From an uncultured Cytophagales bacterium (lineage in GTDB: Bacteria; Bacteroidota; Bacteroidia; Cytophagales; Thermoflexibacteraceae): a DNA stretch of 64,000 nucleotides. Below the pieces are notes generated by a model, which was not told the origin of the DNA, searched no databases, and saw only the letters and a program-made list of their open reading frames with translations. Location: positions 62,001 to 126,000 of the forward strand of contig CALHUI010000003.1 of the NCBI GenBank assembly GCA_938039675.1, read 5' to 3'. A program made the position numbers and the translations under genes. Below, one piece after another: positions 1 through 64,000 of the stretch. How positions within the stretch are numbered: position 1 is the stretch's first letter; each line of letters starts with the position of its first letter.

Positions 1-740
1 GTCGATGCGGCAATGGTTGCTTCTACCTGATTGGTATTGGGGTTGATACGAGCAAAACCGCCACTACCAACCACCCAGATGCGGTTGTTGGCATCCAATA
101 ACAGCCGCTGTGGACTTTGCAGTACTTCTATGCTTGCTTCAATCTGTGCTGTTTCGGGATTGACAACGGCTACGTTGCGAGTGCCTGCCAGCGCAACGAA
201 AATTTTGTTGTTAGCTGCCAAAATTCCCTGAGGAAAAGTCGGCAGGCGCAGGCTGTTCACAATCTGATTGCTTTGCAAGTCTATCACCGCCAAAGTAGGA
301 TTATCACGAGAGAAGGTTGGGCTGAACGGCCCCCAGCAAGTTACAAAGCCACGATTGCCGACTGCGGCAAAGTCTTGCGGATTAATCAGACGCGCTGCAT
401 CGCTGATGGCAGCCACCGACTTCATAGAACCTGCTTCCAGCACCTCTACTTTATCGCCGCGATTGGCTACTGCATACAGGCGGTTGTTGTGCAGCCGAAC
501 CGACTGAATAATCCCCGCAAAAGGTCGTTGATTTTCTGTCTGAAAAACCTGTTGCGTTACCTGTTGCGTCCCGCGATTCCAGAAGGAAAGTTCGCCGTCC
601 GAATCGCTGAAATTGCCTTCATTGACGATGATTACGCCGTTGTCGTATTTGCCTGCAGGCGCAGTGTCTTTGTTTCCTGAACAAGCAGCCAGCAATAACC
701 AAATAAGTAACCAAGAGAATCGAAATATGATTTTTTGCAT
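1..740 (-). CDS. BtuG/YncE-like beta-propeller lipoprotein (3' truncated by window edge)
   Basis: The frame runs open from an ATG at 740 to the window edge, about 246 residues without a stop. The N-terminus is a lipoprotein signal with lipobox LAAC (Cys20), followed by a YncE/DUF5074-type beta-propeller: the opening motif VIIVNEGNFS is typical, and blade-like repeats (NNRLYAVANRGDKVEVLE, NNKIFVALAGTRNVAVVN, NNRIWVVGSGGFARIN) follow. Surface-exposed propeller lipoproteins of this kind in Bacteroides (BtuG) bind vitamin B12 beside BtuB. Here the gene lies 43 nt after the thioesterase gene, on the same strand as and downstream of a BtuB-like receptor with a cobalamin riboswitch, so a BtuG-like role is inferred. 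It could instead be a generic DUF5074 protein with an unknown ligand. Confidence 0.82.
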   Translation of the reverse strand, partial: MQKIIFRFSWLLIWLLLAACSGNKDTAPAGKYDNGVIIVNEGNFSDSDGELSFWNRGTQQVTQQVFQTENQRPFAGIIQSVRLHNNRLYAVANRGDKVEVLEAGSMKSVAAISDAARLINPQDFAAVGNRGFVTCWGPFSPTFSRDNPTLAVIDLQSNQIVNSLRLPTFPQGILAANNKIFVALAGTRNVAVVNPETAQIEASIEVLQSPQRLLLDANNRIWVVGSGGFARINPNTNQVEATIAAS

Positions 741-783
741 AGTCTAAAAAGATGTTTAGTTGAAAATATTAACAGCGTGTAAT

Positions 784-1194
784 TCAAAGTATCTGAACGG
801 GACGACGGTTATTGTCGAGTGCAACAAAGGTGAACTTGCCTGTAATGGCTAATTCGCGGCCTTCTTCGTACATTTTTTCTATAAAGATTTCAACAGCTAC
901 CTGCAAACTTGTCCGACCGATGTGGACAACTCTGCCGACAAGCTCTATGATGGTTCCGGCAGGAATGGGCTTGTTAAAATCTATTTTATCGCTGCAAACG
1001 GTTACAACCTTTTTCCGTGTGAATCGCGTGGCGGTAATGAATGCCACCTCATCCATCAGCGACATGGCCGTACCGCCGAAGAGGGTGTCGTAATGATTAG
1101 TCAAACTGGGGAAAACAGCTTTAAAAATCCGTGTTTCCGTATTTTCCATGCGCTGTTTCAGCACATCGGGCATCATAGGGACGAGTTGGTTCAT
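784..1194 (-). CDS. acyl-CoA thioesterase, YciA-type hot-dog fold
   Basis: This 136-residue protein has the usual length of a single hot-dog thioesterase of the YciA/cytosolic acyl-CoA hydrolase group. The signature HYDTLFGGTAMSLMDE, with the likely catalytic Asp48 in the turn before the central helix, and the downstream KIDFNKPIPAGTIIELVGRV strand pattern support the call. It should hydrolyse acyl-CoA to free CoA and fatty acid in the cytoplasm. Its ATG overlaps the stop of the preceding CWC/DUF5522 gene in an ATGA junction, so the two are probably co-translated. The exact acyl-chain preference cannot be read from the sequence. Confidence 0.9.
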   Translation of the reverse strand: MNQLVPMMPDVLKQRMENTETRIFKAVFPSLTNHYDTLFGGTAMSLMDEVAFITATRFTRKKVVTVCSDKIDFNKPIPAGTIIELVGRVVHIGRTSLQVAVEIFIEKMYEEGRELAITGKFTFVALDNNRRPVQIL

Positions 1195-1553
1195 ACAACA
1201 TTCTTTTTAAATCCATACACGCAATGGCGGCAACCGCTTTGGCAGCAATAGCCGCGCTGAAAATGATACAGTTCGGTAAATACCCAATAGTTGCCTTCTT
1301 TGTAGTAATGCACGCCTTCCATCAGCGGTACGCCTTTGGCAGGTGCGGGATAGCAGGCAGCTTTGCGGCTCAAATTTTCCAGATAGGCAAGGCATTGTTT
1401 GCAGAGGCAATCATTCCAATGCGTTTGTTCCAACATTTTGCGGACAGCTTCGGAAACTGTTACCTCGCTGCATTGACAGTTGGCCACATCGCCGGGTTTA
1501 CATTCAAACAAGGCGTTGCATCGGGGGCAATATTTCGGTTCATGTAATGACAT
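1191..1553 (-). CDS. Cys-rich CWC domain + DUF5522 protein
   Basis: This small cysteine-rich protein appears to join two families. Residues near the start (KYCPRCNALFECKPGDVANC) match the cysteine-rich CWC family. The C-terminal part (GVHYYKEGNYWVFTELYHF, then RGYCCQSGCRHCVYGF) matches DUF5522. Twelve or so cysteines suggest metal or Fe-S binding, but no function is known to me. An upstream ATG at 1610 would add 19 residues, but it directly abuts a perfect 29-nt palindrome and leaves no room for a ribosome site, so the ATG at 1553 is preferred. The stop overlaps the thioesterase start. Confidence 0.8.
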   Translation of the reverse strand: MSLHEPKYCPRCNALFECKPGDVANCQCSEVTVSEAVRKMLEQTHWNDCLCKQCLAYLENLSRKAACYPAPAKGVPLMEGVHYYKEGNYWVFTELYHFQRGYCCQSGCRHCVYGFKKNVV

Positions 1554-1610
1554 TGCGCATGGGTTTGCTGTTGCCTTGAAATGGTTGTTATGGTTACTCG
1601 GCTTATTCAT

Positions 1611-1639
1611 ACCTGACAGGTTTTTAAAACCTGTCAGGT
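1611..1639. repeat. perfect 29-nt palindrome
   Basis: The arms ACCTGACAGGTTTT and AAAACCTGTCAGGT flank a single central T (1625) and form a perfect 14-bp inverted repeat. It lies 34 nt past the stop of the BtuB-like gene and just before the upstream ATG of the CWC/DUF5522 gene. No T-run follows on either strand apart from the arms, so it may be a mobile palindromic element or an mRNA-stability hairpin rather than a classic terminator. A partial echo (GTTGTCAGGTTT) follows at about 1646-1657. Confidence 0.85.
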
Positions 1640-1673
1640 ATGAAGGTTGTCAGGTTTAGAGTGCTTAACTACA

Positions 1674-3587
1674 CTACCAGCCGCTGCCAATGGTTATACC
1701 TGCCTGAAAATGCCTGCCGGGCATGGCGCGCAGCTGAAAATTCTGATAGTCGGCATTGAGCAGGTTGTTTACCCGCAGCAGTATATGAACCTGAACTTTT
1801 TTTATTTGCAAATCTTTGGAAACCACTAAGTTGCTAAGCCAAAATGGTTTGAGCGAGGTTTCATTGTCTGCCGTTGGGTAGCGCGTGCCCGTGTAGTTGG
1901 CATCGGCTTGCAGCAGCCAACCTTTCCAAATAATCGCCGATGAAGCCTGTGCACGATGCAGCGGCGTATAGGGCAACTGCTTGCCTGGCGAACGGTCGTT
2001 GTCGTTGAGTGGTTGCAAGTTCAACGACTGGTTGAGTGCGTAATGCCCGCGAAGTTCCCAATAGCCGCCTGTGATAGGGCGACGATATAATCCGTTGATT
2101 TCCAAGCCCGTTACACGCACCTTTCGCGCATTTTCGGGCGACCAGAAACTGCCGCGTGGCAGCCACAAAATCCAGTCTTTCACCCACATGCGAAACAGCG
2201 TCGCATTGAATTGCAGGAAATTATCTCCGCTGCGGCACTCCCAGCCCAGCGAAGTTTCCGCATTGTAGCTATGTTCGGGGCGGATGTCAGGGTTGCCGCC
2301 GGGCTGCCAGAATCGGTCGTTCAAGGTAGGCACGCGGTAGCCCTTAGAAGCCTGTATTTTCCACGTAAGCATTTGATTAGCAGCTATTTTTTGCTGCCAT
2401 TGGCTGCCTAAGGCAGGCGCAATCGGTGCGCTGAAACGGGGGACAATCGTTTGCCGGACAGTTGCCGAAAGCAGCCAGTTTGGGTGGATTTGCAGGCGCG
2501 AAAGGGCAAACCAATCGGTGCGTAGTTCTGTGATATTTCCCCGATATGCCCGCACATCTGCCCTTGTGTGTTGCACATTACCGCCGATTTCGGTAGTTAA
2601 GCGGCTGTTCCAGTTTTGCTCGTGCCGCGCTTGTGTCATGTAGCGCCATGTAGCCGAGCGGTCGCCATTAAAAATTATTTCATCAAAAATAAAAGCTGTT
2701 TTTGCTCGAAATACGCCGCTGTTGCCCGTGAGTTGCTCGTAGTCGGCAACAAGGCGGAGGTTTGCATCGTGTTGTTCATCGCGGACTTCCTGCGCCGCCA
2801 TCGTGGGCTGCACCTGTCGGAAATGGTTATGATACCATGTTTTGAGCGATAACTGCCGCCTGTTGTCGGGTCGGAAGTAGATTTCAGGCGTAAATCCCCA
2901 ATGGTGAACGGCGGCGTTTTGCTGCCGCTCGGTGGGTGCGCCTGCTTTGGCAATGTTGCGGAAAGTGAAATCATTTTGTTGCTGCAAGCGATAAAAGCCT
3001 GTTTGCAGTTGCCATTTTTCGCTGCCGCCGCCTGCCTGCAAGCGCGTGAAATAACGCCCGAAACTACCAAATTCCTGTTGCAGATGGGTGTGTATGCCCC
3101 TTTGCCATTCGGTATCGGTGTGCATGTGAATCGTTCCGCCGAGCGCGTCGCTACCGTAGAGCGATGAGCCGCTGCCGGGATGAACGGTTAAACGGCTGCC
3201 CGTTGCAAGAGGAACAATGTTGAAATCAATTTGTCCCAGCGTGGGCAGGTTCAAGTTAATACCGTTCCAGAGCAATGCTGTTTGGGAAGGCCCTGTACCG
3301 CGTAAGGAAACACTTGCCAACATGCCCGCTCCATATTCGCGCATGTAAACAGCCGACTGCCGCATGAGCAAATCGCTGAGGGAGGCACTTGCCAACCGCG
3401 CCACTATTGCACTGTCAGGTTGCCAAATAGCAGACCCTACGGCAAACTTGCTTTCCGGAATGCCGCGCACCATTACCTCACGCAGAGTACGCACCGAATC
3501 GGCTTTTTGCGCCCATGCTTCTGGCAAAGTGTAAATGCAAATCATCAGGGCTGCCGACAGAACAGCCTTTCTTACACAAAAAAACAT
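1674..3587 (-). CDS. btuB: TonB-dependent vitamin B12 receptor, BtuB-like
   Basis: This 637-residue outer-membrane protein has a signal peptide (residues 1-26, ending AWAQ). A TonB-box-like stretch (LREVMVRG) is followed by a plug domain around residues 45-165, with the typical VSLRGTGPSQTALLWNGINL and the plug-end motif GSGSSLYGSDALGGTIHM. The remainder is a 22-strand-type barrel rich in alternating aromatic residues. Length and lack of an N-terminal carboxypeptidase-like domain fit the BtuB subgroup. A cobalamin riboswitch 118 nt upstream makes B12 or another corrinoid the likely substrate. The gene heads a minus-strand run that continues to a BtuG-like lipoprotein. Confidence 0.92.
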   Translation of the reverse strand: MFFCVRKAVLSAALMICIYTLPEAWAQKADSVRTLREVMVRGIPESKFAVGSAIWQPDSAIVARLASASLSDLLMRQSAVYMREYGAGMLASVSLRGTGPSQTALLWNGINLNLPTLGQIDFNIVPLATGSRLTVHPGSGSSLYGSDALGGTIHMHTDTEWQRGIHTHLQQEFGSFGRYFTRLQAGGGSEKWQLQTGFYRLQQQNDFTFRNIAKAGAPTERQQNAAVHHWGFTPEIYFRPDNRRQLSLKTWYHNHFRQVQPTMAAQEVRDEQHDANLRLVADYEQLTGNSGVFRAKTAFIFDEIIFNGDRSATWRYMTQARHEQNWNSRLTTEIGGNVQHTRADVRAYRGNITELRTDWFALSRLQIHPNWLLSATVRQTIVPRFSAPIAPALGSQWQQKIAANQMLTWKIQASKGYRVPTLNDRFWQPGGNPDIRPEHSYNAETSLGWECRSGDNFLQFNATLFRMWVKDWILWLPRGSFWSPENARKVRVTGLEINGLYRRPITGGYWELRGHYALNQSLNLQPLNDNDRSPGKQLPYTPLHRAQASSAIIWKGWLLQADANYTGTRYPTADNETSLKPFWLSNLVVSKDLQIKKVQVHILLRVNNLLNADYQNFQLRAMPGRHFQAGITIGSGW

Positions 3588-3704
3588 CGCATTCAGGTTT
3601 GAATTTTTAACAATTCAACCCAAAGCCATACAGCAAAAAACAAACGACCTTGCGGAAATTTTCCGAAGTATCCTTAGCCTTTCACCCGAAAGCCTTGAAT
3701 TTGT

Positions 3705-3893
3705 GATGGGGGCAGGTCTCCTGGCTTGCTCACTGCTAATCGCCTTCCCAAAACTCGTAGGTTTCAGTGGCATGAGGGTTGATTAGCAGCTGATAAATGA
3801 GCTTACAGTTGCGGGGACAGCTCCGGTCTTACACCGGATTCCCTTTTAAGCCGTGCAACAGCCTATATTGCACAGCACCCTAACATCGGTGCA
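3705..3893 (-). promoter_or_regulatory. cobalamin riboswitch
   Basis: Read on the minus strand, the element contains the conserved cobalamin aptamer blocks in order. They are GGGAATCCGGTG (3832-3843), CCCGCAACTG (near 3806-3815), GCCACTGAAAC (3761-3771) and the B12 box AGCCAGGAGACC (3715-3726). These match the standard cobalamin riboswitch family. It sits in the leader of the BtuB-like receptor and should repress that gene when adenosyl- or another cobalamin is abundant. The mechanism (terminator or ribosome-site occlusion) is not obvious from the 118-nt spacer to the start codon. Confidence 0.96.
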
Positions 3894-3920
3894 AATGTAG
3901 TAAAATTTGCAGAACAACAA
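3892..3920 (-). promoter_or_regulatory. Bacteroidota-type promoter for the riboswitch-btuB transcript
   Basis: On the minus strand a TTGTTG block (3915-3920) is separated by 18 nt from TACATTTG (3892-3899), close to the Bacteroidota consensus TTG-N19-TAnnTTTG. The -7 box touches the first bases of the aptamer, so transcription should start within the first helix region of the riboswitch. Confidence 0.7.
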
Positions 3921-4018
3921 GGGAAAAGAAAAAAACTTTTGGCAAGTTCGGATTTTACGGACTAATTTGGCTGTTCAATCGTTAAATAGGTAGAACCCCC
4001 CGAAAAACCAACTGACCA

Positions 4019-5260
4019 ATGGCAAACAATATCACTTGTTCATTTTGCGGCGCAGGAAAAACACAGGTTTCTCTGATGGTATCGGGTATTGATTCGCACA
4101 TTTGCGACACCTGTATTGTGCAGGCGTATGACCTGTGGCAGCAAGAAATACAGCCCCGAAAGAAAACACGCCTTAATCTGCAATTAGTAAAACCCACAGA
4201 AATAAAGCGTTATCTTGACCAATACATTATCGGTCAGGATAAAGCCAAAAAAGTGATTTCGGTAGCCGTTTACAATCATTACAAGCGCTTGATACAAAAA
4301 TCCAAGGATGACGATGTGAGCATTGAAAAGTCAAATGTGTTGTTGGTCGGTGAAACAGGTACGGGTAAAACCTTGATTGCCAGAACGTTGGCAAAATTAC
4401 TGCAAGTGCCTTTTGCCATTGCCGATGCTACCTCCGTAACCGAAGCGGGCTATGTGGGCGAAGATGTGGAAACCATTTTGACGCGCCTCTTGCAAGCCGC
4501 CGACTACGACGTGGACGCAGCAGAACGCGGCATTGTTTATATTGATGAAATTGACAAAATTGCCCGCAAAGGCGATAATCCTTCCATTACTCGCGATGTA
4601 AGCGGAGAAGGCGTACAGCAGGCGTTGCTCAAAATATTGGAAGGAACACTAGTAAACGTACCTCCGCAAGGTGGCAGAAAACATCCGGATGCCAAGTTGG
4701 TACAAATCAACACGGAAAATATTCTGTTTATTTGTGGCGGTGCATTTGAAGGAATTGATAAGAAAATCGCCAACAGATTAGAAACGCGCCCGATTGGTTT
4801 TGGCAGTCAGTCTTTCGGGCTGAAATCGGAGAAGACCAACTACGACCTGTTGGAGCATCTCAGTGCGCAAGACCTGCGCAGTTTCGGGCTGATACCCGAA
4901 CTGATTGGCCGCCTGCCGATTATTGCCACTTTGCAGCCATTAGATGCCACCGCCCTCCGTCTGATTCTGACCGAGCCGAAAAATGCCATCACCAAACAGT
5001 ACAAAAAGTTGTTTGAGATGGAAAAAATCAAGTTACACTTTACCGATGAGGCACTGGATGCGATTGTAGAACGCGCTGATGCGCTTAAATTAGGCGCTCG
5101 CGGTCTCCGTGCTATTTGTGAAAGCATGATGCTGGAAGCCATGTATGAACTGCCTTCGGCGGGTGTCAAAGAGTTTATTGTGGACGGAGAATATGCTCGC
5201 CGCCAGATAGAAAAGGTATATGCTCTGCGCGGCAAAGATGCGCACTCTAAGGCAGCGTAA
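4019..5260 (+). CDS. clpX: ATP-dependent Clp protease ATP-binding subunit ClpX
   Basis: This 413-residue AAA+ unfoldase delivers substrates to the ClpP peptidase in the cytoplasm. The N-terminal zinc-binding domain has CSFC (Cys7, Cys10) and CDTC (Cys29, Cys32). The AAA+ core shows Walker A GETGTGKT (111-118), the pore loop GYVG (about 144-147), Walker [10 protein letters not shown] (172-180) and the sensor region ELIGRLPII. Length is normal for the family. clpP is not adjacent, so the pair is unlinked here. The gene is convergent with the dehydratase gene downstream. Confidence 0.97.
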
Positions 5261-5359
5261 GCGGATAATTCATTGCACAGTTTACCGCCTTCTGTTTTGC
5301 CTGTTGGATGAATGAAATCGTAGGTGATTTTTATAAAATACCGAAAATCAATTAGTAAA

Positions 5360-5386
5360 CCTGTTGCTTCTCTAAGCACCGACAGG
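5360..5386. terminator. weak hairpin between convergent genes
   Basis: The 5261-5493 gap between clpX and the convergent dehydratase gene holds no gene. An imperfect hairpin forms from CCTGT/ACAGG and GCTT/AAGC around a CTCT loop, with a bulge on each side. No clear T-run follows, so a termination role is only a guess. Confidence 0.3.
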
Positions 5387-5493
5387 CTTAAAATATGTGA
5401 ACACTGTGCGCTTTCTATAAGTAAAGAATACCAAATCTGCTCAACTGCACCGGTCGGCTGAAATTCTTTGCAAAAACAAGTAAGGCAAGTGCG

Positions 5494-6468
5494 TTATGAG
5501 AGGCCGGCAATGTGCTCATACTGCGCAAAGAACACATCCAAATCCACATTACCGCCGGTGAGAATCAGCCCGATGCGTTTGCTTTGCAGGGCTTCGCGGC
5601 GGTTTTGCAGCAATACGGCCAGCGGCAGCGCACACGAAGGCTCAATTACGATTTTGAGCCGTTCCCACACCAAACGCATGGCTTTGACAATCCATTCTTC
5701 ATCGGCGATTAAAATATCTGTCACATGCTCGCGAATGATGCCAAAAGTTTTATCGCCCAAAGAAGTGCGTAAGCCGTCGGCAATTGTCTTGGGATTGACC
5801 GAAGGAATGATTTGCCCCGCATGAAACGAGCGGTACGCATCGTTGGCATTGTGAGGTTCTGCACCCAGCACTACTGTTTGCGGCGCAAAATAATGTGCCG
5901 AAAGTGCTGTGCCGCTCAAAAGTCCGCCGCCGCCGCAAGGGGCGATTATGTAGTCTAAGTTTTCTGCCTGCTGCAACAACTCGCAGGCACAACTTGCCTG
6001 CCCTGCAATGGTGCGGTAATCGTTGTAGGGCGGAATGAACTCCGCACCTGTTTCCGCAACTATTTGTGCGAGTGTGTCTTCCCGTGCCTGCAAAGTCGGT
6101 TCGCAGAAAATGATTTGCCCGCCTGCCGCTTTAGTTCCTTCTATTTTTGACTTAGGCGCATTGGAAGGCATCACTACGTAGGCAGGAATACCGCGCAGTT
6201 GGGCAGCTTTTGCCAATGCTTGCGCATGGTTGCCCGAAGAGTGCGTAGCGACCCCCTTCGCCGCTGCCTCATCGGAAAGCGAGAAAACGGCGTTCGTAGC
6301 CCCGCGCATTTTGAAAGACCCCGTGCGCTGAAAGTTTTCGCATTTGAAAAACAGCTCCGCACCTGCCAACTCGTTCAGCGAGCGGCTGGTCAAAACGGGA
6401 GTTTGGTGAACATACGGACGAATACGCGCTACGGCAGCTTCTATAGCGGATTTATCAGGCTTACTCAT
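5494..6468 (-). CDS. PLP-dependent threonine/serine dehydratase (or serine racemase)
   Basis: This 324-residue fold-type II PLP enzyme carries the Schiff-base motif TGSFKMRGA (Lys53), the substrate/cofactor loop SSGNHAQ (77-83) and the phosphate-binding loop PCGGGGLLSG (178-186). It also has the C-terminal LTGGNVDLD. It should dehydrate L-threonine or L-serine to the 2-oxoacid plus ammonia. The compact length, without a C-terminal ACT regulatory domain, fits the catabolic TdcB/serine-racemase branch rather than biosynthetic IlvA. The two cannot be separated from sequence alone. It is a single gene, convergent with clpX. Confidence 0.88.
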   Translation of the reverse strand: MSKPDKSAIEAAVARIRPYVHQTPVLTSRSLNELAGAELFFKCENFQRTGSFKMRGATNAVFSLSDEAAAKGVATHSSGNHAQALAKAAQLRGIPAYVVMPSNAPKSKIEGTKAAGGQIIFCEPTLQAREDTLAQIVAETGAEFIPPYNDYRTIAGQASCACELLQQAENLDYIIAPCGGGGLLSGTALSAHYFAPQTVVLGAEPHNANDAYRSFHAGQIIPSVNPKTIADGLRTSLGDKTFGIIREHVTDILIADEEWIVKAMRLVWERLKIVIEPSCALPLAVLLQNRREALQSKRIGLILTGGNVDLDVFFAQYEHIAGLS

Positions 6469-6661
6469 GGGCTGTACGGATGTTTAAAATCATTCACAAA
6501 AGTATTGCGCAGGCAAATAACGCGGCTGGAGAAACGCTGATTTTTGCGGATGCTGCGGGTTGGCGCGAATTTTTCCTTCAATCACAATTCGCGTTTATCG
6601 GTGCTGTCTGCCCAAAAAATCCGTGTGCGAACATTTTCTCATGCAAAAACAATTAATTCAC

Positions 6662-6669
6662 TAAATTTG
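6662..6669 (+). promoter_or_regulatory. -7 box of the amidohydrolase promoter
   Basis: TAAATTTG matches the Bacteroidota -7 consensus TAnnTTTG and lies 28 nt before the ATG at 6698. No clear TTG is found at the expected -33 distance. Confidence 0.45.
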
Positions 6670-6697
6670 GTCAAACACCAATTTAGACCGTATCACG

Positions 6698-8161
6698 ATG
6701 AAAAAAATTATTACCGCCATTACATTATGCCTGTTCTGCGGCTTGCCGTTTGCGTTTGCGCAGGACAGGAAATCCATGACTACCAAAGACCAAGACAAGG
6801 TTGCCATCTGGAATCATTTGGACAAAAAATTCCCTGAATATTCGCAAGTGGCACGCGAGATTTGGTCGTTTGCCGAACTTGGCTATCAGGAGCAAAAAAG
6901 TGCCGCACTGCTGCAAAGCAAGTTGAGCGAAGCAGGATTTAAGGTAGAAAGCGGTGTAGCAGGCTTGCCTACCGCATTTGTGGCAACTTATGGCTCAGGA
7001 GGCCCCGTCATCGGCATTTTGGCGGAATTTGATGCACTGCCCGGCCTTTCGCAGGATTCAGTGCCCTACCGCAAACCGTTGATAGAAGGCGGCAGCGGGC
7101 ACGGTTGCGGCCATAACCTCTTTGGGACGGCATCAGTTGCCGCCGCCATTGCCCTGAAAGAGCATTTGCTCAAAACAGGACAGGCGGGCACGGTGAAACT
7201 CTACGGCACCCCTGCCGAAGAAGGCGGCGCAGGCAAGGTTTTCATGGCGCGTGAAGGACTTTTTAAGGGTGTAGATGCTGTGCTGCATTGGCATCCGGGA
7301 GCAGTGAATGCTGCCAATGCGGAGAGTTGTTTGGCGATGGTAAGCGGCACTTTCCGATTCTACGGACAGACTGCACATGCAGCCGGTAGCCCCGAACGCG
7401 GTCGCTCTGCCTTAGACGGGCTGGAAGCAATGAACTACATGGTCAATCTGATGCGCGAACACGTGCCGCAAGAAGCGCGCATTCACTACGTCATCAAAAA
7501 CGGTGGTGTAGCTGCCAACGTTGTTCCCGACTATGCAGAGGCGGAGTACGTAGTGCGCCTGCCCGACCACAACGCAACAATGGAACTCTGGGAACGCATT
7601 ATAAAAGCGGCAGAAGGTGCGGCGATAGGTACAGGAACCACCGTAAAATATGAAATTAATGCGGCCCACATGGGGCTGCTGCCCAACGAAACGCTTGCCT
7701 CTGTTATGCACGGCAATCTGAGTAAAGTAGGCGGAGTTAAATACAATGCTGCCGAATTTTCCTTTGCCGAGCAGTTACGCCAAACCATGGGCAAAAATTT
7801 GCCGCCGCTCAAAGTAGCCGAAGAAATTCAGCCTTTCAAACAATCGTTTTTCCCTGCCTCTACCGATGTGGGTGATATCAGTTGGTTAGTGCCTACCGCG
7901 GGGCTTTCTACGGCTACATGGGTGCCCGGAACAGCAGCTCACACTTGGCAAGCCACAGCCGCCGACGGCATGAGCATAGGCATGAAAGGCATGTTAAACG
8001 CTGCCAAAACCATTGCTGCCACAGGTTTGGATTTATTTAACAACCCTGCACTGATAGAAAAAGCCAAAAATGAAATGCAGAGCCGCCGCGGTGCCAATTT
8101 TGAATACAAAGCAATGATTGGCGAGATTAAACCGCCGTTAGACTACCGCAAGGGACTGTAA
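6698..8161 (+). CDS. exported M20-family amidohydrolase (AbgB-like)
   Basis: This 487-residue protein has a Sec signal peptide (residues 1-21, ending AFAQ) and an M20 metallopeptidase/amidohydrolase body. Visible motifs are ILAEFDALPGL, the metal-binding GHGCGHNLFG, the Glu pair in GTPAEEGGAGK, and the dimerisation-domain sequence GQTAHAAGSPERGRSALD. The pattern is closest to the p-aminobenzoyl-glutamate hydrolase subunit B/IAA-amino-acid hydrolase group, which cleave N-acyl or N-aroyl amino acids. The signal peptide points to periplasmic action. A strong terminator follows directly, so it is probably transcribed alone. The substrate is unknown. Confidence 0.88.
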   Translation: MKKIITAITLCLFCGLPFAFAQDRKSMTTKDQDKVAIWNHLDKKFPEYSQVAREIWSFAELGYQEQKSAALLQSKLSEAGFKVESGVAGLPTAFVATYGSGGPVIGILAEFDALPGLSQDSVPYRKPLIEGGSGHGCGHNLFGTASVAAAIALKEHLLKTGQAGTVKLYGTPAEEGGAGKVFMAREGLFKGVDAVLHWHPGAVNAANAESCLAMVSGTFRFYGQTAHAAGSPERGRSALDGLEAMNYMVNLMREHVPQEARIHYVIKNGGVAANVVPDYAEAEYVVRLPDHNATMELWERIIKAAEGAAIGTGTTVKYEINAAHMGLLPNETLASVMHGNLSKVGGVKYNAAEFSFAEQLRQTMGKNLPPLKVAEEIQPFKQSFFPASTDVGDISWLVPTAGLSTATWVPGTAAHTWQATAADGMSIGMKGMLNAAKTIAATGLDLFNNPALIEKAKNEMQSRRGANFEYKAMIGEIKPPLDYRKGL

Positions 8162-8183
8162 AAGCAGTTCGGATTGCAGGGGG

Positions 8184-8222
8184 GCGGATTTCGGATACTT
8201 ACATCCGAAATCCGCAATTTTT
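8184..8222 (+). terminator. Rho-independent terminator after the amidohydrolase gene
   Basis: GCGGATTTCGGAT (8184-8196) and ATCCGAAATCCGC (8203-8215) form a perfect 13-bp stem with a 6-nt loop, followed by AATTTTT. The stem sequence belongs to the GGATTTCGGA-type intergenic hairpins that recur in the metal-export cluster. Confidence 0.9.
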
Positions 8223-8255
8223 CCCTTATCTGTTTCCTGTTTGCCTGCAATACCG

Positions 8256-8263
8256 TATTTTTG
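8256..8263 (+). promoter_or_regulatory. -7 box upstream of the E2 gene
   Basis: TATTTTTG fits TAnnTTTG and lies 57 nt before the ATG at 8321, just after the preceding terminator. No convincing -33 TTG is seen at N19. Confidence 0.4.
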
Positions 8264-8320
8264 GACTCCTTCTAAAAATAAAGCATTCCATCAAAGAATT
8301 ATACAAAGCACTGATAGCGT

Positions 8321-9982
8321 ATGGCTGAGATTATTCGTATGCCGAAAATGAGCGATACAATGACCGAAGGTGTCATTGCCTCATGGCTGAAAAAGGTAGG
8401 AGATAAGGTGAAATCGGGTGATATTCTGGCAGAAGTAGAGACCGACAAAGCCACTATGGAGCTGGAAAGCTACTACGACGGCGTATTGCTGTATATCGGC
8501 ATACAGGAAAAACAAGCCGTACCTGTGGATGGTGTTATTGCTATCATTGGTCAGGCTGGTGAAGACATAAGCGCTGTCTTGGCGCAATTGAGCAATGCCT
8601 CCACCTCTGCAACTGCTGCCGCGCAGACATCAGCCCCTGCTGCCGAACCTGTGGCAATTGCTACACCTGTACAAAGCATTCCTGCTCAAAAAGTAAATGC
8701 AACTGTTATTCGTATGCCGAAAATGAGCGATACAATGACCGAAGGTGTCATTGCCTCGTGGTTAAAAAAAGTAGGCGACAAGGTCAAATCAGGTGATATT
8801 CTGGCAGAGGTAGAAACTGACAAAGCCACTATGGAGCTGGAAAGCTACGAAGACGGCACACTTCTTTATATAGGTGTAGAAGCAGGAAAATCCGTACCCG
8901 TGGATGGCATCATCGCCATTATTGGTGAAGCCGGTGCAGACTACCAAGCACTGTTGAACCAGCAATCTGCTTCTGCGGCACAAACTCAAACTCAAACCAC
9001 AGCCCCCACCCCTGTTGTAGAAACTGCTGTTATTGCTCCGGTAACAGCTTCAACGGCAGCCCCTACTGCGCAGTCGGTTGCAGGTTCAAGCACTGCCGAA
9101 GGCGGCAGAATAAAAGCATCGCCGCTGGCAAAGCGTTTGGCCAAAGAAAGAGGCTTGGATATTTCACAAATCAAAGGCACAGGTGAACACGGGCGCATTG
9201 TGAAGCGCGATGTTGAAACATTTGTGCCTGCTGCTGCACCTGCCAAGCAGGAAAGCGCAACCCCTGTTGCCATGCCGCAACGCAGCACGGCGGCCTACGA
9301 AGAGAGTTTTACGGAACTGCCCGTAAGCCAAATGCGCAAAACCATTGCCCGCCGACTGAGCGAGAGTGCTTTCACTGCACCGCATTTCTTCCTCACCGTA
9401 GAAATCAACATGGACAAGGCAATGGCAGCCCGCCAAAGCATGAACGAAGTTGCACCTGTCAAAATTTCGTTCAACGATATGATTATCAAGGCTTGTGCCG
9501 TTGCTTTGCGCAAGCACCCGATGGTCAATGCCTCATGGCAGGGCGATAAAATCCGCGTCAATCACCATGTACACATAGGTGTGGCAGTTGCCGTAGAAGA
9601 CGGTTTACTGGTCCCTGTCGTGCGTTTTGCCGATACAAAATCTCTCTCTGAAATCTCCGCAGAAGTAAAAGATTTAAGTAGCAAAGCCAAGAATAAAAAA
9701 CTACAACCTGCGGACTGGACAGGCAATACCTTCTCTATCTCCAACTTGGGCATGTTTGGCATAGAAGAATTTACCTCTATCATCAATCAGCCCGATTCGT
9801 GCATTTTGTCGGTAGGTGCTATCCGCCAAGTGCCTGTGGTTGCCGATGGGCAAATCCGCATCGGAAACGTGATGAAAGTAACGCTTGCCTGCGACCACCG
9901 CGTGGTAGATGGTGCAACAGGGGCTGCTTTCTTACAAACTTTGGTACAACTTATGGAAGACCCCGTGCGCATATTAATTTAG
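8321..9982 (+). CDS. pdhC: pyruvate dehydrogenase E2, dihydrolipoamide acetyltransferase with two lipoyl domains
   Basis: This 553-residue E2 forms the core of the pyruvate dehydrogenase complex and transfers acetyl groups from lipoyl arms to CoA. Domain order: lipoyl 1 (residues 2-78, lipoyl Lys43 in ETDKATMELES), Ala/Thr/Pro linker, lipoyl 2 (about 127-203, Lys168), linker, and a peripheral-subunit-binding domain (about 263-300, SPLAKRLAKERGLDISQIKG). The catalytic domain follows, with active-site DHRVVDGATGAAF (His526). The two lipoyl domains are almost identical, including a 52-nt exact DNA match. E1 and E3 genes are not adjacent. A terminator follows. Confidence 0.94.
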   Translation: MAEIIRMPKMSDTMTEGVIASWLKKVGDKVKSGDILAEVETDKATMELESYYDGVLLYIGIQEKQAVPVDGVIAIIGQAGEDISAVLAQLSNASTSATAAAQTSAPAAEPVAIATPVQSIPAQKVNATVIRMPKMSDTMTEGVIASWLKKVGDKVKSGDILAEVETDKATMELESYEDGTLLYIGVEAGKSVPVDGIIAIIGEAGADYQALLNQQSASAAQTQTQTTAPTPVVETAVIAPVTASTAAPTAQSVAGSSTAEGGRIKASPLAKRLAKERGLDISQIKGTGEHGRIVKRDVETFVPAAAPAKQESATPVAMPQRSTAAYEESFTELPVSQMRKTIARRLSESAFTAPHFFLTVEINMDKAMAARQSMNEVAPVKISFNDMIIKACAVALRKHPMVNASWQGDKIRVNHHVHIGVAVAVEDGLLVPVVRFADTKSLSEISAEVKDLSSKAKNKKLQPADWTGNTFSISNLGMFGIEEFTSIINQPDSCILSVGAIRQVPVVADGQIRIGNVMKVTLACDHRVVDGATGAAFLQTLVQLMEDPVRILI

Positions 9983-10024
9983 CCGACTGTTGCAGATGTT
10001 TCAGTGTGAGAAATAATCAGCTAA

Positions 10025-10063
10025 AAACCCGACGGGCATCCCCAATCCGTCGGGTTTGTTTTA
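10025..10063 (+). terminator. Rho-independent terminator after the E2 gene
   Basis: AAACCCGACGG (10025-10035) pairs perfectly with CCGTCGGGTTT (10047-10057) around an 11-nt loop and is followed by a T-rich tract. It separates the E2 gene from the two-component operon. Confidence 0.9.
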
Positions 10064-10084
10064 TGGGGTAAGGCAGGGTTTGTT

Positions 10085-10777
10085 ATGGCTTTTATTCTGA
10101 TTGTTGAAGACGACGAGCGTGTATCGGAACTGCTGCGGCGCGGGCTGGCAGAAAACGGCTTCATTGCCGATGCAGCCTACGACGGGCTGACGGGCAAAAA
10201 ATTAGCTCTGCAAAACCCCTACGATTTGGTCATTACTGATGTGGCGTTGCCCAAAATGGACGGTCTGGAACTTTGCAAGGCGCTGCGCCAAAGTAAACCC
10301 AACCTGCCGATTATCATGCTCACCGCACTGGGTACTACCGACGACAAGGTGGAAGGATTTGATGCCGGCGCAGATGATTATTTAGTCAAACCTTTTGAAA
10401 TGCGCGAACTGCTGGCGCGCATCCGTGTCCTGCTCAAACGGGCACAAACAGCAGTTATGCCACAAGGCGATATGCTGCAATATGCAGACCTGAAACTCAA
10501 CCTCAACACCAAAACCGCCGAGCGCAACGGCATTGCCATCAACCTAACCCCCAAAGAGTTCAAACTGCTGTCCTACATGCTGCAACATGCCGGGCGGGTG
10601 CTCTCCCGCATCGAAATTGCCGAAAAAGTATGGGACACGCACTTTGACACGGGAACAAATTTTATTGACGTGTACATCAACTACCTGCGAAAAAAAGTGG
10701 ACAAAGACTTTGAGCCCAAACTCATCCATACCCGCCCGGGCATGGGCTTTGTGCTGATGAAACCCGATAACGCATGA
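10085..10777 (+). CDS. OmpR-family response regulator
   Basis: This 230-residue regulator has an N-terminal receiver domain with the acidic pocket (Glu8, Asp9, Asp10), phospho-acceptor Asp52 in VITDVALPKMDG, Thr80 and Lys102 in YLVKPFE. A C-terminal winged-helix DNA-binding domain (about 130-226, NLTPKEFKLLSYMLQHAGRV) follows. Its stop overlaps the start of the sensor kinase in an ATGA junction. The two genes precede mgtC-mgtE and a CzcABC/CusABC-type exporter, so control of metal homeostasis (CusR/CzcR-like) is inferred. No operator could be identified. Confidence 0.94.
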   Translation: MAFILIVEDDERVSELLRRGLAENGFIADAAYDGLTGKKLALQNPYDLVITDVALPKMDGLELCKALRQSKPNLPIIMLTALGTTDDKVEGFDAGADDYLVKPFEMRELLARIRVLLKRAQTAVMPQGDMLQYADLKLNLNTKTAERNGIAINLTPKEFKLLSYMLQHAGRVLSRIEIAEKVWDTHFDTGTNFIDVYINYLRKKVDKDFEPKLIHTRPGMGFVLMKPDNA

Positions 10778-12132
10778 AAATCCGCTTGCGCCTTGCCCTG
10801 CTCTTTACTGCGCTTGCCGCCGCCATTCTACTGGCTTTTGCGGCGGTGATTTACTGGTCGGCACGTAGCAATCGCGAAAACGAATTTTACGCACTGCTGC
10901 AAAAGGAAGCACTCACCAAAGCCAATTTAGTATTGGATGCCAAAGTGGACACAGCTACCTTGCAGCGTATCTATCGCAATAACAGGCAGATTATCAACGA
11001 AGTGGAAGTAGCCGTGTACGATAGCAATTTCCACCTGCTGTATCACGATGCGGTGGATATTGACTTTGTAAAAGAGCATCCCCGAATGCTATCGCAAATT
11101 CGCAATGAAGGCAAGGTGCAATTTTATCAGGACGGCTGGCAGGTCATCGGGTTGCGGCATGAGTTTGAAGGGCGGAAATACCTGCTCACCGCCGCTGCTT
11201 ACGACCAGTACGGCTACAACAAGTTGGAAAGTCTGCTGCAAAACATGATGGCAGTTTTTGCCGCAGCAATGGCACTCATTTTCGGGGCAGGGCTGTATTT
11301 TGCCCGCCGCGCGCTGCAACCTGTTGCTGCTATGACTGAACAAGCGCGGCACATTTCGGCTACCAATTTACACTTGTGTTTGCCCGTCGGGCGAAATGCC
11401 GATGAACTTGCCGAACTTGCTGCCACATTCAACAACATGTTGGCGCAATTGGAAAACTCATTTGAGGCGCAAAAAAACTTTGTTTCCAACATTTCCCACG
11501 AATTGCGCACCCCGTTGGCAGCCATGATTGCCGAATTGGAACTTGCTCAAAGCCGCGAACGCAGCACCGAAGAATACCGCAGCGTTATTGCGCGCACGTT
11601 GGGCGATGCGCAGAAAATGGCACGACTTACAGGCAGCCTCTTAGACCTTGCCCGCGCCGAGTACGACCCCGCACAAATCACTTTTCGTCCTCTGCGCATA
11701 GATGAACTGCTTTTTGATGCCCGCCAACAGGTGTTGCAAGCACACCCCGATTATCGGATAGACATCGGCTTTGCCAACGAACCCGAAACCGAAGCGCAAA
11801 TCATGCTCAACGGTAACGAATACCTGCTCAAAGTTGCCTTGATAAACTTGCTGGAAAACGGCTGCAAATTTTCCGACAATCACCATTGCACAGCCACGCT
11901 GTATTTCACCACCACGGGCATGGAAATCAGTGTGGAAGACAAAGGCATCGGCATTGCCCCCGATGATTTGCCGCATATTTTTGAGCCGTTCTATCGCGGT
12001 GCAAACAGCCGCTTTGCCGAAGGCAACGGCATCGGGCTTTCGCTGACCCAAAAAATAGTCCGCCTGCACAAAGGCACAATTGAGGTCTATTCCCGCCCCT
12101 ATCAAGGCACGCGCTTTCTAATAATTTTCTAA
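10774..12132 (+). CDS. sensor histidine kinase with HAMP domain
   Basis: This 452-residue membrane kinase is the partner of the preceding regulator, and their genes overlap by 4 nt. Transmembrane segment 1 spans about residues 7-29, a periplasmic sensor of roughly 125 residues follows, and TM2 is at about 157-177. A HAMP linker (178-232), a DHp domain with phospho-His242 in SNISHELRTPLAAM, and a C-terminal ATPase domain (N-box LINLLENGCKF, G-boxes DKGIGIAPDDL and GNGIGLSLTQKI) complete it. The architecture and short periplasmic domain resemble CusS/CzcS metal sensors. The ligand is inferred only from the neighbouring transporters. Confidence 0.94.
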   Translation: MKIRLRLALLFTALAAAILLAFAAVIYWSARSNRENEFYALLQKEALTKANLVLDAKVDTATLQRIYRNNRQIINEVEVAVYDSNFHLLYHDAVDIDFVKEHPRMLSQIRNEGKVQFYQDGWQVIGLRHEFEGRKYLLTAAAYDQYGYNKLESLLQNMMAVFAAAMALIFGAGLYFARRALQPVAAMTEQARHISATNLHLCLPVGRNADELAELAATFNNMLAQLENSFEAQKNFVSNISHELRTPLAAMIAELELAQSRERSTEEYRSVIARTLGDAQKMARLTGSLLDLARAEYDPAQITFRPLRIDELLFDARQQVLQAHPDYRIDIGFANEPETEAQIMLNGNEYLLKVALINLLENGCKFSDNHHCTATLYFTTTGMEISVEDKGIGIAPDDLPHIFEPFYRGANSRFAEGNGIGLSLTQKIVRLHKGTIEVYSRPYQGTRFLIIF

Positions 12133-12229
12133 TAATTTTCTAAAACTTCTCTAATGGCTGCCCTGCAACAAGGCGGGTAATTTTGCGATACAATCATCGA
12201 GCAATTAAGTAGTTGAGCAGTTTCAATCG

Positions 12230-12306
12230 AAAAAATTTGCTGACAGGGCATTGAGCCGTTGTCAGGGATTTGTAAAGCCTGTTAGCCGTCGCAGACGCTA
12301 ACAGCG
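12230..12306 (+). repeat. dispersed leader repeat, copy 1 (upstream of mgtC)
   Basis: The 245-nt gap before mgtC contains a two-part element. A 42-nt block (12230-12271) matches 14462-14503 at 35 of 42 positions. A hairpin CCTGTTAGC...GCTAACAG (12278-12304) follows. Bases 12282-12306 are also repeated, inverted, at 20271-20295. It ends 71 nt before the mgtC start. Confidence 0.75.
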
Positions 12307-12377
12307 CTTTCTACCAAAACAACCTTTTAAATTAATTACCGATTTCCCACCAAAAATCCTAAAACCCGCAAAAGGCC

Positions 12378-13091
12378 ATGACAACATTGGATTTCATCTT
12401 GCGGCTGATGCTTGCTTTCGGGCTGGGCGCAATGATTGGCATTGAGCGGCAGTGGCGGCAAAAAAGTGCCGGGTTGCGCACCAACACTCTGGTTTCCGTC
12501 GGTTCGGCAGCTTTTATTCTGCTGTCGGTGCTGCTCACAGGAGATGCCGGTGACCCAAGCCGTGTAGCCGGACAGATTGTTACGGGCATAGGCTTTTTGG
12601 GTGCTGGCGTAATTATGAAAGACGGCATGAGCGTTCAAGGATTGAACACTGCTGCTACTATTTGGTGTTCGGCAGCGGTCGGGGCGCTGGCAGGCGTAGG
12701 TTTAGTTACTGAATCGCTCATTACTGCTTTTACCGTAGTGAGCGTGCATCTCATCTTGCGTCCGTTGGGCAATCGGCTGAATCGCATTCCTGTGCAAAAC
12801 GCTGCCGACGAAGGCGCTTATACCTATGCGCTGAAACTGCGCTGCAAAGAACAAGTAGAAAATCACTTGCGGGTATTACTGATTAACTACTTGAAAAATG
12901 ATGAACACCTACAACTGCGGGCACTGAAAAGCAGCGACAACGGCAGCCCTGCCCATACCTACGTCGAAGCCGAAATTCAGGCAATCGGCAGGCACGATAA
13001 CTTCATTGAACAACTTGCAGGAAAATTTACGCTGGAATACGGCGTAACCGAAGTGCGCTGGGAAATTATTGGACAACAAAACGACTATTGA
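12378..13091 (+). CDS. mgtC: MgtC/SapB family membrane protein
   Basis: This 237-residue protein has four to five predicted membrane helices in the first 135 residues with the MgtC/SapB signature. Key stretches are FGLGAMIGIERQWRQK, AGLRTNTLVSVGSA, and GIGFLGAGVIMKDG followed by GLNTAATIWCSAAVG. A soluble C-terminal domain of about 90 residues follows, as in long MgtC proteins. MgtC proteins are tied to growth in low magnesium and to modulation of the F-type ATP synthase; they are not transporters themselves. The stop is 1 nt from the mgtE ATG, so the pair is one transcription unit. Confidence 0.9.
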   Translation: MTTLDFILRLMLAFGLGAMIGIERQWRQKSAGLRTNTLVSVGSAAFILLSVLLTGDAGDPSRVAGQIVTGIGFLGAGVIMKDGMSVQGLNTAATIWCSAAVGALAGVGLVTESLITAFTVVSVHLILRPLGNRLNRIPVQNAADEGAYTYALKLRCKEQVENHLRVLLINYLKNDEHLQLRALKSSDNGSPAHTYVEAEIQAIGRHDNFIEQLAGKFTLEYGVTEVRWEIIGQQNDY

Positions 13092-13092
13092 T

Positions 13093-14439
13093 ATGAACAC
13101 AGCAGCAAATAAAACAATATTGCCCACAGAGCAACTCAAAAAAATGCCTGTTGTGGAAGTTGCCGAATTGCTGGCAGGCATAGAAGCCCCCGAACTACTG
13201 CCGCAGTTAGACAACTTCACCGCTGCGCAGCAAGGGCTAATTGTTGCTGAATTTGCCATGACCAAACAGTTAGAACTTTTCCAATCGGTCAGCCGCAAGC
13301 GATTTGCCCTCATTTTTGAGCAAATGCCCTCCGACAATCGCGCCGACTTGTTTCAGCACCTTACCCAACAGGAACAAGCCGAACTGCTGCCTTTTCTTTC
13401 CAAAAAGGTGCGCGAAGACGTTATTCAACTTAGCAACTATCCGCCCGAAACAGCAGGCGGCATTATGAGTACGGACTTTGCCACCGTGCAGGAAACCATG
13501 ACTTGCGCCGAAGCCATTGCCAAAATACGCTTGGATGCGCCTTCCAAACGCACCATTTATTACGTGTATGTAGTAAACGACAATCAGGAAATGCAGGGCT
13601 TTATCACCCTGAAAGACCTGATTATGAATGAACCCGAAACCTTAGTCAGTTGTGCCATGCACCACAAGTTTGCCTTTGCCTACGTAGACGAAGACCGCGA
13701 AGAGGTAGCCAAAAAAATAGAACGCTACGACTTGGTGGCGCTGCCCGTGCTGAACAGGCAGAACCAATTGGTCGGCATTGTTACACACGACGAAGCGTTA
13801 GACATCATCCGCGCCGAACACACCGAAGACATGGAACGATTCATGGGCATCATCCAAACCAACGAAGAGTTTGACTACCTCAAAACGGGCACGTGGGAAC
13901 ACTTCCGCAAGCGGGTAGTTTGGATTGTTTCGCTGGCTGCTGTCGGTATTATTTCGGGTATGATTATCCACAACTACGAAAATGCACTGGAAAAACTGCT
14001 CATCCTTGCCCTCTACATGCCCATGGTTGCCGATACGGGCGGCAATGCGGGCAGTCAGGCGGCAACAGTGGTAGTGCGCGCACTGGCACTGGGGCAAGTA
14101 ACAGTGAAAGATTGGCTGAAAATTCTGTGGAAAGAAGCCAAAGTATCTGTTTTGCTGTCGGTTTGTTTGGGGGCGCTGGCATTTGCCAAAGTTCTGTTTT
14201 TGAGTTGGGAAACCGAAATTCCCGCTGCCTATCGGTTGAGTGAAATTGCTTTTGCTATTTCGCTGGCGCTTTCCTTGCAGGTTATCACGGCAACCATCAT
14301 CGGGGCGGGTTTGCCTATTTTGGTGAAGCGATTTGGCGGCGACCCCGCAGTGGCTGCAAGTCCTGCCATCACTACCGTAGTGGATATTACCGGTCTGCTA
14401 ATTTATTTCGGCACGGCTTCGCTGTTTTTTGCACTGTAA
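13093..14439 (+). CDS. mgtE: magnesium transporter MgtE
   Basis: This 448-residue Mg2+ channel/transporter contains, in order, an MgtE N-domain (helical repeats, about 20-125), a CBS-domain pair (about 130-250, ETAGGIMSTDFATV and YDLVALPVLNRQNQLVGIVT), and a five-helix membrane domain (about 280-448, with PMVADTGGNAGSQAATVVVRAL and GGDPAVAASPAITTVVD). The CBS domains normally close the channel at high cytoplasmic Mg2+. A longer frame begins at a TTG (13069) inside mgtC; the ATG at 13093, 1 nt after the mgtC stop, is the better start. Confidence 0.95.
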   Translation: MNTAANKTILPTEQLKKMPVVEVAELLAGIEAPELLPQLDNFTAAQQGLIVAEFAMTKQLELFQSVSRKRFALIFEQMPSDNRADLFQHLTQQEQAELLPFLSKKVREDVIQLSNYPPETAGGIMSTDFATVQETMTCAEAIAKIRLDAPSKRTIYYVYVVNDNQEMQGFITLKDLIMNEPETLVSCAMHHKFAFAYVDEDREEVAKKIERYDLVALPVLNRQNQLVGIVTHDEALDIIRAEHTEDMERFMGIIQTNEEFDYLKTGTWEHFRKRVVWIVSLAAVGIISGMIIHNYENALEKLLILALYMPMVADTGGNAGSQAATVVVRALALGQVTVKDWLKILWKEAKVSVLLSVCLGALAFAKVLFLSWETEIPAAYRLSEIAFAISLALSLQVITATIIGAGLPILVKRFGGDPAVAASPAITTVVDITGLLIYFGTASLFFAL

Positions 14440-14461
14440 ATGAACAATTTAAGATGAATTT

Positions 14462-14538
14462 AAAAAAATTGCTTACAGGGCATTCAGCTGTCGGCAGGGA
14501 TTGTTTCCCACCCTGTTAGCGAGCGAACTCCCTAACAG
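14462..14538 (+). repeat. dispersed leader repeat, copy 2 (upstream of the exporter adaptor gene)
   Basis: This copy has the same two-part layout as 12230-12306: a 42-nt block (14462-14503) followed by an inverted repeat CTGTTAG...CTAACAG (14513-14519 / 14532-14538). It ends 47 nt before the adaptor ATG. The loop between the arms differs from copy 1. Confidence 0.75.
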
Positions 14539-14585
14539 TAGTTAAAAAAACACAAGTAAAAACCTGAAAACTAACCCTAAAACCT

Positions 14586-15701
14586 ATGAAATACCTCTTG
14601 CAGCCGACCTTAGGGCTGTTACTGTGCTGTCTGTTGGTAGCCTGCCGCAAAGAAGAACCGACAGAGGCAGAAGCCCCCTACACTGTATCGGGTGATACTG
14701 TTACCATTCGGGAAGGCAATGTGTTGCTCTCTAAGCTCAAAATCATTACGGCAACCGCCGAGAACTACCGCCCCGAACTGATAACCGCCGGAACAGTACG
14801 AGCAATTCCTAACTTATACGCTGAAATTGCACCGCCTTTTGCCGGTAGAGTGAGCAAAGTGCATTTGCGATTGGGTATGAAAACCCAAGCAGGCACGCCG
14901 TTGTTTGAAATCGTTTCGCCTGCGTTCATAGATGCACAGAAAGCATTTTTTCAGGCAAAATCCGAATTTGAAGTGGCACAACTTGCCCTCAAACGGCAAA
15001 AAGACCTGAAAGCCAACGGCGTAGGTGCACAGCGCGATTTGGAAGAAGCTGAAGCTAACTATCAGGTGCAGGAAAAGGAATATCAAAATGCAGTTGCCAA
15101 CCTAAAAGTGTTCGGCGTGGATGTAGACAAACTCTCTCTGGGGCAACCGCTGGTTGTTACCTCACCTATTGCAGGTGAAGTGGTTGAAAATGAAGTAGTT
15201 ATGGGACATTATATGCGCGAAGATGACCCACCGCATGCCAAAGTGATAGACCTTAGCAAAGTATGGGTAGTAGGCATGGTTAAAGAAAAAGACCTTCGCT
15301 TTATCCGACAGTTAGACAGTGCCGAAGTGCGCGTTGCTGCCTATCCAGACCGCCTTTTCAAAGGCAAAGTTTATCACATCAACGAACTGATAGACGAAGA
15401 AACCCGCAGCGTGCAGGTATTGATAGAATGCGAAAACCTGAACCACGAACTCAAACCGGGTATGTACGTAACCACCCGTTTTCTGGACATTCCCGAACAG
15501 GTAACGATTGTTCCGGCAAAAGCCGTGTTGCAAATGAACGATACGCAGTTTGTGTTTGTCCAAGTCGGCGAACGTAGCTACCAACGCCGCAAAGTTACGA
15601 CCGAAGGCACACCCGACGGGCGCATCGTTATTCGCAGCGGCGTGCAGGCAGGCGAAAAGGTGGTCAGTGAAGGCGGCATTTATTTGTTGGAAGCAAAATG
15701 A
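14586..15701 (+). CDS. RND efflux periplasmic adaptor (CusB/CzcB-like lipoprotein)
   Basis: This 371-residue membrane-fusion protein has a lipoprotein signal with lipobox LVAC (Cys20). It contains a biotinyl-lipoyl-like half (YAEIAPPFAGRVSKVHLRLG), a coiled-coil hairpin (about 115-180, AQKAFFQAKSEFEVAQLALK and a KDLKANGVGAQRDLEEAE segment), the returning half-motif SPIAGEVVENEVVMG, and beta-barrel and membrane-proximal domains. It links the inner-membrane pump to the outer-membrane channel. Its stop overlaps an ATG of the next frame in ATGA, but the true pump start is probably 54 nt further on. It is the first gene of a three-gene exporter set. Confidence 0.92.
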   Translation: MKYLLQPTLGLLLCCLLVACRKEEPTEAEAPYTVSGDTVTIREGNVLLSKLKIITATAENYRPELITAGTVRAIPNLYAEIAPPFAGRVSKVHLRLGMKTQAGTPLFEIVSPAFIDAQKAFFQAKSEFEVAQLALKRQKDLKANGVGAQRDLEEAEANYQVQEKEYQNAVANLKVFGVDVDKLSLGQPLVVTSPIAGEVVENEVVMGHYMREDDPPHAKVIDLSKVWVVGMVKEKDLRFIRQLDSAEVRVAAYPDRLFKGKVYHINELIDEETRSVQVLIECENLNHELKPGMYVTTRFLDIPEQVTIVPAKAVLQMNDTQFVFVQVGERSYQRRKVTTEGTPDGRIVIRSGVQAGEKVVSEGGIYLLEAK

Positions 15702-15708
15702 AAAAGAT

Positions 15709-15736
15709 TTCGGATTTCCGAACTCCCAAATCCGAA
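15709..15736 (+). repeat. intercistronic hairpin between adaptor and pump genes
   Basis: TTCGGATTT (15709-15717) and AAATCCGAA (15728-15736) form a 9-bp stem with a 10-nt loop. The sequence is of the same GGATTTCGGA/TCCGAA type seen in other gaps of this cluster. This is why the 19 residues that an ATG at 15698 would add are judged to be translated spacer rather than true protein. Confidence 0.7.
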
Positions 15737-15754
15737 CTCTCAAATCCCAATTCT

Positions 15755-18700
15755 ATGTGGTTTCTTATCAATATTGCTATTTTGAAACGCTGGCTGATGA
15801 TGGCGCTGTTTATTTTGCTGGGCTTTTTCGGCTACTATTCGTGGAAACAGCTCTCTGTTGAAGCCTATCCCGATATTGCCGACGTTACCTCACAGGTAGT
15901 AACCCAAGTGCCCGGGCTGGCAGCCGAAGAAGTCGAACAACAAATCACTATTCCCATTGAGCGGGCGCTCAACGGGATGCCCGGACTGCATGTGATGCGT
16001 AGCAAAAGCACTTTTGGGCTGTCTATGATAACGCTGGTTTTCAAAGACGGCGTAGATGACTACTGGGCGCGAATGCGCGTGCAGGAACGGCTCAACGAAG
16101 TAGAACTGCCCTATGGTGCTCTGCCGGGATTAGACCCGCTCACTTCGCCCATTGGCGAAATTTACCGCTACATCATAGAAAGCAACAACCACGACCTGCG
16201 AGAACTGACTGATTTGCAACTGTTTACTATCATTCCGCGCATGAAACAAGTGCCGGGCGTGGCAGATGTTACCAACTTCGGCGGTATTACCACTCAGTTT
16301 CAGGTAGAGTTAGACCCGCGCAAGTTGGAACAATACAACCTTTCGCTGAGCGAAGTGATTGAAAAAATTGAGAAAAATAATGCCAATGCGGGTGGCAGTG
16401 TGCTGCCTCGTGGCGATTTGGGTTATGTTATTCGCGGCATCGGGTTGATTAAAAATTTAGAAGATTTGGGTAAAATTGTCGTTAAAACCGACAAGGGTGT
16501 GCCAATTTTTCTCAACGATATTGGCAAACTGCGCTATGGGAACATTGAGCGAAAGGGCATTCTTGGGTATAGCGACCGCTCCCGCGAATACACCGAAAGC
16601 ATAGAAGGCATTGTGCTGCTCTTGCGCCACGAAAACCCGTCCGTAGTGTTGGAAGGTATTCACGAAGCCGTCCGCGATTTGAACGAAAACATTTTGCCCG
16701 AAGGCGTGCGCATCCATGCTTTTTTAGACCGTACCGACCTGGTCAATACCACCCTTTCTACGGTTTCGCATACGCTCACCGAAGGCATTGCATTGGTGGT
16801 GATTGTGCTGATTGTGTTTCTGGGCAGTTGGCGCGGTGCTTTGCTGGTTGCCCTTACCATTCCGTTGGCGCTGCTCATCGCTTTCATCCTCATGCACCTG
16901 ACCGATATTCCTGCAAACCTGCTTTCGCTGGGCGCAATTGACTTTGGAATCATTGTGGACGGTGCAATTGTGATGACGGAAAGCATCCTGAAACGCCGCG
17001 AAGAACATCCTGACGAAGAATTGCAGGAAAAAACCATTGCACAGCTTGCCTACGACGTGGCGCGCCCCGTGTTTTTTGCAACCGTTATCATCATCACCGC
17101 CTATTTGCCGCTCTTTGCCTTTGAGCGGGTCGAGAAGAAACTCTTTACCCCGATGGCCTTCACGGTGGGTTACGCCTTGTTGGGGGCATTGATGGTGGCG
17201 CTGTTGCTCATTCCGGGCATGGCTTATGCTGTCTATCGTCGTCCGCAAAAGCTCTACCATAATCGTTGGCTGGAAAAGCTGACTGCCCTCTACTACAGCC
17301 GCATACAGAAAATCATGCGCCGCCCGCAACAGGTTTTTGTGCCTTTGCTGCTCACACTTGCAGGTGCAGTCGGGCTGACCGTTTGGGTGGGTAAAGATTT
17401 TTTGCCGCCCTTAGACGAAGGCTCTATCTGGTTGCAGGTGCAACTGCCCCCGGGCATTTCGCTGGCAAAATCGCGTGAATTGAGCGATACGCTGCGCACA
17501 CGCACCATGAAATATGAAGAAGTTACCTACATTATGGTGCAGGCCGGGCGCAACGACGATGGCACAGACCCTTGGACACCTTCGCACTTTGAGGTTTCTA
17601 TCGGATTAAAACCTTACAAAGAGTGGAAACGCGGCAAAACCAAAGCCGATTTGATTGAGAAACTGGCAGCCGAATATGCCACGCTGCCCGGCTATACTGT
17701 CGGATTTTCCCAACCAATGATTGACGGGGTAATGGACAAAATATCGGGTGCACACAGCGAATTGGTCGTAAAAATTTATGGCGATGATTTTGCCGAAACG
17801 CGCCGCATTGCCGAAGAAGTGCTGCGCGTGCTCCGTACCGTCCCCGGTGCGGTGGACTTGGCAATTGACCAAGAGCCGCCGTTGCCTCAACTGCAAATCC
17901 ACACCGACCGCGACAAAGTGGCACAATACGGCTTGAACGTTTCCGACGTAGCCGAACTCATAGAAGTAGCCATCGGCGGAAAGGCGATTTCTCAACTGTT
18001 CATCGGAAACAAAGTGTATGATATTATTTGCCGATATAGTGAAGAAAGTCGCAATTCGTCCGAAAAAATCGCCAACCTGATGCTTACATCGGGAATGGGA
18101 GCAAAAATTCCGCTGTCGCAAGTGGCAGATGTGCGCCTCAGCACAGGCGAAAGCACCATCACCCGCGAAATGAACAAACGCCACCTGACCGTTAAGCTCA
18201 ACGTCCGCAACCGCGATTTGGCCTCGCTGCTCAAAGAAGCGCAAGATAAGATTGAAAAACAGGTGCAATACGACCGCGAAAAGTTTCAAATCAGATGGGG
18301 CGGACAGTTTGAAAACCAAAACCGCGCCTATGCAAGGCTGGCGGTAATAGTACCGCTGGCGCTGGCGATTATGTTTGTGCTGCTCTACGGGGCTTTCGGG
18401 CGATTTCGTCAGGCGGGTTTGCTCATGGGCATTGTGCCGCTGGCGCTCTTTGGGGGCATGTTGGCACTAAATGTTCGCGGCATGACGCTTAACGTATCGT
18501 CTGCCGTCGGGTTTATTGCCCTTTTCGGCGTAGCTATTCAAAACGGCGTGATTATGATTTCGCACATCAACGACTTGCGCCGTCGCGGACACGACCTGCT
18601 TAACGCTGTGCTGGAAGGTGCGGAAGACCGTTTCCGCCCCGTGCTGATGACTGCCACTGTGGCAGTGTTGGGCTTGCTGCCTGCTTCGCTATCAACGGGC

Positions 18701-18853
18701 ATCGGCAGCGACGTGCAGCGACCGCTGGCAACCGTTATCGTGTACGGGCTAATGTTTTCTACCGCGCTGACGCTCTACGCTTTGCCCGCCCTGTACTACC
18801 TGACTGAAAAACGCTGGGGCGCGGACGATTTCCAAAACAACAGCGAAGAATGA
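15755..18853 (+). CDS. CzcA/CusA-type heavy-metal RND efflux pump
   Basis: This 1,032-residue inner-membrane proton antiporter exports divalent or monovalent heavy metals. It shows the duplicated RND layout: TM1 at about 10-30, a large periplasmic loop, TM2-6 at about 330-540, TM7, a second loop, and TM8-12. The heavy-metal signature DFGIIVDGAIVMTE is at about residues 396-409. That Asp-containing form is typical of Zn/Co/Cd-type pumps. I start at MWFLINIAILKRW (ATG 15755) because this matches family N-termini, and the upstream ATG (15698) only adds residues encoded by an intergenic hairpin. It works with the flanking adaptor and channel genes. Confidence 0.94.
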   Translation: MWFLINIAILKRWLMMALFILLGFFGYYSWKQLSVEAYPDIADVTSQVVTQVPGLAAEEVEQQITIPIERALNGMPGLHVMRSKSTFGLSMITLVFKDGVDDYWARMRVQERLNEVELPYGALPGLDPLTSPIGEIYRYIIESNNHDLRELTDLQLFTIIPRMKQVPGVADVTNFGGITTQFQVELDPRKLEQYNLSLSEVIEKIEKNNANAGGSVLPRGDLGYVIRGIGLIKNLEDLGKIVVKTDKGVPIFLNDIGKLRYGNIERKGILGYSDRSREYTESIEGIVLLLRHENPSVVLEGIHEAVRDLNENILPEGVRIHAFLDRTDLVNTTLSTVSHTLTEGIALVVIVLIVFLGSWRGALLVALTIPLALLIAFILMHLTDIPANLLSLGAIDFGIIVDGAIVMTESILKRREEHPDEELQEKTIAQLAYDVARPVFFATVIIITAYLPLFAFERVEKKLFTPMAFTVGYALLGALMVALLLIPGMAYAVYRRPQKLYHNRWLEKLTALYYSRIQKIMRRPQQVFVPLLLTLAGAVGLTVWVGKDFLPPLDEGSIWLQVQLPPGISLAKSRELSDTLRTRTMKYEEVTYIMVQAGRNDDGTDPWTPSHFEVSIGLKPYKEWKRGKTKADLIEKLAAEYATLPGYTVGFSQPMIDGVMDKISGAHSELVVKIYGDDFAETRRIAEEVLRVLRTVPGAVDLAIDQEPPLPQLQIHTDRDKVAQYGLNVSDVAELIEVAIGGKAISQLFIGNKVYDIICRYSEESRNSSEKIANLMLTSGMGAKIPLSQVADVRLSTGESTITREMNKRHLTVKLNVRNRDLASLLKEAQDKIEKQVQYDREKFQIRWGGQFENQNRAYARLAVIVPLALAIMFVLLYGAFGRFRQAGLLMGIVPLALFGGMLALNVRGMTLNVSSAVGFIALFGVAIQNGVIMISHINDLRRRGHDLLNAVLEGAEDRFRPVLMTATVAVLGLLPASLSTGIGSDVQRPLATVIVYGLMFSTALTLYALPALYYLTEKRWGADDFQNNSEE

Positions 18854-18854
18854 C

Positions 18855-18904
18855 GGGAATTGCGGGTGGCGGAATTGTCAAATCATTCCGAAATCCCAAT
18901 TCCC
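18855..18904 (+). repeat. intercistronic hairpin between pump and outer-membrane channel genes
   Basis: A nested inverted repeat fills the 68-nt gap: outer arms GGGAATTG (18855-18862) and CAATTCCC (18897-18904), inner arms CGGAAT (18870-18875) and ATTCCG (18885-18890). It is related in sequence to the hairpins at 15709 and 20315. Confidence 0.65.
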
Positions 18905-18921
18905 CAATCACCTAATTTGCC

Positions 18922-20211
18922 ATGCAATTGAAACGATTCTTACTTACCATTGCCTTGCTGACCGCATATGCGCAATTTTCGGCAGCCCAAACCGACACGG
19001 CTTTTGTGCGTGTGCCGTTGCGCTATACCGATTTTCTGGCACAAGTCGGACAACAAAACCTACTATTTGCCGCCGAAAAATTCAACATCAGCATTGCCGA
19101 AGCAGGCATAGAAAGCGCCAAAATTTTCCCCGACCCCGAATTGACCTTCGGATGGTTTGACAACGGACAACGACGGATGCAAATGGGCTTCGGCTTTGAA
19201 ACGGCACTGGGCTGGACGCTGGAATTGGGGGGCAAACGAAAAGCCCGCATCGCACTGGTACAAAGCGAAAGCGAACTTGTGCGCTACATGGTGCAAGATT
19301 TCTACCGACACCTGCGTGCCGATGCTACGCTTAGCTTTCTCTCTGCCATTCACAACCGCTTTCAATACAGGGTTCGGCTGGCTTCCTACCAAAGTATGCG
19401 GCAAATTGCCTTTTCGGACAGCATCCGCTATCGGCTGGGGGCAATTACCGAAATGGACGCGCGTCAAAGCCAATTAGAAGCTGGCATCATGCTCAACGAT
19501 GTTTTTCAGACCCAAGCCGATTGGAAAAGCAGTCTTGCCGCCCTGCACTTGCTCATTGCCAAGCCCGTATCCGCCGATACGCTGCTTTTGCCCGAAGGCG
19601 ATTTCAGCCGCTTTGAGCGCAATTTCAACCTCAACGAACTGATTATCACGGCGCAAAACAACCGCGCCGACCTAATGGCTGCCTTGCAACAAAAAGACGT
19701 GGGTGAAAAAATGCTACGCCTTGCCAAAGCCAACCGCATAATTGACCTTGGGCTGGCAGCGGGTATCAACCACACGTCGTACGTTACCAATGTGATTGCG
19801 CCTACGCCATCTTTTACGGTAGTTAGCGGCGGTATCTCCGTTCCATTGCGCTTTTCCAACAAATTTGCGGGCGAACTGAAAGCCGCCAAAGCCGCACAAG
19901 CGCAGGCAGATTTGCTCTACGAACAAGCCGAATTGCAAATTGCCAATGAGGTTACGCAGGCATATTTCCGATATGAGGCTGTCAAAAAACAGGTGCGACA
20001 GTTCAACACGGGGTTGTTAGCCGAAGCACAAGCAGTTTTGAATGGCAAAATATACAGCTACCAACGCGGCGAAACCAACTTGTTGGAAGTGTTGAATGCC
20101 CAACGAACCTACAACGAAGTGCAACAGAACTATTACAACACCTTGTTCCAATTAGCCGCTACGCTGGTAGAGTTGGAACGCGCCGCTGCCATCTGGGACA
20201 TTGACCTGTGA
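18922..20211 (+). CDS. TolC-family outer-membrane efflux protein (CzcC/CusC-like)
   Basis: This 429-residue protein has a Sec signal peptide (about 1-22, ending SAAQ) and two OEP repeats rich in long helices, with the characteristic later segment RGETNLLEVLNAQRTYNEVQ. It forms the trimeric outer-membrane channel of the tripartite exporter encoded by the two preceding genes. Length and the absence of a lipobox fit the CzcC/TolC group. After it come a repeat and a hairpin (20271-20356), then an outer-membrane protein gene. Confidence 0.92.
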   Translation: MQLKRFLLTIALLTAYAQFSAAQTDTAFVRVPLRYTDFLAQVGQQNLLFAAEKFNISIAEAGIESAKIFPDPELTFGWFDNGQRRMQMGFGFETALGWTLELGGKRKARIALVQSESELVRYMVQDFYRHLRADATLSFLSAIHNRFQYRVRLASYQSMRQIAFSDSIRYRLGAITEMDARQSQLEAGIMLNDVFQTQADWKSSLAALHLLIAKPVSADTLLLPEGDFSRFERNFNLNELIITAQNNRADLMAALQQKDVGEKMLRLAKANRIIDLGLAAGINHTSYVTNVIAPTPSFTVVSGGISVPLRFSNKFAGELKAAKAAQAQADLLYEQAELQIANEVTQAYFRYEAVKKQVRQFNTGLLAEAQAVLNGKIYSYQRGETNLLEVLNAQRTYNEVQQNYYNTLFQLAATLVELERAAAIWDIDL

Positions 20212-20270
20212 TAAGATTTGGGATTTCAGAATTGGGAATACGGATTCGAGATTTAAGATTTTTCATAAAT

Positions 20271-20295
20271 CGCTGTTAGCGTCTGCGACGGCTAA
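20271..20295 (-). repeat. 25-nt dispersed repeat, inverted copy of part of the mgtC leader repeat
   Basis: This stretch is exactly the reverse complement of 12282-12306 (core GTTAGCGTCTGCGACGG). The element itself forms a short hairpin with GTTAGC and GCTAA arms. Confidence 0.8.
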
Positions 20296-20314
20296 ACGGG
20301 TGTTAAGCAATTTT

Positions 20315-20356
20315 GAATTTGAGATTTTGAATTTCGGAATTTGAAATCTCAAATTC
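20315..20356 (+). repeat. AT-rich hairpin before the outer-membrane protein gene
   Basis: GAATTTGAGATTT (20315-20327) and AAATCTCAAATTC (20344-20356) form a perfect 13-bp stem with a 16-nt loop, ending 20 nt before the ATG at 20377. It may act as an attenuator or mRNA-stability element, or be a repeat remnant. There is no clean T-run. Confidence 0.7.
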
Positions 20357-20376
20357 GTAATTAAATCCGCAATACG

Positions 20377-21087
20377 ATGAAAAAAATTTTCTTGTTGATT
20401 CAATCGCTGATTATCGGCGGCAACCTTTGGGCGCAAACCGTTGATTTCATGCCACCCGATACGCTGCAAGTGGAACGCAACGCACGTGTGCATATAGGCA
20501 TACAGGTAGGATGGGGGCAAAGCCGTTTCTACGGCAGCGATTTAGCAGAACTCTCTGCCGACGGACAAGTGGCATTTCTTGACGGGCTGACCATTAGTTT
20601 GCAAGCCGTAACGCAAGTCGGCAAACATTTCAGCCTGTTACACGAAGTCAATTGGCAGGCGGGCGGAAGTCGCATCCGTCGCGAAGACAATGGCGGTAAT
20701 CGCTACGATGCCCGCTTGCGCACAAGGGCACTCCAGATAGTCCCTGTTGCACCAACTTTCATGTGGCAGGGCATTTTTTTGTATGCTGCCCCCTACATGA
20801 GCGCCCTTGCAGGCGGATTTGTTACCGACAGCAGCGGCAAAAAAGACCGCAGCATCTTTGGCGACCCGCAAAACACCACCCAAACGGATAAATACTTGCA
20901 AAAATTTGACTTCGGCGCGCTGGCGGGCATCGGTTGGGCAAGCCCACATTGGCACATGAGCCTGCGGTATCAAATCGGTAGAAATCCGCTGTTAGACAAC
21001 GCCAACGTGTTCACCTTCGACCAAACCCAACCCGTCATTCGCATCTACAACACGGGCTTCTGCTTGCTGGCAGGCTACCGATTTTGA
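20377..21087 (+). CDS. small outer-membrane beta-barrel protein, function unknown
   Basis: This 236-residue protein has a signal peptide (about 1-20, ending LWAQ) and strand-rich alternating sequence throughout (HVGIQVGWG-like opening strands, LHEVNWQAGG, HMSLRYQIGRN). It ends in an aromatic residue (LLAGYRF), as outer-membrane barrels do. It looks like the outer-membrane beta-barrel/PorT-like group common in Bacteroidota, but no specific family is recognised. It is co-directional with the exporter genes, 165 nt downstream, so it may be co-regulated with them. A role in metal export is only a contextual guess. Confidence 0.75.
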   Translation: MKKIFLLIQSLIIGGNLWAQTVDFMPPDTLQVERNARVHIGIQVGWGQSRFYGSDLAELSADGQVAFLDGLTISLQAVTQVGKHFSLLHEVNWQAGGSRIRREDNGGNRYDARLRTRALQIVPVAPTFMWQGIFLYAAPYMSALAGGFVTDSSGKKDRSIFGDPQNTTQTDKYLQKFDFGALAGIGWASPHWHMSLRYQIGRNPLLDNANVFTFDQTQPVIRIYNTGFCLLAGYRF

Positions 21088-21282
21088 GGCTTCACGGGCG
21101 GTAGAATGGTAGGTAAATCTGCTTGAACCCGTACGCATCATTCGCACGTAAGAGATATAAAAAATGGCTGGTTACGGCTGGTACGGCTTTGTATTAAAAC
21201 TTAGCAATGCCAAATCAGCCGTTCCAATCGCCTATCGTTGGGCAACAATCGCTAAATTGCATTATCAACCAATGCAGATAAC

Positions 21283-22179
21283 ATGACGAAAGACTCGCGA
21301 GCTGACATCCGCAACTTTAAAATTACCGACCTCAAATGCGGTGAAGAGCAGCCGCACGCCGATTTTGTCATTTATGCTTTTGAATATTTTGCGCAAGATA
21401 TCGCCCATTTGTTTAAGCCTCACCGCCACGACTTTTATACGCTCTTGCTTGTAACCGAAGGAACAGGCTGCCACGATATAGACTACCAGACATATAAAAT
21501 TCAATCATGGCGGCTTTTTTTCATCAGTCCCGGGCAGATACATGCATGGCGCAATATAAACAGCAACACCAAAGGATATATCGTTTTTTTCACTGCTGAT
21601 TTTTTTGAACTGCGTTATCACAACCACGTGCTGGCCGAGTTTCCCTTCTTCAACTCAGTTCAAAACCTGCCCTACATAGACCTTTCGGGCAACAGCAAAG
21701 CCTATTTGCAAAAAATTGTTGAGATTATGTACTGCGAGTACCTAAGCAAAGAAGCCTATCTGGAAAATATTTTGCGCTCTTACCTGAACATTTTGCTTTG
21801 CGAGTTGGCGCGTCAATACCGACCTGCATCGCACCCCGATTCGCACAACAGCCAGCAGTATGTACTGTTTCGCAACTTTGAAAACCTTGTTAATCAGCAC
21901 TTTACTGACAAAAAGCATGTAAAGGACTATGCGGCAATGCTTTTTGTAACTCCTAATTACCTCAACGAGGTTTGCAACAAGATTAGCGGCAACTCGGCGG
22001 GGGAAATCATCCGCAAGCGCATAGTGATAGAAGCCAAGCGCTTGCTGGCGCATACCTCTAAGACCATCAGCCAAATCGCCGATGAACTTGCTTTTGAAGA
22101 CAGTTCCTATTTCTCGCGATTTTTCAAAAAAAATGCAGGGCTGACACCCGAACAGTTCAGGAAAGAGAGCAGTCTATAA
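21283..22179 (+). CDS. AraC-family transcriptional regulator
   Basis: This 298-residue protein has an N-terminal cupin-like sensing domain (about 20-150, KPHRHDFYTLLLVTEGTG and FFISPGQIHAWR) and a C-terminal double helix-turn-helix of AraC type (about 195-295). The latter includes YAAMLFVTPNYLNEVCNKIS and a second motif ending EDSSYFSRFFKKNAGLTPEQ. It probably activates genes in response to a small ligand. It is transcribed convergently to the ribosomal protein cluster and its target is not evident; no neighbouring catabolic operon is present. Confidence 0.9.
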   Translation: MTKDSRADIRNFKITDLKCGEEQPHADFVIYAFEYFAQDIAHLFKPHRHDFYTLLLVTEGTGCHDIDYQTYKIQSWRLFFISPGQIHAWRNINSNTKGYIVFFTADFFELRYHNHVLAEFPFFNSVQNLPYIDLSGNSKAYLQKIVEIMYCEYLSKEAYLENILRSYLNILLCELARQYRPASHPDSHNSQQYVLFRNFENLVNQHFTDKKHVKDYAAMLFVTPNYLNEVCNKISGNSAGEIIRKRIVIEAKRLLAHTSKTISQIADELAFEDSSYFSRFFKKNAGLTPEQFRKESSL

Positions 22180-22208
22180 AAAAAATAGACTGCCTGAAAA
22201 GGCAGCCT
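22179..22208 (-). terminator. terminator of the rplC-rplD-rplW transcript
   Basis: On the minus strand the arms at 22200-22208 and 22187-22195 form a 9-bp stem with one mismatch and a 4-nt loop, followed by a T-rich run (complement of the A-run at 22178-22185). An alternative hairpin, AGTCTAT/ATAGACT (22171-22177 / 22185-22191), overlaps the stop codon of the araC-type gene and is mutually exclusive with it. Confidence 0.8.
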
Positions 22209-22234
22209 GCTTGCACTCAAGAAAATCACAATTA

Positions 22235-22522
22235 CTATTCTTCATTGAAGAAGTCAATCATTTCGCCTTCAGCCAATTGTACGATGGCTTTTTTGTACTT
22301 AGGCGTGCGACCGGATACAAAACCACGCTTGGTGAAGCGAGACTTATTTTTGCCAGCCACAATGATGGTACGAACGTCTTTTACGTTTACGCCGTACATT
22401 TCTTCTACTGCTTTCTTAATTTCAACTTTGTTGGCTTTCAGCGCTACATGGAAACCAAAAACACCTTTCTCGTTTTGCAGCGAAATTTTCTCAGTGATTA
22501 AGGGCTTAATCAAAACGTCCAT
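22235..22522 (-). CDS. rplW: 50S ribosomal protein L23
   Basis: This 95-residue protein matches L23: an opening DVLIKPLITEKISLQNEKG, the core KANKVEIKKAVEEMYGVNVK, and the basic loop with KSRFTKRGFVSGRTPKYKKA. L23 sits at the peptide exit tunnel and is a docking site for trigger factor and SRP. It is the last gene of a three-gene cluster; rplB, which normally follows, is absent and an intrinsic terminator comes instead. Confidence 0.97.
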   Translation of the reverse strand: MDVLIKPLITEKISLQNEKGVFGFHVALKANKVEIKKAVEEMYGVNVKDVRTIIVAGKNKSRFTKRGFVSGRTPKYKKAIVQLAEGEMIDFFNEE

Positions 22523-22557
22523 TTTTTCTTTCGTTTAAGCGTTATAAAACACATAAC

Positions 22558-23187
22558 TTATTTGCCGAGTGACTCGTTAATCATCGCTACGGCACCCTCG
22601 CACAAAACGAGTTGGTCGCAGTTCATCACATCGTAGGTATTCAGGCTGCTCGCCTGTACCACTTTGGTGTTCTGCAAGTTTCTGGATGACAGGTAGAAGT
22701 TTTCGTTAGGTTCAGGCAGAACCACCAGCGTTTTCTTGTCAGCCAGCGATAGCGCATTCATTATTTTGATGTACTCCTTAGTTTTAGGAGCAGCAAAAAC
22801 AGGATTTTCCAGTACATGAATAGCATTGCCTTGTGCCTTGTAGGTCAGAGCGGAGCGGCGAGCCAATTGCTTCAATTTTTTGTTCAGTTTGAAGCTGTAA
22901 TCGCGTACGCGCGGACCGAAAATACGACCTCCACCCACGAAAATAGGAGCTTTGCGGCTGCCGTGACGAGCACCGCCCGAGCCCTTTTGCTTCACGATTT
23001 TCTTGGTTGAACCTGATACTTCGTTGCGCTCTTTTGCTTTATGCGTACCTTGACGGCGATTGGCCAAGTATTGTTTTACATCTAAATAAATGGCGTGATT
23101 ATTTGGCTCGATGCCAAATACTGAATCGGCTAATGTTACTTTTCTGCCGGTGTCGCCTCCTTGTATATTCTTTACGGATAGTTCCAT
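22558..23187 (-). CDS. rplD: 50S ribosomal protein L4
   Basis: This 209-residue protein matches L4: [20 protein letters not shown], the extended loop rich in basic residues ([19 protein letters not shown]), and [21 protein letters not shown]4 binds 23S rRNA and lines the exit tunnel. It is flanked by rplC (18-nt gap) and rplW (35-nt gap) in the usual order. Confidence 0.97.
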
Positions 23188-23205
23188 GTTCTCAGGTTCG
23201 TTTTA

Positions 23206-23826
23206 TTATTTTTCAATCACCACAAACGAGTTTCTTGCTCCCGGAACAGAACCGGAAACGACCAGTAAATTAGCCTCAGGCATTATTTTGAGAACTTTTA
23301 CGTTCTGTACTTTTACGCGGCGACCACCGGTACGGCCTGCCATGCGCAAACCTTTGAATACACGCGCGGGGAAAGAACAGGCACCCACAGAACCCGGGTG
23401 GCGCTGACGGTTGTGCTGACCGTGGGTAGATTCGCCCACACCGCTAAAGCCGTGGCGCTTTACTACACCTTGGAAGCCTTTACCCTTTGAAGTACCTACC
23501 ACGTCCACGAAATCGCCTTCACCAAACACATCGCCAACGGTCAGCGTGTCACCTAAATTTACCTGCGTGGCAAATTCGCGGAACTCTACCAACTTGCGCT
23601 TAGGTGTAGTGTTGGCTTTTTTGAAATGCCCCAGCAATGGTTTGGTAGTGTTTTTTTCTTTCTTTTCACCAAAGCCCAGTTGTACTGCATCGTAGCCGTC
23701 TGTTTCCTTCGTTTTCACTTGCGTCACTACGCAAGGACCAGCTTGTATTACTGTGCATGCAACCATTTGTCCATCGGCACCTACAACGCTAGTCATTCCG
23801 ATTTTTTTTCCTATAATACCAGACAT
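23206..23826 (-). CDS. rplC: 50S ribosomal protein L3
   Basis: This 206-residue protein matches L3: [14 protein letters not shown] at the start, and [17 protein letters not shown] followed by [20 protein letters not shown] near the peptidyl-transferase-facing loop. L3 helps organise the 50S core. The frame is open upstream to 23871, but the conserved N-terminus and the ATG at 23826 fix the start. It heads the cluster; rpsJ, normally upstream, is missing and a divergent unrelated gene lies there. Confidence 0.97.
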
Positions 23827-23882
23827 TGTTGTTAAATAATTTGAACAGCTTATTGAACAGCTTACGCCCAAAATTGGGAGTG

Positions 23883-23913
23883 CAAAATTAGTAATTGTTT
23901 TGTTCTAAACAAA
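23883..23913 (-). promoter_or_regulatory. canonical Bacteroidota promoter for rplC-rplD-rplW
   Basis: On the minus strand TTTG (23910-23913) is separated by exactly 19 nt from TAATTTTG (23883-23890), matching TTTG-N19-TAnnTTTG. The predicted leader before the rplC ATG is about 50 nt. The presence of its own promoter fits an independently transcribed ribosomal fragment. Confidence 0.8.
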
Positions 23914-23935
23914 CCTTCTTTCAACTATTTTTGTA

Positions 23936-23943
23936 GAGAAGAT
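23936..23943 (+). promoter_or_regulatory. -7 box for the zinc-phospholipase-like gene
   Basis: TATTTTTG fits TAnnTTTG and lies 16 nt before the ATG at 23960. No TTG is present at the usual -33 distance. Confidence 0.4.
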
Positions 23944-23959
23944 AAGAAACCCACCACGC

Positions 23960-24991
23960 ATGAAAAAACACTTTCTCTTTGTCTCGGCTTTTTTTCTGTG
24001 CAGTTTTTTTCCCGATAATGCCCATGCTTGGGGCTTTTATGCCCATCAGCGAATCAATCGCTATGCCGTATTCCTATTGCCGCCCGAAATGGTAGGCTTC
24101 TACAAAAAGCATATCCAATTTATTACGGAAAAAGCCGTGAACCCCGATAAGCGTCGCTATGCAGTGGTCGGAGAAGCCGAACGCCATTACATAGATTTGG
24201 ATGTTTACGGCGACAGTGCATTTTACAAAATGCCGCGCCGTTGGGAAGATGCCGTTACACGCTATACGGAAGACACACTGCGTGCCTATGGTATTGTGCC
24301 TTGGCAAATTAACCGCATGAAATACCAACTCACCGATGCTTTTAAGCGGCGCGATGCAACTGAAATTCTGCGTCTTTCTGCCGATTTGGGGCACTACATA
24401 GCCGATGCTAACGTTCCTCTGCATACTACCGAAAACTACAATGGGCAAAAAACGGGGCAAAACGGTATCCACAGTTTTTGGGAGTCGCGCCTGCCGGAGC
24501 TTTTTGCAGACAGCTACGATTTTTTTATCGGACGCGCCGCCTACGAACCGCGCCCCCTCATGCGTGCATGGCAAGCAGTAGGCGAAGCGCATTTTGCCTT
24601 AGACAGCGTATTAGGATTTGAACGCGAGCTTACGCTGCGCTTTGGCGACGACCGCAAATACAGTTACGAAACCCGCGGAGGCATTAATACGCGCGTTTAT
24701 TCCAAAGATTTTTCTGCGGCTTACCACGATATGCTGGCAGGGCAGGTAGAGCGCCGCATGAGAAGTTCCATTAAAATGATTGCCGATTTTTGGTTTACCT
24801 GCTGGGTGGATGCCGGGCAGCCCGACCTGAACGAACTCGGCAGGCAAAGCTACTTGGAGCCTTCCGAAGCGGAAGTGCCCGAAGGCGACCCACTGCCCGT
24901 GCGCCCACACGAAGGTATGACTTTCGGTTGGCGCAAGTTTAATCCCAAAGGCTGCTGTACCGAAGAAATCATGTGGGCAGATGTGAGATAA
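23960..24991 (+). CDS. exported zinc-dependent phospholipase C / S1-P1 nuclease-like protein
   Basis: This 343-residue protein has a signal peptide ending AHA (1-23), so the mature chain starts at Trp24 (WGFYAHQRINRYAVF). In the zinc phospholipase C and S1/P1 nuclease superfamily the N-terminal Trp itself binds a zinc ion. Further candidate ligands are His29, the HYIDLD segment, DLGHYIADANVPLHTTEN, and HSFWESRLPE. It should be a periplasmic or secreted phosphodiesterase; lipid versus nucleic-acid substrate cannot be decided. It is a single gene, divergent from rplC. Confidence 0.85.
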   Translation: MKKHFLFVSAFFLCSFFPDNAHAWGFYAHQRINRYAVFLLPPEMVGFYKKHIQFITEKAVNPDKRRYAVVGEAERHYIDLDVYGDSAFYKMPRRWEDAVTRYTEDTLRAYGIVPWQINRMKYQLTDAFKRRDATEILRLSADLGHYIADANVPLHTTENYNGQKTGQNGIHSFWESRLPELFADSYDFFIGRAAYEPRPLMRAWQAVGEAHFALDSVLGFERELTLRFGDDRKYSYETRGGINTRVYSKDFSAAYHDMLAGQVERRMRSSIKMIADFWFTCWVDAGQPDLNELGRQSYLEPSEAEVPEGDPLPVRPHEGMTFGWRKFNPKGCCTEEIMWADVR

Positions 24992-25076
24992 AGCAGTGTT
25001 TCGGGCAAAAAAGTTATATTCGCTACGAACAATATCAACCGCCCGCCATATTGCCTTTGACTTCTTTTTTTTGAAA

Positions 25077-25997
25077 ATGAAAACGACTATTTCGCCGCCG
25101 CTTCTTGCAAACCACTGCTATTGCCAGAACGGCAATACTTGCCACGGGCACAAGTTTAGCCTCTCCCGCAAGCAAAAAGAATATCAGTATTCAGTTGTAC
25201 TCCGTTCCGGAGGATATGAAAGACAAGCCGCTGGAAACCTTGCAGGCGCTTGATAAAATGGGTTATCGGCAGGTAGAACATGCCAACTACCGCGACTGCA
25301 AAGTTTTACGGCTACACACCAAAAGAGTTTTAAGAAAATACTTTCCGATTTGGGCATGAAAATGACCAGCGGACATACGCTTTTCGGCAAAGAACACCGG
25401 GATGCTTCTGTCAAAAAAGTAACCGACCTGTGGAAAACCACACTGGAAGATGTCGCTACGGTAGTCCAAAAGCACATCATTAGTCCTTGGTTTCCGTAGG
25501 ACAAGAAAAACCTGAACGAAGTAAAGACAGGGATTGAGGGCTGGAATTATGCAGGCATGGAAGCCAATAAAACGGGGCTGCGCTTCGGTTTTCACAATCA
25601 TGACCAAGAACTTGAAGAAAAATTTGACAGTGAAACTCTCTATGAAATCATGCCGCGCGAGGGCGACCTGAAATATGTTTGTCAGCAATTGGATATTTGC
25701 AATATGTCGGTTGCCAAAGTAGCCCCTATAGAGTGGATTACCAAGTATGCCAAATATTTTGAGTCCATTCATGTAAAAGACCTTGCAAAAGACTCCAACG
25801 AAAGTACTACCTTAGGCGACGGCAGGTTGGGAATGCAACGGATTCTGGACTATGCAAAAAAGAACTGTCCGATTAAATACTGGGCTATAGAACAGGAAGC
25901 CTACGGCAGCCGTACTCAATTGGAGTGTGCCGCCATCAACTTAGACCGGCTTCAAAACCGTTTTAAACTATCATACAAATACATGTTTAAACTATAA
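25077..25997 (+). pseudogene. broken Tat-exported sugar phosphate isomerase/epimerase
   Basis: Pieces of one xylose-isomerase-like TIM-barrel protein occur in order but in different frames. They are a twin-arginine signal (RRRFLQTTAIA, from about 25093), SKKNISIQLYSVPEDMKDKP, YGYTPKEF, a KMTSGHTLFGKEH region, GLRFGFHNHDQELEEKFD, and FESIHVKDLAKDSNE. At least three frameshifts (near 25090, 25300 and 25335) and an in-frame TAG at 25497-25499 interrupt it. The intact ancestor would be a periplasmic sugar phosphate isomerase/epimerase of about 300 residues. Only the last 146 codons (from 25557) remain as an uninterrupted frame. Sequencing error is unlikely to explain so many lesions. Confidence 0.85.
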
Positions 25998-26000
25998 TAC

Positions 26001-26489
26001 ATGCTCACTCATTTGAACGAATCGCAAGAGCCGCGCATGGTTGATATCAGTCAAAAGGCGGCTACCATACGCATGGCACGTGCACAGGCTCTTGTTTCCG
26101 TAGGCAGCGATATTCTTGCGCTTTTGGAAAACGGCGATATACGCACGCCCAAAGGTGCAGTTTTCCAAAAAGCCATTATTGCGGGCATTATGGCTGCTAA
26201 ACGCACCGATGAACTTATTCCACTTTGCCACTCGTTGGGCATGGATGGTTGTGACATAGACATTACTACCCATTTGCCCGACCAAATCGTTATCAATTGC
26301 ACTGCGCGTGTAACAGGCAAAACAGGCGTTGAGATGGAAGCACTGACGGGCGCAACCATTGCCGCATTGACGATTTACGATATGTGCAAAGCCATTTCGC
26401 ACAACATCATTATTCGGGAAATTAAATTGATGGAAAAACGCGGCGGGAAAAGTGATTTCACGCAACAGGAAACACCTGTTAATTTGTAG
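26001..26489 (+). CDS. moaC: cyclic pyranopterin monophosphate synthase MoaC
   Basis: This 162-residue protein matches MoaC: LTHLNESQEPRMVDISQK at the start, KAIIAGIMAAKRTDELIPLC followed by CHSL, and GKTGVEMEALTGATIAALTIYDMCKA. It converts the MoaA product to cyclic pyranopterin monophosphate in molybdenum cofactor biosynthesis. No other moa or moe gene is in the window. The start lies 3 nt after the last stop of the preceding pseudogene, and the next gene follows after 9 nt, so moaC and the permease are probably co-transcribed. Confidence 0.96.
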   Translation: MLTHLNESQEPRMVDISQKAATIRMARAQALVSVGSDILALLENGDIRTPKGAVFQKAIIAGIMAAKRTDELIPLCHSLGMDGCDIDITTHLPDQIVINCTARVTGKTGVEMEALTGATIAALTIYDMCKAISHNIIIREIKLMEKRGGKSDFTQQETPVNL

Positions 26490-26498
26490 CTTTGTCGT

Positions 26499-27755
26499 AT
26501 GTGGCTGACTATTAAACTCATTTTTGAAAGTTTCCTTTTTGCCTTGGGTGCACTGCGCGAGAATCTGCTGCGCACGGTGCTGTCGTTGTTGGGCGTAACC
26601 ATCGGTATTTTTGCCATCATTGGTGTATTGACAATGGTTGATACCATTGAAAAAGGCATTCGGCAAAGTTTGGCGTTTATGGGCGACAAGGTGATTTATG
26701 TGGACGTATTCCCATGGAACTTTACTGACCGCGACTACCCTTGGTGGAAATATTTTCAGCGTCCCAATCCGACTTACAACGAATTTAAGTTTTTGGAGCG
26801 CAACCTTTCGGAGGCCAGTGCTGTGGCAGTTTTTGCCGTAAGAGGTAACAATACGGTCAAATTCAGGAACAGCAGCCTGAGCGGCGTTAATATTTTGGGG
26901 GTTTCACAGCAGTACAATCTGGCCAGCAAGGTAGATGTAGAGCGAGGCAGATATTTCAATGTGCAAGAAAACGAGCGGGGACGCAATGTCGTGATTTTAG
27001 GCTATACCGTTGCCAAAGAGTTGTTTGACGATGCTGAACCCGTCGGGCAGCAGGTAACGCTTCGAGGCAACAAGTTCAGCGTGATAGGCGTGCTGAAACG
27101 GCAAGGCAGCACACTATTAAATACACCCAGTACAGACAACATTTGCATGATTCCCTACACAGCAATGACCAAACTATTCAGTGCAGGCCGTCGCAGAGGG
27201 GTGCGCCCGCAAATCATGCTGAAAGGTTATGACAACGATGAAGGGTTGGTGCTGTTGGAAAATGAAGCACGCGGTCTGCTGCGTGCCTATCGCGGATTGA
27301 AGCCCCGAGAGGAAGACAACTTTGCGCTCAATCGCCCCGAAGCGTTCGCAGCCCTGTTAGATAGTATCATTGCCGTAATGACTTCTGCCGGCTGGTTTAT
27401 CAGTATTTTCTCTATGCTCGTAGGCGGGTTTGGCATCGCCAATATCATGTTTGTATCGGTCAAAGAGCGAACCAACCTAATCGGCATACAAAAATCATTG
27501 GGTGCTAAAAATTTCTTTATTCTGTTCCAATTTCTTTACGAAGCTATTCTGCTGTGTATCATTGGCGGAGTGGCGGGGCTGCTGCTCGTGTCGTTGCTGA
27601 GTTTGCTTTCTACCGAAAGTTTTGAAATCAGCCTGAGCTTGGGGCGGATAGTGCTGGGGCTTGTGTTGGCTTCGGTCATCGGCATTATTTCGGGTATCGT
27701 GCCGGCGATGATGGCTGCTCGCATGGACCCTGTGGCGGCGATTCGCTCCAAATAA
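26499..27755 (+). CDS. MacB/FtsX-type ABC transporter permease
   Basis: This 418-residue membrane protein has the MacB layout. An N-terminal helix (about 20-45, LRTVLSLLGVTIGIFAIIG) precedes a periplasmic core domain of about 230 residues containing LGYTVAKELFDDAEPVGQQV. Three C-terminal helices carry the FtsX domain (about 285-415, GGFGIANIMFVSVKERTNLI). It would act with a separate MacB/LolD-like ATPase, which is not encoded here. Such permeases move substrates from periplasm or inner membrane outward, or act as mechanotransmitters. The substrate is unknown. Confidence 0.9.
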   Translation: MWLTIKLIFESFLFALGALRENLLRTVLSLLGVTIGIFAIIGVLTMVDTIEKGIRQSLAFMGDKVIYVDVFPWNFTDRDYPWWKYFQRPNPTYNEFKFLERNLSEASAVAVFAVRGNNTVKFRNSSLSGVNILGVSQQYNLASKVDVERGRYFNVQENERGRNVVILGYTVAKELFDDAEPVGQQVTLRGNKFSVIGVLKRQGSTLLNTPSTDNICMIPYTAMTKLFSAGRRRGVRPQIMLKGYDNDEGLVLLENEARGLLRAYRGLKPREEDNFALNRPEAFAALLDSIIAVMTSAGWFISIFSMLVGGFGIANIMFVSVKERTNLIGIQKSLGAKNFFILFQFLYEAILLCIIGGVAGLLLVSLLSLLSTESFEISLSLGRIVLGLVLASVIGIISGIVPAMMAARMDPVAAIRSK

Positions 27756-27816
27756 AACCCACGATGGTTTCTATGGTCTAACATTGTTCTGTCAAAAATA
27801 TTTCGGTTTCCGGTAG

Positions 27817-27981
27817 GTTTTTTTTGAACGATATATTCGCTTTCAATATGATGCGGCCAATGAATTACTCATCAGCGAATGGCACACCATGCCCGATATG
27901 ACCGATGAAGAATCTCGTCAAGTAGCGCTCCAATACCTTCGTGCATGTGAAAAATACCCCCCGATTATCATTGGTAGATAG
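27817..27981 (+). pseudogene. remnant of a STAS/SEC14-like small protein
   Basis: A 54-codon frame without a start codon reads FERYIRFQYDAANELL, then ISEWHTMPDMTDEE and RQVALQYLRACEKYPP. It stops at TAG 27979-27981. It resembles the N-terminal half of the intact protein at 36561-36959 (LLYITWKGTAADMPENEF), sharing the W...DM..E spacing. The C-terminal half is missing. The rest of the 490-nt gap (27756-28245) holds a terminator-like hairpin and no recognisable gene. Confidence 0.55.
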
Positions 27982-28045
27982 CCGATATGCCATGTAGGTC
28001 ATTCTTCCGGAAATGCAGGGTTGGCTCAGCTAATACCTGTATCCT

Positions 28046-28074
28046 AAATGCATGGCTACAGGCATTTATTTTTT
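28046..28074 (+). terminator. hairpin with T-run in the gap before the PBP gene
   Basis: AAATGC (28046-28051) pairs with GCATTT (28062-28067), followed by ATTTTTT. An alternative stem CCTGTA/TACAGG overlaps it. It may end transcripts from the permease or the gene remnant upstream. Confidence 0.6.
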
Positions 28075-28245
28075 ATAAGGTAGTGTATTGGGTCGTCAAG
28101 GATTTTTGCAAACAACACAACTTAGAACCGACTTTGTCCGAAGCCGAAGAATCAAACAAGCCCGTAGGCGTGCATCAACGTTTCTTTGATGATTTTGGCA
28201 CTGACAAAGCGCTTGGTTATTGCAATAAACGGTATCCTGCCTTGC

Positions 28246-30672
28246 TTAATTCACATTGAGGAGTTGCTGTACCTGCCGCAGTGAGTCGGCTATTCGCAGG
28301 CTGTCGGGCTTGGGTTTAATAGGTGTCGGGCAAAAATACGGCTTGGTAATACGCAGTTTGAGCTCTTTTTCCGTAGGGAATCTGCCTTTGGAAACTCCTA
28401 AATCTGTGGTATCGGCATATACTTTTTCCAAAAAAGTACCGAAAATGGGAAGTGCTGTTTTAGCCCCTTCGCCAAGGTCGGAAGTGCGGAAATGGATACT
28501 CCTGTCTTCTCCGCCAACCCATACGCCTGCCACCAAATCTTTGGTGATACCAATGTACCAGCCGTCGGCGTAGTTGGTGGAAGTGCCTGTTTTGCCGCCG
28601 ATTTCATTGTTGCCCCAAAGCCCGCGGTAGGAGTACAGCCGCCCCGATGTACCGCCGGGTTCCTGCATACTGCCACGCAGCATGTAAACCATCAGGAAAG
28701 CACTTTCTGGCGATAACGCTCGCCTTCTTTTGGGGTTAAATCGTTGGATGATACGCCCGTTTTTGTCTTCTATACGTGTGATGAACATGGGTTCTGTCCA
28801 AACACCGCCGTTCAGGAATGTGCCGTAAGCGCCAACCATTTCATACAAGGAAACATCGCTTGTGCCAAGCCCTACGGCAGGTACGGTATCCAACGGGCTG
28901 GTGATGCCCATTTTGCGGGCATAGTTGATAACCGAGTGCCAGCCGATTTCTTTGATGAGCTTGGCTGCAATAGTATTGAGCGAACGCCCGATGCCATATC
29001 TCAACGAAACGGTGTCATAGCTGTAAGTCCAGTCTGCATTATGAGGTGCCCAGAATTTTTTCTCGCCATTTTCCACATAATTAATCGTGACGGGTCCGTC
29101 AATCATTTTGGAACAGGGCGAAAAACCGAATGAATCAATGGCCGCAGCGTAAACAAACGGCTTGAAAGTAGAACCGGGTTGCCTCCGCGACTGCTTGACG
29201 TGGTCAAATTTGAAATACTTGTAGTTAATGCCCCCGACCCACGCACGAATGTAGCCCGAGTAAGGGTCCATGGCCATTAATGCGCTGTGCAAAAAATGTT
29301 TATAATATTTGATGGAATCCACCGGACTCATTAGCGTGTCAATCTCTCCGCGCCAAGAAAAAACGGTCATTTTGCGCGGTGTATTGATGATTTTGTTAAT
29401 AGCCGCAGTATCGTCTTTTAGCTTGATTGCCAGCGCTTTGTACAATTTGGTTGCTCTTACGGCGTTTTCAATGTAATTGGGAATTTCTTTGCCGCTGCGG
29501 TTGCGCCACGGGTTCATGCCGCGCCAGTGCTCATAAAACTTTTCCTGCATCTCCTTCATGCGCTCTTCCACGGCTTCTTCGGCATATTTCTGGATGTGCG
29601 AATCAATCGTAGTATAAATCTTCAGCCCGTCGGCGTAGAGGTCGTAGCCGTTTTCTTCACACCACTTCAACAGGTAATTGTTCATTACCCCCCGGAAATA
29701 CGTCCCTGCGCCGTCTTCGGCATTTTCGGTAGTAAAACGAACGCCCAGCGGAGCTTTTTGCGCTTTGGCGAACGTGATGCTATCCAAAAATCCGTATTTT
29801 TCCATTTGTGCAAGCACGATATTGCGGCGGCGGATGCTGTTTTCAGGATGCAAAATAGGGCTGTAATAGGTAGGTGCTTTCAGCAGGCCAATCAGTGTGG
29901 CAGCCTGTTGAACGTTTATCTGCTTAGGGGTGGTGGCAAAAAAAGTTTTGGCAGCTGTTTTGATGCCATAGGCATTACTCCCGAAATCTACGGTATTGAG
30001 GTACATTGTTAGTATTTCCTCTTTGGAATACGCCTTTTCCAGATTCAATGCCGTTATCCACTCTTTGGTTTTGATAACAAGTGTTTTAATCAGCGGAATC
30101 TTGCCCAACAGCCCTTGCGAACCGCCCTCGCGGGTTTTAAACAGGTTTTTGGCCAATTGCTGGGTAATGGTGCTGCCGCCGCCGCGGGAAGATTTGCCCA
30201 TGTCGAGAATAGTATTGACCACCACCGACGACGAGGCTTTTAAGTCAATACCCGAATGCTCGTAGAAGCGGATATCTTCCGTAGCAATCAGCGCATTTAT
30301 GAGGTAAGGTGAAATCTCTTCGTATTTAACAGGCGAGCGGTTTTCCAGATAATAGCGCCCCAGCAATACGCCGTCTTCGGTGTAGAGTTCGGAGGCAGTA
30401 GGAATTTTAGGATTTTCCAACTGTGCGATGCTCGGCATTTTGCCAAACAAAAACAGAAAGTTGTATTCCACTGCCTTGAAATACAGGAAAAAAGCAACAA
30501 AGAAGTAGATAAGCCCTTTCCAGCAGCGCCGTGACCATTTTTGTAGTATACCCTCATTAGATTGCCCCCGGAAAGGCCAACGATTGAACCATGCATAGAA
30601 TCTTTTGCGAGTGAATCTCTCCCGCACATGATGATAGGCTGTTATGTAAGACTCTAACCAGCGTGTCTTCAC
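28246..30672 (-). CDS. penicillin-binding protein 1A (class A, bifunctional), copy 1
   Basis: This protein of about 808 residues has a short cytoplasmic tail, one membrane helix (LIYFFVAFFLYFKAV), a GT51 glycosyltransferase domain (ATEDIRFYEHSGID with the catalytic Glu, and GGSTITQQLAKNLF) and a transpeptidase domain. The latter shows PGSTFKP (active Ser in SxxK), GRSLNT (SxN) and GGKTGTSTNYADGW (KTG). It polymerises and cross-links peptidoglycan at the inner membrane. The frame is open from a TTG at 30750, but a -7 box at 30709-30716 lies inside that stretch, so the GTG at 30672 is preferred. A paralogue is at 38519. Confidence 0.93.
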   Translation of the reverse strand: MKTRWLESYITAYHHVRERFTRKRFYAWFNRWPFRGQSNEGILQKWSRRCWKGLIYFFVAFFLYFKAVEYNFLFLFGKMPSIAQLENPKIPTASELYTEDGVLLGRYYLENRSPVKYEEISPYLINALIATEDIRFYEHSGIDLKASSSVVVNTILDMGKSSRGGGSTITQQLAKNLFKTREGGSQGLLGKIPLIKTLVIKTKEWITALNLEKAYSKEEILTMYLNTVDFGSNAYGIKTAAKTFFATTPKQINVQQAATLIGLLKAPTYYSPILHPENSIRRRNIVLAQMEKYGFLDSITFAKAQKAPLGVRFTTENAEDGAGTYFRGVMNNYLLKWCEENGYDLYADGLKIYTTIDSHIQKYAEEAVEERMKEMQEKFYEHWRGMNPWRNRSGKEIPNYIENAVRATKLYKALAIKLKDDTAAINKIINTPRKMTVFSWRGEIDTLMSPVDSIKYYKHFLHSALMAMDPYSGYIRAWVGGINYKYFKFDHVKQSRRQPGSTFKPFVYAAAIDSFGFSPCSKMIDGPVTINYVENGEKKFWAPHNADWTYSYDTVSLRYGIGRSLNTIAAKLIKEIGWHSVINYARKMGITSPLDTVPAVGLGTSDVSLYEMVGAYGTFLNGGVWTEPMFITRIEDKNGRIIQRFNPKRRRALSPESAFLMVYMLRGSMQEPGGTSGRLYSYRGLWGNNEIGGKTGTSTNYADGWYIGITKDLVAGVWVGGEDRSIHFRTSDLGEGAKTALPIFGTFLEKVYADTTDLGVSKGRFPTEKELKLRITKPYFCPTPIKPKPDSLRIADSLRQVQQLLNVN

Positions 30673-30708
30673 GTTCCAAATAGGGGCTAACTTCCGTGCA
30701 ATTTTAAT

Positions 30709-30716
30709 CAAAAGTA
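30709..30716 (-). promoter_or_regulatory. -7 box of the first PBP gene
   Basis: On the minus strand TACTTTTG fits TAnnTTTG and is 36 nt before the GTG at 30672. If used, it rules out the TTG start at 30750. Confidence 0.5.
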
Positions 30717-30791
30717 TGCAACAATTATTGCAGGCGCTGTTTTCCGACAACCAAAATTGTTATCTTAACAGGCATTAACGATTCTGCGCTT

Positions 30792-32396
30792 ATGAAAATA
30801 ATGATATATCGGTTTTGGGATACGCTTTTAGTTTTTTTGTTTACCCTAACCACCGCAACAGCCCAACAGTACGACCTGCTCATACGCAACGGGCGCATTG
30901 TGGACGGAACGGGGAATCCGTGGTATGAGGCCGATTTGGCCATAAAAGACGGTAAAATTGCTGCTATCGGGCGGCTGACGGATGTGCAGGCTGCGCAAGT
31001 GATTGATGCCCGTCGGCAGATAGTTGCACCGGGGTTTATTGACGTACATACGCACATAGAGGGCAGCATTCAGGAATTGCCACAAGCGGAAAATTTCATC
31101 TATGACGGCGTTACTACCCTTATTACAGGTAATTGTGGCAGCTCATTTGCCGACCTAAAGAAGTTTTTTCGTGAGTTGGACAGCATCGGTATTTCGCCAA
31201 ATGTAGGAACGCTGGCAGGGCATAATAGCATCCGCCGTGCGGTGATGCGTCTTTCGCGCCGCGACCCCACGCCCGAAGAACAGGCAAAAATGGAAGCCAT
31301 AATGGAGCAAATGATGTTGGATGGTGCACTGGGGCTTTCTTCGGGGCTTATTTACATCCCTGGTGCGTATTCCAAAACCGAAGAAATCGTCGGGCTGGCG
31401 AAAGTGGCAGCCCGATACGGCGGTATTTACGCTACCCACATGCGCAATGAGGCCGACTCGGTGATTGCGGCCATCCGCGAAACGTTGGAAATAGGCAGGC
31501 AAAGCGGCATCCCTATACAAATTTCGCACTTCAAGGCATCGGGGCACAACAACTGGGGGCGCAGCCGCGAAATGCTGACGGTGATTGAACGCGCCCGTGC
31601 AGAGGGAATCGATGTAAACTTAGACCAGTATCCTTATCCTGCCAGCAGTACCAATTTGGGTGTGCTGTTTCCTGCTTGGGCACTCGCCGATGGCGATTCT
31701 GCTGTTCAGGCGCGTCTTACCGACCCTAAAATACGTGCGCAAATTGCCAATGAAATTGCCCAAAACATGGCTTGGCGCAGCAATTCCGGACGAATGGATT
31801 ATGCCTACGTAGCCCGTTATAGCCCCGACAGCACTTACCAAGGGCTGAACATCAGCCAAATTACTGCCAAAAGGCTGGGCAAAACAAAAACAAAACTCAA
31901 AGACGAAATTGAGACTATCATGGAAATGATGCTCAAAGGCGGTGCACAAATGATTTACCACAGCATGAGCGAGGAAGATGTCGGCAGAATTATGGCAAGT
32001 CCCTTAACAATGATTGCTTCCGATGCAGGAATTTATCGCTTGGGGAAAGATGTACCCCATCCCCGTGGCTATGGCAGCAATGCACGAGTACTAGGCCTTT
32101 ATGTGCGCGATAAAAAAATTATCACCATTGAAGAAGCCATTCGGAAAATGACTTCTATGCCTGCCCAACGTTTCGCACTGACCGACCGTGGGCTGCTACG
32201 AAAGGGCTTTCAGGCCGATATAGTCATTTTTGACCCCGCTACCATCAGCGACCGTGCCACCTTTGAAAAGCCTCACGCCTATGCACAAGGTATTGGCTAT
32301 GTGATAGTAAACGGCGGCGTTGTTGTGGCAGACGGGAAGCACACCGGCAAGCGTTCGGGTATGATAATCCGCGGAAGAGGCTACCGTCAGCAATAA
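30792..32396 (+). CDS. N-acyl-D-amino-acid deacylase / amidohydrolase
   Basis: This 534-residue amidohydrolase-superfamily enzyme has a signal peptide ending TATAQ (about 1-25). Motifs are NGRIVDGTGNPWYEADLAI, the metal-binding FIDVHTHIEG, TTLITGNCGSSFAD, YATHMRNEAD, IQISHFKASG and the catalytic Asp in MIASDAGIY. The C-terminus GFQADIVIFDPATI is typical of D-aminoacylases. It should release free D-amino acids from N-acyl forms or act on a related imide or amide in the periplasm. It is divergent from the first PBP gene, which hints at a link to D-amino-acid or cell-wall turnover, but this is context only. Confidence 0.9.
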   Translation: MKIMIYRFWDTLLVFLFTLTTATAQQYDLLIRNGRIVDGTGNPWYEADLAIKDGKIAAIGRLTDVQAAQVIDARRQIVAPGFIDVHTHIEGSIQELPQAENFIYDGVTTLITGNCGSSFADLKKFFRELDSIGISPNVGTLAGHNSIRRAVMRLSRRDPTPEEQAKMEAIMEQMMLDGALGLSSGLIYIPGAYSKTEEIVGLAKVAARYGGIYATHMRNEADSVIAAIRETLEIGRQSGIPIQISHFKASGHNNWGRSREMLTVIERARAEGIDVNLDQYPYPASSTNLGVLFPAWALADGDSAVQARLTDPKIRAQIANEIAQNMAWRSNSGRMDYAYVARYSPDSTYQGLNISQITAKRLGKTKTKLKDEIETIMEMMLKGGAQMIYHSMSEEDVGRIMASPLTMIASDAGIYRLGKDVPHPRGYGSNARVLGLYVRDKKIITIEEAIRKMTSMPAQRFALTDRGLLRKGFQADIVIFDPATISDRATFEKPHAYAQGIGYVIVNGGVVVADGKHTGKRSGMIIRGRGYRQQ

Positions 32397-32506
32397 GGCT
32401 AACAGCAGCCTGTCGCTAACCTATCGATAGCCATTGGCGAAAAGCAGGGCAGGCTCCGGACAGATTTTGGATTAAAGTAAGGAATCAGATTTAAGCGTAC
32501 AGACCT

Positions 32507-32547
32507 ATACAAGTGCACAAGAACACAAAAATCTTGTGTATTTGTAT
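32507..32547. repeat. 16-bp hairpin between convergent genes
   Basis: The arms at 32507-32522 and 32532-32547 pair over 16 positions, two of them G-U, around a 9-nt loop. It lies in the 255-nt gap between the deacylase and PAS genes. Without a clear T-run it could be a bidirectional termination or mRNA-end-protecting structure. The rest of the gap holds nothing recognisable. Confidence 0.7.
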
Positions 32548-32651
32548 GCTTGCGGTGGATTAAACGTCAAGTAATGTAGTACGGTCTAATTTGCTTACCT
32601 GATTAAAAATCCGCATTCCAACGAAAAGAACGTTGTAAATTACTCAACCGC

Positions 32652-33245
32652 TTACTCAAAAATGAGTTTGTCGAGAATTTCGCTGTATTCGGCCAAGCGT
32701 TCAATCACCACTTTGTTGAAATCGTCCTGATAATCTTCAAAATTAAATACCTGCATCAGGCCAAAAATACCTATCAGCGAATCTTTCACTTCATCGGGGA
32801 GCGTAGCCAATGTATTTTTAACGTTGGTTTTCTTGTGTTGCTCTAATTTCATCAGTTTTTCCAGCCGTTGGGTGTAGGTTTCCAAATCTTTGCGGGCTTT
32901 TTGTGCCGATGTAATATCAAAACCGATGCAACGAATACCTGTGGGTTGGCCTTCTGCATCTTTGGCCACAGAAAACTCCCATACTGTCCAAAAATAACCG
33001 CCGAGTTTATCGGGCTTGCGAACATCAATAGGTATAACTTTTTCGGGGTTCATTATTAGTTGATAAGCAACTTGGTTGCAGCGCTCCGCATCGTCGGGGT
33101 GCACCGAGTTGCTAAAATTGCTGCCGATGAGTTCCGATGCTACAAAGCCGAATTTTTGCAGGAAGTAATCATTTACATACGCATATCGCCCTTCCAAATC
33201 GATTATAATGTAATAAAAGGTAGATGAGTGTTCAAGAAATTCCAT
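32652..33245 (-). CDS. PAS-domain protein with a degenerate histidine-kinase-like tail
   Basis: This protein of about 197 residues has a PAS domain (about 1-110, FYYIIIDLEGRYAYVNDYF and HPDDAERCNQVAYQLIMNP), then a PAC motif (CIGFDITSAQKARKDLE), a coiled coil, and a helical tail (TLATLPDEVKDSLIGIFGLM). The tail lines up with the dimerisation helices of Bacteroidota PAS kinases but lacks the phospho-accepting His, and there is no ATPase domain. The longer frame begins at a TTG (33284); ATG 33245 is preferred. It may be a signalling adaptor. It is downstream of, and co-directional with, the second two-component pair. Confidence 0.8.
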   Translation of the reverse strand: MEFLEHSSTFYYIIIDLEGRYAYVNDYFLQKFGFVASELIGSNFSNSVHPDDAERCNQVAYQLIMNPEKVIPIDVRKPDKLGGYFWTVWEFSVAKDAEGQPTGIRCIGFDITSAQKARKDLETYTQRLEKLMKLEQHKKTNVKNTLATLPDEVKDSLIGIFGLMQVFNFEDYQDDFNKVVIERLAEYSEILDKLIFE

Positions 33246-33403
33246 GAGCTGATTAACGAATTGATTAATATAATATGTGAGCAAACAGGTGAATAATTTT
33301 ATGCTAAAAAGTACGTAAGTACGGAAATAAAGTTATATCTGTTTTGCGAATATAGGGCAATATTTATTTTGCTCCGGTATTGTTTGTCAGAAGGAGAATG
33401 GGG

Positions 33404-34099
33404 CTACCCTACCAGAAAATGATAGCCTACGTTTTTGATAGACAGAATCTGAATGGAAGGGTCATCTTTCAGCAGTCCACGCAGTTTGGTAATGTACACA
33501 TCCAGATTGCGGGAGTTGAAGAAAGAATCGTCGCGCCATACGCGCATCAGGATGTCTTGCCGGTTGATGATTTTGTTTTGGTTTTCGGCAAAAATGGAAA
33601 GCAGTTCCGACTCGCGGTGGGAAAGTTTGCGCACCTCATCGCCGAGGCGGAGCTCGTAGCGCCGTGGCAGGAAATGATAGCGCCCGATGGTGATAGCGCC
33701 ATCGCTGCGCACTTTTGTTTGTCCTTGTGTGAGTTGCAGCAGGTTTTGGATGCGTACAATCAACTCTTCCAAACTGAACGGCTTGCGGATATAGTCATTG
33801 CCGCCCGATTGAAAGCCCTGCACGGCATCTTCTGCTTGTGTTTTGGCGGTCAGAAAAAGGATAGGTGTTTGGGGTTCTAATTGTTTGATTTCCTGTGCAA
33901 TGGCAAAGCCGTCTTTGTAGGGAAGCATAACATCCAGCACGCAAATATGCGGCTGAAATCGTTTGAACTGTTCTATGATTTGTCTGCCATCGGGCAGCAT
34001 TAAAACCTGAAAACCGCGGCTCTCGAGGCTGTCTTTTACAATTCGCCCCAAGAACTGCTCATCTTCTATATAAAGAATTTTAAAAGATGAAGGGTTCAT
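33404..34099 (-). CDS. OmpR-family response regulator (second two-component system)
   Basis: This 231-residue protein has a receiver domain (phospho-acceptor Asp56 in ICVLDVMLPYKDG, Lys106 in DYIRKPFS) and a C-terminal winged helix (about 135-230, KLSHRESELLSIFAENQNKI). Its ATG lies inside the end of the kinase gene (20-nt overlap), so the two are translationally coupled. The target genes are unknown; the neighbouring PAS gene may belong to the same pathway. Confidence 0.93.
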   Translation of the reverse strand: MNPSSFKILYIEDEQFLGRIVKDSLESRGFQVLMLPDGRQIIEQFKRFQPHICVLDVMLPYKDGFAIAQEIKQLEPQTPILFLTAKTQAEDAVQGFQSGGNDYIRKPFSLEELIVRIQNLLQLTQGQTKVRSDGAITIGRYHFLPRRYELRLGDEVRKLSHRESELLSIFAENQNKIINRQDILMRVWRDDSFFNSRNLDVYITKLRGLLKDDPSIQILSIKNVGYHFLVG

Positions 34100-35585
34100 A
34101 TTGCCATTGGCGAGCAGTTACTTTCAGTTTAGGCAGTCGCACAATGAAGGTACTGCCCTGCCCGGGAGTGCTCTGCAAAGTAATATCTCCTCCATGACTT
34201 TTCACAACATTTGCCACATAACTTAGCCCCAACCCGTAACCTTTTACGTTGTGCACGTTGCCCGTTGGTACGCGAAAAAATTTGTCAAAAATTTTCTTAT
34301 GATACTCTGCCGGAATACCTATGCCGTTGTCGCTTACAGCAATGAGCAGCTCGTTTTCTTTTTCTACCAGCCTCACATCTATCTGCGGGTTTTCGGGAGT
34401 GTATTTTAAGGCATTTTCCAGCAAATTGAATACAATGTTGGTCAGGTGCGTTTGGTCGCCGCGGACTTTCCAAGTGTCCCCCTCGCTGTGGAAGTTTACC
34501 CGTGCATCAAAATGCTGCAATTGCGGACGCATAGAACTGATAACGCCCCGGATAGTTTCCTGCAAATCCACATTGTTTTTTTCCGGGTGGATGCCTTTTT
34601 CTTCAAAAATGGCAATTTTCATAATCTGGTCTATCATCAGCGAGAGGCGTTTGAGTTCTGTTTTGCAGATGGCGAGGTACTCGGCGGTAATCTCCCGATT
34701 TTGCAGCACATTAAAACTGTTGAGTGCTTCAATGGCCACGCTTACCGTAGCAACAGGAGTTTTCAGTTCGTGGGTTACATTGCTGATGAAGTCGTTTTTA
34801 AGCTCGGCAAGCCGCTGTTGTTGCCGCAGTGCACGATACATCAGGACAAAGGCGGCAATGGTGATAGAGGTAAGAAAAACGGAAAAAAGTATGAGGGGCA
34901 TAATTTGCTGCCACACATTCCAAGAAAAACCTTCTATGCGGGCTTCGTAGCCTATGCCGGGTAGGATAAATACGCGCTCGCGAAGGATGTGAGGCTCGGC
35001 GGCTTCCCTGTTGCGCACAGCTCGCCATTCATCTTCGGTGGGCGGTGCACTCAGTTGCAGCGAAGATACGGCCACTTGGCGGACAACCAACTGCCTTTCG
35101 GCAATTTCTGCCATGCATCGGCGGATAATCAGGGTACTGTCTATGCGGATACCGGCAGCCAGCAAGCCCATGGAATTAACAAAGCGCATCCGTCGGGGAG
35201 AAAATCTCAGGTAACTTTTGCTGAGCGAGTCGCTTTTGGCGCTGAGCGATACGATAAAGGCTTTACTCTTGGCCGAATCGGTATGGGCGGGCAGCGGTTT
35301 TCCTTTGTGGAAAATTGCTTTGTGCATATCGGTCGGATGTAGCGGTATCATGAGGCGCGCGATAGAGTCGCTATTAATACCCAGCGAATCCATCAGGCGC
35401 ATGGCCAGCGAATCCTGAATATGCCGCACGCTGTGCTCAAAGATGTTCCCCAATTCGCGGCGCACGCTTTGGCGGGCATCTTTGAACGATTTGCTTAACC
35501 ACAAAAACTGCAATATCAACAGCAACACAAGGCTTGCTGTCATCAACAGAACAGGTAAGAGTGGTTTGCCGGTAGTTGTACGCAT
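34080..35585 (-). CDS. sensor histidine kinase (second two-component system)
   Basis: This 501-residue membrane kinase has TM1 at about residues 9-30, a periplasmic domain of about 195 residues without a recognised fold, and TM2 at about 229-250. A DHp domain has His272 in ISNVTHELKTPVATV, and an ATPase domain has N-box IVFNLLENALKYTPENP and G-boxes SDNGIGIPAEY and GYGLGLSYV. There is no HAMP domain. It overlaps the regulator gene by 20 nt and transcription runs kinase first. The signal is unknown. Confidence 0.93.
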   Translation of the reverse strand: MRTTTGKPLLPVLLMTASLVLLLILQFLWLSKSFKDARQSVRRELGNIFEHSVRHIQDSLAMRLMDSLGINSDSIARLMIPLHPTDMHKAIFHKGKPLPAHTDSAKSKAFIVSLSAKSDSLSKSYLRFSPRRMRFVNSMGLLAAGIRIDSTLIIRRCMAEIAERQLVVRQVAVSSLQLSAPPTEDEWRAVRNREAAEPHILRERVFILPGIGYEARIEGFSWNVWQQIMPLILFSVFLTSITIAAFVLMYRALRQQQRLAELKNDFISNVTHELKTPVATVSVAIEALNSFNVLQNREITAEYLAICKTELKRLSLMIDQIMKIAIFEEKGIHPEKNNVDLQETIRGVISSMRPQLQHFDARVNFHSEGDTWKVRGDQTHLTNIVFNLLENALKYTPENPQIDVRLVEKENELLIAVSDNGIGIPAEYHKKIFDKFFRVPTGNVHNVKGYGLGLSYVANVVKSHGGDITLQSTPGQGSTFIVRLPKLKVTARQWQYEPFIF

Positions 35586-35702
35586 AATAATTCGCTGATT
35601 TTTTAATCAAAGAAAAAAACTTTTGCCGCATTGCACGCTTTTATTAACCTTGATTAACATTACTTTCAGCCTGATTAACACTGCATTACAACATGTTTGG
35701 CT

Positions 35703-35710
35703 TACATTTG
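35703..35710 (+). promoter_or_regulatory. -7 box of the GLPGLI gene
   Basis: TACATTTG fits TAnnTTTG and lies 24 nt before ATG 35735. It falls inside the longer frame that begins at 35693, which supports the shorter start. A CTG sits at the -33 position with 19-nt spacing. Confidence 0.55.
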
Positions 35711-35734
35711 CCAATAGTTAATTTGTACAATCGC

Positions 35735-36484
35735 ATGAAAAGAAACCGGATTGCTTTAGCCTTTTTTTCTTTGCTGACTATTGCCGCACAGGCGCAAACC
35801 TCAGAAGGAACTATTGTGTATGAAATGAAGGTCAATTTGCATCGGAATCTACCGCCTGAGCGCGAGTCGATGAAAAGCATGATTCCCGAATTTATGACGC
35901 AGCGGATGCAGTTGGCTTTCACCGCCAATGAGTCAGTATATAAGCCCGTGGAAGAAGACGATGATGATATGCAGCCCGGCAGCGGCGGACGCGGCGGTAT
36001 GATGCGTTGGATGCGCAATATGGGTTCTACTTATCTGAACTTCCAAACTCAGCAATGGCTGGAACTGCGCGAGTTTATGGGCAAAAAGTTCCTGATTGAA
36101 GACACGCTGAAAGTACGGTCATGGAAATTTGAAGATGAGGAAAAAAACATCAACGGTTACGTCTGCAAAAAATCCACGATAGAAGACGAATTTATGAACC
36201 GCAAAGTGCAAGTAGTGGCTTGGTACGCCGACCAACTGCTTGCTCCGGTAGGCCCCGACAGGTTTCACTCCCTGCCCGGAACGGTGTTAGAAGTGAACGT
36301 AAACGATGAATTTGTAGTATTTCGCCCTGTCAGCATCAGCACAAAGACGCCGGACAAAGCCGATTTGAAAGCGCCTTCGGAAGGCAAGAAAGTAACCCGT
36401 GCAGAGTTCCGGAAAATTGTAGAAGAACGCATGAAAGAAATCGGTGCAGGTGGCGGAATGATGATGCGCCGCAGCGGTAACTAA
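35735..36484 (+). CDS. GLPGLI family exported protein
   Basis: This 249-residue protein has a signal peptide (MKRNRIALAFFSLL... ending AQAQ, about 1-21). The GLPGLI-family features are SEGTIVYEMKVNLHRN at the start, VVAWYADQLLAPVGPDRFHS, and the namesake motif LPGTVLEVNV. GLPGLI proteins are Bacteroidota exported proteins of unknown function. A Gly/Met-rich patch (about residues 80-100) and a basic C-terminus ending MMMRRSGN are unusual touches. The start follows a promoter-like -7 box. A terminator follows the gene. Confidence 0.85.
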   Translation: MKRNRIALAFFSLLTIAAQAQTSEGTIVYEMKVNLHRNLPPERESMKSMIPEFMTQRMQLAFTANESVYKPVEEDDDDMQPGSGGRGGMMRWMRNMGSTYLNFQTQQWLELREFMGKKFLIEDTLKVRSWKFEDEEKNINGYVCKKSTIEDEFMNRKVQVVAWYADQLLAPVGPDRFHSLPGTVLEVNVNDEFVVFRPVSISTKTPDKADLKAPSEGKKVTRAEFRKIVEERMKEIGAGGGMMMRRSGN

Positions 36485-36508
36485 TTCGGAATAACCTGAA
36501 TAAAATTG

Positions 36509-36540
36509 AAAAGCCATCTCTTAAACGGGGATGGTTTTTC
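36509..36540 (+). terminator. terminator after the GLPGLI gene
   Basis: AAAAGCCATCTC (36509-36520) pairs with GGGATGGTTTTT (36528-36539) over 12 positions, two of them G-U, with a 7-nt loop. The T-run is part of the right arm. Because the next gene is convergent, it may serve both strands. Confidence 0.8.
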
Positions 36541-36560
36541 TATGATTAGAAGCAACAGAT

Positions 36561-36959
36561 TTAGCCATTCACCCAAGCCTGTGCTTCATCCACAGAGCTG
36601 AAAAAACGCGTCAGCAGTTGTTGGGCTTGCTTTTCGTCAAATGTTTGTTCTAAAGACATGAGTTGTGCAATATCATCGGGGTAAACAAAGGCAATGCGCC
36701 TGATACCCATTGCTTGATATTGAGGAACAATTGTTCGGTCGTGCCACTCCTGTATATGAGGCAGCATAATAAAATGTCCCGCATAGGCATCTACCAGAAA
36801 TTTTTTAGATTCCGTTGTGCGAAGTAACTCTACAAAACGAAGCAGATGGTTTTTAAATTCGTTCTCCGGCATATCCGCAGCAGTTCCCTTCCATGTGATG
36901 TACAGCAGATTCGCATCGGCTTTGTGCACAATTTGCCAATATAGAGTTTCATCAAGCAT
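36561..36959 (-). CDS. small STAS/SEC14-like protein, function unknown
   Basis: This 132-residue soluble protein alternates strands and helices (LLYITWKGTAADMPENEF, KKFLVDAYAGHFIMLPHIQE, IRRIAFVYPDDIAQLMSLE). The pattern resembles the STAS/SEC14-like small proteins common in Bacteroidota, for which no function is established. The frame is open to 37022, but the ATG at 36959 gives the natural N-terminus. A degenerate relative lies at 27817-27981. Confidence 0.65.
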   Translation of the reverse strand: MLDETLYWQIVHKADANLLYITWKGTAADMPENEFKNHLLRFVELLRTTESKKFLVDAYAGHFIMLPHIQEWHDRTIVPQYQAMGIRRIAFVYPDDIAQLMSLEQTFDEKQAQQLLTRFFSSVDEAQAWVNG

Positions 36960-37070
36960 AAGAATAAAAGTTAATTTTTTGGCAAGAAGTTGCAAATATC
37001 TGACATGTTGGCATACAAACAATATTTACCGTGTAACTTGCTACCATTAAACCTAACCGACAACCAAACC

Positions 37071-38468
37071 ATGCAAATACTTTTTAAGTGCCTTGGGGCT
37101 GCCCAAACCGTTACGGGTTCCAAATATATTTTAGACATTGATAACTTTCGGCTGATGGTGGACTGCGGCCTGTTTCAGGGGCTGAAAGAGTTGCGGTTGC
37201 GCAACCGGGAGCTGTTCCCCGTAGAGCCTGATACCATAGATGCCATTGTGCTGACTCATGCCCATATAGACCACATCGGTTATTTGCCGCGCCTTTACAA
37301 ACAGGGTTTCCGCGGCACCGTCTATTGCACGGAAGCAACGGCAGACCTCATCCCGATGATGCTGAAAGATTCTGCCAAATTGCAGGAAGAAGAAGCCACT
37401 TATGCTGCCAAAAAAGGCTATTCCAAACACAGTATGCCGTTGCCGCTATATACGGTTAAAGATGTGGAGGATGTATTGCCGCTGATAGCCGGCGTGCCCG
37501 TTCGCACTGACTTTGACTTGCGGGATAACATCAGCCTTCGCTATGAAGATGCCGGACATATTGTGGGCGCAGCATCGCTCATACTGACCGTTCAGGGAGA
37601 ATATCAGCAGAAAAAAATTGTATTTTCCGGCGATTTGGGCAGCAGCCGCGACCCCTTGCTGAACCCGCCAACCTTATTGGAGGAAGCCGATTGCCTAATT
37701 GTGGAATCTACCTATGGTGGCCGTGTGGTGCCGACGGCAGATGTGTTGGAAGCACTGGCGCAAGAGATAGAAAGCGCCTTTGCCGAAGATGGCTGTTTGC
37801 TAATTCCGGCCTTTGCCTTGGGGCGCACGCAGAATATGCTGTATTACATCAAAAAGATTTTTCAAACCCGTCGCCTGAAACCTTTCCCCGTGTATGTGGA
37901 CAGTCCCATGGCGATAGAAGCCACATGTCTGTATGCCAAGCACTTAGCACTTGACGAACAGTCTAAACACTGCGATGCCAATGACTTGTTCCATTTCCCT
38001 TCGCTTCATTATTGCTTGGAAGTAGCCGAATCTAAGCGGATTAATGACATTCGCTCAGGTGCCGTAATTATTTCGGCAAGTGGCATGGCTACGGGCGGGC
38101 GCATTGTTCATCATTTGTACAACCGCCTGCATCGCCCACAGGACACGGTGCTGTTTGTAGGCTATCAGGCAGAAGGCACGCGGGGCAAGCGCCTGCTTGC
38201 AGGTGAAACGGAAATCAAAATGCTTGGCGAGTATGTGCCTGTCAAGTGCCGTATCCGCGAGCTGCCCTATTTCTCTGCACATGCCGACCATGACGGGCTG
38301 ATGCACTGGCTGGGGGCATTTCAGAGCGCACCTAAGATGACTTTTATTACACACGGGGAAAAAGAATCGGCCAAAGCGCTGAAAAATGCCATTGAAACCC
38401 AACTGCACTGGCACAATGTGATTATACCGGAGTACATGGAAAGTTTTATTCTTTTTGACAGAATTTAG
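37071..38468 (+). CDS. beta-CASP metallo-beta-lactamase-fold RNA nuclease
   Basis: This 465-residue protein has the metallo-beta-lactamase motifs LTHAHIDHIGYLP (HxHxDH), the His in EDAGHIVGAASL and FSGDLGS. The beta-CASP insert follows, with VESTYGGR, IPAFALGRTQNMLYYI, DSPMAIEAT and SASGMATGGRIVHHL, and the C-terminal YFSAHADHDGL and FITHGE motifs. It should be an endo/exoribonuclease of the CPSF73-like bacterial group. The conserved protein begins MQILFKCLGAAQTVTGS at ATG 37071; the upstream 27 codons of the longer frame are not family-like. Confidence 0.93.
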   Translation: MQILFKCLGAAQTVTGSKYILDIDNFRLMVDCGLFQGLKELRLRNRELFPVEPDTIDAIVLTHAHIDHIGYLPRLYKQGFRGTVYCTEATADLIPMMLKDSAKLQEEEATYAAKKGYSKHSMPLPLYTVKDVEDVLPLIAGVPVRTDFDLRDNISLRYEDAGHIVGAASLILTVQGEYQQKKIVFSGDLGSSRDPLLNPPTLLEEADCLIVESTYGGRVVPTADVLEALAQEIESAFAEDGCLLIPAFALGRTQNMLYYIKKIFQTRRLKPFPVYVDSPMAIEATCLYAKHLALDEQSKHCDANDLFHFPSLHYCLEVAESKRINDIRSGAVIISASGMATGGRIVHHLYNRLHRPQDTVLFVGYQAEGTRGKRLLAGETEIKMLGEYVPVKCRIRELPYFSAHADHDGLMHWLGAFQSAPKMTFITHGEKESAKALKNAIETQLHWHNVIIPEYMESFILFDRI

Positions 38469-38484
38469 TTGAGTGCCTTTTTGT

Positions 38485-38492
38485 TACTTTTG
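38485..38492 (+). promoter_or_regulatory. -7 box of the second PBP gene
   Basis: TACTTTTG fits TAnnTTTG and lies 26 nt before ATG 38519. The nearest TTG is closer than the usual 19 nt. Confidence 0.4.
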
Positions 38493-38518
38493 TACTTTAT
38501 CGTAAGCATTAGGATAGA

Positions 38519-40789
38519 ATGTATCTGCGAATCATACGTTTAGGCTGGACGCTGATTGCCGCCGGTTTTTTGTTTTTGGGAGTTTGGGTGTTGGCAGTCA
38601 GTAACGATTGGGGGGGCTTGTTCGGCGGCATGCCCAACCTCACCAAGTTAGAAAACCCCAAGTCGGAAGTAGCCTCAGAGCTGTGGTCTGCCGATGGCGT
38701 GTTGCTGGGTAAATATTTCCGTCAGAATCGTACGCCCGTCCGCTATGAAGAAATTTCGCCCAACCTGCTCAATGCTTTGTATGCCACCGAAGACATTCGC
38801 TTTGAAGACCATTCGGGGATAGACTTTCGCGGTACGTTTTCCATACTTTTTGACTTGCTGCGCGGCAAGCGTCGTGGCGGTAGTACCATCACCCAGCAGT
38901 TGGCAAAAAACCTGTTCAGTACGCGCCAAAACCTGAAAGGTTCGTTGAGCGACCTGCCGCTGCTTGGAACGGTCATTGCCAAAACCAAAGAGTGGATTCT
39001 CGCAATCCAGTTGGAGCGCTCCTACACCAAACGCGAAATTGTTACCATGTACCTCAATGAGGTAGAACTTGGCAATAATGCTTTTGGCGTGAAAGTAGCG
39101 GCACGCACCTATTTCAACACAACCCCCGACAGCCTTACCGTGCCGCAGGCAGCCACGCTGGTAGGTATGCTAAAAGCGCCTACACGCTACAACCCCATAC
39201 GCAACCCCGAATTGGCACTGTTGCGCCGCAATACGGTTATAGAACAAATGGAAAAATACGGATTTATCAGCGAAGCGGAGGCAGAGCGCTACAAGCGTGC
39301 TTCTATCAAGGTAGATGCCGTGCAGTCCGATGACCACACCAGTGGTATTGCTACCTATTTCCGTATGGAAGTGCGCAAAGACTTGCTTGCGTGGTGTGCC
39401 AAAAACGGCTACGACCTTTTTGCCGACGGGTTGAAAATTTACACCACCATCGACTCACGTATGCAGCGCTATGCCGAAGAAGCCATTGCCGAGCACATGA
39501 AAGAGTTGCAGAGTAAGTTTTTTGCACATTGGAAAGGCCGCAATCCGTGGGTAGATGAAAACTTCCGCGAACTGCCCAACTTTGTTGATAGGGCTGTTAA
39601 GCGCACCGAACACTACCGCGTACTAAAAAGCATCTACGGAGACGATTCTATCTCTATCTACCGCGAACTGAATAAGCCTGTCCGGATAAAAGTTTTCAGT
39701 TGGACGGCAAAAAACAACGAAATAGATACGGTAATGAGTCCGATTGACTCTGTGAAGTATTTCAAAAAGTTTCTTCATGCCGGTATGATGAGTATGGACC
39801 CGCACACCGGCTATGTAAAAGCATGGGTAGGTGGCGTGAACTATAAGTTTTTTAGTTATGACCATGTGAAACAAGGAGCACGTCAGCCCGGCTCAGCATT
39901 TAAACCGATTGTGTATGCCACTGCTATCAACGAGCAGGCCTATTCTCCCTGCACCGAGGTAGTAGATGCGCCGCAAACCTTTGTTTTGGAAAACGGTGAA
40001 ACATGGACTGCCAAAAACTTTGGCGCATACACCGGCAATACTTATACGCTGCGGCAGGCATTGGCACAGTCTATCAACACTACCGCTGCTTTTCTGATGC
40101 GGCGCATCCAACCGCGCAGAGTAATTGAATATGCCCGCAAAATGGGTATTACCACCCCCTTAGACGAAGTGCCTTCGCTAGCTTTGGGGGCAGGTGGCGA
40201 TGTTTCCGTGTATGATTTGACAGGTGCATACGCCACTTTTGTCAATAAAGGAGTTTGGACTCAGCCTACCTACATCACCCACATCACCGATAAAAACGGC
40301 AAAGTACTTTATCGGTTCATTCCGCAAAAGCGCGAAGTTTTTGACGAGGAAAAGGCATACATTATGACCTACATGTTGCGTGGGGCTACCGAAGAGCGCA
40401 ACGGAACCGGTTTGGGGCTGTATCGCTACAAGTTCCGTCAGGGTACGCAAGTGGCCTGCAAAACCGGTACTACCCAAAACTACTCCGACGGTTGGTTCAT
40501 GGGTATGACCAAAGACTTGGTTACCGGCATATGGGTAGGCGGCGACGAGCGCAGTATTCACTTCCGCACAGGCGACTACGGGCAGGGTTCGCGCATGGCT
40601 ATGCCTGCATTCGGTATCTACATGGACAAGATTTTTGCCGACCCCCGTTTAGAGCCCTACAATACCAAAGGAGAGTTTCCCAAACCCGAAAAACTGACCA
40701 TAGAGCTGGATTGCTCTAAGGCAAAAGCCCTTCGGCTGGATTCGACTTCTTATGTGCCGCCTTCGGGTAATCCGCTGAATGATTTTTAG
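38519..40789 (+). CDS. penicillin-binding protein 1A (class A, bifunctional), copy 2
   Basis: This 756-residue protein is a paralogue of the PBP at 28246. It has one N-terminal helix (about 8-30), a GT51 domain (ATEDIRFEDHSGIDFRG and GGSTITQQLAKNLF) and a transpeptidase domain with PGSAFKP (SxxK), AQSINT (SxN) and CKTGTTQNYSDGW (KTG). Shared blocks such as NLTKLENPKSEVASELWSAD versus its partner's IAQLENPKIPTASELYTEDG show close kinship. It synthesises peptidoglycan. It lies 50 nt after the beta-CASP gene and has its own promoter-like -7 box. Confidence 0.94.
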   Translation: MYLRIIRLGWTLIAAGFLFLGVWVLAVSNDWGGLFGGMPNLTKLENPKSEVASELWSADGVLLGKYFRQNRTPVRYEEISPNLLNALYATEDIRFEDHSGIDFRGTFSILFDLLRGKRRGGSTITQQLAKNLFSTRQNLKGSLSDLPLLGTVIAKTKEWILAIQLERSYTKREIVTMYLNEVELGNNAFGVKVAARTYFNTTPDSLTVPQAATLVGMLKAPTRYNPIRNPELALLRRNTVIEQMEKYGFISEAEAERYKRASIKVDAVQSDDHTSGIATYFRMEVRKDLLAWCAKNGYDLFADGLKIYTTIDSRMQRYAEEAIAEHMKELQSKFFAHWKGRNPWVDENFRELPNFVDRAVKRTEHYRVLKSIYGDDSISIYRELNKPVRIKVFSWTAKNNEIDTVMSPIDSVKYFKKFLHAGMMSMDPHTGYVKAWVGGVNYKFFSYDHVKQGARQPGSAFKPIVYATAINEQAYSPCTEVVDAPQTFVLENGETWTAKNFGAYTGNTYTLRQALAQSINTTAAFLMRRIQPRRVIEYARKMGITTPLDEVPSLALGAGGDVSVYDLTGAYATFVNKGVWTQPTYITHITDKNGKVLYRFIPQKREVFDEEKAYIMTYMLRGATEERNGTGLGLYRYKFRQGTQVACKTGTTQNYSDGWFMGMTKDLVTGIWVGGDERSIHFRTGDYGQGSRMAMPAFGIYMDKIFADPRLEPYNTKGEFPKPEKLTIELDCSKAKALRLDSTSYVPPSGNPLNDF

Positions 40790-40968
40790 GAAAGCCTGCC
40801 CCCTAAAGCCGTTACAAGGTTTTTTGCAAAGGCTGTTTCTGTTTTTTGTTGTAATTTGACGGTAGTCAAGTTATGCGGCGGGCAGGCATTGCTTTTATAA
40901 ACTTCTGCTCTTTCAAATCTTATCGGAATGAGAACTTTGCCGCTGCTGCAACAAAAAGCACAAAACTG

Positions 40969-40992
40969 CCCATAGCAAAATTTTGTTATAGG
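40969..40992. repeat. 24-bp imperfect palindrome upstream of the aspartyl protease gene
   Basis: The halves at 40969-40980 and 40981-40992 are complementary at 10 of 12 positions, centred on CAAAATTTTG. It ends 21 nt before the ATG at 41014 and could be an operator or a terminator hairpin for the PBP transcript. The rest of the 224-nt gap shows nothing recognisable. Confidence 0.55.
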
Positions 40993-41013
40993 CTTAAATA
41001 AACCAAATAGGGT

Positions 41014-42288
41014 ATGGTGAAATCTTTACTGCGCACAGGTGCCGTTATGTTGTTGGCAGCACTGCTCGCAGGATGCCGTTCAGTTTCAAAATCAACGGCA
41101 GAAGGGCAGCCGATTTTCATGCGCAACCTCTACCGGATGAACCCCAAAGTAAAATCGGTTACAATACCTTTCAGGCTTGCCAATAACCTGATAATTATTC
41201 CTGTTTCCATCAACGGGTCAGACAGCCTTAGGTTTATTGTAGATACAGGCGTTAAAACACCTTTGATTACCTTGCTTAATGTTGGGGATTCCCTACAATT
41301 TGCCAATACCCGAAAAATCAAAATCCGCGGCTTGGGTGCAGGAGATGACTTGGAGGCGCTGCTTTCCTACGGCAACCTGTTTGCTTTTACCCCTCACCTG
41401 ATGGCACGCAACCACGACCTGCTGATTCTGATGCAGGATGTTTTTATGCTTTCCAAAAAGTTGGGCATGTACGTAAACGGCATTATCGGCTATGATTTTT
41501 TTAAAGATTTTATCGTAGAGATAGATTACGAAACCCGTCGGCTTACTTTGTACGACCCCAAGCACTATCGCAAAAAGTTGCGCGGGCATGCGCTCCCTAT
41601 TTCGGTAGAGGATGGCAAGCCCTATGTAGAATGTTATGTGCATCAGGCTAACGGCAAACGAGTGAAAGTACGCTTGTTGATTGATACAGGTGCCAGTAGT
41701 GCCGTTTCGCTCGATGTGCTCTCCCATCCCGACATTACTCATCCGCCCCAATACATTGAGGCCTATTTGGGGCAGGGCTTAAGCGGCGATATTCACGGCA
41801 AACTTGGGCGCATTGAAGCCTTGGAAATAGGTAAGTACATACTGAAAGACGTAACGGCGGCGTATCCTGACTCGGCATCGCTGGGCATGTTCGCGGGCAG
41901 CAGCCAAAGAAACGGCCAATTGGGTGCAGATGTTTTGAAACGGTTTCGGGTATTTATGGACTACGAAGGCGGTAAAATTTATCTAAAACCCAACTCATTT
42001 TTTAAAGAAGCGTTCAACTACAACCTTAGTGGCATGGAGATTATTACGCCTATTCCGGGGTTGCCACTGTTTACGATTTCAGAGGTAAGCCCTTGCTCGC
42101 CTGCTGCCGAAGCCGGTCTGCTGCCGGGCGATGAAATTCTAAACATTAATAAGCAAAATGCCTTCTCGTTGCGATTAACGGAGATTATGGCGCTTTTACA
42201 AAGCAAACCCGGGCGCAAAATCAGCATCAGTGTGCGGCGCGGGAATCAAACCATTACCACACAACTGATACTGCGCAAGCCGATTTAG
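41014..42288 (+). CDS. aspartyl-protease-fold lipoprotein with C-terminal PDZ domain
   Basis: This 424-residue protein has a lipoprotein signal with lipobox LAGC (Cys21). It carries two retropepsin-like active-site motifs, FIVDTGVKTPL (Asp77) and LLIDTGASSAVS (Asp224), and a PDZ domain (about 345-420, SPAAEAGLLPGDEILNINKQ). Two DTG motifs in one chain suggest a pepsin-like two-lobed site built within a single polypeptide. A periplasmic protease bound to the membrane is likely, with the PDZ domain recognising C-termini. Its stop overlaps the stop of the convergent DUF1684 gene by 4 nt. Confidence 0.87.
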   Translation: MVKSLLRTGAVMLLAALLAGCRSVSKSTAEGQPIFMRNLYRMNPKVKSVTIPFRLANNLIIIPVSINGSDSLRFIVDTGVKTPLITLLNVGDSLQFANTRKIKIRGLGAGDDLEALLSYGNLFAFTPHLMARNHDLLILMQDVFMLSKKLGMYVNGIIGYDFFKDFIVEIDYETRRLTLYDPKHYRKKLRGHALPISVEDGKPYVECYVHQANGKRVKVRLLIDTGASSAVSLDVLSHPDITHPPQYIEAYLGQGLSGDIHGKLGRIEALEIGKYILKDVTAAYPDSASLGMFAGSSQRNGQLGADVLKRFRVFMDYEGGKIYLKPNSFFKEAFNYNLSGMEIITPIPGLPLFTISEVSPCSPAAEAGLLPGDEILNINKQNAFSLRLTEIMALLQSKPGRKISISVRRGNQTITTQLILRKPI

Positions 42289-43193
42289 TATCCTTTGCTA
42301 TAGCGTTTTTCGCCTGCTTTGATAGCAATTGGCAAGCGATTTTGCGGCGGCGGCAACGGGCAGGTGGCAAATTCGGTAAAGGCACAGGGCGGATTGATTG
42401 CCTTGTTAAAATCCAGAATAGTATGGCCCGTGCTATCGGGTTTGTCTGCATATAAGAATCGACCGGCAGCATAAGTTTGCTTTTTGTTGGTTTCGTCGGC
42501 AAAAAGGATGAACAACTTGTCGCCGCTTTCCACTGCATCTAAGCGATAGTTTTTTCCTTGCCAGTCAAACACCAATGTATCAGGGGAAGGCTGATAACTT
42601 ACTTGCCCCAACACGTCGGTAATGGCTATTTGATGCGTGTCTGAAACGGGCTCTACACGTGCGCGGAGTCGCCAGCGCGGGTCTATGTCATACCGAGCAA
42701 TGCCCGTAAAACTTTTGACAGCCGGATGTTCTAAGTCGCGGAGGCGCACGCCATACTTATTGCCCCGCTTGATAATGAACCACCGCAGCGAACCGTGCGC
42801 AAGTATAACAGGCTTTTTCTGCTCTTGGCTGAAAATAAGCGAATCGGTAATGCGTACACCATCTGCGGTAACAGTGGCCTTAGGGTCAGCCGTAAAACGC
42901 ACTCTCCCATTTTCCAACATTAAAATGCCGAGGCGGTCTGCTGCTTTCCCTTTTGGAAAAACAATCTGGTTGCGCTCATCAGCTCCTACGCTGTTTTTGC
43001 CTTCGTGCAGCCAAAAAAGCCCTGCCAAGTTGAGCCAACCGTCTTCTTTTTTTTTGAGCGACTCAATCCGCTCGCTGTGCCATTGATGGATTTCATCAGT
43101 ATAATTAGTAGTGCTGCTCTCTTGTTGCGAAGACAAACAGGCGGCACTCAGCAGCAGCACAGCGGTAAGGGCGGTGTAGATGTGTGATTTCAT
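42285..43193 (-). CDS. DUF1684 lipoprotein, full length
   Basis: This 302-residue protein has lipobox SAAC (Cys19) and the complete DUF1684 pattern: EIHQWHSERIESLKKKEDGW, LNLAGLFWLHEGKNSVGAD, the central RWFIIKRGNKYGVRLRDLE, and the C-terminal HTILDFNKAINPPCAFTEF with CPLPPPQNRLPIAIKAGEK. DUF1684 proteins have no firmly established biochemical role. A shorter paralogue is at 44199. The 57-nt gap to the flavin reductase gene upstream on the same strand suggests an operon with it. Confidence 0.9.
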   Translation of the reverse strand: MKSHIYTALTAVLLLSAACLSSQQESSTTNYTDEIHQWHSERIESLKKKEDGWLNLAGLFWLHEGKNSVGADERNQIVFPKGKAADRLGILMLENGRVRFTADPKATVTADGVRITDSLIFSQEQKKPVILAHGSLRWFIIKRGNKYGVRLRDLEHPAVKSFTGIARYDIDPRWRLRARVEPVSDTHQIAITDVLGQVSYQPSPDTLVFDWQGKNYRLDAVESGDKLFILFADETNKKQTYAAGRFLYADKPDSTGHTILDFNKAINPPCAFTEFATCPLPPPQNRLPIAIKAGEKRYSKGY

Positions 43194-43250
43194 AAGGGGG
43201 CTAACTTAAATTTAACAACAGTATAACGAACCCTTAACCATTTTTGCATT

Positions 43251-44102
43251 TCAGGAGGCTAATAAAACCTTCCAAGCAGCATCTATCAGGTTGGCATCCA
43301 ACAATGCTGCTGCCAAATGATGCCCGCTGAGATGTTCAAAACCAGTAGGGATGGACACAGCCGCAAGCGAGGAAGGGTCGGGTAAGGACTCCGTATTGCC
43401 GAGCTTGCCCAAGTGATTGCCTGTAAGTACGGGGCTGAGGCGTATGGCCTCGGGCAGGTTGTCCACGCCTATGCCAAGGCGTGCAACAGGTTTGGCAACT
43501 TCAAAAAGTGCATTTCCGTTGGCGCGACAATACCAGTCGCCGCCCATGCGCGACACCAAGTCTATTTTAAACGGCTCTATCTGTCCTTTGCTGTCAAAAA
43601 TATCTTCTCGGAAGTGTGCCAGTACTATTTGGCATATAATTAGGTTGCCGGCACCGCCTTGATTGCCCAGTGGGATAATGCGGCGTACTTTGCACTCGTA
43701 CTGCACAGGCGACTCTTTTACGCGCGGCGGACGCACCATCTCGGAGTCCAACTCGGTCAGCCCCGATTTGACAAACTCATTCACTCCTTTGTCGTATTCG
43801 GTGCTCGCCAGCGACATCTGCTCTACGATTTCGTGATTTACAATATTGATAACCACCTCGGGTACTTCATACACATTTTCCAGTGTATGTTTAATGGTGT
43901 TGTCGCGCACACGGCGGGCAGGCGAAAATACCAATATCGGCGGATTGGAACTGAAGCAATTAAAAAAACTGAAAGGGCTAAGGTTCACCTGTCCGTCGCG
44001 GCTGATAGTGCTTGCAAATGCTATGGGGCGGGGCCCTATGCTGCCTAATATTAGGGCGTGCATCTGTATAGTAGGAATATCGGCAGGGCGAATGGTTTTC
44101 AT
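43251..44102 (-). CDS. flavin reductase family protein
   Basis: This 283-residue protein has an FMN-binding split-barrel domain (about 10-190): LILGSIGPRPIAFASTISRD, NLSPFSFFNCFSSNPPILVF and EYDKGVNEFVKSGL. The C-terminal extension of about 80 residues is often present in the Bacteroidota group. It could reduce flavin using NAD(P)H or act as a flavoredoxin-like electron carrier. The physiological partner is not evident, and no partner monooxygenase is adjacent. It precedes the DUF1684 lipoprotein gene on the same strand. Confidence 0.88.
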   Translation of the reverse strand: MKTIRPADIPTIQMHALILGSIGPRPIAFASTISRDGQVNLSPFSFFNCFSSNPPILVFSPARRVRDNTIKHTLENVYEVPEVVINIVNHEIVEQMSLASTEYDKGVNEFVKSGLTELDSEMVRPPRVKESPVQYECKVRRIIPLGNQGGAGNLIICQIVLAHFREDIFDSKGQIEPFKIDLVSRMGGDWYCRANGNALFEVAKPVARLGIGVDNLPEAIRLSPVLTGNHLGKLGNTESLPDPSSLAAVSIPTGFEHLSGHHLAAALLDANLIDAAWKVLLAS

Positions 44103-44165
44103 AAACTAAGGTTGTTTACGGTTTTGTTGCAAGCAAATTTAACGGATGGTATCCGATATTCTGCT

Positions 44166-44173
44166 TACATTTG
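44166..44173 (+). promoter_or_regulatory. -7 box of the short DUF1684 gene
   Basis: TACATTTG fits TAnnTTTG and lies 25 nt before the GTG at 44199. It sits inside the longer frame that begins at 44058, which argues against that start. Confidence 0.5.
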
Positions 44174-44198
44174 TTCAAACAATAACCCTTACCAACAC

Positions 44199-44825
44199 GT
44201 GAAAACCAACTATTTGCTTTTTTCTGCCATTGCCGTGGTGTTGCTGTTTGTTATTTTTTACTCATTCAGCGACCTGCAAATGAATGACCGCTATGTAGAA
44301 GGTATTCAGGAGGAACGCAAAGAAAAAGAAGAGTTTTTCAGGCAAGACGAAGAGTCGCCCATAGAACCGGCACTGCGCAAAAAGTTCAAGGGGCTTAGCT
44401 ATTTCCCCATAGATGCATCTTATCGCCTGACTGCCGAGCTGACGCTTATTCCCGAAACTGATACAGCCACACTCCGCCTGCAAACCACCACCGGCGAAGA
44501 ACGCCTGATGCGGCGTTACGGCATTGCCCGCTTTCGATTCAACGGCGAACAGCACGCGCTTACCCTTTTTGTCAGCAGCGAATCGCCGCAAATTCTGTTT
44601 GTACCGTTTAACGACCCCACCAACGGCAAAGAAACTTACAAAACAGGTCGTTATATGGACATCCCGTTGCCCAAAGGTCGCCGCGACCAGATTGTGCTGG
44701 ACTTTAACACAGCATATAACCCCTATTGCGCCTACAACGATAATTACAGTTGTCCTATTCCGCCGCCGGAAAATCGCTTGAAAGTACCCATTCGGGCAGG
44801 CGAAATGGTCTATAAGGGTAAATAG
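44199..44825 (+). CDS. DUF1684 protein, short membrane-anchored paralogue
   Basis: This 208-residue protein begins at a GTG with an N-terminal membrane helix (NYLLFSAIAVVLLFVIFYSF) rather than a lipobox. A charged linker and the C-terminal DUF1684 core follow (KKFKGLSYFPIDASYRLTAE, QIVLDFNTAYNPYCAYNDN, CPIPPPENRLKVPIRAGE). It lacks the N-terminal third present in the 302-residue relative at 42285. The longer frame from 44058 would place the promoter inside the gene. Function unknown. Confidence 0.82.
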   Translation: MKTNYLLFSAIAVVLLFVIFYSFSDLQMNDRYVEGIQEERKEKEEFFRQDEESPIEPALRKKFKGLSYFPIDASYRLTAELTLIPETDTATLRLQTTTGEERLMRRYGIARFRFNGEQHALTLFVSSESPQILFVPFNDPTNGKETYKTGRYMDIPLPKGRRDQIVLDFNTAYNPYCAYNDNYSCPIPPPENRLKVPIRAGEMVYKGK

Positions 44826-44877
44826 GCTTCATTTTTGTTGAGCAACAACTTGTCATCCAATTTCACCTCATACAACT

Positions 44878-45411
44878 ATGAAATACCTCTATCTGTTACT
44901 TGTATGCGTTTTGCCTGCAATGGCGTTTGCCCAAGAATCCAAATTGATGGAAGACGGCGAAACCATGGAATACAACGGCCTGCGTGTAGGCTATCGGATT
45001 ACGAATGTTTCTATCCGTGAAGTAGGCAAGGAAGTATTTGACCGTTATACGGTTACGGCGTTTGTAACCAATTTCAGTGCCTGTGAAATCGGCCTGCGCC
45101 TGACGGGCAACGAACGCCCGGGTTTTATCAATGACCAGATGCTCCGTTTAGCAGCCTTTGAATGCCTCAATGCCACAGGGGCACGCCTCACTTCCAGAAG
45201 TATGGACATCAGCTTGCGCAACGACCCTGTGTATTTTACTCATCGCTACGATGTAAAGTTGCCCGACGGCAAAACTGAAACCCGTTCCGACAACATTATT
45301 GTAGGCTATATGCTGCAACGCAACCGTACACGTGAGAACAGTTTTATTGTGATTGTTCCGCGTGGCGAAAAGCCGCAAATCCGCGTAACGGTTTTTCCAC
45401 AGATCAACTGA
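44878..45411 (+). CDS. exported protein of unknown function
   Basis: This 177-residue protein has a signal peptide (MKYLYLLLVCVLPAMAFAQ, about 1-19). A strand-rich body follows (YNGLRVGYRITNVSIREVGK, YTVTAFVTNFSACEIGLRL, SFIVIVPRGEKPQIRVTV). There are only two cysteines, in SACEIG and AAFECLN. I do not recognise a family; the pattern could be a small Ig-like beta-sandwich. It follows the short DUF1684 gene by 52 nt on the same strand and may be co-transcribed. Confidence 0.75.
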   Translation: MKYLYLLLVCVLPAMAFAQESKLMEDGETMEYNGLRVGYRITNVSIREVGKEVFDRYTVTAFVTNFSACEIGLRLTGNERPGFINDQMLRLAAFECLNATGARLTSRSMDISLRNDPVYFTHRYDVKLPDGKTETRSDNIIVGYMLQRNRTRENSFIVIVPRGEKPQIRVTVFPQIN

Positions 45412-45601
45412 CGGTTGCTTGCAAAATTATCAGTGAGTCTCGGTGCACGCCGCTATGTGAAAAATACGGGTTGTCGGTTTGTTTTGCATGGGAAAGACAC
45501 CTTTTCAGTCCAATGACTGGCGCAATCCGTAACAATAGCGACGTGCATTTCCGCAATTAGAGATGACTCATGTTTGCATGTGTGGTGTTATGGCGTGTGA
45601 T

Positions 45602-48238
45602 TTATTGTTGCTGGTCGTTTTGTTCTCCCTGTTTCACATCATCGTTATTGATTTTCTTGCGGCGCGAAGAGCGTTGCTGGTCGCCAAAGCCCATTTTGCC
45701 AAAATTGTAATTAAACGTAATGCGAACAGCGCGGTTGTATATATTGCGCAGAATATTCTGACGGAAGGAGTCGGTGGCAAATTGTGATTCAATGCGCAGT
45801 GCTTGACGGAAAATGTTGTCTGCACCTAAGGTAACGCCACCCTTTTTGTTGAGGATGTCTTTCTTGATACCGAATGAGTAGAAACTGAACACACCTTGTG
45901 TGCCTTGCAGCTGTACGGTCGGCGAATTGACAAAGCCAAAACCTTGTGCACTCCATCCTTTGCCAAAGCTGTATTGTGTGTTGAAGTTGGCGCTGTACTG
46001 CCAGTCGCTGTTGCTGCTGCCAAGTGCAGGGCTTTCAAACTGTACGTACAAAGCGTTGAACGTACCGCTTATGCGCCATGCGGAAGTAACTTGCACCGAA
46101 CCGAAGACACTTGCACCCAATACGCGGTTTTTTGCCACATTGTCAAAAGTAGAGCTGGCTACTCCCGACTCATCCACCGAAACAACGGTGCTGATAGCGT
46201 TATTGGTTTGCCGCCAGAAAGTGCTGACCGTCAGCGAGCTGCGGTTGATGAATGCACTGTAATTCAACTCTGTGTTATGGGTTAGCTCGGGCAGCAGTTG
46301 CGGGTTGCCAAATCGGATGTTGTTCGGGTCGGAAAGGTTTACGAACGGATTCAGTACGCCAATACCCGGGCGCTGGATGCGGCGGTTATAGGAGGCTTTA
46401 ATAGTGTTGCCTTTTTTCAGCGTTTTTGAAAGAGCAATGTTAGGTATTAGGTTACCGAAGTTTTGCGTGAAACGGCTGTTGTCTAAGGGCAAAACACCAA
46501 CAATATCGGTGTATTCATAGCGAATACCCGCTTTGATTCCGAATTTGGATTGGGTAGTGTAGCCGTAGCTGGCATATGCAGCTATCACGTTTTGGTCATA
46601 GTTTAGGGCATTGTTCCTCGCCGGATTGATGACAAACCGATTTTGCTCAAAGTTAAAGGTGGCAAAGTCGTTGCTGCTGGTTATTTTGCGCAGGATGGCT
46701 TTGCTGCCTGTTTCAAAAATGCTTCTTTCTGCAACGGGGTGCACATAGTCGGCTTGCAGAGTGATTTCGCGGTTGCTGTTGCGGTTGTCGTTGCGTTCGC
46801 GGTAATCTACCAGATTGAACGTGTTGAACTGGTCTAACTGATAGCGGTCAGTTCCTTTGTTCAGTGTGTAGAGCGCAAGTAAAGCCAGTTCCTGTTGCGG
46901 TTTGCTGAAAGTGCGGGTATAGTCTAAGTTAAATGTGTAGTTATTGCTTACATCAGTTGAGTTGATATCGCGTGTGAATTGGCGCACAGTGGCGTTGTTC
47001 TGCCCAAAAACAGTAGCTTGGTTTTGGTCGTCCCAAAAACCGCGTTTGCCGAAGCGCATACCTGCCGAAAGGTTGCTCTTGGGGCTGATTTCATAGTCGG
47101 CATTGAGTTGCATACGGCCAAAAACGCGGTAGCTAAAGCCGTCGTCATTGCGATTGAAAAAGCTGGTTTGACCGGTGGGCAAAAAGTTAGTGCGGTTGTT
47201 GTAGCCGTCGTTCCATACGTACACAGCACGGCCGCCGCCATTGAGCGAAAGCCCCAGTTTGCCGGTGCGGAAGTTCAGTCCGCCGTCCATATTGCTACTG
47301 CGAGTGCCAGCGGAAACATTAACGTTGCCGCTCAAACCTTGGAGAGTATTTTTCTTGGTAATAATATTGATGATGCCCGATGTCCCTTCGGCATCATAGC
47401 GGGCAGAAGGGCTGGTAATTACTTCTACGCTCTTAATCATCTCGGCGGGAATCTGTCGTAAAGCATCCGCTACGCTTGCCGCTATAATGGTGCTGGGCTT
47501 ATTGTTGATTAGTACTTGTACATTACTGCTGCCGCGCAGTTGTACATTGCCATCCAAATCAACGGAAAGCAAGGGAACTTTCCGAAGCACTTCGGTAGCA
47601 TCGCTGCCTGCATTGGTTACGTCTTTCTCGGCGTTGTAGGTGATGCGGTCAATTTTATCTTCTACCAAATCTTTTTGGTCAACTATTTCTATTTCGTTCA
47701 GTAATTTGACTTCGGCAGGAAGGACAATATTGGCCAAATTGACAGTTGCACGGTCATTTGCTACCGTTACGTTATCCAGCGTAATGGTCTGATAACCTAC
47801 AAAGCTAACGGCTAATTTGTAAGTGCCTGCACCTACTTTGCTAATGGTAAACTGACCTTTGTCATTGGTAATAGTACCATCAATAGGCTTGCCGGTTTTT
47901 TTGTCTAAGAGGGCAACCGTTGCAAACTCTACGGGTTGCTTGGTGGCAGAATCCAATACGGTGCCTGTGATTTTGCTGTTGCCTTTTTGCTGCTGCGGCT
48001 CCTGTGCAGCGGCTGCTTTTTCTGCTGCTTCTATCCATTGCTGGATTTGTTGCAGTTGCTCAGGAGTCGGGCGGGTGCCTTGCGAAAACCACTGGCGAAT
48101 TTGTTCTTGTTGTTGAGGGGGCAACAACTGGATTTTTTCGCGCCACTGTGCGCCCTGTCCTTGTTGAGGCATCTGCGCAAATAAAAGCCGGGTACAGACA
48201 AACAAACTGCCAAGAATAAGTAAAAATGAACGATACAT
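45602..48238 (-). CDS. TonB-dependent receptor with carboxypeptidase-regulatory-like domain (OMP_b-brl_3 type)
   Basis: This 878-residue outer-membrane protein has a signal peptide (about 1-22, ending LLFAQ), then a Gln-rich helical segment (about 22-85). A CarboxypepD_reg-like beta-sandwich (about 88-175, ITGTVLDSATKQPVEFATVA) and a plug domain (about 190-300, DVTNAGSDATEVLRKVPLLS and SARYDAEGTSGIINIITKK) follow. The barrel is of the outer-membrane-protein beta-barrel family seen in Bacteroidota. No SusD partner follows, so it is not a polysaccharide-utilisation receptor. The ligand is unknown. The Gln-rich spacer is an uncommon addition. Confidence 0.92.
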   Translation of the reverse strand: MYRSFLLILGSLFVCTRLLFAQMPQQGQGAQWREKIQLLPPQQQEQIRQWFSQGTRPTPEQLQQIQQWIEAAEKAAAAQEPQQQKGNSKITGTVLDSATKQPVEFATVALLDKKTGKPIDGTITNDKGQFTISKVGAGTYKLAVSFVGYQTITLDNVTVANDRATVNLANIVLPAEVKLLNEIEIVDQKDLVEDKIDRITYNAEKDVTNAGSDATEVLRKVPLLSVDLDGNVQLRGSSNVQVLINNKPSTIIAASVADALRQIPAEMIKSVEVITSPSARYDAEGTSGIINIITKKNTLQGLSGNVNVSAGTRSSNMDGGLNFRTGKLGLSLNGGGRAVYVWNDGYNNRTNFLPTGQTSFFNRNDDGFSYRVFGRMQLNADYEISPKSNLSAGMRFGKRGFWDDQNQATVFGQNNATVRQFTRDINSTDVSNNYTFNLDYTRTFSKPQQELALLALYTLNKGTDRYQLDQFNTFNLVDYRERNDNRNSNREITLQADYVHPVAERSIFETGSKAILRKITSSNDFATFNFEQNRFVINPARNNALNYDQNVIAAYASYGYTTQSKFGIKAGIRYEYTDIVGVLPLDNSRFTQNFGNLIPNIALSKTLKKGNTIKASYNRRIQRPGIGVLNPFVNLSDPNNIRFGNPQLLPELTHNTELNYSAFINRSSLTVSTFWRQTNNAISTVVSVDESGVASSTFDNVAKNRVLGASVFGSVQVTSAWRISGTFNALYVQFESPALGSSNSDWQYSANFNTQYSFGKGWSAQGFGFVNSPTVQLQGTQGVFSFYSFGIKKDILNKKGGVTLGADNIFRQALRIESQFATDSFRQNILRNIYNRAVRITFNYNFGKMGFGDQQRSSRRKKINNDDVKQGEQNDQQQ

Positions 48239-48822
48239 TATTGCTGAGATGATTTTTGCTTCCGATAATTGAATGTCGTAACAAATATCTAATACAATAC
48301 CACAAGTAGTAAGTATTTGTTAATCAGACAAATATTCAACAGAGGAACAGTTAAAACAGTTTAATAATGTCCGAAAACGAACAGTAAGATTGCGAAAATG
48401 AACAGCCATAATACAGAATATCAAACGGCACAACAGGAGCGGCGATATATTGCCTGCTATTAGGCAAAGAGCCTTTTTTAGAATGATATTTATCAAAGAT
48501 AGAGTTGTATATTTTCTATGTAAGAGCAAAATACATCTCAACAATTTACAAGCGAAAGATGGTTTTTATCGCTTGAACATTACTTTTAAATGTTTTTAAG
48601 CATTTATCGGATTTTTTACTTCTTTTGTCTGAAAACTTGCTTAACTCGTCGGGTTTTATGCCGGTTTTATCGAATACCTTAGAGATGGATGAGTCGGGCT
48701 TAGGTATTTTAATTATTTTTGTTACCAGAATTGAAGTGTATAAACTTATTTTTCTTACGCGCATCCATACGTGTTGAGATGAAATAAATTTAGCGCATTA
48801 CCTTTGGATTAAGCGAGTTTCT
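48239..48822. other. 584-nt AT-rich intergenic region without a supported gene
   Basis: This divergent gap separates the TonB receptor from the giant gene. It is visibly more AT-rich than its neighbours. It contains a near-perfect inverted repeat GTATTTGT/ACAAATAT (48313-48320 / 48328-48335) and the promoter of the giant gene at its right end. Two small open frames on the minus strand (48320-48544 and 48546-48764) show no family features and are not called. Confidence 0.6.
48774..48806 (+). promoter_or_regulatory. promoter of the giant PKD protein gene
   Basis: TTG (48774-48776) and TACCTTTG (48799-48806, fitting TAnnTTTG) are 22 nt apart, slightly longer than the usual 19. The ATG follows 17 nt later. 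Confidence 0.5.
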
Positions 48823-51800
48823 ATGATACAAGTTGTTACCCGATTCTCTTTTTTGCTGACCTTTTTATTGTGGGTAGCGTGGCATCCGCTATGGTCGCAA
48901 ACAGCTGATTTTAGAGTAGGAACGGCAGGCGAGCCGCTGACAGGCGGTTGCGGCATAGCTACCTACAAGTTTTTTGACCAGAGTTCAAGCCTTCCGGCCG
49001 ACTTAACCACTATTCGCTACAATTGGGATTTTGGCACAGGCAGCCCTGTGATAGGGATTCCCAATGACCCGAGTATTACCGAGCCGGAGCGTGCCTACGG
49101 TGCTCCGGGGCGCTATATGGTCAGGTTGCGCATTACTAATGCCGCCGGTACGGTTACTATCAGCGAACGTACGCGCGAGGTGATTGTTTATGACAGGGCA
49201 ACGCCCAACTTCACTGCGCCTCCCGGTATTGGCTGTACACCCTACACGGTAACATTTAGCGATATAACCGTAGCAGGAACTGTGGCAACAGGCGGCTTGA
49301 TAGGTGATATTGTCCGCTGGACATGGAATTTTGGAGACGGAACAACCATTACAGGCACCGACCCGTCCTTTCGGACACCGACGCACACTTATAACTTCCC
49401 CGGCGACTATCAGGTAACGCTGACGGTTGAAACTTTTGCCGGTGGCAAGGAAACTTGTCAGGCATCTATCATTCGCCCCAATGCAGTCCGTGTGCGCTGG
49501 TCGCCGCAGGCTGCTTTTCGTTTGCAGAACGGTCCGGCTTGTTCGCCGCCGTTTTTGGCACGTTTTGAAAATCTTTCTACGGTACGTACCAGTCCGCCGC
49601 CACCGGGGGTAATTGCCAGCTATTTATGGGAGTTTTTCGATGAAAATGGCAACCCCGCAGGCACAAGTACGGATGAGAATCCTACCTTTGTTTACAGCAC
49701 TTTTGGTATTTACCGCGTGCGTCTGACCGTTACTACTACCGACGGCTGCTCGGCAGTTCGTGATGTGCCTGATGCAATTATTATCAGAAACAACATCGCG
49801 GATTTTGACATTCCGCCCATTTATTGCGCAAACAGCGGGCAACAGTTTTTTGACCGCTCCTCAGCAGGGGCTGTAGGTTGGTCGTGGAACTTTGGTGATG
49901 GTGACACCTCTACGGCACAAAATCCGAACAAAACCTACACTGTACCGGGCACTTATCCCGTAACGCTGACCACTACCTTTATTGACGGTTGTACAGTAAG
50001 TGTTACCAAAAACGTAACGATTCGTCCGCTACCCGATGCTAATTTTACGGTCAGTCCGCCTGATAATCTTTGCAATATTGGGCCGCGCCAATTAATTCCT
50101 GCACTGAATAATCCTGCCGATTACCTCTATGAGTGGCGCGTTACGGACCCTGCCTTTGCATTCGGCGAAGCCATTTATACAACAGCAACGCCTACGCACA
50201 ATTTCACGGCGTTCGGCACCTACCCGATTCGCCTGACCATTACCGACCGTACAACAGGCTGTTCCAATACGCTGACGCGCAATCTGGTACTGGCAGAAGC
50301 TGTTCCGCGTTTGGAATTTATCGGAGCGCAGCCTACCACTACTTGTGCACCTGTTACTTTTAACTTTACGGCGCGTAACAGCATTTCGGTAGAAGGTATT
50401 ATTCGCTACGATTTTGATTTTGGCGATGGTTCACCCGTAGTGAGCATCACACCGCCGTTTACGCCTACCGGCTTTCCTGATGTTTCGCATACATATACTA
50501 CGCCCGGTGTTTACACACCGCGTGTAACCATTACGACTGTTAGTGGCTGTACGCGCACGGGCAATTTTAATCAGCAAGTTAAAGTTGGCACTCCTCCGCC
50601 TAATACTATTACGCTGACTCCAAGCCGCAACGGCTGTGCGACAATTGGCGGCGTGGGTATTACGTTTACGCCCAATATTCCTCCGGGGGTTTGTGCGGAT
50701 AGCGTAGTTTATGATTTCGGCGACGGCTCCGCACCGCGCAATGTGGGCAACGTAGGACCGGTTACGCATGAGTTTCGCACCATCGGTACTATTACGGTTA
50801 ATGCTATTTTTTATTGCAACGGTTGCCCCACGGTTAGCCCGATTACGGCTACGGTGAATGTGGACGGCCCCATTGCATTATTTAACGTGGTTGGCGGCGG
50901 AGTAGCTTGCACAAGCGGCAGCACCTTTAACTTCCTGAATACCAGTGTAGATGCAGCAGCACCCGCAACTACTACCTACGAATGGGACTTTGGCGACGGC
51001 TCGGCAACGCAAATTATACCTCGCGGCGACCCGGTATCGCACACCTACGCTAACCCCGGAGTTTACACGGTTCGTCTGCGTGCCATTAGCTCTAATGGCT
51101 GTGTAAACGAAAGAACTGCCGTTGTCAATATTTCCGTTTCTGCACCATCCTTTACGGTAACGCCAAACCCCTCAGGGCCAATTTGCAGCAATACACCTAT
51201 TCGGTTTACCAGCACCTCAACTACCAGCGGTACAATTATTAGCTATCGTTGGGATTTCGGCGACGGCAATGTTGTAACCATCGACGGCCCGGCGGGAGCT
51301 TCGGTAACGCATACGTATGCACCGCGTGTAGCACCCTATCAGGCAACACTGACCATTACTGAGTCCAACGGTTGTGCCGAATCGGTGAGTGCGCCGGTCA
51401 ATATTACGATTCAGGGAGTCATTGCCAATTTTAGCAACCCCTCGGTAGTTTGTGTGGGAGAACCCGTCAATTTTACGGATGCCTCTACAGTATTCCCTAA
51501 CAGCAATGCCATTACGTCTTGGAACTGGTTCTTCCAAGATGGTATTGCCAATCCGTTCCAAAACCAAACTGTACAGAATCCGACTTATACTTTTTTGCGT
51601 CCCGGCACATGGAACGTAACACTGAGCGTTGCCGATAATAACGGTATCGGCCCTTGTACGGCAACTATTACCCGTCAGGTTACTGTGTTGCCGCGTCCTA
51701 CGCCCGGCTTTAATGTGTCTGCTACCACGTTCTGTGCGGGCAGCAATATGCAGATTACAAGTACGGCAAGCGATATTCCCGGCGGCACAGGCTTAACCTA

Positions 51801-54800
51801 TGCATGGGATTTCGGCACGGCTTCGGCAAACTATACCGCCGATTTAAGCAACCCTGCTAACCCTGTAATTCGCTACAATAGTGCAGGTAGCTACACTATT
51901 ACACAAACCGTTACAGCAGGTAATACTTGTTCAGTAACATTCAGCCGAGTGATTAACGTGATAGCGCCTGAAGCTACTATTTCTGCACAAGCAACCACAG
52001 GCCCTCCGGTGTTTGCGCCTGCACAATTAGTGGTGAGTTGTCCGCCGGCAGCAGTGCGTTTCCGTGCCACGCCGTTCCCTGATGCGGACATTGAGGAATA
52101 CTTCTGGGAATTTGGCGACGGCAACCGCTCGTTTGACCAAAACCCTGAAAATACTTATGTCAATCCCGGCGTTTACACGGTTCGCTTGACTATGCGCAGC
52201 CGTGCAGGCTGTACGGTCGTTCGTGAAATGACCAACTTCATCTTTGTAGATGGTCCTTCGGGAGAGTTTATTTTTACCCCGACAGATGTTTGTGCAAACA
52301 ATGTTGTTACATTAACGGCTACTAATTTGCAAAACGTAGCCTTTTATCAGTGGGACTTTGGCGATGGTACACCTGCTACTGCTCCTGTTGCATTCAACGC
52401 GGCTGCTTATGCGGCAGCGGGTAATCAATTGCAGGTTACGCATGTATATTCACGCCCGGGTACTTTTCAGCCCGTTCTGATTTTACAGGATAACAATACT
52501 CCGGCTTGTCGGGTATTTATTCGTCCGAATGGAGGGTTACGTGTGCGGGTAAGCGGCAAACCTACGGCTGCTTTTAGCTGGCCTAACAATAGCGGCAATA
52601 TCTGCGAAAACAGCAGTTTTATTGTTACCGATGAAAGTACAACAGATATAGATACTCCACCGACGCTTTCTCCGCAGATTGTTCGCTGGCAATGGGAGGT
52701 ATTTGACACAGACCCTGTGAGCAATCCCTCGGCAATACCAATTCGCTCGCAGGTGATTACTTCGGCACCGGGTAATTATACTTTTGCCAATAATCTTCCA
52801 GCCGGAAACTATTGGATTCGCTTGCGCGTGCGCACTGCTTTTGGTTGTGAAGATGAAGAGGTTAAGACAATCCAATTAGTCGCACCGGTTATCTATGCCG
52901 ATTTTGAAAACGATGCTTATATATGCGTAGGCAGCCCTGCCAACTTTAATGCAGGCAGTTCTAATGACCCTGCTACACGCTGCTTCACACCCGGTGGAAC
53001 GCCTGCCGCACCGGGGCCGTGTAATGCACCTAATGTGTTGCGTCCGCCTTTCTCATGGAGTTTTAGCGGCGGAACACCTTTGCCTTTGCTCTACGAATGG
53101 GAGTTTTCCGTCGGGGCAACCGTTCTGGGAACGGCTACGGGGCAGCGTCCTACGTTTACTTTCCCTGTCAATGCATCCAATCCGAGCCAGCCGTATGACG
53201 TAACCGTTCGCTTAACGGTGCGCGATGTCTTGCTGTGTACTTCGGGTGTAATCAAAACGGCCATTATTACCGTAAACCCGCTGCCACGCGCAGCCTTGAA
53301 CCCTTCAGATATAACCATTTGCCACAACGGAGGTATAAACAGTGCTTCATTTACTGCACAAGCAGACCCCGCTATTCCGGGTACGGTGCAATACCGCTGG
53401 CAAGTGGATGCAGGTGCAGGTTTTGGCGACTTGACAGACGGAGGCGTGTATAGCGGTGCCGGAACGCCAACGCTGAACTTGACCAACGTTCCCGAGTTTA
53501 TGAACGGCTGGCGTTTCAGAGTGCGCATTCAGAACACGAACAACATTCAGTGCGAGGCCTTCAGCACCCCTGCCACTCTGACCGTGATTCCTACGCCGAC
53601 AACGGCAACGGTGGTTTCACCGATTGATGTTTGCGATGCCACTACTGTTACCCTGACGGGTAATGCACCCGCAGCAGGGCGCGGCACAGGGCGCTGGGTG
53701 CAGTTGAGCGGCCCTACAACCATCAACTTTGGGGCGCAAATCAGCAATCCGACAGCAATCATTCCCGTCAGCAACGGGGTTTATACGTTCCGTTGGGAAA
53801 TTACCACCACTGCCAACAGTGTAAATTGCGTATCGCAGTCGCCTGTGCTGACCGTAAACAGCGGACGCTCTGCCGATGCAGGCCCCGACCAAGTCGTTTG
53901 TGAATTCATCAGCGGCACTACTACCCGCGTAGAGGTAACGTTGGCGGGCAATGACCCTGCCTTAGGCGGCGGCGGAACAGGCACGTGGACGGTCATCAAT
54001 CGCCCTTCGGGTTCACCTGTGCCTACCTTCATACCTAATGCAAATGCGCATAATGCAGTCATTACCGACTTGCGCCCGGGTACTTATACCTTGCGTTGGA
54101 GCATTGCAGGCGCGCCGGGCTGCGGCAATACGCAAGATGACATGGTCATTACCGTACATCCGCTGCCCATTATGCCTACGCTGCAAGACCAAACCGCTTG
54201 CGCCAACAGCACTGTGAGCCTCTCGGGCGGCGGATTGGTAGGTTTGGATATTCAGTGGGAAATGGCACTGCCTTCTAACCCGACCAATTTTACCCCTTTG
54301 GCAGACGGCGCGGCTTTTGGTGCAACATTCAGCGGCTCAACTACTAACACGCTCACCATTGCCAATGTGCCCACAGGGTTGAATGAGGCACTGTTCCGTG
54401 TGCGCGGTACGAATCCTGCTACGGGCTGTTTCAACTATACCAACCCTATTACCCTGACCGTAGCCGATGAGCAAAACAACGAAGTTACCGATGCCAGCAT
54501 TTGCGCCAACGAAACTTCGGTGAATATCATTGTGCGTAATGCAAAAGCCAATCATACCTACCGCCTGTTCCGCGGCGGCACTACCTACGGTACGCAAACA
54601 CCTGCCGTAAACGGCGATATAACCTTTACGCTGTCGGGAGGCGATATGCCGACCTCAACCACTTCATACAGCGTGGAAGTAACCGCGCCCGTAACAGGGG
54701 CAGGCAGTTGCGTAGTTGTATTACCCGACCAAGCCGTTATCACCGTTACGCCTGTTAATCAGGCGGTTGCCGATGCAGATTTTGATGCCTGTGATGTTAC

Positions 54801-57800
54801 GACCGTTACCCTGACGGGTAATATCCCGATTATCACGGGTGCGGGCGCATGGTCGCAGGTGAGCGGGCCGCCCGTGCCACCTGCTAATCGCACCATTAGC
54901 GGTCCTGATAATAACATACTGACGCTGAGTAACTTACAGGCGGGGCGTTACACTTTCCGCTGGCGCATTACCAACAGCACCTGCCCTGATTCGGAAGACT
55001 TGGTAACTTTCACCATTACCAACTCTGCCAATGCGGGCGCAGACCAACAGTTCTGTTTGCCGACAACAAGTACAACCTTAGCGGGTAACTTGCCTTACAC
55101 AGGAACGGCGGTTTGGTCGTTCGTATCGGGTCCAAGCGGCGTTACGCCCGTGCTGACCCCCGTACCGCTAACCCCTGATGAAATTACGGCGGGCGTATCA
55201 AGTCCGTACAGCGCAACGGTTACGGGCATGACTGCGGCGGGTGTGTATCGCTTCCGCTATGCCATCAGCGGCGGGGCTTGTCCACCCAGTGAAGACTTTG
55301 TGGATGTGTTCATTGCTGCGCCTGCCAATATTATCACGGCTGATACAAGGCTTTGCAACGTGAACAGCTTTGTAATAACTGCCGAAGTACCCGTTGTAGG
55401 TGCGGGTAATTGGTCGCTGGTGTTCACCGATGGTCCCGTACCGACGCTGGCAACTTCGGGAACAGGCAGCACTACGCTTACCGCCAACGGCTTGGGCAGA
55501 GGTCGTTATGTTTTTCGCTGGACGGTAACAGGTTCGCCATGCGGCACGGGCGGCAATACCTTTGATGAAATTCAGATTTTCAACGATGCACCCGCCAATG
55601 CGGGCGCGGATATAGCCCTTTGCGGCACGGTGAACCCGACTTCGGTACAACTCAATGCCGTGCCTGCCGTGAGTGGCACAATCGGTACATGGACGCAAGT
55701 GGGCGGTCCTGCCTTGCCGGCGGGCAGCTTTGTCAATCCGAATGCGGCGAACACCTTTGTAAATAACCTCATCCCCGGCAATGTGTACGATTTCCGCTGG
55801 ACAATCAGCGGCGGCTCTGCCTGTCCGCAGACAGAAGACGATGTGCGCGTAACTGTTTCGCAACCGCCTTCGCCTGCCGTAGCAGGTACGAACAAGATAC
55901 TTTGCACTATCAATACCGCCGTAATGGATGCCACGCCGCCCGTGTTCGGCACGGGCTTGTGGACGCTGGTAAGCGCACCGGCAGGGGCTACGCCCGTAAT
56001 TGTGAATCCTTCTTCACCCACTACGGCAGTTAATAACCTGAACATCATTGGCACGTACACTTTCCGCTGGACGGTAAGCAATCCGGGTTGCCCCGATAAT
56101 ACTGCCGATGTAAATATTGTCGTCCAATTGCCTGTGGCTGCCAGTGCGGGTGCTGATGCCAATATATGTGCTGCTACTTATACTATGGCTGCTAATGCTG
56201 TTCCAGCAGGGGCTACGGGGCAATGGACATTTGTTTCCGGACCTGTTACGCCTAATATTACTACGCCAAGTTCACCAACTACAGGCATTACAGGCATCAA
56301 TGCACCGGGTGAATATGTGTTCCGATGGCGTTTGAGCAACGGCACTTGTATTTCTGAAAGCACCGTAACCCTTCGCCGCGCCATTGTGGATGCAGGACCC
56401 GACGTAAATATTTGCGGAACGGGGAACACCGTTACGCTGAACGCTCAACCCCCTGTGGTAGGAACGGGCAGATGGTCGTTCATTTCAGGCCCGAACACGG
56501 TTATATTCTCTGACGATTTAGACAGAAATGCCACTGTCAGCGGCTTGACGCAATCGGGCACTTATATCATCCGATGGAGGGTAACAGGCACCCCTTGCGG
56601 CACTGTGTTTGATGATTTGGTGATTCGTGTGGCAGCACCTGCCAATGCAGGGGCAGACATCAGCGTTTGCGGTACGACTAACCCCGTAACGCTGGGCGCA
56701 ACGCCTGTGGTAGATCTGGGTACGGGCACATGGACGGTTGTTTCAGGTCCGAATACACCAACTTTTTCAAGTGCTACGGCTGCCAATGCGCAATTCGGTA
56801 CGGGTGGTACTTTGCAGGTAGGCACATATGTGTTGCGCTGGAGCGTAACGGGTTCAGTCTGTCCGAATAGTGAAGATTTCGTAACCGTAACCGTTTCGCC
56901 TTCCACAATCTCGGCGGGGGCAAACCAAACGCTCTGTTTGGTTTCCGCAGGAAGTACAACTACTGCTAACCTGTCGGGTACTGCACCCGTAACGGGAACG
57001 GGCACATGGACGCAAGTGGGCGGTCCGACCTTGCCTGCGGGCAGCATTGCCAACCTGAACAATCCGAACACAAGCGTGAGCAATTTGGGTGCGGGCATTT
57101 ACGTATTTCAATGGGCAGTAACGGGCGCAACCTGCCCCGGCAGTGCGCCTATCGTAACTGTTACGGTAGCTGAACCGCCGAGCATCATTACGCCGCCTGT
57201 TTCGCCGATTTGTGCAACGGGAACAACTGCCACCGTAACCGTAAGCGGCAACGTGCCTGTAATAGGAACGGGTACATGGTCGCGGGTATCGGGCCCGGGG
57301 GCTGCACCGACCATTTCCGTTTCATCAAGCGGCGGGGTAAGTGCGGCAACATTCAGCGGCTTGGAAGTAGGTACGCACGTATTGCAATGGGCATTCAGCG
57401 GAACAGCACCTTGTTCCTTCACACCTGCACAAGTTACGGTTGTTGTACAGCCGCAACCGACGCTTGCAACTGTTTCGCCTGCTACGCAAAGCGTATGCGC
57501 CGACCCTGCATCGGGCTTTGGCAGCGCAACGCTGACGGGCAGTGTACCTGCGGCGGGCAATACGGGCGCATGGTCGCACAGCGGACCGGGCACACCGACG
57601 CTTTCGCCAAGCGGCACGGGCGGCAGCACGCTCAACGTGAGCAATCTTGCCGTCGGTACGCATACTTTCACATGGACTATCACCAACGGATGCGGCACTT
57701 CTGCGGCATCGGCAACCGTAACGGTCAATCCGACCAATGCGCCGGCATCCATCGCCGCGCCGCCTGCCACTACCGTTTGCGGCTCACCGACGGGCACGAT

Positions 57801-60800
57801 TAACCTGACGGCTAACGCCCCCGTTGCGGGAACGACAGGCACATGGACGCGCATTTTAGGTCCGGGCACGGCACCTGCTTTCGCACCGAATGCCAACAGT
57901 GCAAGCGTGAGCATCAGCGGCTTGGCAGTTGGTACGCACCGCTTCCAATGGGCATTGACAAACCCTGCTTGCCCTGCCAACAACAGCACGGCAACCATTG
58001 ATATTACAGTTATTGCCGCTGACCCCCCAGCGGCGATTGTTTCCGCACCTGCTTCCGATGTCTGCACCACAGGCATAACGGGGCTGGGCAGCGTGAACCT
58101 GACGGGTAATTTGCCTGCATCGGGAACGGGTACATGGTCGAGGGTTTCGGGTCCGGGCACGGCAACATTGGCAACAAGCGGTGCGGCAGGCGAAAATGCT
58201 GCTTTCTCTAACCTGCAACCGGGCTTGCATACGTTCCAATGGACAATCAGCAATGCCGTTTGCGGTACGACTACATCGGCACAAGTTACTGTGCATATTT
58301 TAGAGCGCGACCCTGTGGCAGTCATTGACCCTGCACCTGCCAACGTCTGCGCCGACCCTGCCACCAATCGCGGGGCGGTAACGCTCAATGGCAACGTTCC
58401 GACAAGCGGTACGGGTACTTGGACGCGTCAGAGCGGTCCGGGTACGTTCACGCTGGTAACAGCAGGCACAAGTGGCAGACAAGCCACTTTTAGCGACTTG
58501 CAGGTAGGCGCGCACGTATTCCGTTGGACTATCAACAACGCGGCTTGCGGCAGCACCTTTGCCGAAGTGAGCGTTACGGTGCAAGAGCCTACCCCTGTGG
58601 CAACCATCACGGGCAACCTGAATGTTTGCGCCGACGACCCGACGGGTACGCTGGGTTCTACCATATTGGCAGGCAATAACAGCTACGTAGGAACGGGCAC
58701 ATGGACGCGCATAGGCGGCACGGGCGATGCCACCGCCTTGGCAATTACCATCGGCGGCACAAACAACAACGTGGCAACCATTACGGGTATGGGCGTAGGT
58801 ACGCACGTATTCCAATGGGAAATGACCAACGGCGTGTGTCCGCCCACATCGGCACAAGTAACCGTAACGGTGAATCGCAACAATCCGCAGGCAGACATTG
58901 CGGGCGCGAACCCGACCATTTGTACCGACCCCGTAACCAACTTGGCGCAAATCACACTGACAGCTAACGAACCCGTTGTAGGTACGGGCACATGGACACG
59001 CACGGGCGGCACTGCCGACGGTACGGGTGTTGCCATTGCGGCTTCTACCACAGGTACGGGCAATGCCATTGCCAACATTACGGGTATGCAACCGGGTACG
59101 CATATTTTCCGCTACACGCTCAACAGCGGTTGCGGCACTACCTTCGACGAAATCACCGTAACGGTGAATCCGTCGAACCCTGCGGCTGCCATTGCCACCG
59201 CACCGGGTACGGTTTGTACCGACCCCGCCACGGGCAGAGCCACGCTCACATTGGTAGGCAATGAACCGCGCACGGGAACGGGCACATGGACACGTGTGGG
59301 CGGCGCAGGCGACCCGACAGGTCATGCCATCAATACATCAGGCACTTTCGGCAGAGTAGCCACCATCACGGGCTTACTGCCAGGCGAACACATCTTCCAA
59401 TGGCAATTGGCGAACAGTTGCGGCATAAGTTCCGCCACCTTCACAGTGAATGTGGAACAGTCCAACCCGCCGGCTGCCATTATTTCAACGGTCAATACCG
59501 TATGTACCGACCCTGCCACGCAGCGGGCAAACATAACCCTGCAAGGCAACACGCCGATTACGGCGGGTTCGGGTACGTGGTCATACACGGGCGGAACAGG
59601 CAGCACAGCGGACATGGTCATCAGCACGCCTAACAACCCGACCGCCAACATTACAGGCTTGCAAGTAGGCACGTACCAGTTTACATGGACGCTTGCTAAC
59701 AGTTGCGGCACAAGCAGTGCTTCGGTAACCGTAACGGTGAATCCGTCTAACCCTGTGGCAGATGCGGGCGCAGATGCTACCCGCTGCGATGCGCCGGGCG
59801 GTGCTTCTATCACCCTGAACGGCAATGCACCGATTTCGGGAACAGGCACATGGACGCGCACAGGCGGTACAGGTTCACCAACGGGCGTAATCATCACCCC
59901 GACGGGGGCGACTTCTGCCGACGTAACGGGCATGGGTGTTGGTACGCACGAGTTCACATGGACACTGACCAACGGTTGCGGCACAAGTTCCGACGTAATG
60001 GTTGTAACCGTATTGCCGACCAATCCGCCTGCCAATGCAGGACCGAATCAGGCAGTTTGTACCGATTTGGCAACGGGCAGAGCTTCGGCAACGCTCACGG
60101 GCAACGCCCCGACAGTCGGCACGGGTACGTGGGCACGTGTAGGCGGCACAGGCAACCCTGCGGGCATCATCTTGAACCAATCGGGTAATGTGTTGAACGT
60201 AAGTAATATGCTGCCCGGTACGCATATTTTTGAGTGGACGCTGACAAGCCCAAGTTGCGGCAGCACAAGCAGCCTTGTTACGGTGTTTGTCAATGAATCT
60301 AATCCGAATGCAGCCATTACGACAACGCCGCCTTCGCCCGACATTTGCGCCGACCCGACTTCCAATTTGGGCAGCGTTACGCTGACAGGCAACACCCCGA
60401 ACAGTGGTAGCGGCACATGGACACGCATCGGCGGCACGGGTAGCACCTCATCTATGAGCCTTAGCGTAACGGGAACAACATTGAACGCTACCGGATTGGG
60501 TGTAGGCACGCATACTTTTGAGTGGCGATTTACCAGCCCTTGCGGCAGTTCGGCAGCTACCTACACCGTAAATATCATCCGTCAGAATCCGCCTGCAACG
60601 GCGGCGGCAGTCGCTACGGTAGTATGCGCCAACCCTGCCACGGGCTTGGGTACGGTGAGCCTGCAAGGCAACGCCCCTGTGTCGGGTACAGGTACATGGA
60701 CACGGGTAGGTGGCACGGGTAGTGCGGCAATTATGAGTATAGCTTCCCCGAACAACCCCAATACCGACGTGAGCGGCTTGGGTGCAGGTACGCACATCTT

Positions 60801-63800
60801 CCGCTGGACGCTGGCTAACGGCGTATGCGGCACAACAAGCGCAGACATTACCGTAACGATAACCGCACCGAATCCGCCTGCTGCCATTACGGCAACACAA
60901 ACAACCGTTTGTGCCGATGTGGCAACCAACTTGGGTACTGTAACCCTGAACGGAACAGTTCCCGTATCGGGTACGGGCACGTGGACACGCACAGGCGGCA
61001 GCGGCAGCACGGCAGCTATGAATATTACTTTGGGCGGCACGGGCAACAGCCAAGCAACCATTTCAGGCTTAGGTGTAGGTACGCACATTTTCCAATGGAC
61101 ATTAGATAATGGCATATGCGGCACAAGTGCTGCCACCATCACCATCACCGTAGCCAGCCCGATTGTGGACATCGGACCTGACCAAACGATTTGTACCAAT
61201 CCTTCGGGAACGGCTGATTTCACCCTGACGGGTCCTGTTCCCGTATTGGGAACTACCTCATGGCAGCGCGTAGGCGGCACAGGCAGCGGTTCGGTTATCA
61301 TTAGCACTTCGGGCGTGTCGGGCAGCGTAGCCACTGTAACGGGTATGGGTCCGGGCACCCACATCATCCGCTACACCATCACGGGCAGCCCTTGCGGAAC
61401 TATTCAGGACGAAGTAATCCTGACCGTAGTGCCAAGCACCATTTCAGCGGGCTCAGACCAAACCCTTTGCCTGCCGACAGGTGCAAACACCACCGATGTT
61501 ATCCTGACAGGCACCGTACCAATTGTAGGAACGGGCAACTGGCTGCGCGTAGGCGGTACGGGTTCCGGCAGCCCCGTGCTAAACGTTTCAGGTCCGGGCA
61601 ATAGTCAGGTTTCTATTACGGGCATGAGTGCGGGTACACACATCTTTGAATACAGCATTACGGGTAGCCCTTGCGCCCCTGCGGCAGCCCGCGTAACCAT
61701 TACGGTGGCAAATTCTGCTTCACCTGCGGGCGCGGGTGCAGACCAAAACCTCTGCAACACTACAACGGGAACGTTGAGTGCCATTCCTGCCATAGGCGGA
61801 ACGGGTCGCTGGACACAGATTTCAGGACCGAACACGGCATCTATCGCCAATCCTTTGCAGGCAAATACACCGGTTACGGGACTTGTGGCGGGTACTTACG
61901 TGTTCCGCTGGTCTATCACGGGCGGTTCTTGTCCTGATTCGTTTGACGATGTAACCGTAAACGTGGCAGAACCTGCCAATGCCGGACCCGATAAGGCACT
62001 TTGTCAGGCAACAAGCGTAACAATGGCGGCTAACAGCCCTGTCAACGGGCGCGGTTTGTGGCAGCAAATCAGCGGACCTAATGCGGCGCGCATTGAAGAG
62101 CCGACCAATCCGCGAACTGTCATTGCAGGCTTGCGTCCGGGTACATATACTTTCCGCTGGACAATCACAGGCAGCGGCTGCCCCGAAACTTCCGACGATG
62201 TAGTCGTTACCATCAGTGCGCCTGCAGTGGCAGGTACTGCGCAGACTGTGTGTGTAGGTAGCGTTGTACGCCTTGCCGCCGAACCTGTGGCAGTAGGCAC
62301 AGGTCGCTGGACACAAGTAGAAGGTTCTGCCGTTACGATTGATAACCCCACTTCGCCTAATGCCACATTAAGCAACCTTGCACCGGGCAACTACCGCTTC
62401 CGCTGGACAATCACGGGCGGCGATTGCAACCCGGGCAGCAGCGATGAGGTTACAATTACTGTTGTAGGCATCACGGCGTCAGAGGGTCAAGCAAACGTAA
62501 GCGATGCAGAATACAGCACCTGCCCCAATGAAATTCCAAGCAACGTAACTATTACCGTATCGCCGACCCGTACGGGCGTTCGCTACGAACTGCGCAATGG
62601 CTCAACCGTGTTGGCAAGTGCTTTGGGTAATGGCGGTGCGCTGCGCTTTACTATTCCTGCACCTGTGCAAAGCCGCGAACTGACCGTAGTAGCCATTGCA
62701 TCAGCTAACGGCTTAACTTGTGCTGAGGTAGAACTAATCGACCGTGCAGTAATTACGGCGCGTCCTTGTCCACCGCCGCCTGTAACCGACCGCCCTGTAA
62801 TTGGCGTAGCCAAACAGGCACTGCCTGCTGTGCGTCAAGTAAACGGTGCGTTTCATATCCCGATTGTCATTACGGTGCGCAACTACGGCAACGTACCGCT
62901 GACCAACATTGTGGTATCGGACGATATGACCAACGTATTCCCTGCACCTGCGCGTTACAGCATTGTGCGCCAGCCGACCGCAACGGGTTCGTTGGTAGTC
63001 AATCCGCAATTTGACGGAACGGCTGCACAGCCGAATTTGGTAACGGGCGGCAGATTAGAAGTAGGTGAATCGCAAACGGTAACTTTTGTGGTAAGCCTGA
63101 TTCCGAACCGCGCCACAGGACCGTTCTTTAATACTGCTATTGCAGAAGGTTCGCACAACGCAACCCGCGTGCGCGATATTTCGGTGGATGGACAAAACCC
63201 TGACCCGAACTTTGATGGCGACCCGCGTGAAACAAGCCCAACCATTATCCAAGTGCCGCAGCCTGTCAATCGTGCACCGATTGCCGTAGATGACCTGTTC
63301 ACTGTGCAGGGTTGCAGCGAAAACAACGGCGGCAATATCTTAGCCAATGACCGCGACCCCGACGAAGACGAACTGACCGTAACCGTCGTAACCAATGCCA
63401 CAACCCGCCATGGCGGACGCATCAGCATTGCCGCCGACGGTACGATTAGCTACACGCCTGCTTTCGGCTTTACGGGAACGGATGAGTTTACTTACGAAGT
63501 ATGCGACCGTGTAACGCCGCCATTGTGTGCACGCGCTACGATTACCTTCAACGTAATGGCTTGTCCGAATCGTCCGCCGCGTGCACCGGATATTACTCTG
63601 ACTACCGACAACTGTACCAATATTGACCAAGTGCTGGAAATTCCGTTGGTAGATGCAGACGGCGACCCCGTGCGCGTAACCGTTATCTCTGATTTGGTAA
63701 CGCCGCTGCGCGGCATCTTGAACCTCTCTGCTACGGGCAGATTAACTTACCGTCCGGCACTAAATGCAGAAGGGCAAGAGCGCATCACTTACCAAGTATG

Positions 63801-64000
63801 CGACAACCGCAACCCTGTGCTGTGTGCTACGGGAACAATTTTCATCAACGTGTTCCTCTGCACCAACCAGCCGCCTGTAGTAACGCCGCGCCGCGAAAAC
63901 ACCGACAACTGTACCGAAATCAGGGGCAGCGTGTTGCAAAACGTAACCGACCCGAACGGCGACCGCGTATCGGTACGTGCCGTAACGGGGGCACGCTCCA
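48823..64000 (+). CDS. giant secreted PKD/Ig-like repeat protein (3' truncated by window edge)
   Basis: One frame is open from ATG 48823 to the window end, at least 5,059 residues. A Sec signal peptide (about 1-26, FLLTFLLWVAWHPLWSQ) is followed by about 14 PKD-type domains (48901-53570, with recurring WDFGDG-like motifs). About 30 tandem Ig-like repeats come next (53629-62463), then a DUF11-like domain (62780-63250, ITVRNYGNVPLTNIVVSDD) and cadherin/VCBS-like domains (from 63270, NRAPIAVDDLF and NILANDRDPDEDELTV). Such proteins in Bacteroidota are cell-surface or secreted adhesins, often exported by the type IX system and sometimes tied to gliding. The expected C-terminal sorting domain lies beyond the window. 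Frame continuity was checked in frame across many lines and at the end. Confidence 0.95.
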   Translation, partial: MIQVVTRFSFLLTFLLWVAWHPLWSQTADFRVGTAGEPLTGGCGIATYKFFDQSSSLPADLTTIRYNWDFGTGSPVIGIPNDPSITEPERAYGAPGRYMVRLRITNAAGTVTISERTREVIVYDRATPNFTAPPGIGCTPYTVTFSDITVAGTVATGGLIGDIVRWTWNFGDGTTITGTDPSFRTPTHTYNFPGDYQVTLTVETFAGGKETCQASIIRPNAVRVRWSPQAAFRLQNGPACSPPFLARFENLSTVRTSPPPPGVIASYLWEFFDENGNPAGTSTDENPTFVYSTFGIYRVRLTVTTTDGCSAVRDVPDAIIIRNNIADFDIPPIYCANSGQQFFDRSSAGAVGWSWNFGDGDTSTAQNPNKTYTVPGTYPVTLTTTFIDGCTVSVTKNVTIRPLPDANFTVSPPDNLCNIGPRQLIPALNNPADYLYEWRVTDPAFAFGEAIYTTATPTHNFTAFGTYPIRLTITDRTTGCSNTLTRNLVLAEAVPRLEFIGAQPTTTCAPVTFNFTARNSISVEGIIRYDFDFGDGSPVVSITPPFTPTGFPDVSHTYTTPGVYTPRVTITTVSGCTRTGNFNQQVKVGTPPPNTITLTPSRNGCATIGGVGITFTPNIPPGVCADSVVYDFGDGSAPRNVGNVGPVTHEFRTIGTITVNAIFYCNGCPTVSPITATVNVDGPIALFNVVGGGVACTSGSTFNFLNTSVDAAAPATTTYEWDFGDGSATQIIPRGDPVSHTYANPGVYTVRLRAISSNGCVNERTAVVNISVSAPSFTVTPNPSGPICSNTPIRFTSTSTTSGTIISYRWDFGDGNVVTIDGPAGASVTHTYAPRVAPYQATLTITESNGCAESVSAPVNITIQGVIANFSNPSVVCVGEPVNFTDASTVFPNSNAITSWNWFFQDGIANPFQNQTVQNPTYTFLRPGTWNVTLSVADNNGIGPCTATITRQVTVLPRPTPGFNVSATTFCAGSNMQITSTASDIPGGTGLTYAWDFGTASANYTADLSNPANPVIRYNSAGSYTITQTVTAGNTCSVTFSRVINVIAPEATISAQATTGPPVFAPAQLVVSCPPAAVRFRATPFPDADIEEYFWEFGDGNRSFDQNPENTYVNPGVYTVRLTMRSRAGCTVVREMTNFIFVDGPSGEFIFTPTDVCANNVVTLTATNLQNVAFYQWDFGDGTPATAPVAFNAAAYAAAGNQLQVTHVYSRPGTFQPVLILQDNNTPACRVFIRPNGGLRVRVSGKPTAAFSWPNNSGNICENSSFIVTDESTTDIDTPPTLSPQIVRWQWEVFDTDPVSNPSAIPIRSQVITSAPGNYTFANNLPAGNYWIRLRVRTAFGCEDEEVKTIQLVAPVIYADFENDAYICVGSPANFNAGSSNDPATRCFTPGGTPAAPGPCNAPNVLRPPFSWSFSGGTPLPLLYEWEFSVGATVLGTATGQRPTFTFPVNASNPSQPYDVTVRLTVRDVLLCTSGVIKTAIITVNPLPRAALNPSDITICHNGGINSASFTAQADPAIPGTVQYRWQVDAGAGFGDLTDGGVYSGAGTPTLNLTNVPEFMNGWRFRVRIQNTNNIQCEAFSTPATLTVIPTPTTATVVSPIDVCDATTVTLTGNAPAAGRGTGRWVQLSGPTTINFGAQISNPTAIIPVSNGVYTFRWEITTTANSVNCVSQSPVLTVNSGRSADAGPDQVVCEFISGTTTRVEVTLAGNDPALGGGGTGTWTVINRPSGSPVPTFIPNANAHNAVITDLRPGTYTLRWSIAGAPGCGNTQDDMVITVHPLPIMPTLQDQTACANSTVSLSGGGLVGLDIQWEMALPSNPTNFTPLADGAAFGATFSGSTTNTLTIANVPTGLNEALFRVRGTNPATGCFNYTNPITLTVADEQNNEVTDASICANETSVNIIVRNAKANHTYRLFRGGTTYGTQTPAVNGDITFTLSGGDMPTSTTSYSVEVTAPVTGAGSCVVVLPDQAVITVTPVNQAVADADFDACDVTTVTLTGNIPIITGAGAWSQVSGPPVPPANRTISGPDNNILTLSNLQAGRYTFRWRITNSTCPDSEDLVTFTITNSANAGADQQFCLPTTSTTLAGNLPYTGTAVWSFVSGPSGVTPVLTPVPLTPDEITAGVSSPYSATVTGMTAAGVYRFRYAISGGACPPSEDFVDVFIAAPANIITADTRLCNVNSFVITAEVPVVGAGNWSLVFTDGPVPTLATSGTGSTTLTANGLGRGRYVFRWTVTGSPCGTGGNTFDEIQIFNDAPANAGADIALCGTVNPTSVQLNAVPAVSGTIGTWTQVGGPALPAGSFVNPNAANTFVNNLIPGNVYDFRWTISGGSACPQTEDDVRVTVSQPPSPAVAGTNKILCTINTAVMDATPPVFGTGLWTLVSAPAGATPVIVNPSSPTTAVNNLNIIGTYTFRWTVSNPGCPDNTADVNIVVQLPVAASAGADANICAATYTMAANAVPAGATGQWTFVSGPVTPNITTPSSPTTGITGINAPGEYVFRWRLSNGTCISESTVTLRRAIVDAGPDVNICGTGNTVTLNAQPPVVGTGRWSFISGPNTVIFSDDLDRNATVSGLTQSGTYIIRWRVTGTPCGTVFDDLVIRVAAPANAGADISVCGTTNPVTLGATPVVDLGTGTWTVVSGPNTPTFSSATAANAQFGTGGTLQVGTYVLRWSVTGSVCPNSEDFVTVTVSPSTISAGANQTLCLVSAGSTTTANLSGTAPVTGTGTWTQVGGPTLPAGSIANLNNPNTSVSNLGAGIYVFQWAVTGATCPGSAPIVTVTVAEPPSIITPPVSPICATGTTATVTVSGNVPVIGTGTWSRVSGPGAAPTISVSSSGGVSAATFSGLEVGTHVLQWAFSGTAPCSFTPAQVTVVVQPQPTLATVSPATQSVCADPASGFGSATLTGSVPAAGNTGAWSHSGPGTPTLSPSGTGGSTLNVSNLAVGTHTFTWTITNGCGTSAASATVTVNPTNAPASIAAPPATTVCGSPTGTINLTANAPVAGTTGTWTRILGPGTAPAFAPNANSASVSISGLAVGTHRFQWALTNPACPANNSTATIDITVIAADPPAAIVSAPASDVCTTGITGLGSVNLTGNLPASGTGTWSRVSGPGTATLATSGAAGENAAFSNLQPGLHTFQWTISNAVCGTTTSAQVTVHILERDPVAVIDPAPANVCADPATNRGAVTLNGNVPTSGTGTWTRQSGPGTFTLVTAGTSGRQATFSDLQVGAHVFRWTINNAACGSTFAEVSVTVQEPTPVATITGNLNVCADDPTGTLGSTILAGNNSYVGTGTWTRIGGTGDATALAITIGGTNNNVATITGMGVGTHVFQWEMTNGVCPPTSAQVTVTVNRNNPQADIAGANPTICTDPVTNLAQITLTANEPVVGTGTWTRTGGTADGTGVAIAASTTGTGNAIANITGMQPGTHIFRYTLNSGCGTTFDEITVTVNPSNPAAAIATAPGTVCTDPATGRATLTLVGNEPRTGTGTWTRVGGAGDPTGHAINTSGTFGRVATITGLLPGEHIFQWQLANSCGISSATFTVNVEQSNPPAAIISTVNTVCTDPATQRANITLQGNTPITAGSGTWSYTGGTGSTADMVISTPNNPTANITGLQVGTYQFTWTLANSCGTSSASVTVTVNPSNPVADAGADATRCDAPGGASITLNGNAPISGTGTWTRTGGTGSPTGVIITPTGATSADVTGMGVGTHEFTWTLTNGCGTSSDVMVVTVLPTNPPANAGPNQAVCTDLATGRASATLTGNAPTVGTGTWARVGGTGNPAGIILNQSGNVLNVSNMLPGTHIFEWTLTSPSCGSTSSLVTVFVNESNPNAAITTTPPSPDICADPTSNLGSVTLTGNTPNSGSGTWTRIGGTGSTSSMSLSVTGTTLNATGLGVGTHTFEWRFTSPCGSSAATYTVNIIRQNPPATAAAVATVVCANPATGLGTVSLQGNAPVSGTGTWTRVGGTGSAAIMSIASPNNPNTDVSGLGAGTHIFRWTLANGVCGTTSADITVTITAPNPPAAITATQTTVCADVATNLGTVTLNGTVPVSGTGTWTRTGGSGSTAAMNITLGGTGNSQATISGLGVGTHIFQWTLDNGICGTSAATITITVASPIVDIGPDQTICTNPSGTADFTLTGPVPVLGTTSWQRVGGTGSGSVIISTSGVSGSVATVTGMGPGTHIIRYTITGSPCGTIQDEVILTVVPSTISAGSDQTLCLPTGANTTDVILTGTVPIVGTGNWLRVGGTGSGSPVLNVSGPGNSQVSITGMSAGTHIFEYSITGSPCAPAAARVTITVANSASPAGAGADQNLCNTTTGTLSAIPAIGGTGRWTQISGPNTASIANPLQANTPVTGLVAGTYVFRWSITGGSCPDSFDDVTVNVAEPANAGPDKALCQATSVTMAANSPVNGRGLWQQISGPNAARIEEPTNPRTVIAGLRPGTYTFRWTITGSGCPETSDDVVVTISAPAVAGTAQTVCVGSVVRLAAEPVAVGTGRWTQVEGSAVTIDNPTSPNATLSNLAPGNYRFRWTITGGDCNPGSSDEVTITVVGITASEGQANVSDAEYSTCPNEIPSNVTITVSPTRTGVRYELRNGSTVLASALGNGGALRFTIPAPVQSRELTVVAIASANGLTCAEVELIDRAVITARPCPPPPVTDRPVIGVAKQALPAVRQVNGAFHIPIVITVRNYGNVPLTNIVVSDDMTNVFPAPARYSIVRQPTATGSLVVNPQFDGTAAQPNLVTGGRLEVGESQTVTFVVSLIPNRATGPFFNTAIAEGSHNATRVRDISVDGQNPDPNFDGDPRETSPTIIQVPQPVNRAPIAVDDLFTVQGCSENNGGNILANDRDPDEDELTVTVVTNATTRHGGRISIAADGTISYTPAFGFTGTDEFTYEVCDRVTPPLCARATITFNVMACPNRPPRAPDITLTTDNCTNIDQVLEIPLVDADGDPVRVTVISDLVTPLRGILNLSATGRLTYRPALNAEGQERITYQVCDNRNPVLCATGTIFINVFLCTNQPPVVTPRRENTDNCTEIRGSVLQNVTDPNGDRVSVRAVTGARS
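48901..53570 (+). repeat. PKD-domain array within the giant gene
   Basis: This stretch encodes about 14 PKD-type domains of roughly 90-130 residues. Characteristic cores include TWNFGDGTTITG, WSWNFGDGDTST, YDFDFGDGSPV, YEWDFGDGSATQ, YRWDFGDGNVVT, YFWEFGDGNRSF and YQWDFGDGTPAT. Most are followed by a (T)YxxPGxYxVxLT strand. Many domains also carry an early Cys (CTPYTVTF, CSPPFLARF, CAPVTFNF) and a late GC (DGCSAV, DGCTVS, SGCTRT), which could form one disulfide each. Confidence 0.85.
53629..62463 (+). repeat. about 30 tandem Ig-like repeats within the giant gene
   Basis: Repeats of about 83-98 codons share the plan: Cys near the start, L(T/A)GN.P, GTGTW or a variant, SGP or GGTGS, then G(T)H/Y.F.W and a second Cys. 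Measured GTGTW-to-GTGTW spacings are 294, 291 and 273 nt at 58981, 59275, 59566 and 59839. Outer repeats (53.6-57.2 kb and 61.7-62.5 kb) carry SGP and FRW..TG..CP...DDV. Inner repeats (58.6-61.2 kb) carry C(A/T)DP.T, GTGTWTR.GGTG and GTHIFQW. Two units resembling neither type interrupt the array at 54151-54770. Confidence 0.88.
62780..64000 (+). other. DUF11-like and cadherin/VCBS-like domains at the visible end of the giant gene
   Basis: After the Ig-like array a domain with ITVRNYGNVPLTNIVVSDDM and VGESQTVTFVVSL resembles the DUF11 conserved repeat. Three units starting NRAPIAVDDLFTVQ (63271), NRPPRAPDITLTT (63571) and NQPPVVTPRREN (63868) follow. Each has a Cys-containing entry and D/E-rich turns (NDRDPDEDELTV, DADGDPVRVTV) typical of calcium-binding cadherin-like or Big_9 domains. 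The third is cut by the window edge. Confidence 0.75.

Follow-up and report, generated by a model that had tools for sequence, protein, structure and literature searches.

A dispersed two-hairpin intergenic repeat upstream of mgtC and a heavy-metal exporter adaptor gene in an uncultured Cytophagales bacterium

The metal-transport cluster and its paired element

The window is a 64,000-nt stretch of contig CALHUI010000003.1 from an uncultured Cytophagales bacterium. On its forward strand lie a histidine kinase gene (10774..12132; PF02518, PF00512, PF00672), an MgtC-family gene (12378..13091; PF02308, E 8e-38), a gene for an MgtE-type divalent cation transporter (13069..14439; PF01769, with TIGR00400 above cut-off), whose start codon is uncertain and could also be 13102, and the genes of an exporter: a CusB/CzcB-like RND efflux periplasmic adaptor (HlyD_D23; 14586..15701; PF16576, with TIGR01730 above cut-off), a CusA/CzcA-family heavy-metal RND permease (15698..18853; TIGR00914, 926.8 bits, above cut-off) and an outer-membrane efflux factor (18922..20211; PF02321). 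The Pfam and TIGR matches bear out the names mgtC and metal exporter adaptor, which the initial annotation had assigned to two of these genes.

Two copies of one element stand in this cluster, both in the sense direction. Copy 1 (12232..12311, + strand) is located between the histidine kinase gene and mgtC, 66 nt upstream of the latter, and copy 2 (14464..14545, + strand) is located between mgtE and the adaptor gene, 40 nt upstream of the latter. Counted from the end of the hairpin, the start codon of mgtC is 73 nt away and that of the adaptor gene 47 nt; the initial annotation had the second distance right and had put the first at 71 nt. It had also described an element of about 75 nt with one hairpin, and while both copies are there, the repeat unit is 80-82 nt long and has two hairpins. 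The similarity on which that description was built, a shared 42-nt block and a CTGTTAG/CTAACAG hairpin, is real. The best ungapped 42-nt match between the copies (starting at 12229 and 14461) has 35 identities, against a best of 26 and a mean of 21.9 among 298 random pairs of equally sized intervals from the window, and the pattern CTGTTAG-N-CTAACAG occurs in the window at 12279-12304 and 14513-14538 only, with a mean of 0.00 occurrences in 100 shuffles. A full-length alignment of the two copies has 57 identities among 80 aligned bases and a single 2-nt gap.

The minimum-free-energy fold of copy 1 (-34 kcal/mol, z -4.63) contains hairpin 1, CTGACAGGGC...GTTGTCAG, at 12237..12268 (+), and hairpin 2, AAAGCCTGTTAG...CTAACAGCGCTTT, which has one bulge and holds the CTGTTAG/CTAACAG pattern, at 12274..12310 (+). 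Copy 2 (-27.2 kcal/mol, z -3.32) folds as RNA into one long hairpin, with an overall shape unlike that of copy 1.

A covariance model, R1, was built from 12 copies of the element, copies 1 and 2 included. In the window it matches copy 1 with 89.3 bits (E 6e-20) and copy 2 with 67.5 bits (E 1.4e-14), and it also picks out a degenerate third copy that the initial annotation had overlooked (20266..20321, - strand; 34.9 bits, E 1.4e-6), which consists mainly of hairpin 2 and lies between the outer-membrane factor gene and an OMP gene. A 29-nt arm of this copy is 97% complementary to copy 1. It is embedded in a GGATTTGGGATTT-like low-complexity stretch (window 20211-20377) that is variable among congeners. 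A different palindrome, CTGACAGGTTTTTAAAACCTGTCAG, at window 1607-1640, gives a weak match to the model and may belong to a second repeat family.

Copies across the host genome

A BLAST search of the own genome with copy 1 gave 18 matches at E<=10; counting copy 1 itself, 14 reach E<=2e-4. The R1 search of the 3.28-Mb host genome found at least 31 distinct places at E<0.004, among them the 12 training copies and the degenerate third copy of the window, and at least 52 matches at E<=1; these counts are lower bounds because scoring covered 150 of the 1570 initial candidates. At 12 of the 31 places the model matches both strands. The exact double-hairpin pattern occurs at 8 places in the genome, and its reversed control at 0. 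Copies are somewhat clustered, with 6 adjacent pairs within 8 kb where 2.2 are expected (P 0.016), pairs outside the metal cluster included, and in one locus (L219) two copies stand side by side. Several copies have a CGTTGCACGTTGCA-type insert in their hairpin loops, and loop expansions are seen in L080, L090 and L094, as well as in L218:1499-1628, where they are made of GCTTGCAGCCGC-type tandem units.

The surroundings of each place were examined in 2.5 kb of sequence fetched per side, with flanking genes called as longest ORFs. The places lie in the gaps between flanking ORFs, and a few weak ones (E>0.05) overlap ORFs. The gaps that house the 32 places found at E<0.02 are tandem in 17 cases, divergent in 9 and convergent in 6; the 64 flanking gene sides comprise 35 5' sides and 29 3' sides. 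Relative to the gene on the 5' side the element is sense in 18 cases and antisense in 17 (binomial p 1.0). Thirty of the 35 5'-side genes were scanned against Pfam, five short or doubtful ones being left out. MgtC and the CusB/CzcB-like adaptor are the only metal-transport genes among them. The other 28 include genes for ApbE, SMC, Fe-ADH, isopropylmalate dehydrogenase, cytochrome c peroxidase, an aldo/keto reductase, histidine biosynthesis, an M16 peptidase, an acyl-CoA dehydrogenase, a TonB-dependent receptor, a helicase and a RibD-like protein, and two of the 30 have no Pfam family. Beyond the MgtC and adaptor genes, there is no metal theme among the neighbours.

The 3' sides among the flanks (29/64) and the strong hairpins would fit a family of bidirectional transcription terminators. 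This reading is nevertheless highly improbable: divergent gaps, which account for 9 of the 32 places, need no terminator, no T run follows the focal hairpins, and a terminator scan was negative within both focal elements.

Evidence on a shared RNA regulator

The initial annotation had offered two readings of the pair, a shared RNA regulator or a simple dispersed palindromic repeat. The first would be a cis-acting RNA, such as a riboswitch, an attenuator or a protein-binding leader, common to mgtC and the metal exporter. The placement of the focal copies in sense shortly before metal-transport genes agrees with it, as do folds that are more stable than those of shuffled sequences and a subtype of hairpin 1 that is private to the pair. 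Against it, the element recurs at about 30 other places on random strands and next to genes of no common theme, the two focal copies fold differently as RNA, and neither focal element contains a terminator-like site. Copies concentrated upstream of metal genes had been named as the sign of regulation, and 2 of the 30 scanned 5'-side genes are metal-transport genes; many copies between unrelated genes, especially after stop codons, had been named as the sign against it, and many copies do lie between unrelated genes, after stop codons too (29 of 64 flanking sides are 3' sides).

Rfam was consulted at two levels. At the gathering threshold, the scan of the window returned only a cobalamin riboswitch, away from the elements (window 3694-3897, - strand, 109.5 bits). 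A permissive scan of 12100-14650 returned two chance-level matches, both outside the elements, and no relevant match appeared even at E 5. A riboswitch or known metal leader was rejected on this basis, neither level having given a relevant match. A literature search combining mgtC, leader RNA, magnesium and Bacteroidetes found no paper.

Conservation of the stems was examined as well. Standard pairs make up 81.1% of stem positions against 78.4% after shuffling, and 1 of 500 shuffles did as well, while further pair types show no excess over shuffles (306/500). A structured RNA would show an excess of standard pairs too, and this covariation test cannot tell RNA hairpins from DNA ones.

The element in related genomes

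The cluster of kinase, mgtC, mgtE, adaptor, RND permease and outer-membrane factor genes is syntenic in three genomes of the same genus, G002, G003 and G001, whose MgtC proteins are respectively 95%, 91% and 84% identical to the one studied here (the G002 adaptor is 96% identical). It is also kept in G008, taken as Thermoflexibacter ruber (MgtC 70%), with no mgtE match in the stretch examined. The full element is absent from the mgtC and adaptor leaders of all three congeners. It is missing from the mgtC leader of G003 and G001, and likewise of G008, and from the adaptor leader of G002 and G001; the mgtC leader of G002 contains no more than a palindromic stub of 18 nt, GACAGGGCATGCCCTGTC, and the adaptor leader of G003 has a stub of about 33 nt that resembles the element's two ends fused. 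The third copy is missing at its orthologous site in G002 and G003, and G002 has a copy of its own elsewhere in the cluster, in the gap upstream of the outer-membrane factor gene. Judging from these sequences, the relatives may once have had a copy at the focal sites that was since lost or truncated. Whichever history holds, the element is not kept with the mgtC and adaptor genes in the congeners.

This absence also bears on the shared regulator, which we regard as having almost no chance of being right: the element's neighbours are unrelated, it stands in either orientation and at times in convergent gaps, and congeners do not keep it next to mgtC or the adaptor gene. A metal-sensing switch common to the focal pair, in particular, is very unlikely given some 30 copies dispersed among unrelated genes and the absence of the element from the same spots in close relatives.

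Genome-wide, G002 has at least 32 distinct places and at least 41 matches on both strands, G003 has at least 3 matches to the covariance model, and the whole G001 genome gave zero R1 matches among the candidates scored. For 8 of the 32 places in the host genome both flanks were found at a G002 copy, and for a ninth one flank and an alignable element were found. Sharing with G002 was not seen for the remaining 23, which may reflect gain, loss or decay below threshold. Across an order-wide sample of 98 genomes, own genome counted, at least 6 have a match at E<=1e-6; at most 47 candidates were scored per genome and the counts are lower bounds.

The same comparison revealed a stretch of about 600-750 nt between the adaptor and RND permease genes of G002 (L124:8073-8570) and G003 (L125) that is absent in the window. 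It carries, amid GGATTTCGGAA-type satellites, a small ORF (165 aa in G002) whose product we presume to be a four-helix-bundle protein from its appearance.

The two focal copies may have a special relation. They have in common the hairpin-1 signature ACAGGGCATTNAGC, which has no other mismatch-free occurrence in the genome, and of 11 copies aligned, the mgtC copy comes closest to the adaptor copy, at 0.72 where the runner-up has 0.62. The nearest aligned copy to the mgtC copy is another one. Such a relation may be one of local duplication, conversion or common function, of which the first two would account for the likeness. It could be imagined that the repeat was captured twice in the metal cluster, was converted to the private hairpin-1 subtype and is now a species-specific leader tying MgtC and magnesium transport to heavy-metal export, and we give this scenario very little credence. 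A related possibility is that a dispersed repeat arose independently and that, in this one species, its focal copies took on a later role as leader hairpins, acting on mRNA stability or by partial termination. The private subtype would fit, and PMC3733652 puts forward as a hypothesis that REP-type repeats influence termination and the stability of mRNA, but the focal copies are not conserved in congeners and we consider co-option improbable.

Nature and origin of the repeat

The second reading in the initial annotation, a simple dispersed palindromic repeat, is the one favoured by the dispersal, the random strand and the unrelated genes. In our assessment the element, about 80 nt long and built of two imperfect hairpins, is very probably a dispersed repeat of non-coding DNA between genes, specific to its lineage and comparable to a BIME/REPIN-like doublet or a very small MITE-like element, that spread non-autonomously, its place before mgtC and the adaptor gene being incidental. 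Most likely it is non-autonomous mobile DNA whose single-stranded hairpins would be recognised by an enzyme in trans. New copies would have landed in intergenic DNA regardless of gene or strand, and old ones would decay by internal deletion into single-hairpin stubs; any effect on mgtC or the adaptor gene would then be the generic one that any hairpin has when it lies in a UTR. Both the mobility through a trans-acting transposase and the lack of a regulatory role are what we infer from the pattern of copies.

The family can be called REP-like in that it is repetitive (31 places), extragenic (in the gaps between ORFs) and palindromic (with conserved stems). MITEs are short, non-coding and dispersed and have partly symmetric ends, and the element is like them in the first three respects. 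Its own ends are only weakly symmetric, with a mean score of -1.1 against -5.0 for shuffles. Inverted similarity between the halves reached p<=0.01 in 6 of 26 copies with a crude aligner, so the label of REP doublet expresses likeness only, as this test was mostly not significant. Neither GTAG nor CGTC is present at the hairpin ends, where the 12 aligned copies have feet that are ATCC/GGAT-like and AAAGC/GCTTT-like.

The published repeats that it resembles were compared on the available text of three papers. REPINs are defined as REP doublets in inverted arrangement, with singlets seen as the remains of decayed doublets (PMC3116915, in part). The element is like REP doublets, BIMEs and REPINs as described there in being made of short imperfect palindromes with two hairpins per unit, in lying between genes in either orientation, in apparently decaying from two-hairpin units to single hairpins, and in forming occasional clusters and tandem pairs, such as the one in L219. 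It differs from the REPINs of that text in having about 30 copies rather than hundreds, in the lack of a RAYT found in the genome, in its weak doublet symmetry and in having no GTAG foot. CGTC-tagged palindromic REPs, with no dedicated transposase according to the accessible portion of PMC3733652, occur in Bacteroidetes; the element shares with them a dimer-like palindromic build, the host phylum and the lack of a dedicated transposase, but its hairpin ends have no CGTC. As far as the text of PMC6006769 at hand goes, the Bacteroidetes TnpA_REP subclass 2.6 has atypical hairpins alongside and subclass 2.4 has double-foot REPs. The element is like these in phylum and in having non-canonical hairpins that recur at other sites of the genome, and the stub in the G003 adaptor leader resembles the central deletion of an inverted dimer treated in the same text; unlike in those systems, such a TnpA_REP gene was not found in the own genome.

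The Y1_Tnp family (PF01797) was searched for in the own genome and eight related ones. There were 0 matches in the own genome, with positive controls, and 0 in G001 and G003; one gene was found in G002 and several in other genera. Six Y1_Tnp loci were examined with R1 and none has a clear copy adjoining, the sole weak match (E 0.34) being in L248; the G002 locus has no element. The G002 protein ends in a Y-x3-Q-x2-HH motif, which in the part of PMC6006769 seen belongs to a subclass generally without terminal hairpins, and its placement in that subclass, made by eye, is suggested by this motif. A RAYT link was rejected, there being no Y1_Tnp in the own genome and no clear element at the six loci examined. 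The element is not filed as a REPIN because no cognate transposase was found, the tags differ and the doublet symmetry is weakly supported.

So far as the literature search shows, the repeat is new as a named family, and no paper on it was recognised by title or abstract start. The analysis stops a false regulatory lead and adds to the record a small family of palindromic repeats from a Thermoflexibacter-related lineage of Bacteroidota. The family turns over between species whose DNA is about 92% identical, and no transposase is visible for it, which makes it a starting point for the question of how orphan REP-like elements are mobilised. Further along the window, positions 52000-62500 hold a long array of coding repeats of about 280 nt with 60-80% identity, encoding a giant repetitive protein.

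Follow-up and report, generated by a model that had tools for sequence, protein, structure and literature searches.

A giant predicted type IX cargo encoded at the edge of the window

The DNA analysed here (the window) is a 64,000-nucleotide stretch from the genome of an uncultured Cytophagales bacterium, corresponding to G000:C3:62001-126000 in the parent genome. It encodes two class A penicillin-binding proteins (transglycosylase plus transpeptidase; 28246-30750 and 38519-40789, less than 10 kb apart) and, on the plus strand, an open reading frame (48823..63999) that reaches the window edge without a stop, as recognized from both the ORF call and the translation. When the frame was joined to the downstream contig, the stop was found at 64441-64443, 443 nt past the window; the full protein, hereafter the giant, comprises 5,206 aa (536 kDa, pI 4.75) and contains 114 cysteines. 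The preliminary description of this DNA, which had reported a single giant frame of more than 5,000 residues still open at the edge, was therefore correct. The frame is genuine and not due to chance, since two genomes of the same genus encode orthologues of 5,671 and 5,689 aa that are 95% and 90% identical to it. Promoter and terminator scans gave no clear excess over shuffled sequences.

The giant, all of whose domains are encoded on the plus strand, begins with a putative signal peptide that, read from the sequence, looks classical by eye (residues 1 to ~25, MIQVVTRFSFLLTFLLWVAWHPLWSQ|TADF; 48823..48897). It is followed by an array of ~13 PKD domains, mostly with one spaced cysteine pair each (48898..52857), as judged from cysteine spacing and from Pfam, which recognizes 11-12 PKD_4/PKD stretches in residues 1-1300. 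Two transitional Ig-like domains, deduced from cysteine spacing (pairs 1400/1472 and 1500/1577; 52858..53622), have no Pfam name and lead into the main Ig-like array (53629..62466). There, an HMM built from eight units identified 30 units of ~80-96 residues at residues 1603-4548 and missed one or two further ones in residues 1787-1975; these units correspond to the K319L-like_PKD matches that Pfam reports through the middle of the giant. A last Ig-like domain, likewise placed by its cysteines (4567/4633; 62467..62802), precedes a DUF11 domain (residues ~4679-4777; 62854..63162) whose Pfam score just exceeds the cut-off (25.3 versus 24.6 bits). Then come three Pfam Big_9/Cadherin_5 repeats with four cysteines each (residues ~4816-5113; 63268..64161, the third ending beyond the window), a region that also matches the NCBIfam tandem-95 model below its cut-off. 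The protein ends, beyond the window, with a CHU_C / Bac_Flav_CTERM type B sorting domain (residues ~5118-5199; ~64171-64440), which scores 86.9 bits with PF13585 and 48.9 bits with TIGR04131 (cut-off 35) and marks the giant as a type IX cargo of the type B class. In the giant, Pfam detected Ig-like and PKD-type domains only, and no recognizable binding domain.

The cysteines of the stalk are strikingly regular. Exactly two, in the same two columns, are present in 162/162 Ig-like units of five orthologues, together with one invariant tryptophan per unit. Between residues 1400 and 4633, the spacings separating the 70 cysteines alternate between 58-77 and 22-32 residues in 69/69 intervals, compared with a maximum of 29 intervals in 20,000 random placements. 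In an AlphaFold2 model of two Ig-like units (pLDDT 95.3), one cysteine of the unit lies where a short early strand ends, and its partner just ahead of the last strand. The cysteine pattern and these strand positions suggest one disulfide per stalk domain, and the predicted bonds would bypass ~2,290 of 3,233 residues in the covalent path. If the cysteine pairs are indeed bonded, most of each domain is bypassed, so that the stalk could not unravel under load.

The downstream cassette and its conservation

The giant gene is followed, beyond the window, by three genes on the plus strand. A PorP/SprF gene (64540-65466; PF11751 291 bits, TIGR03519 287.6 bits) starts 96 nt downstream, i.e. in the adjacent position of a cognate PorP for a type B cargo. 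The next gene (65507-67504; defined from ORFs, Pfam and NCBIfam) encodes a PorE-like protein, whose TPR-PD40-OmpA domain order is the one expected beside a PorE-linked type B adhesin; CHU_0125_OmpA and PorE are its highest-scoring NCBIfam models, and neither reaches its strict cut-off (336.8 bits versus 600 for PorE). The fourth gene of the cassette, placed from ORFs and coordinates (67640-70489; L013:9641-12490), encodes a 949-aa protein in which a ~120-residue domain recurs five times ahead of OmpA; its relatives contain three to five such domains. This domain has no Pfam name, and its model (pLDDT 92.3) gave no PDB match below E 0.001, the best weak ones being PA1624 and DcrB.

The domain order given in the preliminary description (signal peptide, PKD array, about 30 Ig-like units, DUF11/cadherin) is thus the one recovered by Pfam and the unit HMM. 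Its proposal of a secreted, layered, stalk-like type IX substrate agrees with the CHU_C domain found in frame at the C-terminus and with the PorP/SprF gene directly downstream, the two features for which it had recommended looking; the downstream sequence consequently does not lack secretion and anchoring signals, the finding that it had named as fatal to its proposal.

G002 and G003, which belong to the same genus, keep the order giant-PorP-PorE-like-OmpA, as do G008 and G012, from another genus of the family; in the latter two, the cassette has different flanks, and PorP is separated from PorE by one or two small unrelated frames. The giant-PorP-PorE-like order is also found in G054, G056 and G058. 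The same-genus genome G001 has neither the giant nor the giant's PorP type.

The orthologues of G002 (5,671 aa) and G003 (5,689 aa) are 94.9% and 90.4% identical to the giant, and those of G008 (5,668 aa) and G012 (5,653 aa) 41-42% identical. A scan of genome contigs returned one orthologue, from Bernardetiaceae bacterium SKYG123, which corresponds to G003. Within the genus, dN/dS is 0.06-0.09 for the giant; for its N-terminal PKD array it is 0.04-0.08, and on these sequence comparisons the giant is under purifying selection. Alignments revealed one large difference in length: ~five Ig-like units carried by the two same-genus orthologues (461 and 474 aa) are missing at 60601..60619 (plus strand); compared with G002, the giant lacks 461 aa at residue 3927. 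This gap preserves both the reading frame and the unit register, and no exact internal repeat exceeds 23 nt, which makes a collapse during assembly unlikely; on these grounds, an assembly error was rejected. As the block is present in both G002 and G003, its loss in the lineage of the window is the simpler reading.

The C-terminal part of the giant is related to GhpA

Grappling hook protein A (GhpA) of Aureispira sp. CCB-QB1 (PDB 9flp-9fly) is a 5,898-residue monomer that assembles as a heptamer (PMC13319060; PMC11205867). The C-terminal 1,306 residues of the giant match it at E 1e-128, through six significant stretches that all fall in GhpA 4668-5889 and cover ~1,200 residues of the giant. 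The C-terminal domains of the two proteins align (E 5e-16), GhpA thus being, like the giant, a huge type IX cargo with a type B domain, and the best PDB match of the two-unit Ig-like model is the GhpA base 9fly. Two other giants served as controls: with their C-terminal 1,300 residues, the one in G058 scored 1,997 bits against GhpA and the one in G054 gave no match.

The likeness did not extend further in the parts compared, namely the first 1,633 and the last 1,306 residues of the giant. The first 1,633 residues of the giant, including the PKD array, have no GhpA match even at E 0.01, and GhpA 1-4600 shows no significant stretch with the C-terminal quarter of the giant. By sequence, the giant therefore appears to share its anchor end with GhpA, with no shared shaft found in the parts compared, and we rejected its assignment to GhpA since its N-terminus is unlike GhpA and the C-terminal part alone matches. 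The preliminary description could not match the architecture to a named protein; this holds for the chain as a whole, for which we found no end-to-end match, but not for the C-terminal ~1,200 residues, homologous to Aureispira GhpA.

The GhpA relative of G058 (5,848 aa; L172:249-20000) is followed by a PorP gene and a PorE-like gene, the same neighbours as those of the window's giant, and this PorP ends in ...IDHPRYF, without a tail cysteine. GhpA-type hooks may hence be anchored likewise. To see the ghpA neighbours of Aureispira itself, a near-identical match was sought, and none was present among the 395 genomes drawn.

A T6SS in the same genome, as for GhpA in ixotrophy, was not found, judged by PF17541 alone: this Bacteroidota-type sheath is absent from G000 and present in 8/59 relatives, including G002. 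Predation via a T6SS was rejected on this basis. A Bacteroidota-type TssC (750 bits) is encoded at G002:C26:3425-4717 and is absent from G000, G001 and G003.

The PorP partner carries the proposed marks of a wall-fixed carrier

Two published observations bear on whether a type B cargo moves. In F. johnsoniae, the tail Cys-X-Cys of SprF bonds to GldK and is required for gliding (PMC12635249). In the same species, Fjoh_3952, whose operon includes a PorE-like gene, stays in place, in contrast to the mobile SprB and Fjoh_4750, which have no PorE; that PorE-linked type B cargo is immobile was proposed by these authors on the strength of this single protein (PMC12618676). The PorP partner of the giant contains no cysteine at all, ends in ...IITPRYF and is directly followed by the PorE-like gene, so that it has neither the tail Cys-X-Cys nor the PorE-free surroundings of the SprB carrier. 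No SprB repeat (PF13573) was found in the giant by a Pfam scan of four pieces; a search of its own genome, run without a responding control, gave no match either. For lack of SprB repeats and of a tail cysteine, and given the PorE-like gene, membership of the SprB family was rejected.

The genome encodes GldK, which keeps a cysteine aligned with PorK Cys356, and a GldJ-like protein that scores below the cut-off. None of its PorP proteins has the exact SprF Cys-X-Cys tail. Two orphan PorP/SprF proteins (L055:9908-10921 and L057:9426-10418) end in ...CPIMF and ...CPVF, and this single tail cysteine (...CPxF) is kept in their family orthologues; both may be track-linked carriers that use one cysteine in place of Cys-X-Cys.

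The same genome has a second type B cassette (L058:5262-12080; G000:C2), which comprises a cargo of 1,191 aa whose leucine-rich repeats resemble those of plant receptors, a PorP without tail cysteine and a PorE-like protein. At L059:8241-9662 (minus strand; G000:C31), a single protein of 473 aa unites a PorP/SprF barrel (191 bits) with a peptidoglycan-binding OmpA domain (77 bits), and similar fusions occur in six other genomes of the family. Such a natural fusion supports wall anchoring of PorP barrels.

We then considered the 74 PorP proteins of 13 family genomes. A tail cysteine was present in 0/11 PorE-adjacent PorP, 0/8 OmpA-fused PorP and 26/55 others, so that the 26 PorP with a tail cysteine and the 11 adjacent to PorE do not overlap; 20 have neither a tail cysteine nor PorE nearby, in some cases owing to contig ends. 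Fisher's test gives p = 0.006 for the PorE-adjacent PorP alone and 6e-5 with the OmpA fusions, values that are too strong because they count as independent what amounts to a small number of paralogue clades. It is fair to state that the tail cysteine and PorE adjacency occupy different paralogue groups. Both marks, the cysteine-free PorP and the PorE-like neighbour, place the giant, as far as sequence tells, among the predicted wall-anchored adhesins.

Discussion

The sorting domain, the partner genes, the conserved cassette, the cysteine pattern and the purifying selection, all read from sequence, point to the giant being a static, peptidoglycan-anchored type IX type B stalk adhesin of ~50 domains, apparently pinned by disulfides, and we consider this probable. 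Its route and attachment would be those of published homologues: the giant would be exported by Sec and carried across the outer membrane by the type IX translocon, its type B C-terminal domain remaining bound to the PorP/SprF barrel encoded by the next gene. The PorE-like TPR-PD40-OmpA protein would tie this barrel to peptidoglycan, perhaps with the help of the OmpA protein of the fourth gene, and the whole would be immobile. The Ig-like and PKD domains would form a long stalk that resists unravelling under tension through its one predicted disulfide per domain, with the N-terminal PKD end facing outward, and the presumed role of the giant would be adhesion. PorE-linked type B adhesins are a known category, to which the giant would be a large, well-conserved addition. 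The PG1035-PorP-PorE complex of P. gingivalis (PMC9143113) and Fjoh_3952-Fjoh_3951-Fjoh_3950 of F. johnsoniae likewise join a type B cargo to a PorP-like barrel, adjacent or cognate, and to a PorE-like protein that binds peptidoglycan, and static wall anchoring has been proposed for them as it is here. The giant is far larger than PG1035 and has a PKD/Ig-like stalk; unlike these systems, its cassette contains the extra repeat-OmpA gene and its PorE-like protein falls below the NCBIfam PorE cut-off.

The preliminary description had mentioned gliding, beside adhesion, as a usual role of giant Bacteroidota proteins of this kind; as a gliding factor, the giant would be the functional equivalent of SprB and its PorP/SprF would carry it along the moving GldJKN track. 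The giant does resemble SprB/SprF in its size class, its type B C-terminal domain and its adjacent PorP/SprF carrier, and the genome has GldK and the GldJ-like protein. This reading is nevertheless unlikely: unlike SprF, the carrier has no tail Cys-X-Cys, a PorE-like gene adjoins it, the cargo has no SprB repeats, and the two PorP with a family-wide tail cysteine are better candidates for track carriers, both being kept in G001, which lacks the giant. Still less likely is a filament resembling the grappling hook, in which several copies of the giant would assemble like the GhpA heptamer and catch prey or partner cells. The C-terminal homology to GhpA, the match of the Ig-like model to the GhpA base and the shared neighbours of the G058 GhpA relative fit such a filament; against it stand the unmatched N-terminus, the lack of any significant stretch between GhpA 1-4600 and the C-terminal quarter, and the absence here of the T6SS sheath, although same-genus G002 has it. 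A heptamer with a hook is known for GhpA and would be a prediction for the giant. Finally, a mainly structural stalk of a surface layer or of cell-cell cohesion, serving as a spacer or as protection rather than binding a specific ligand, would account for the lack of a recognizable binding domain and for a unit number that varies without loss of frame; the large and conserved N-terminal PKD array speaks against it, and we consider it very improbable.

The static, wall-anchored adhesin that we favour has implications beyond this locus. Type B adhesins could be sorted from sequence only, a PorE-like neighbour denoting wall anchoring and a PorP/SprF tail cysteine denoting track-driven movement. 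The two marks go back to separate proposals made in 2025 for one species, and they never coincide in the 74 carriers of another family. The arrangement also predicts how GhpA-type grappling hooks attach to the cell, because the gene of a GhpA relative is likewise followed by PorP and PorE-like genes. We tentatively raise the further idea, which we think improbable as it stands, that the giant represents a second kind of grappling hook, the PorP/PorE-like wall socket being common to GhpA-type and PKD/Ig-type giants and the PorP tail, with or without cysteine, setting whether a cargo is track-driven or wall-fixed. If so, wall-fixed giants would be oligomeric capture filaments.
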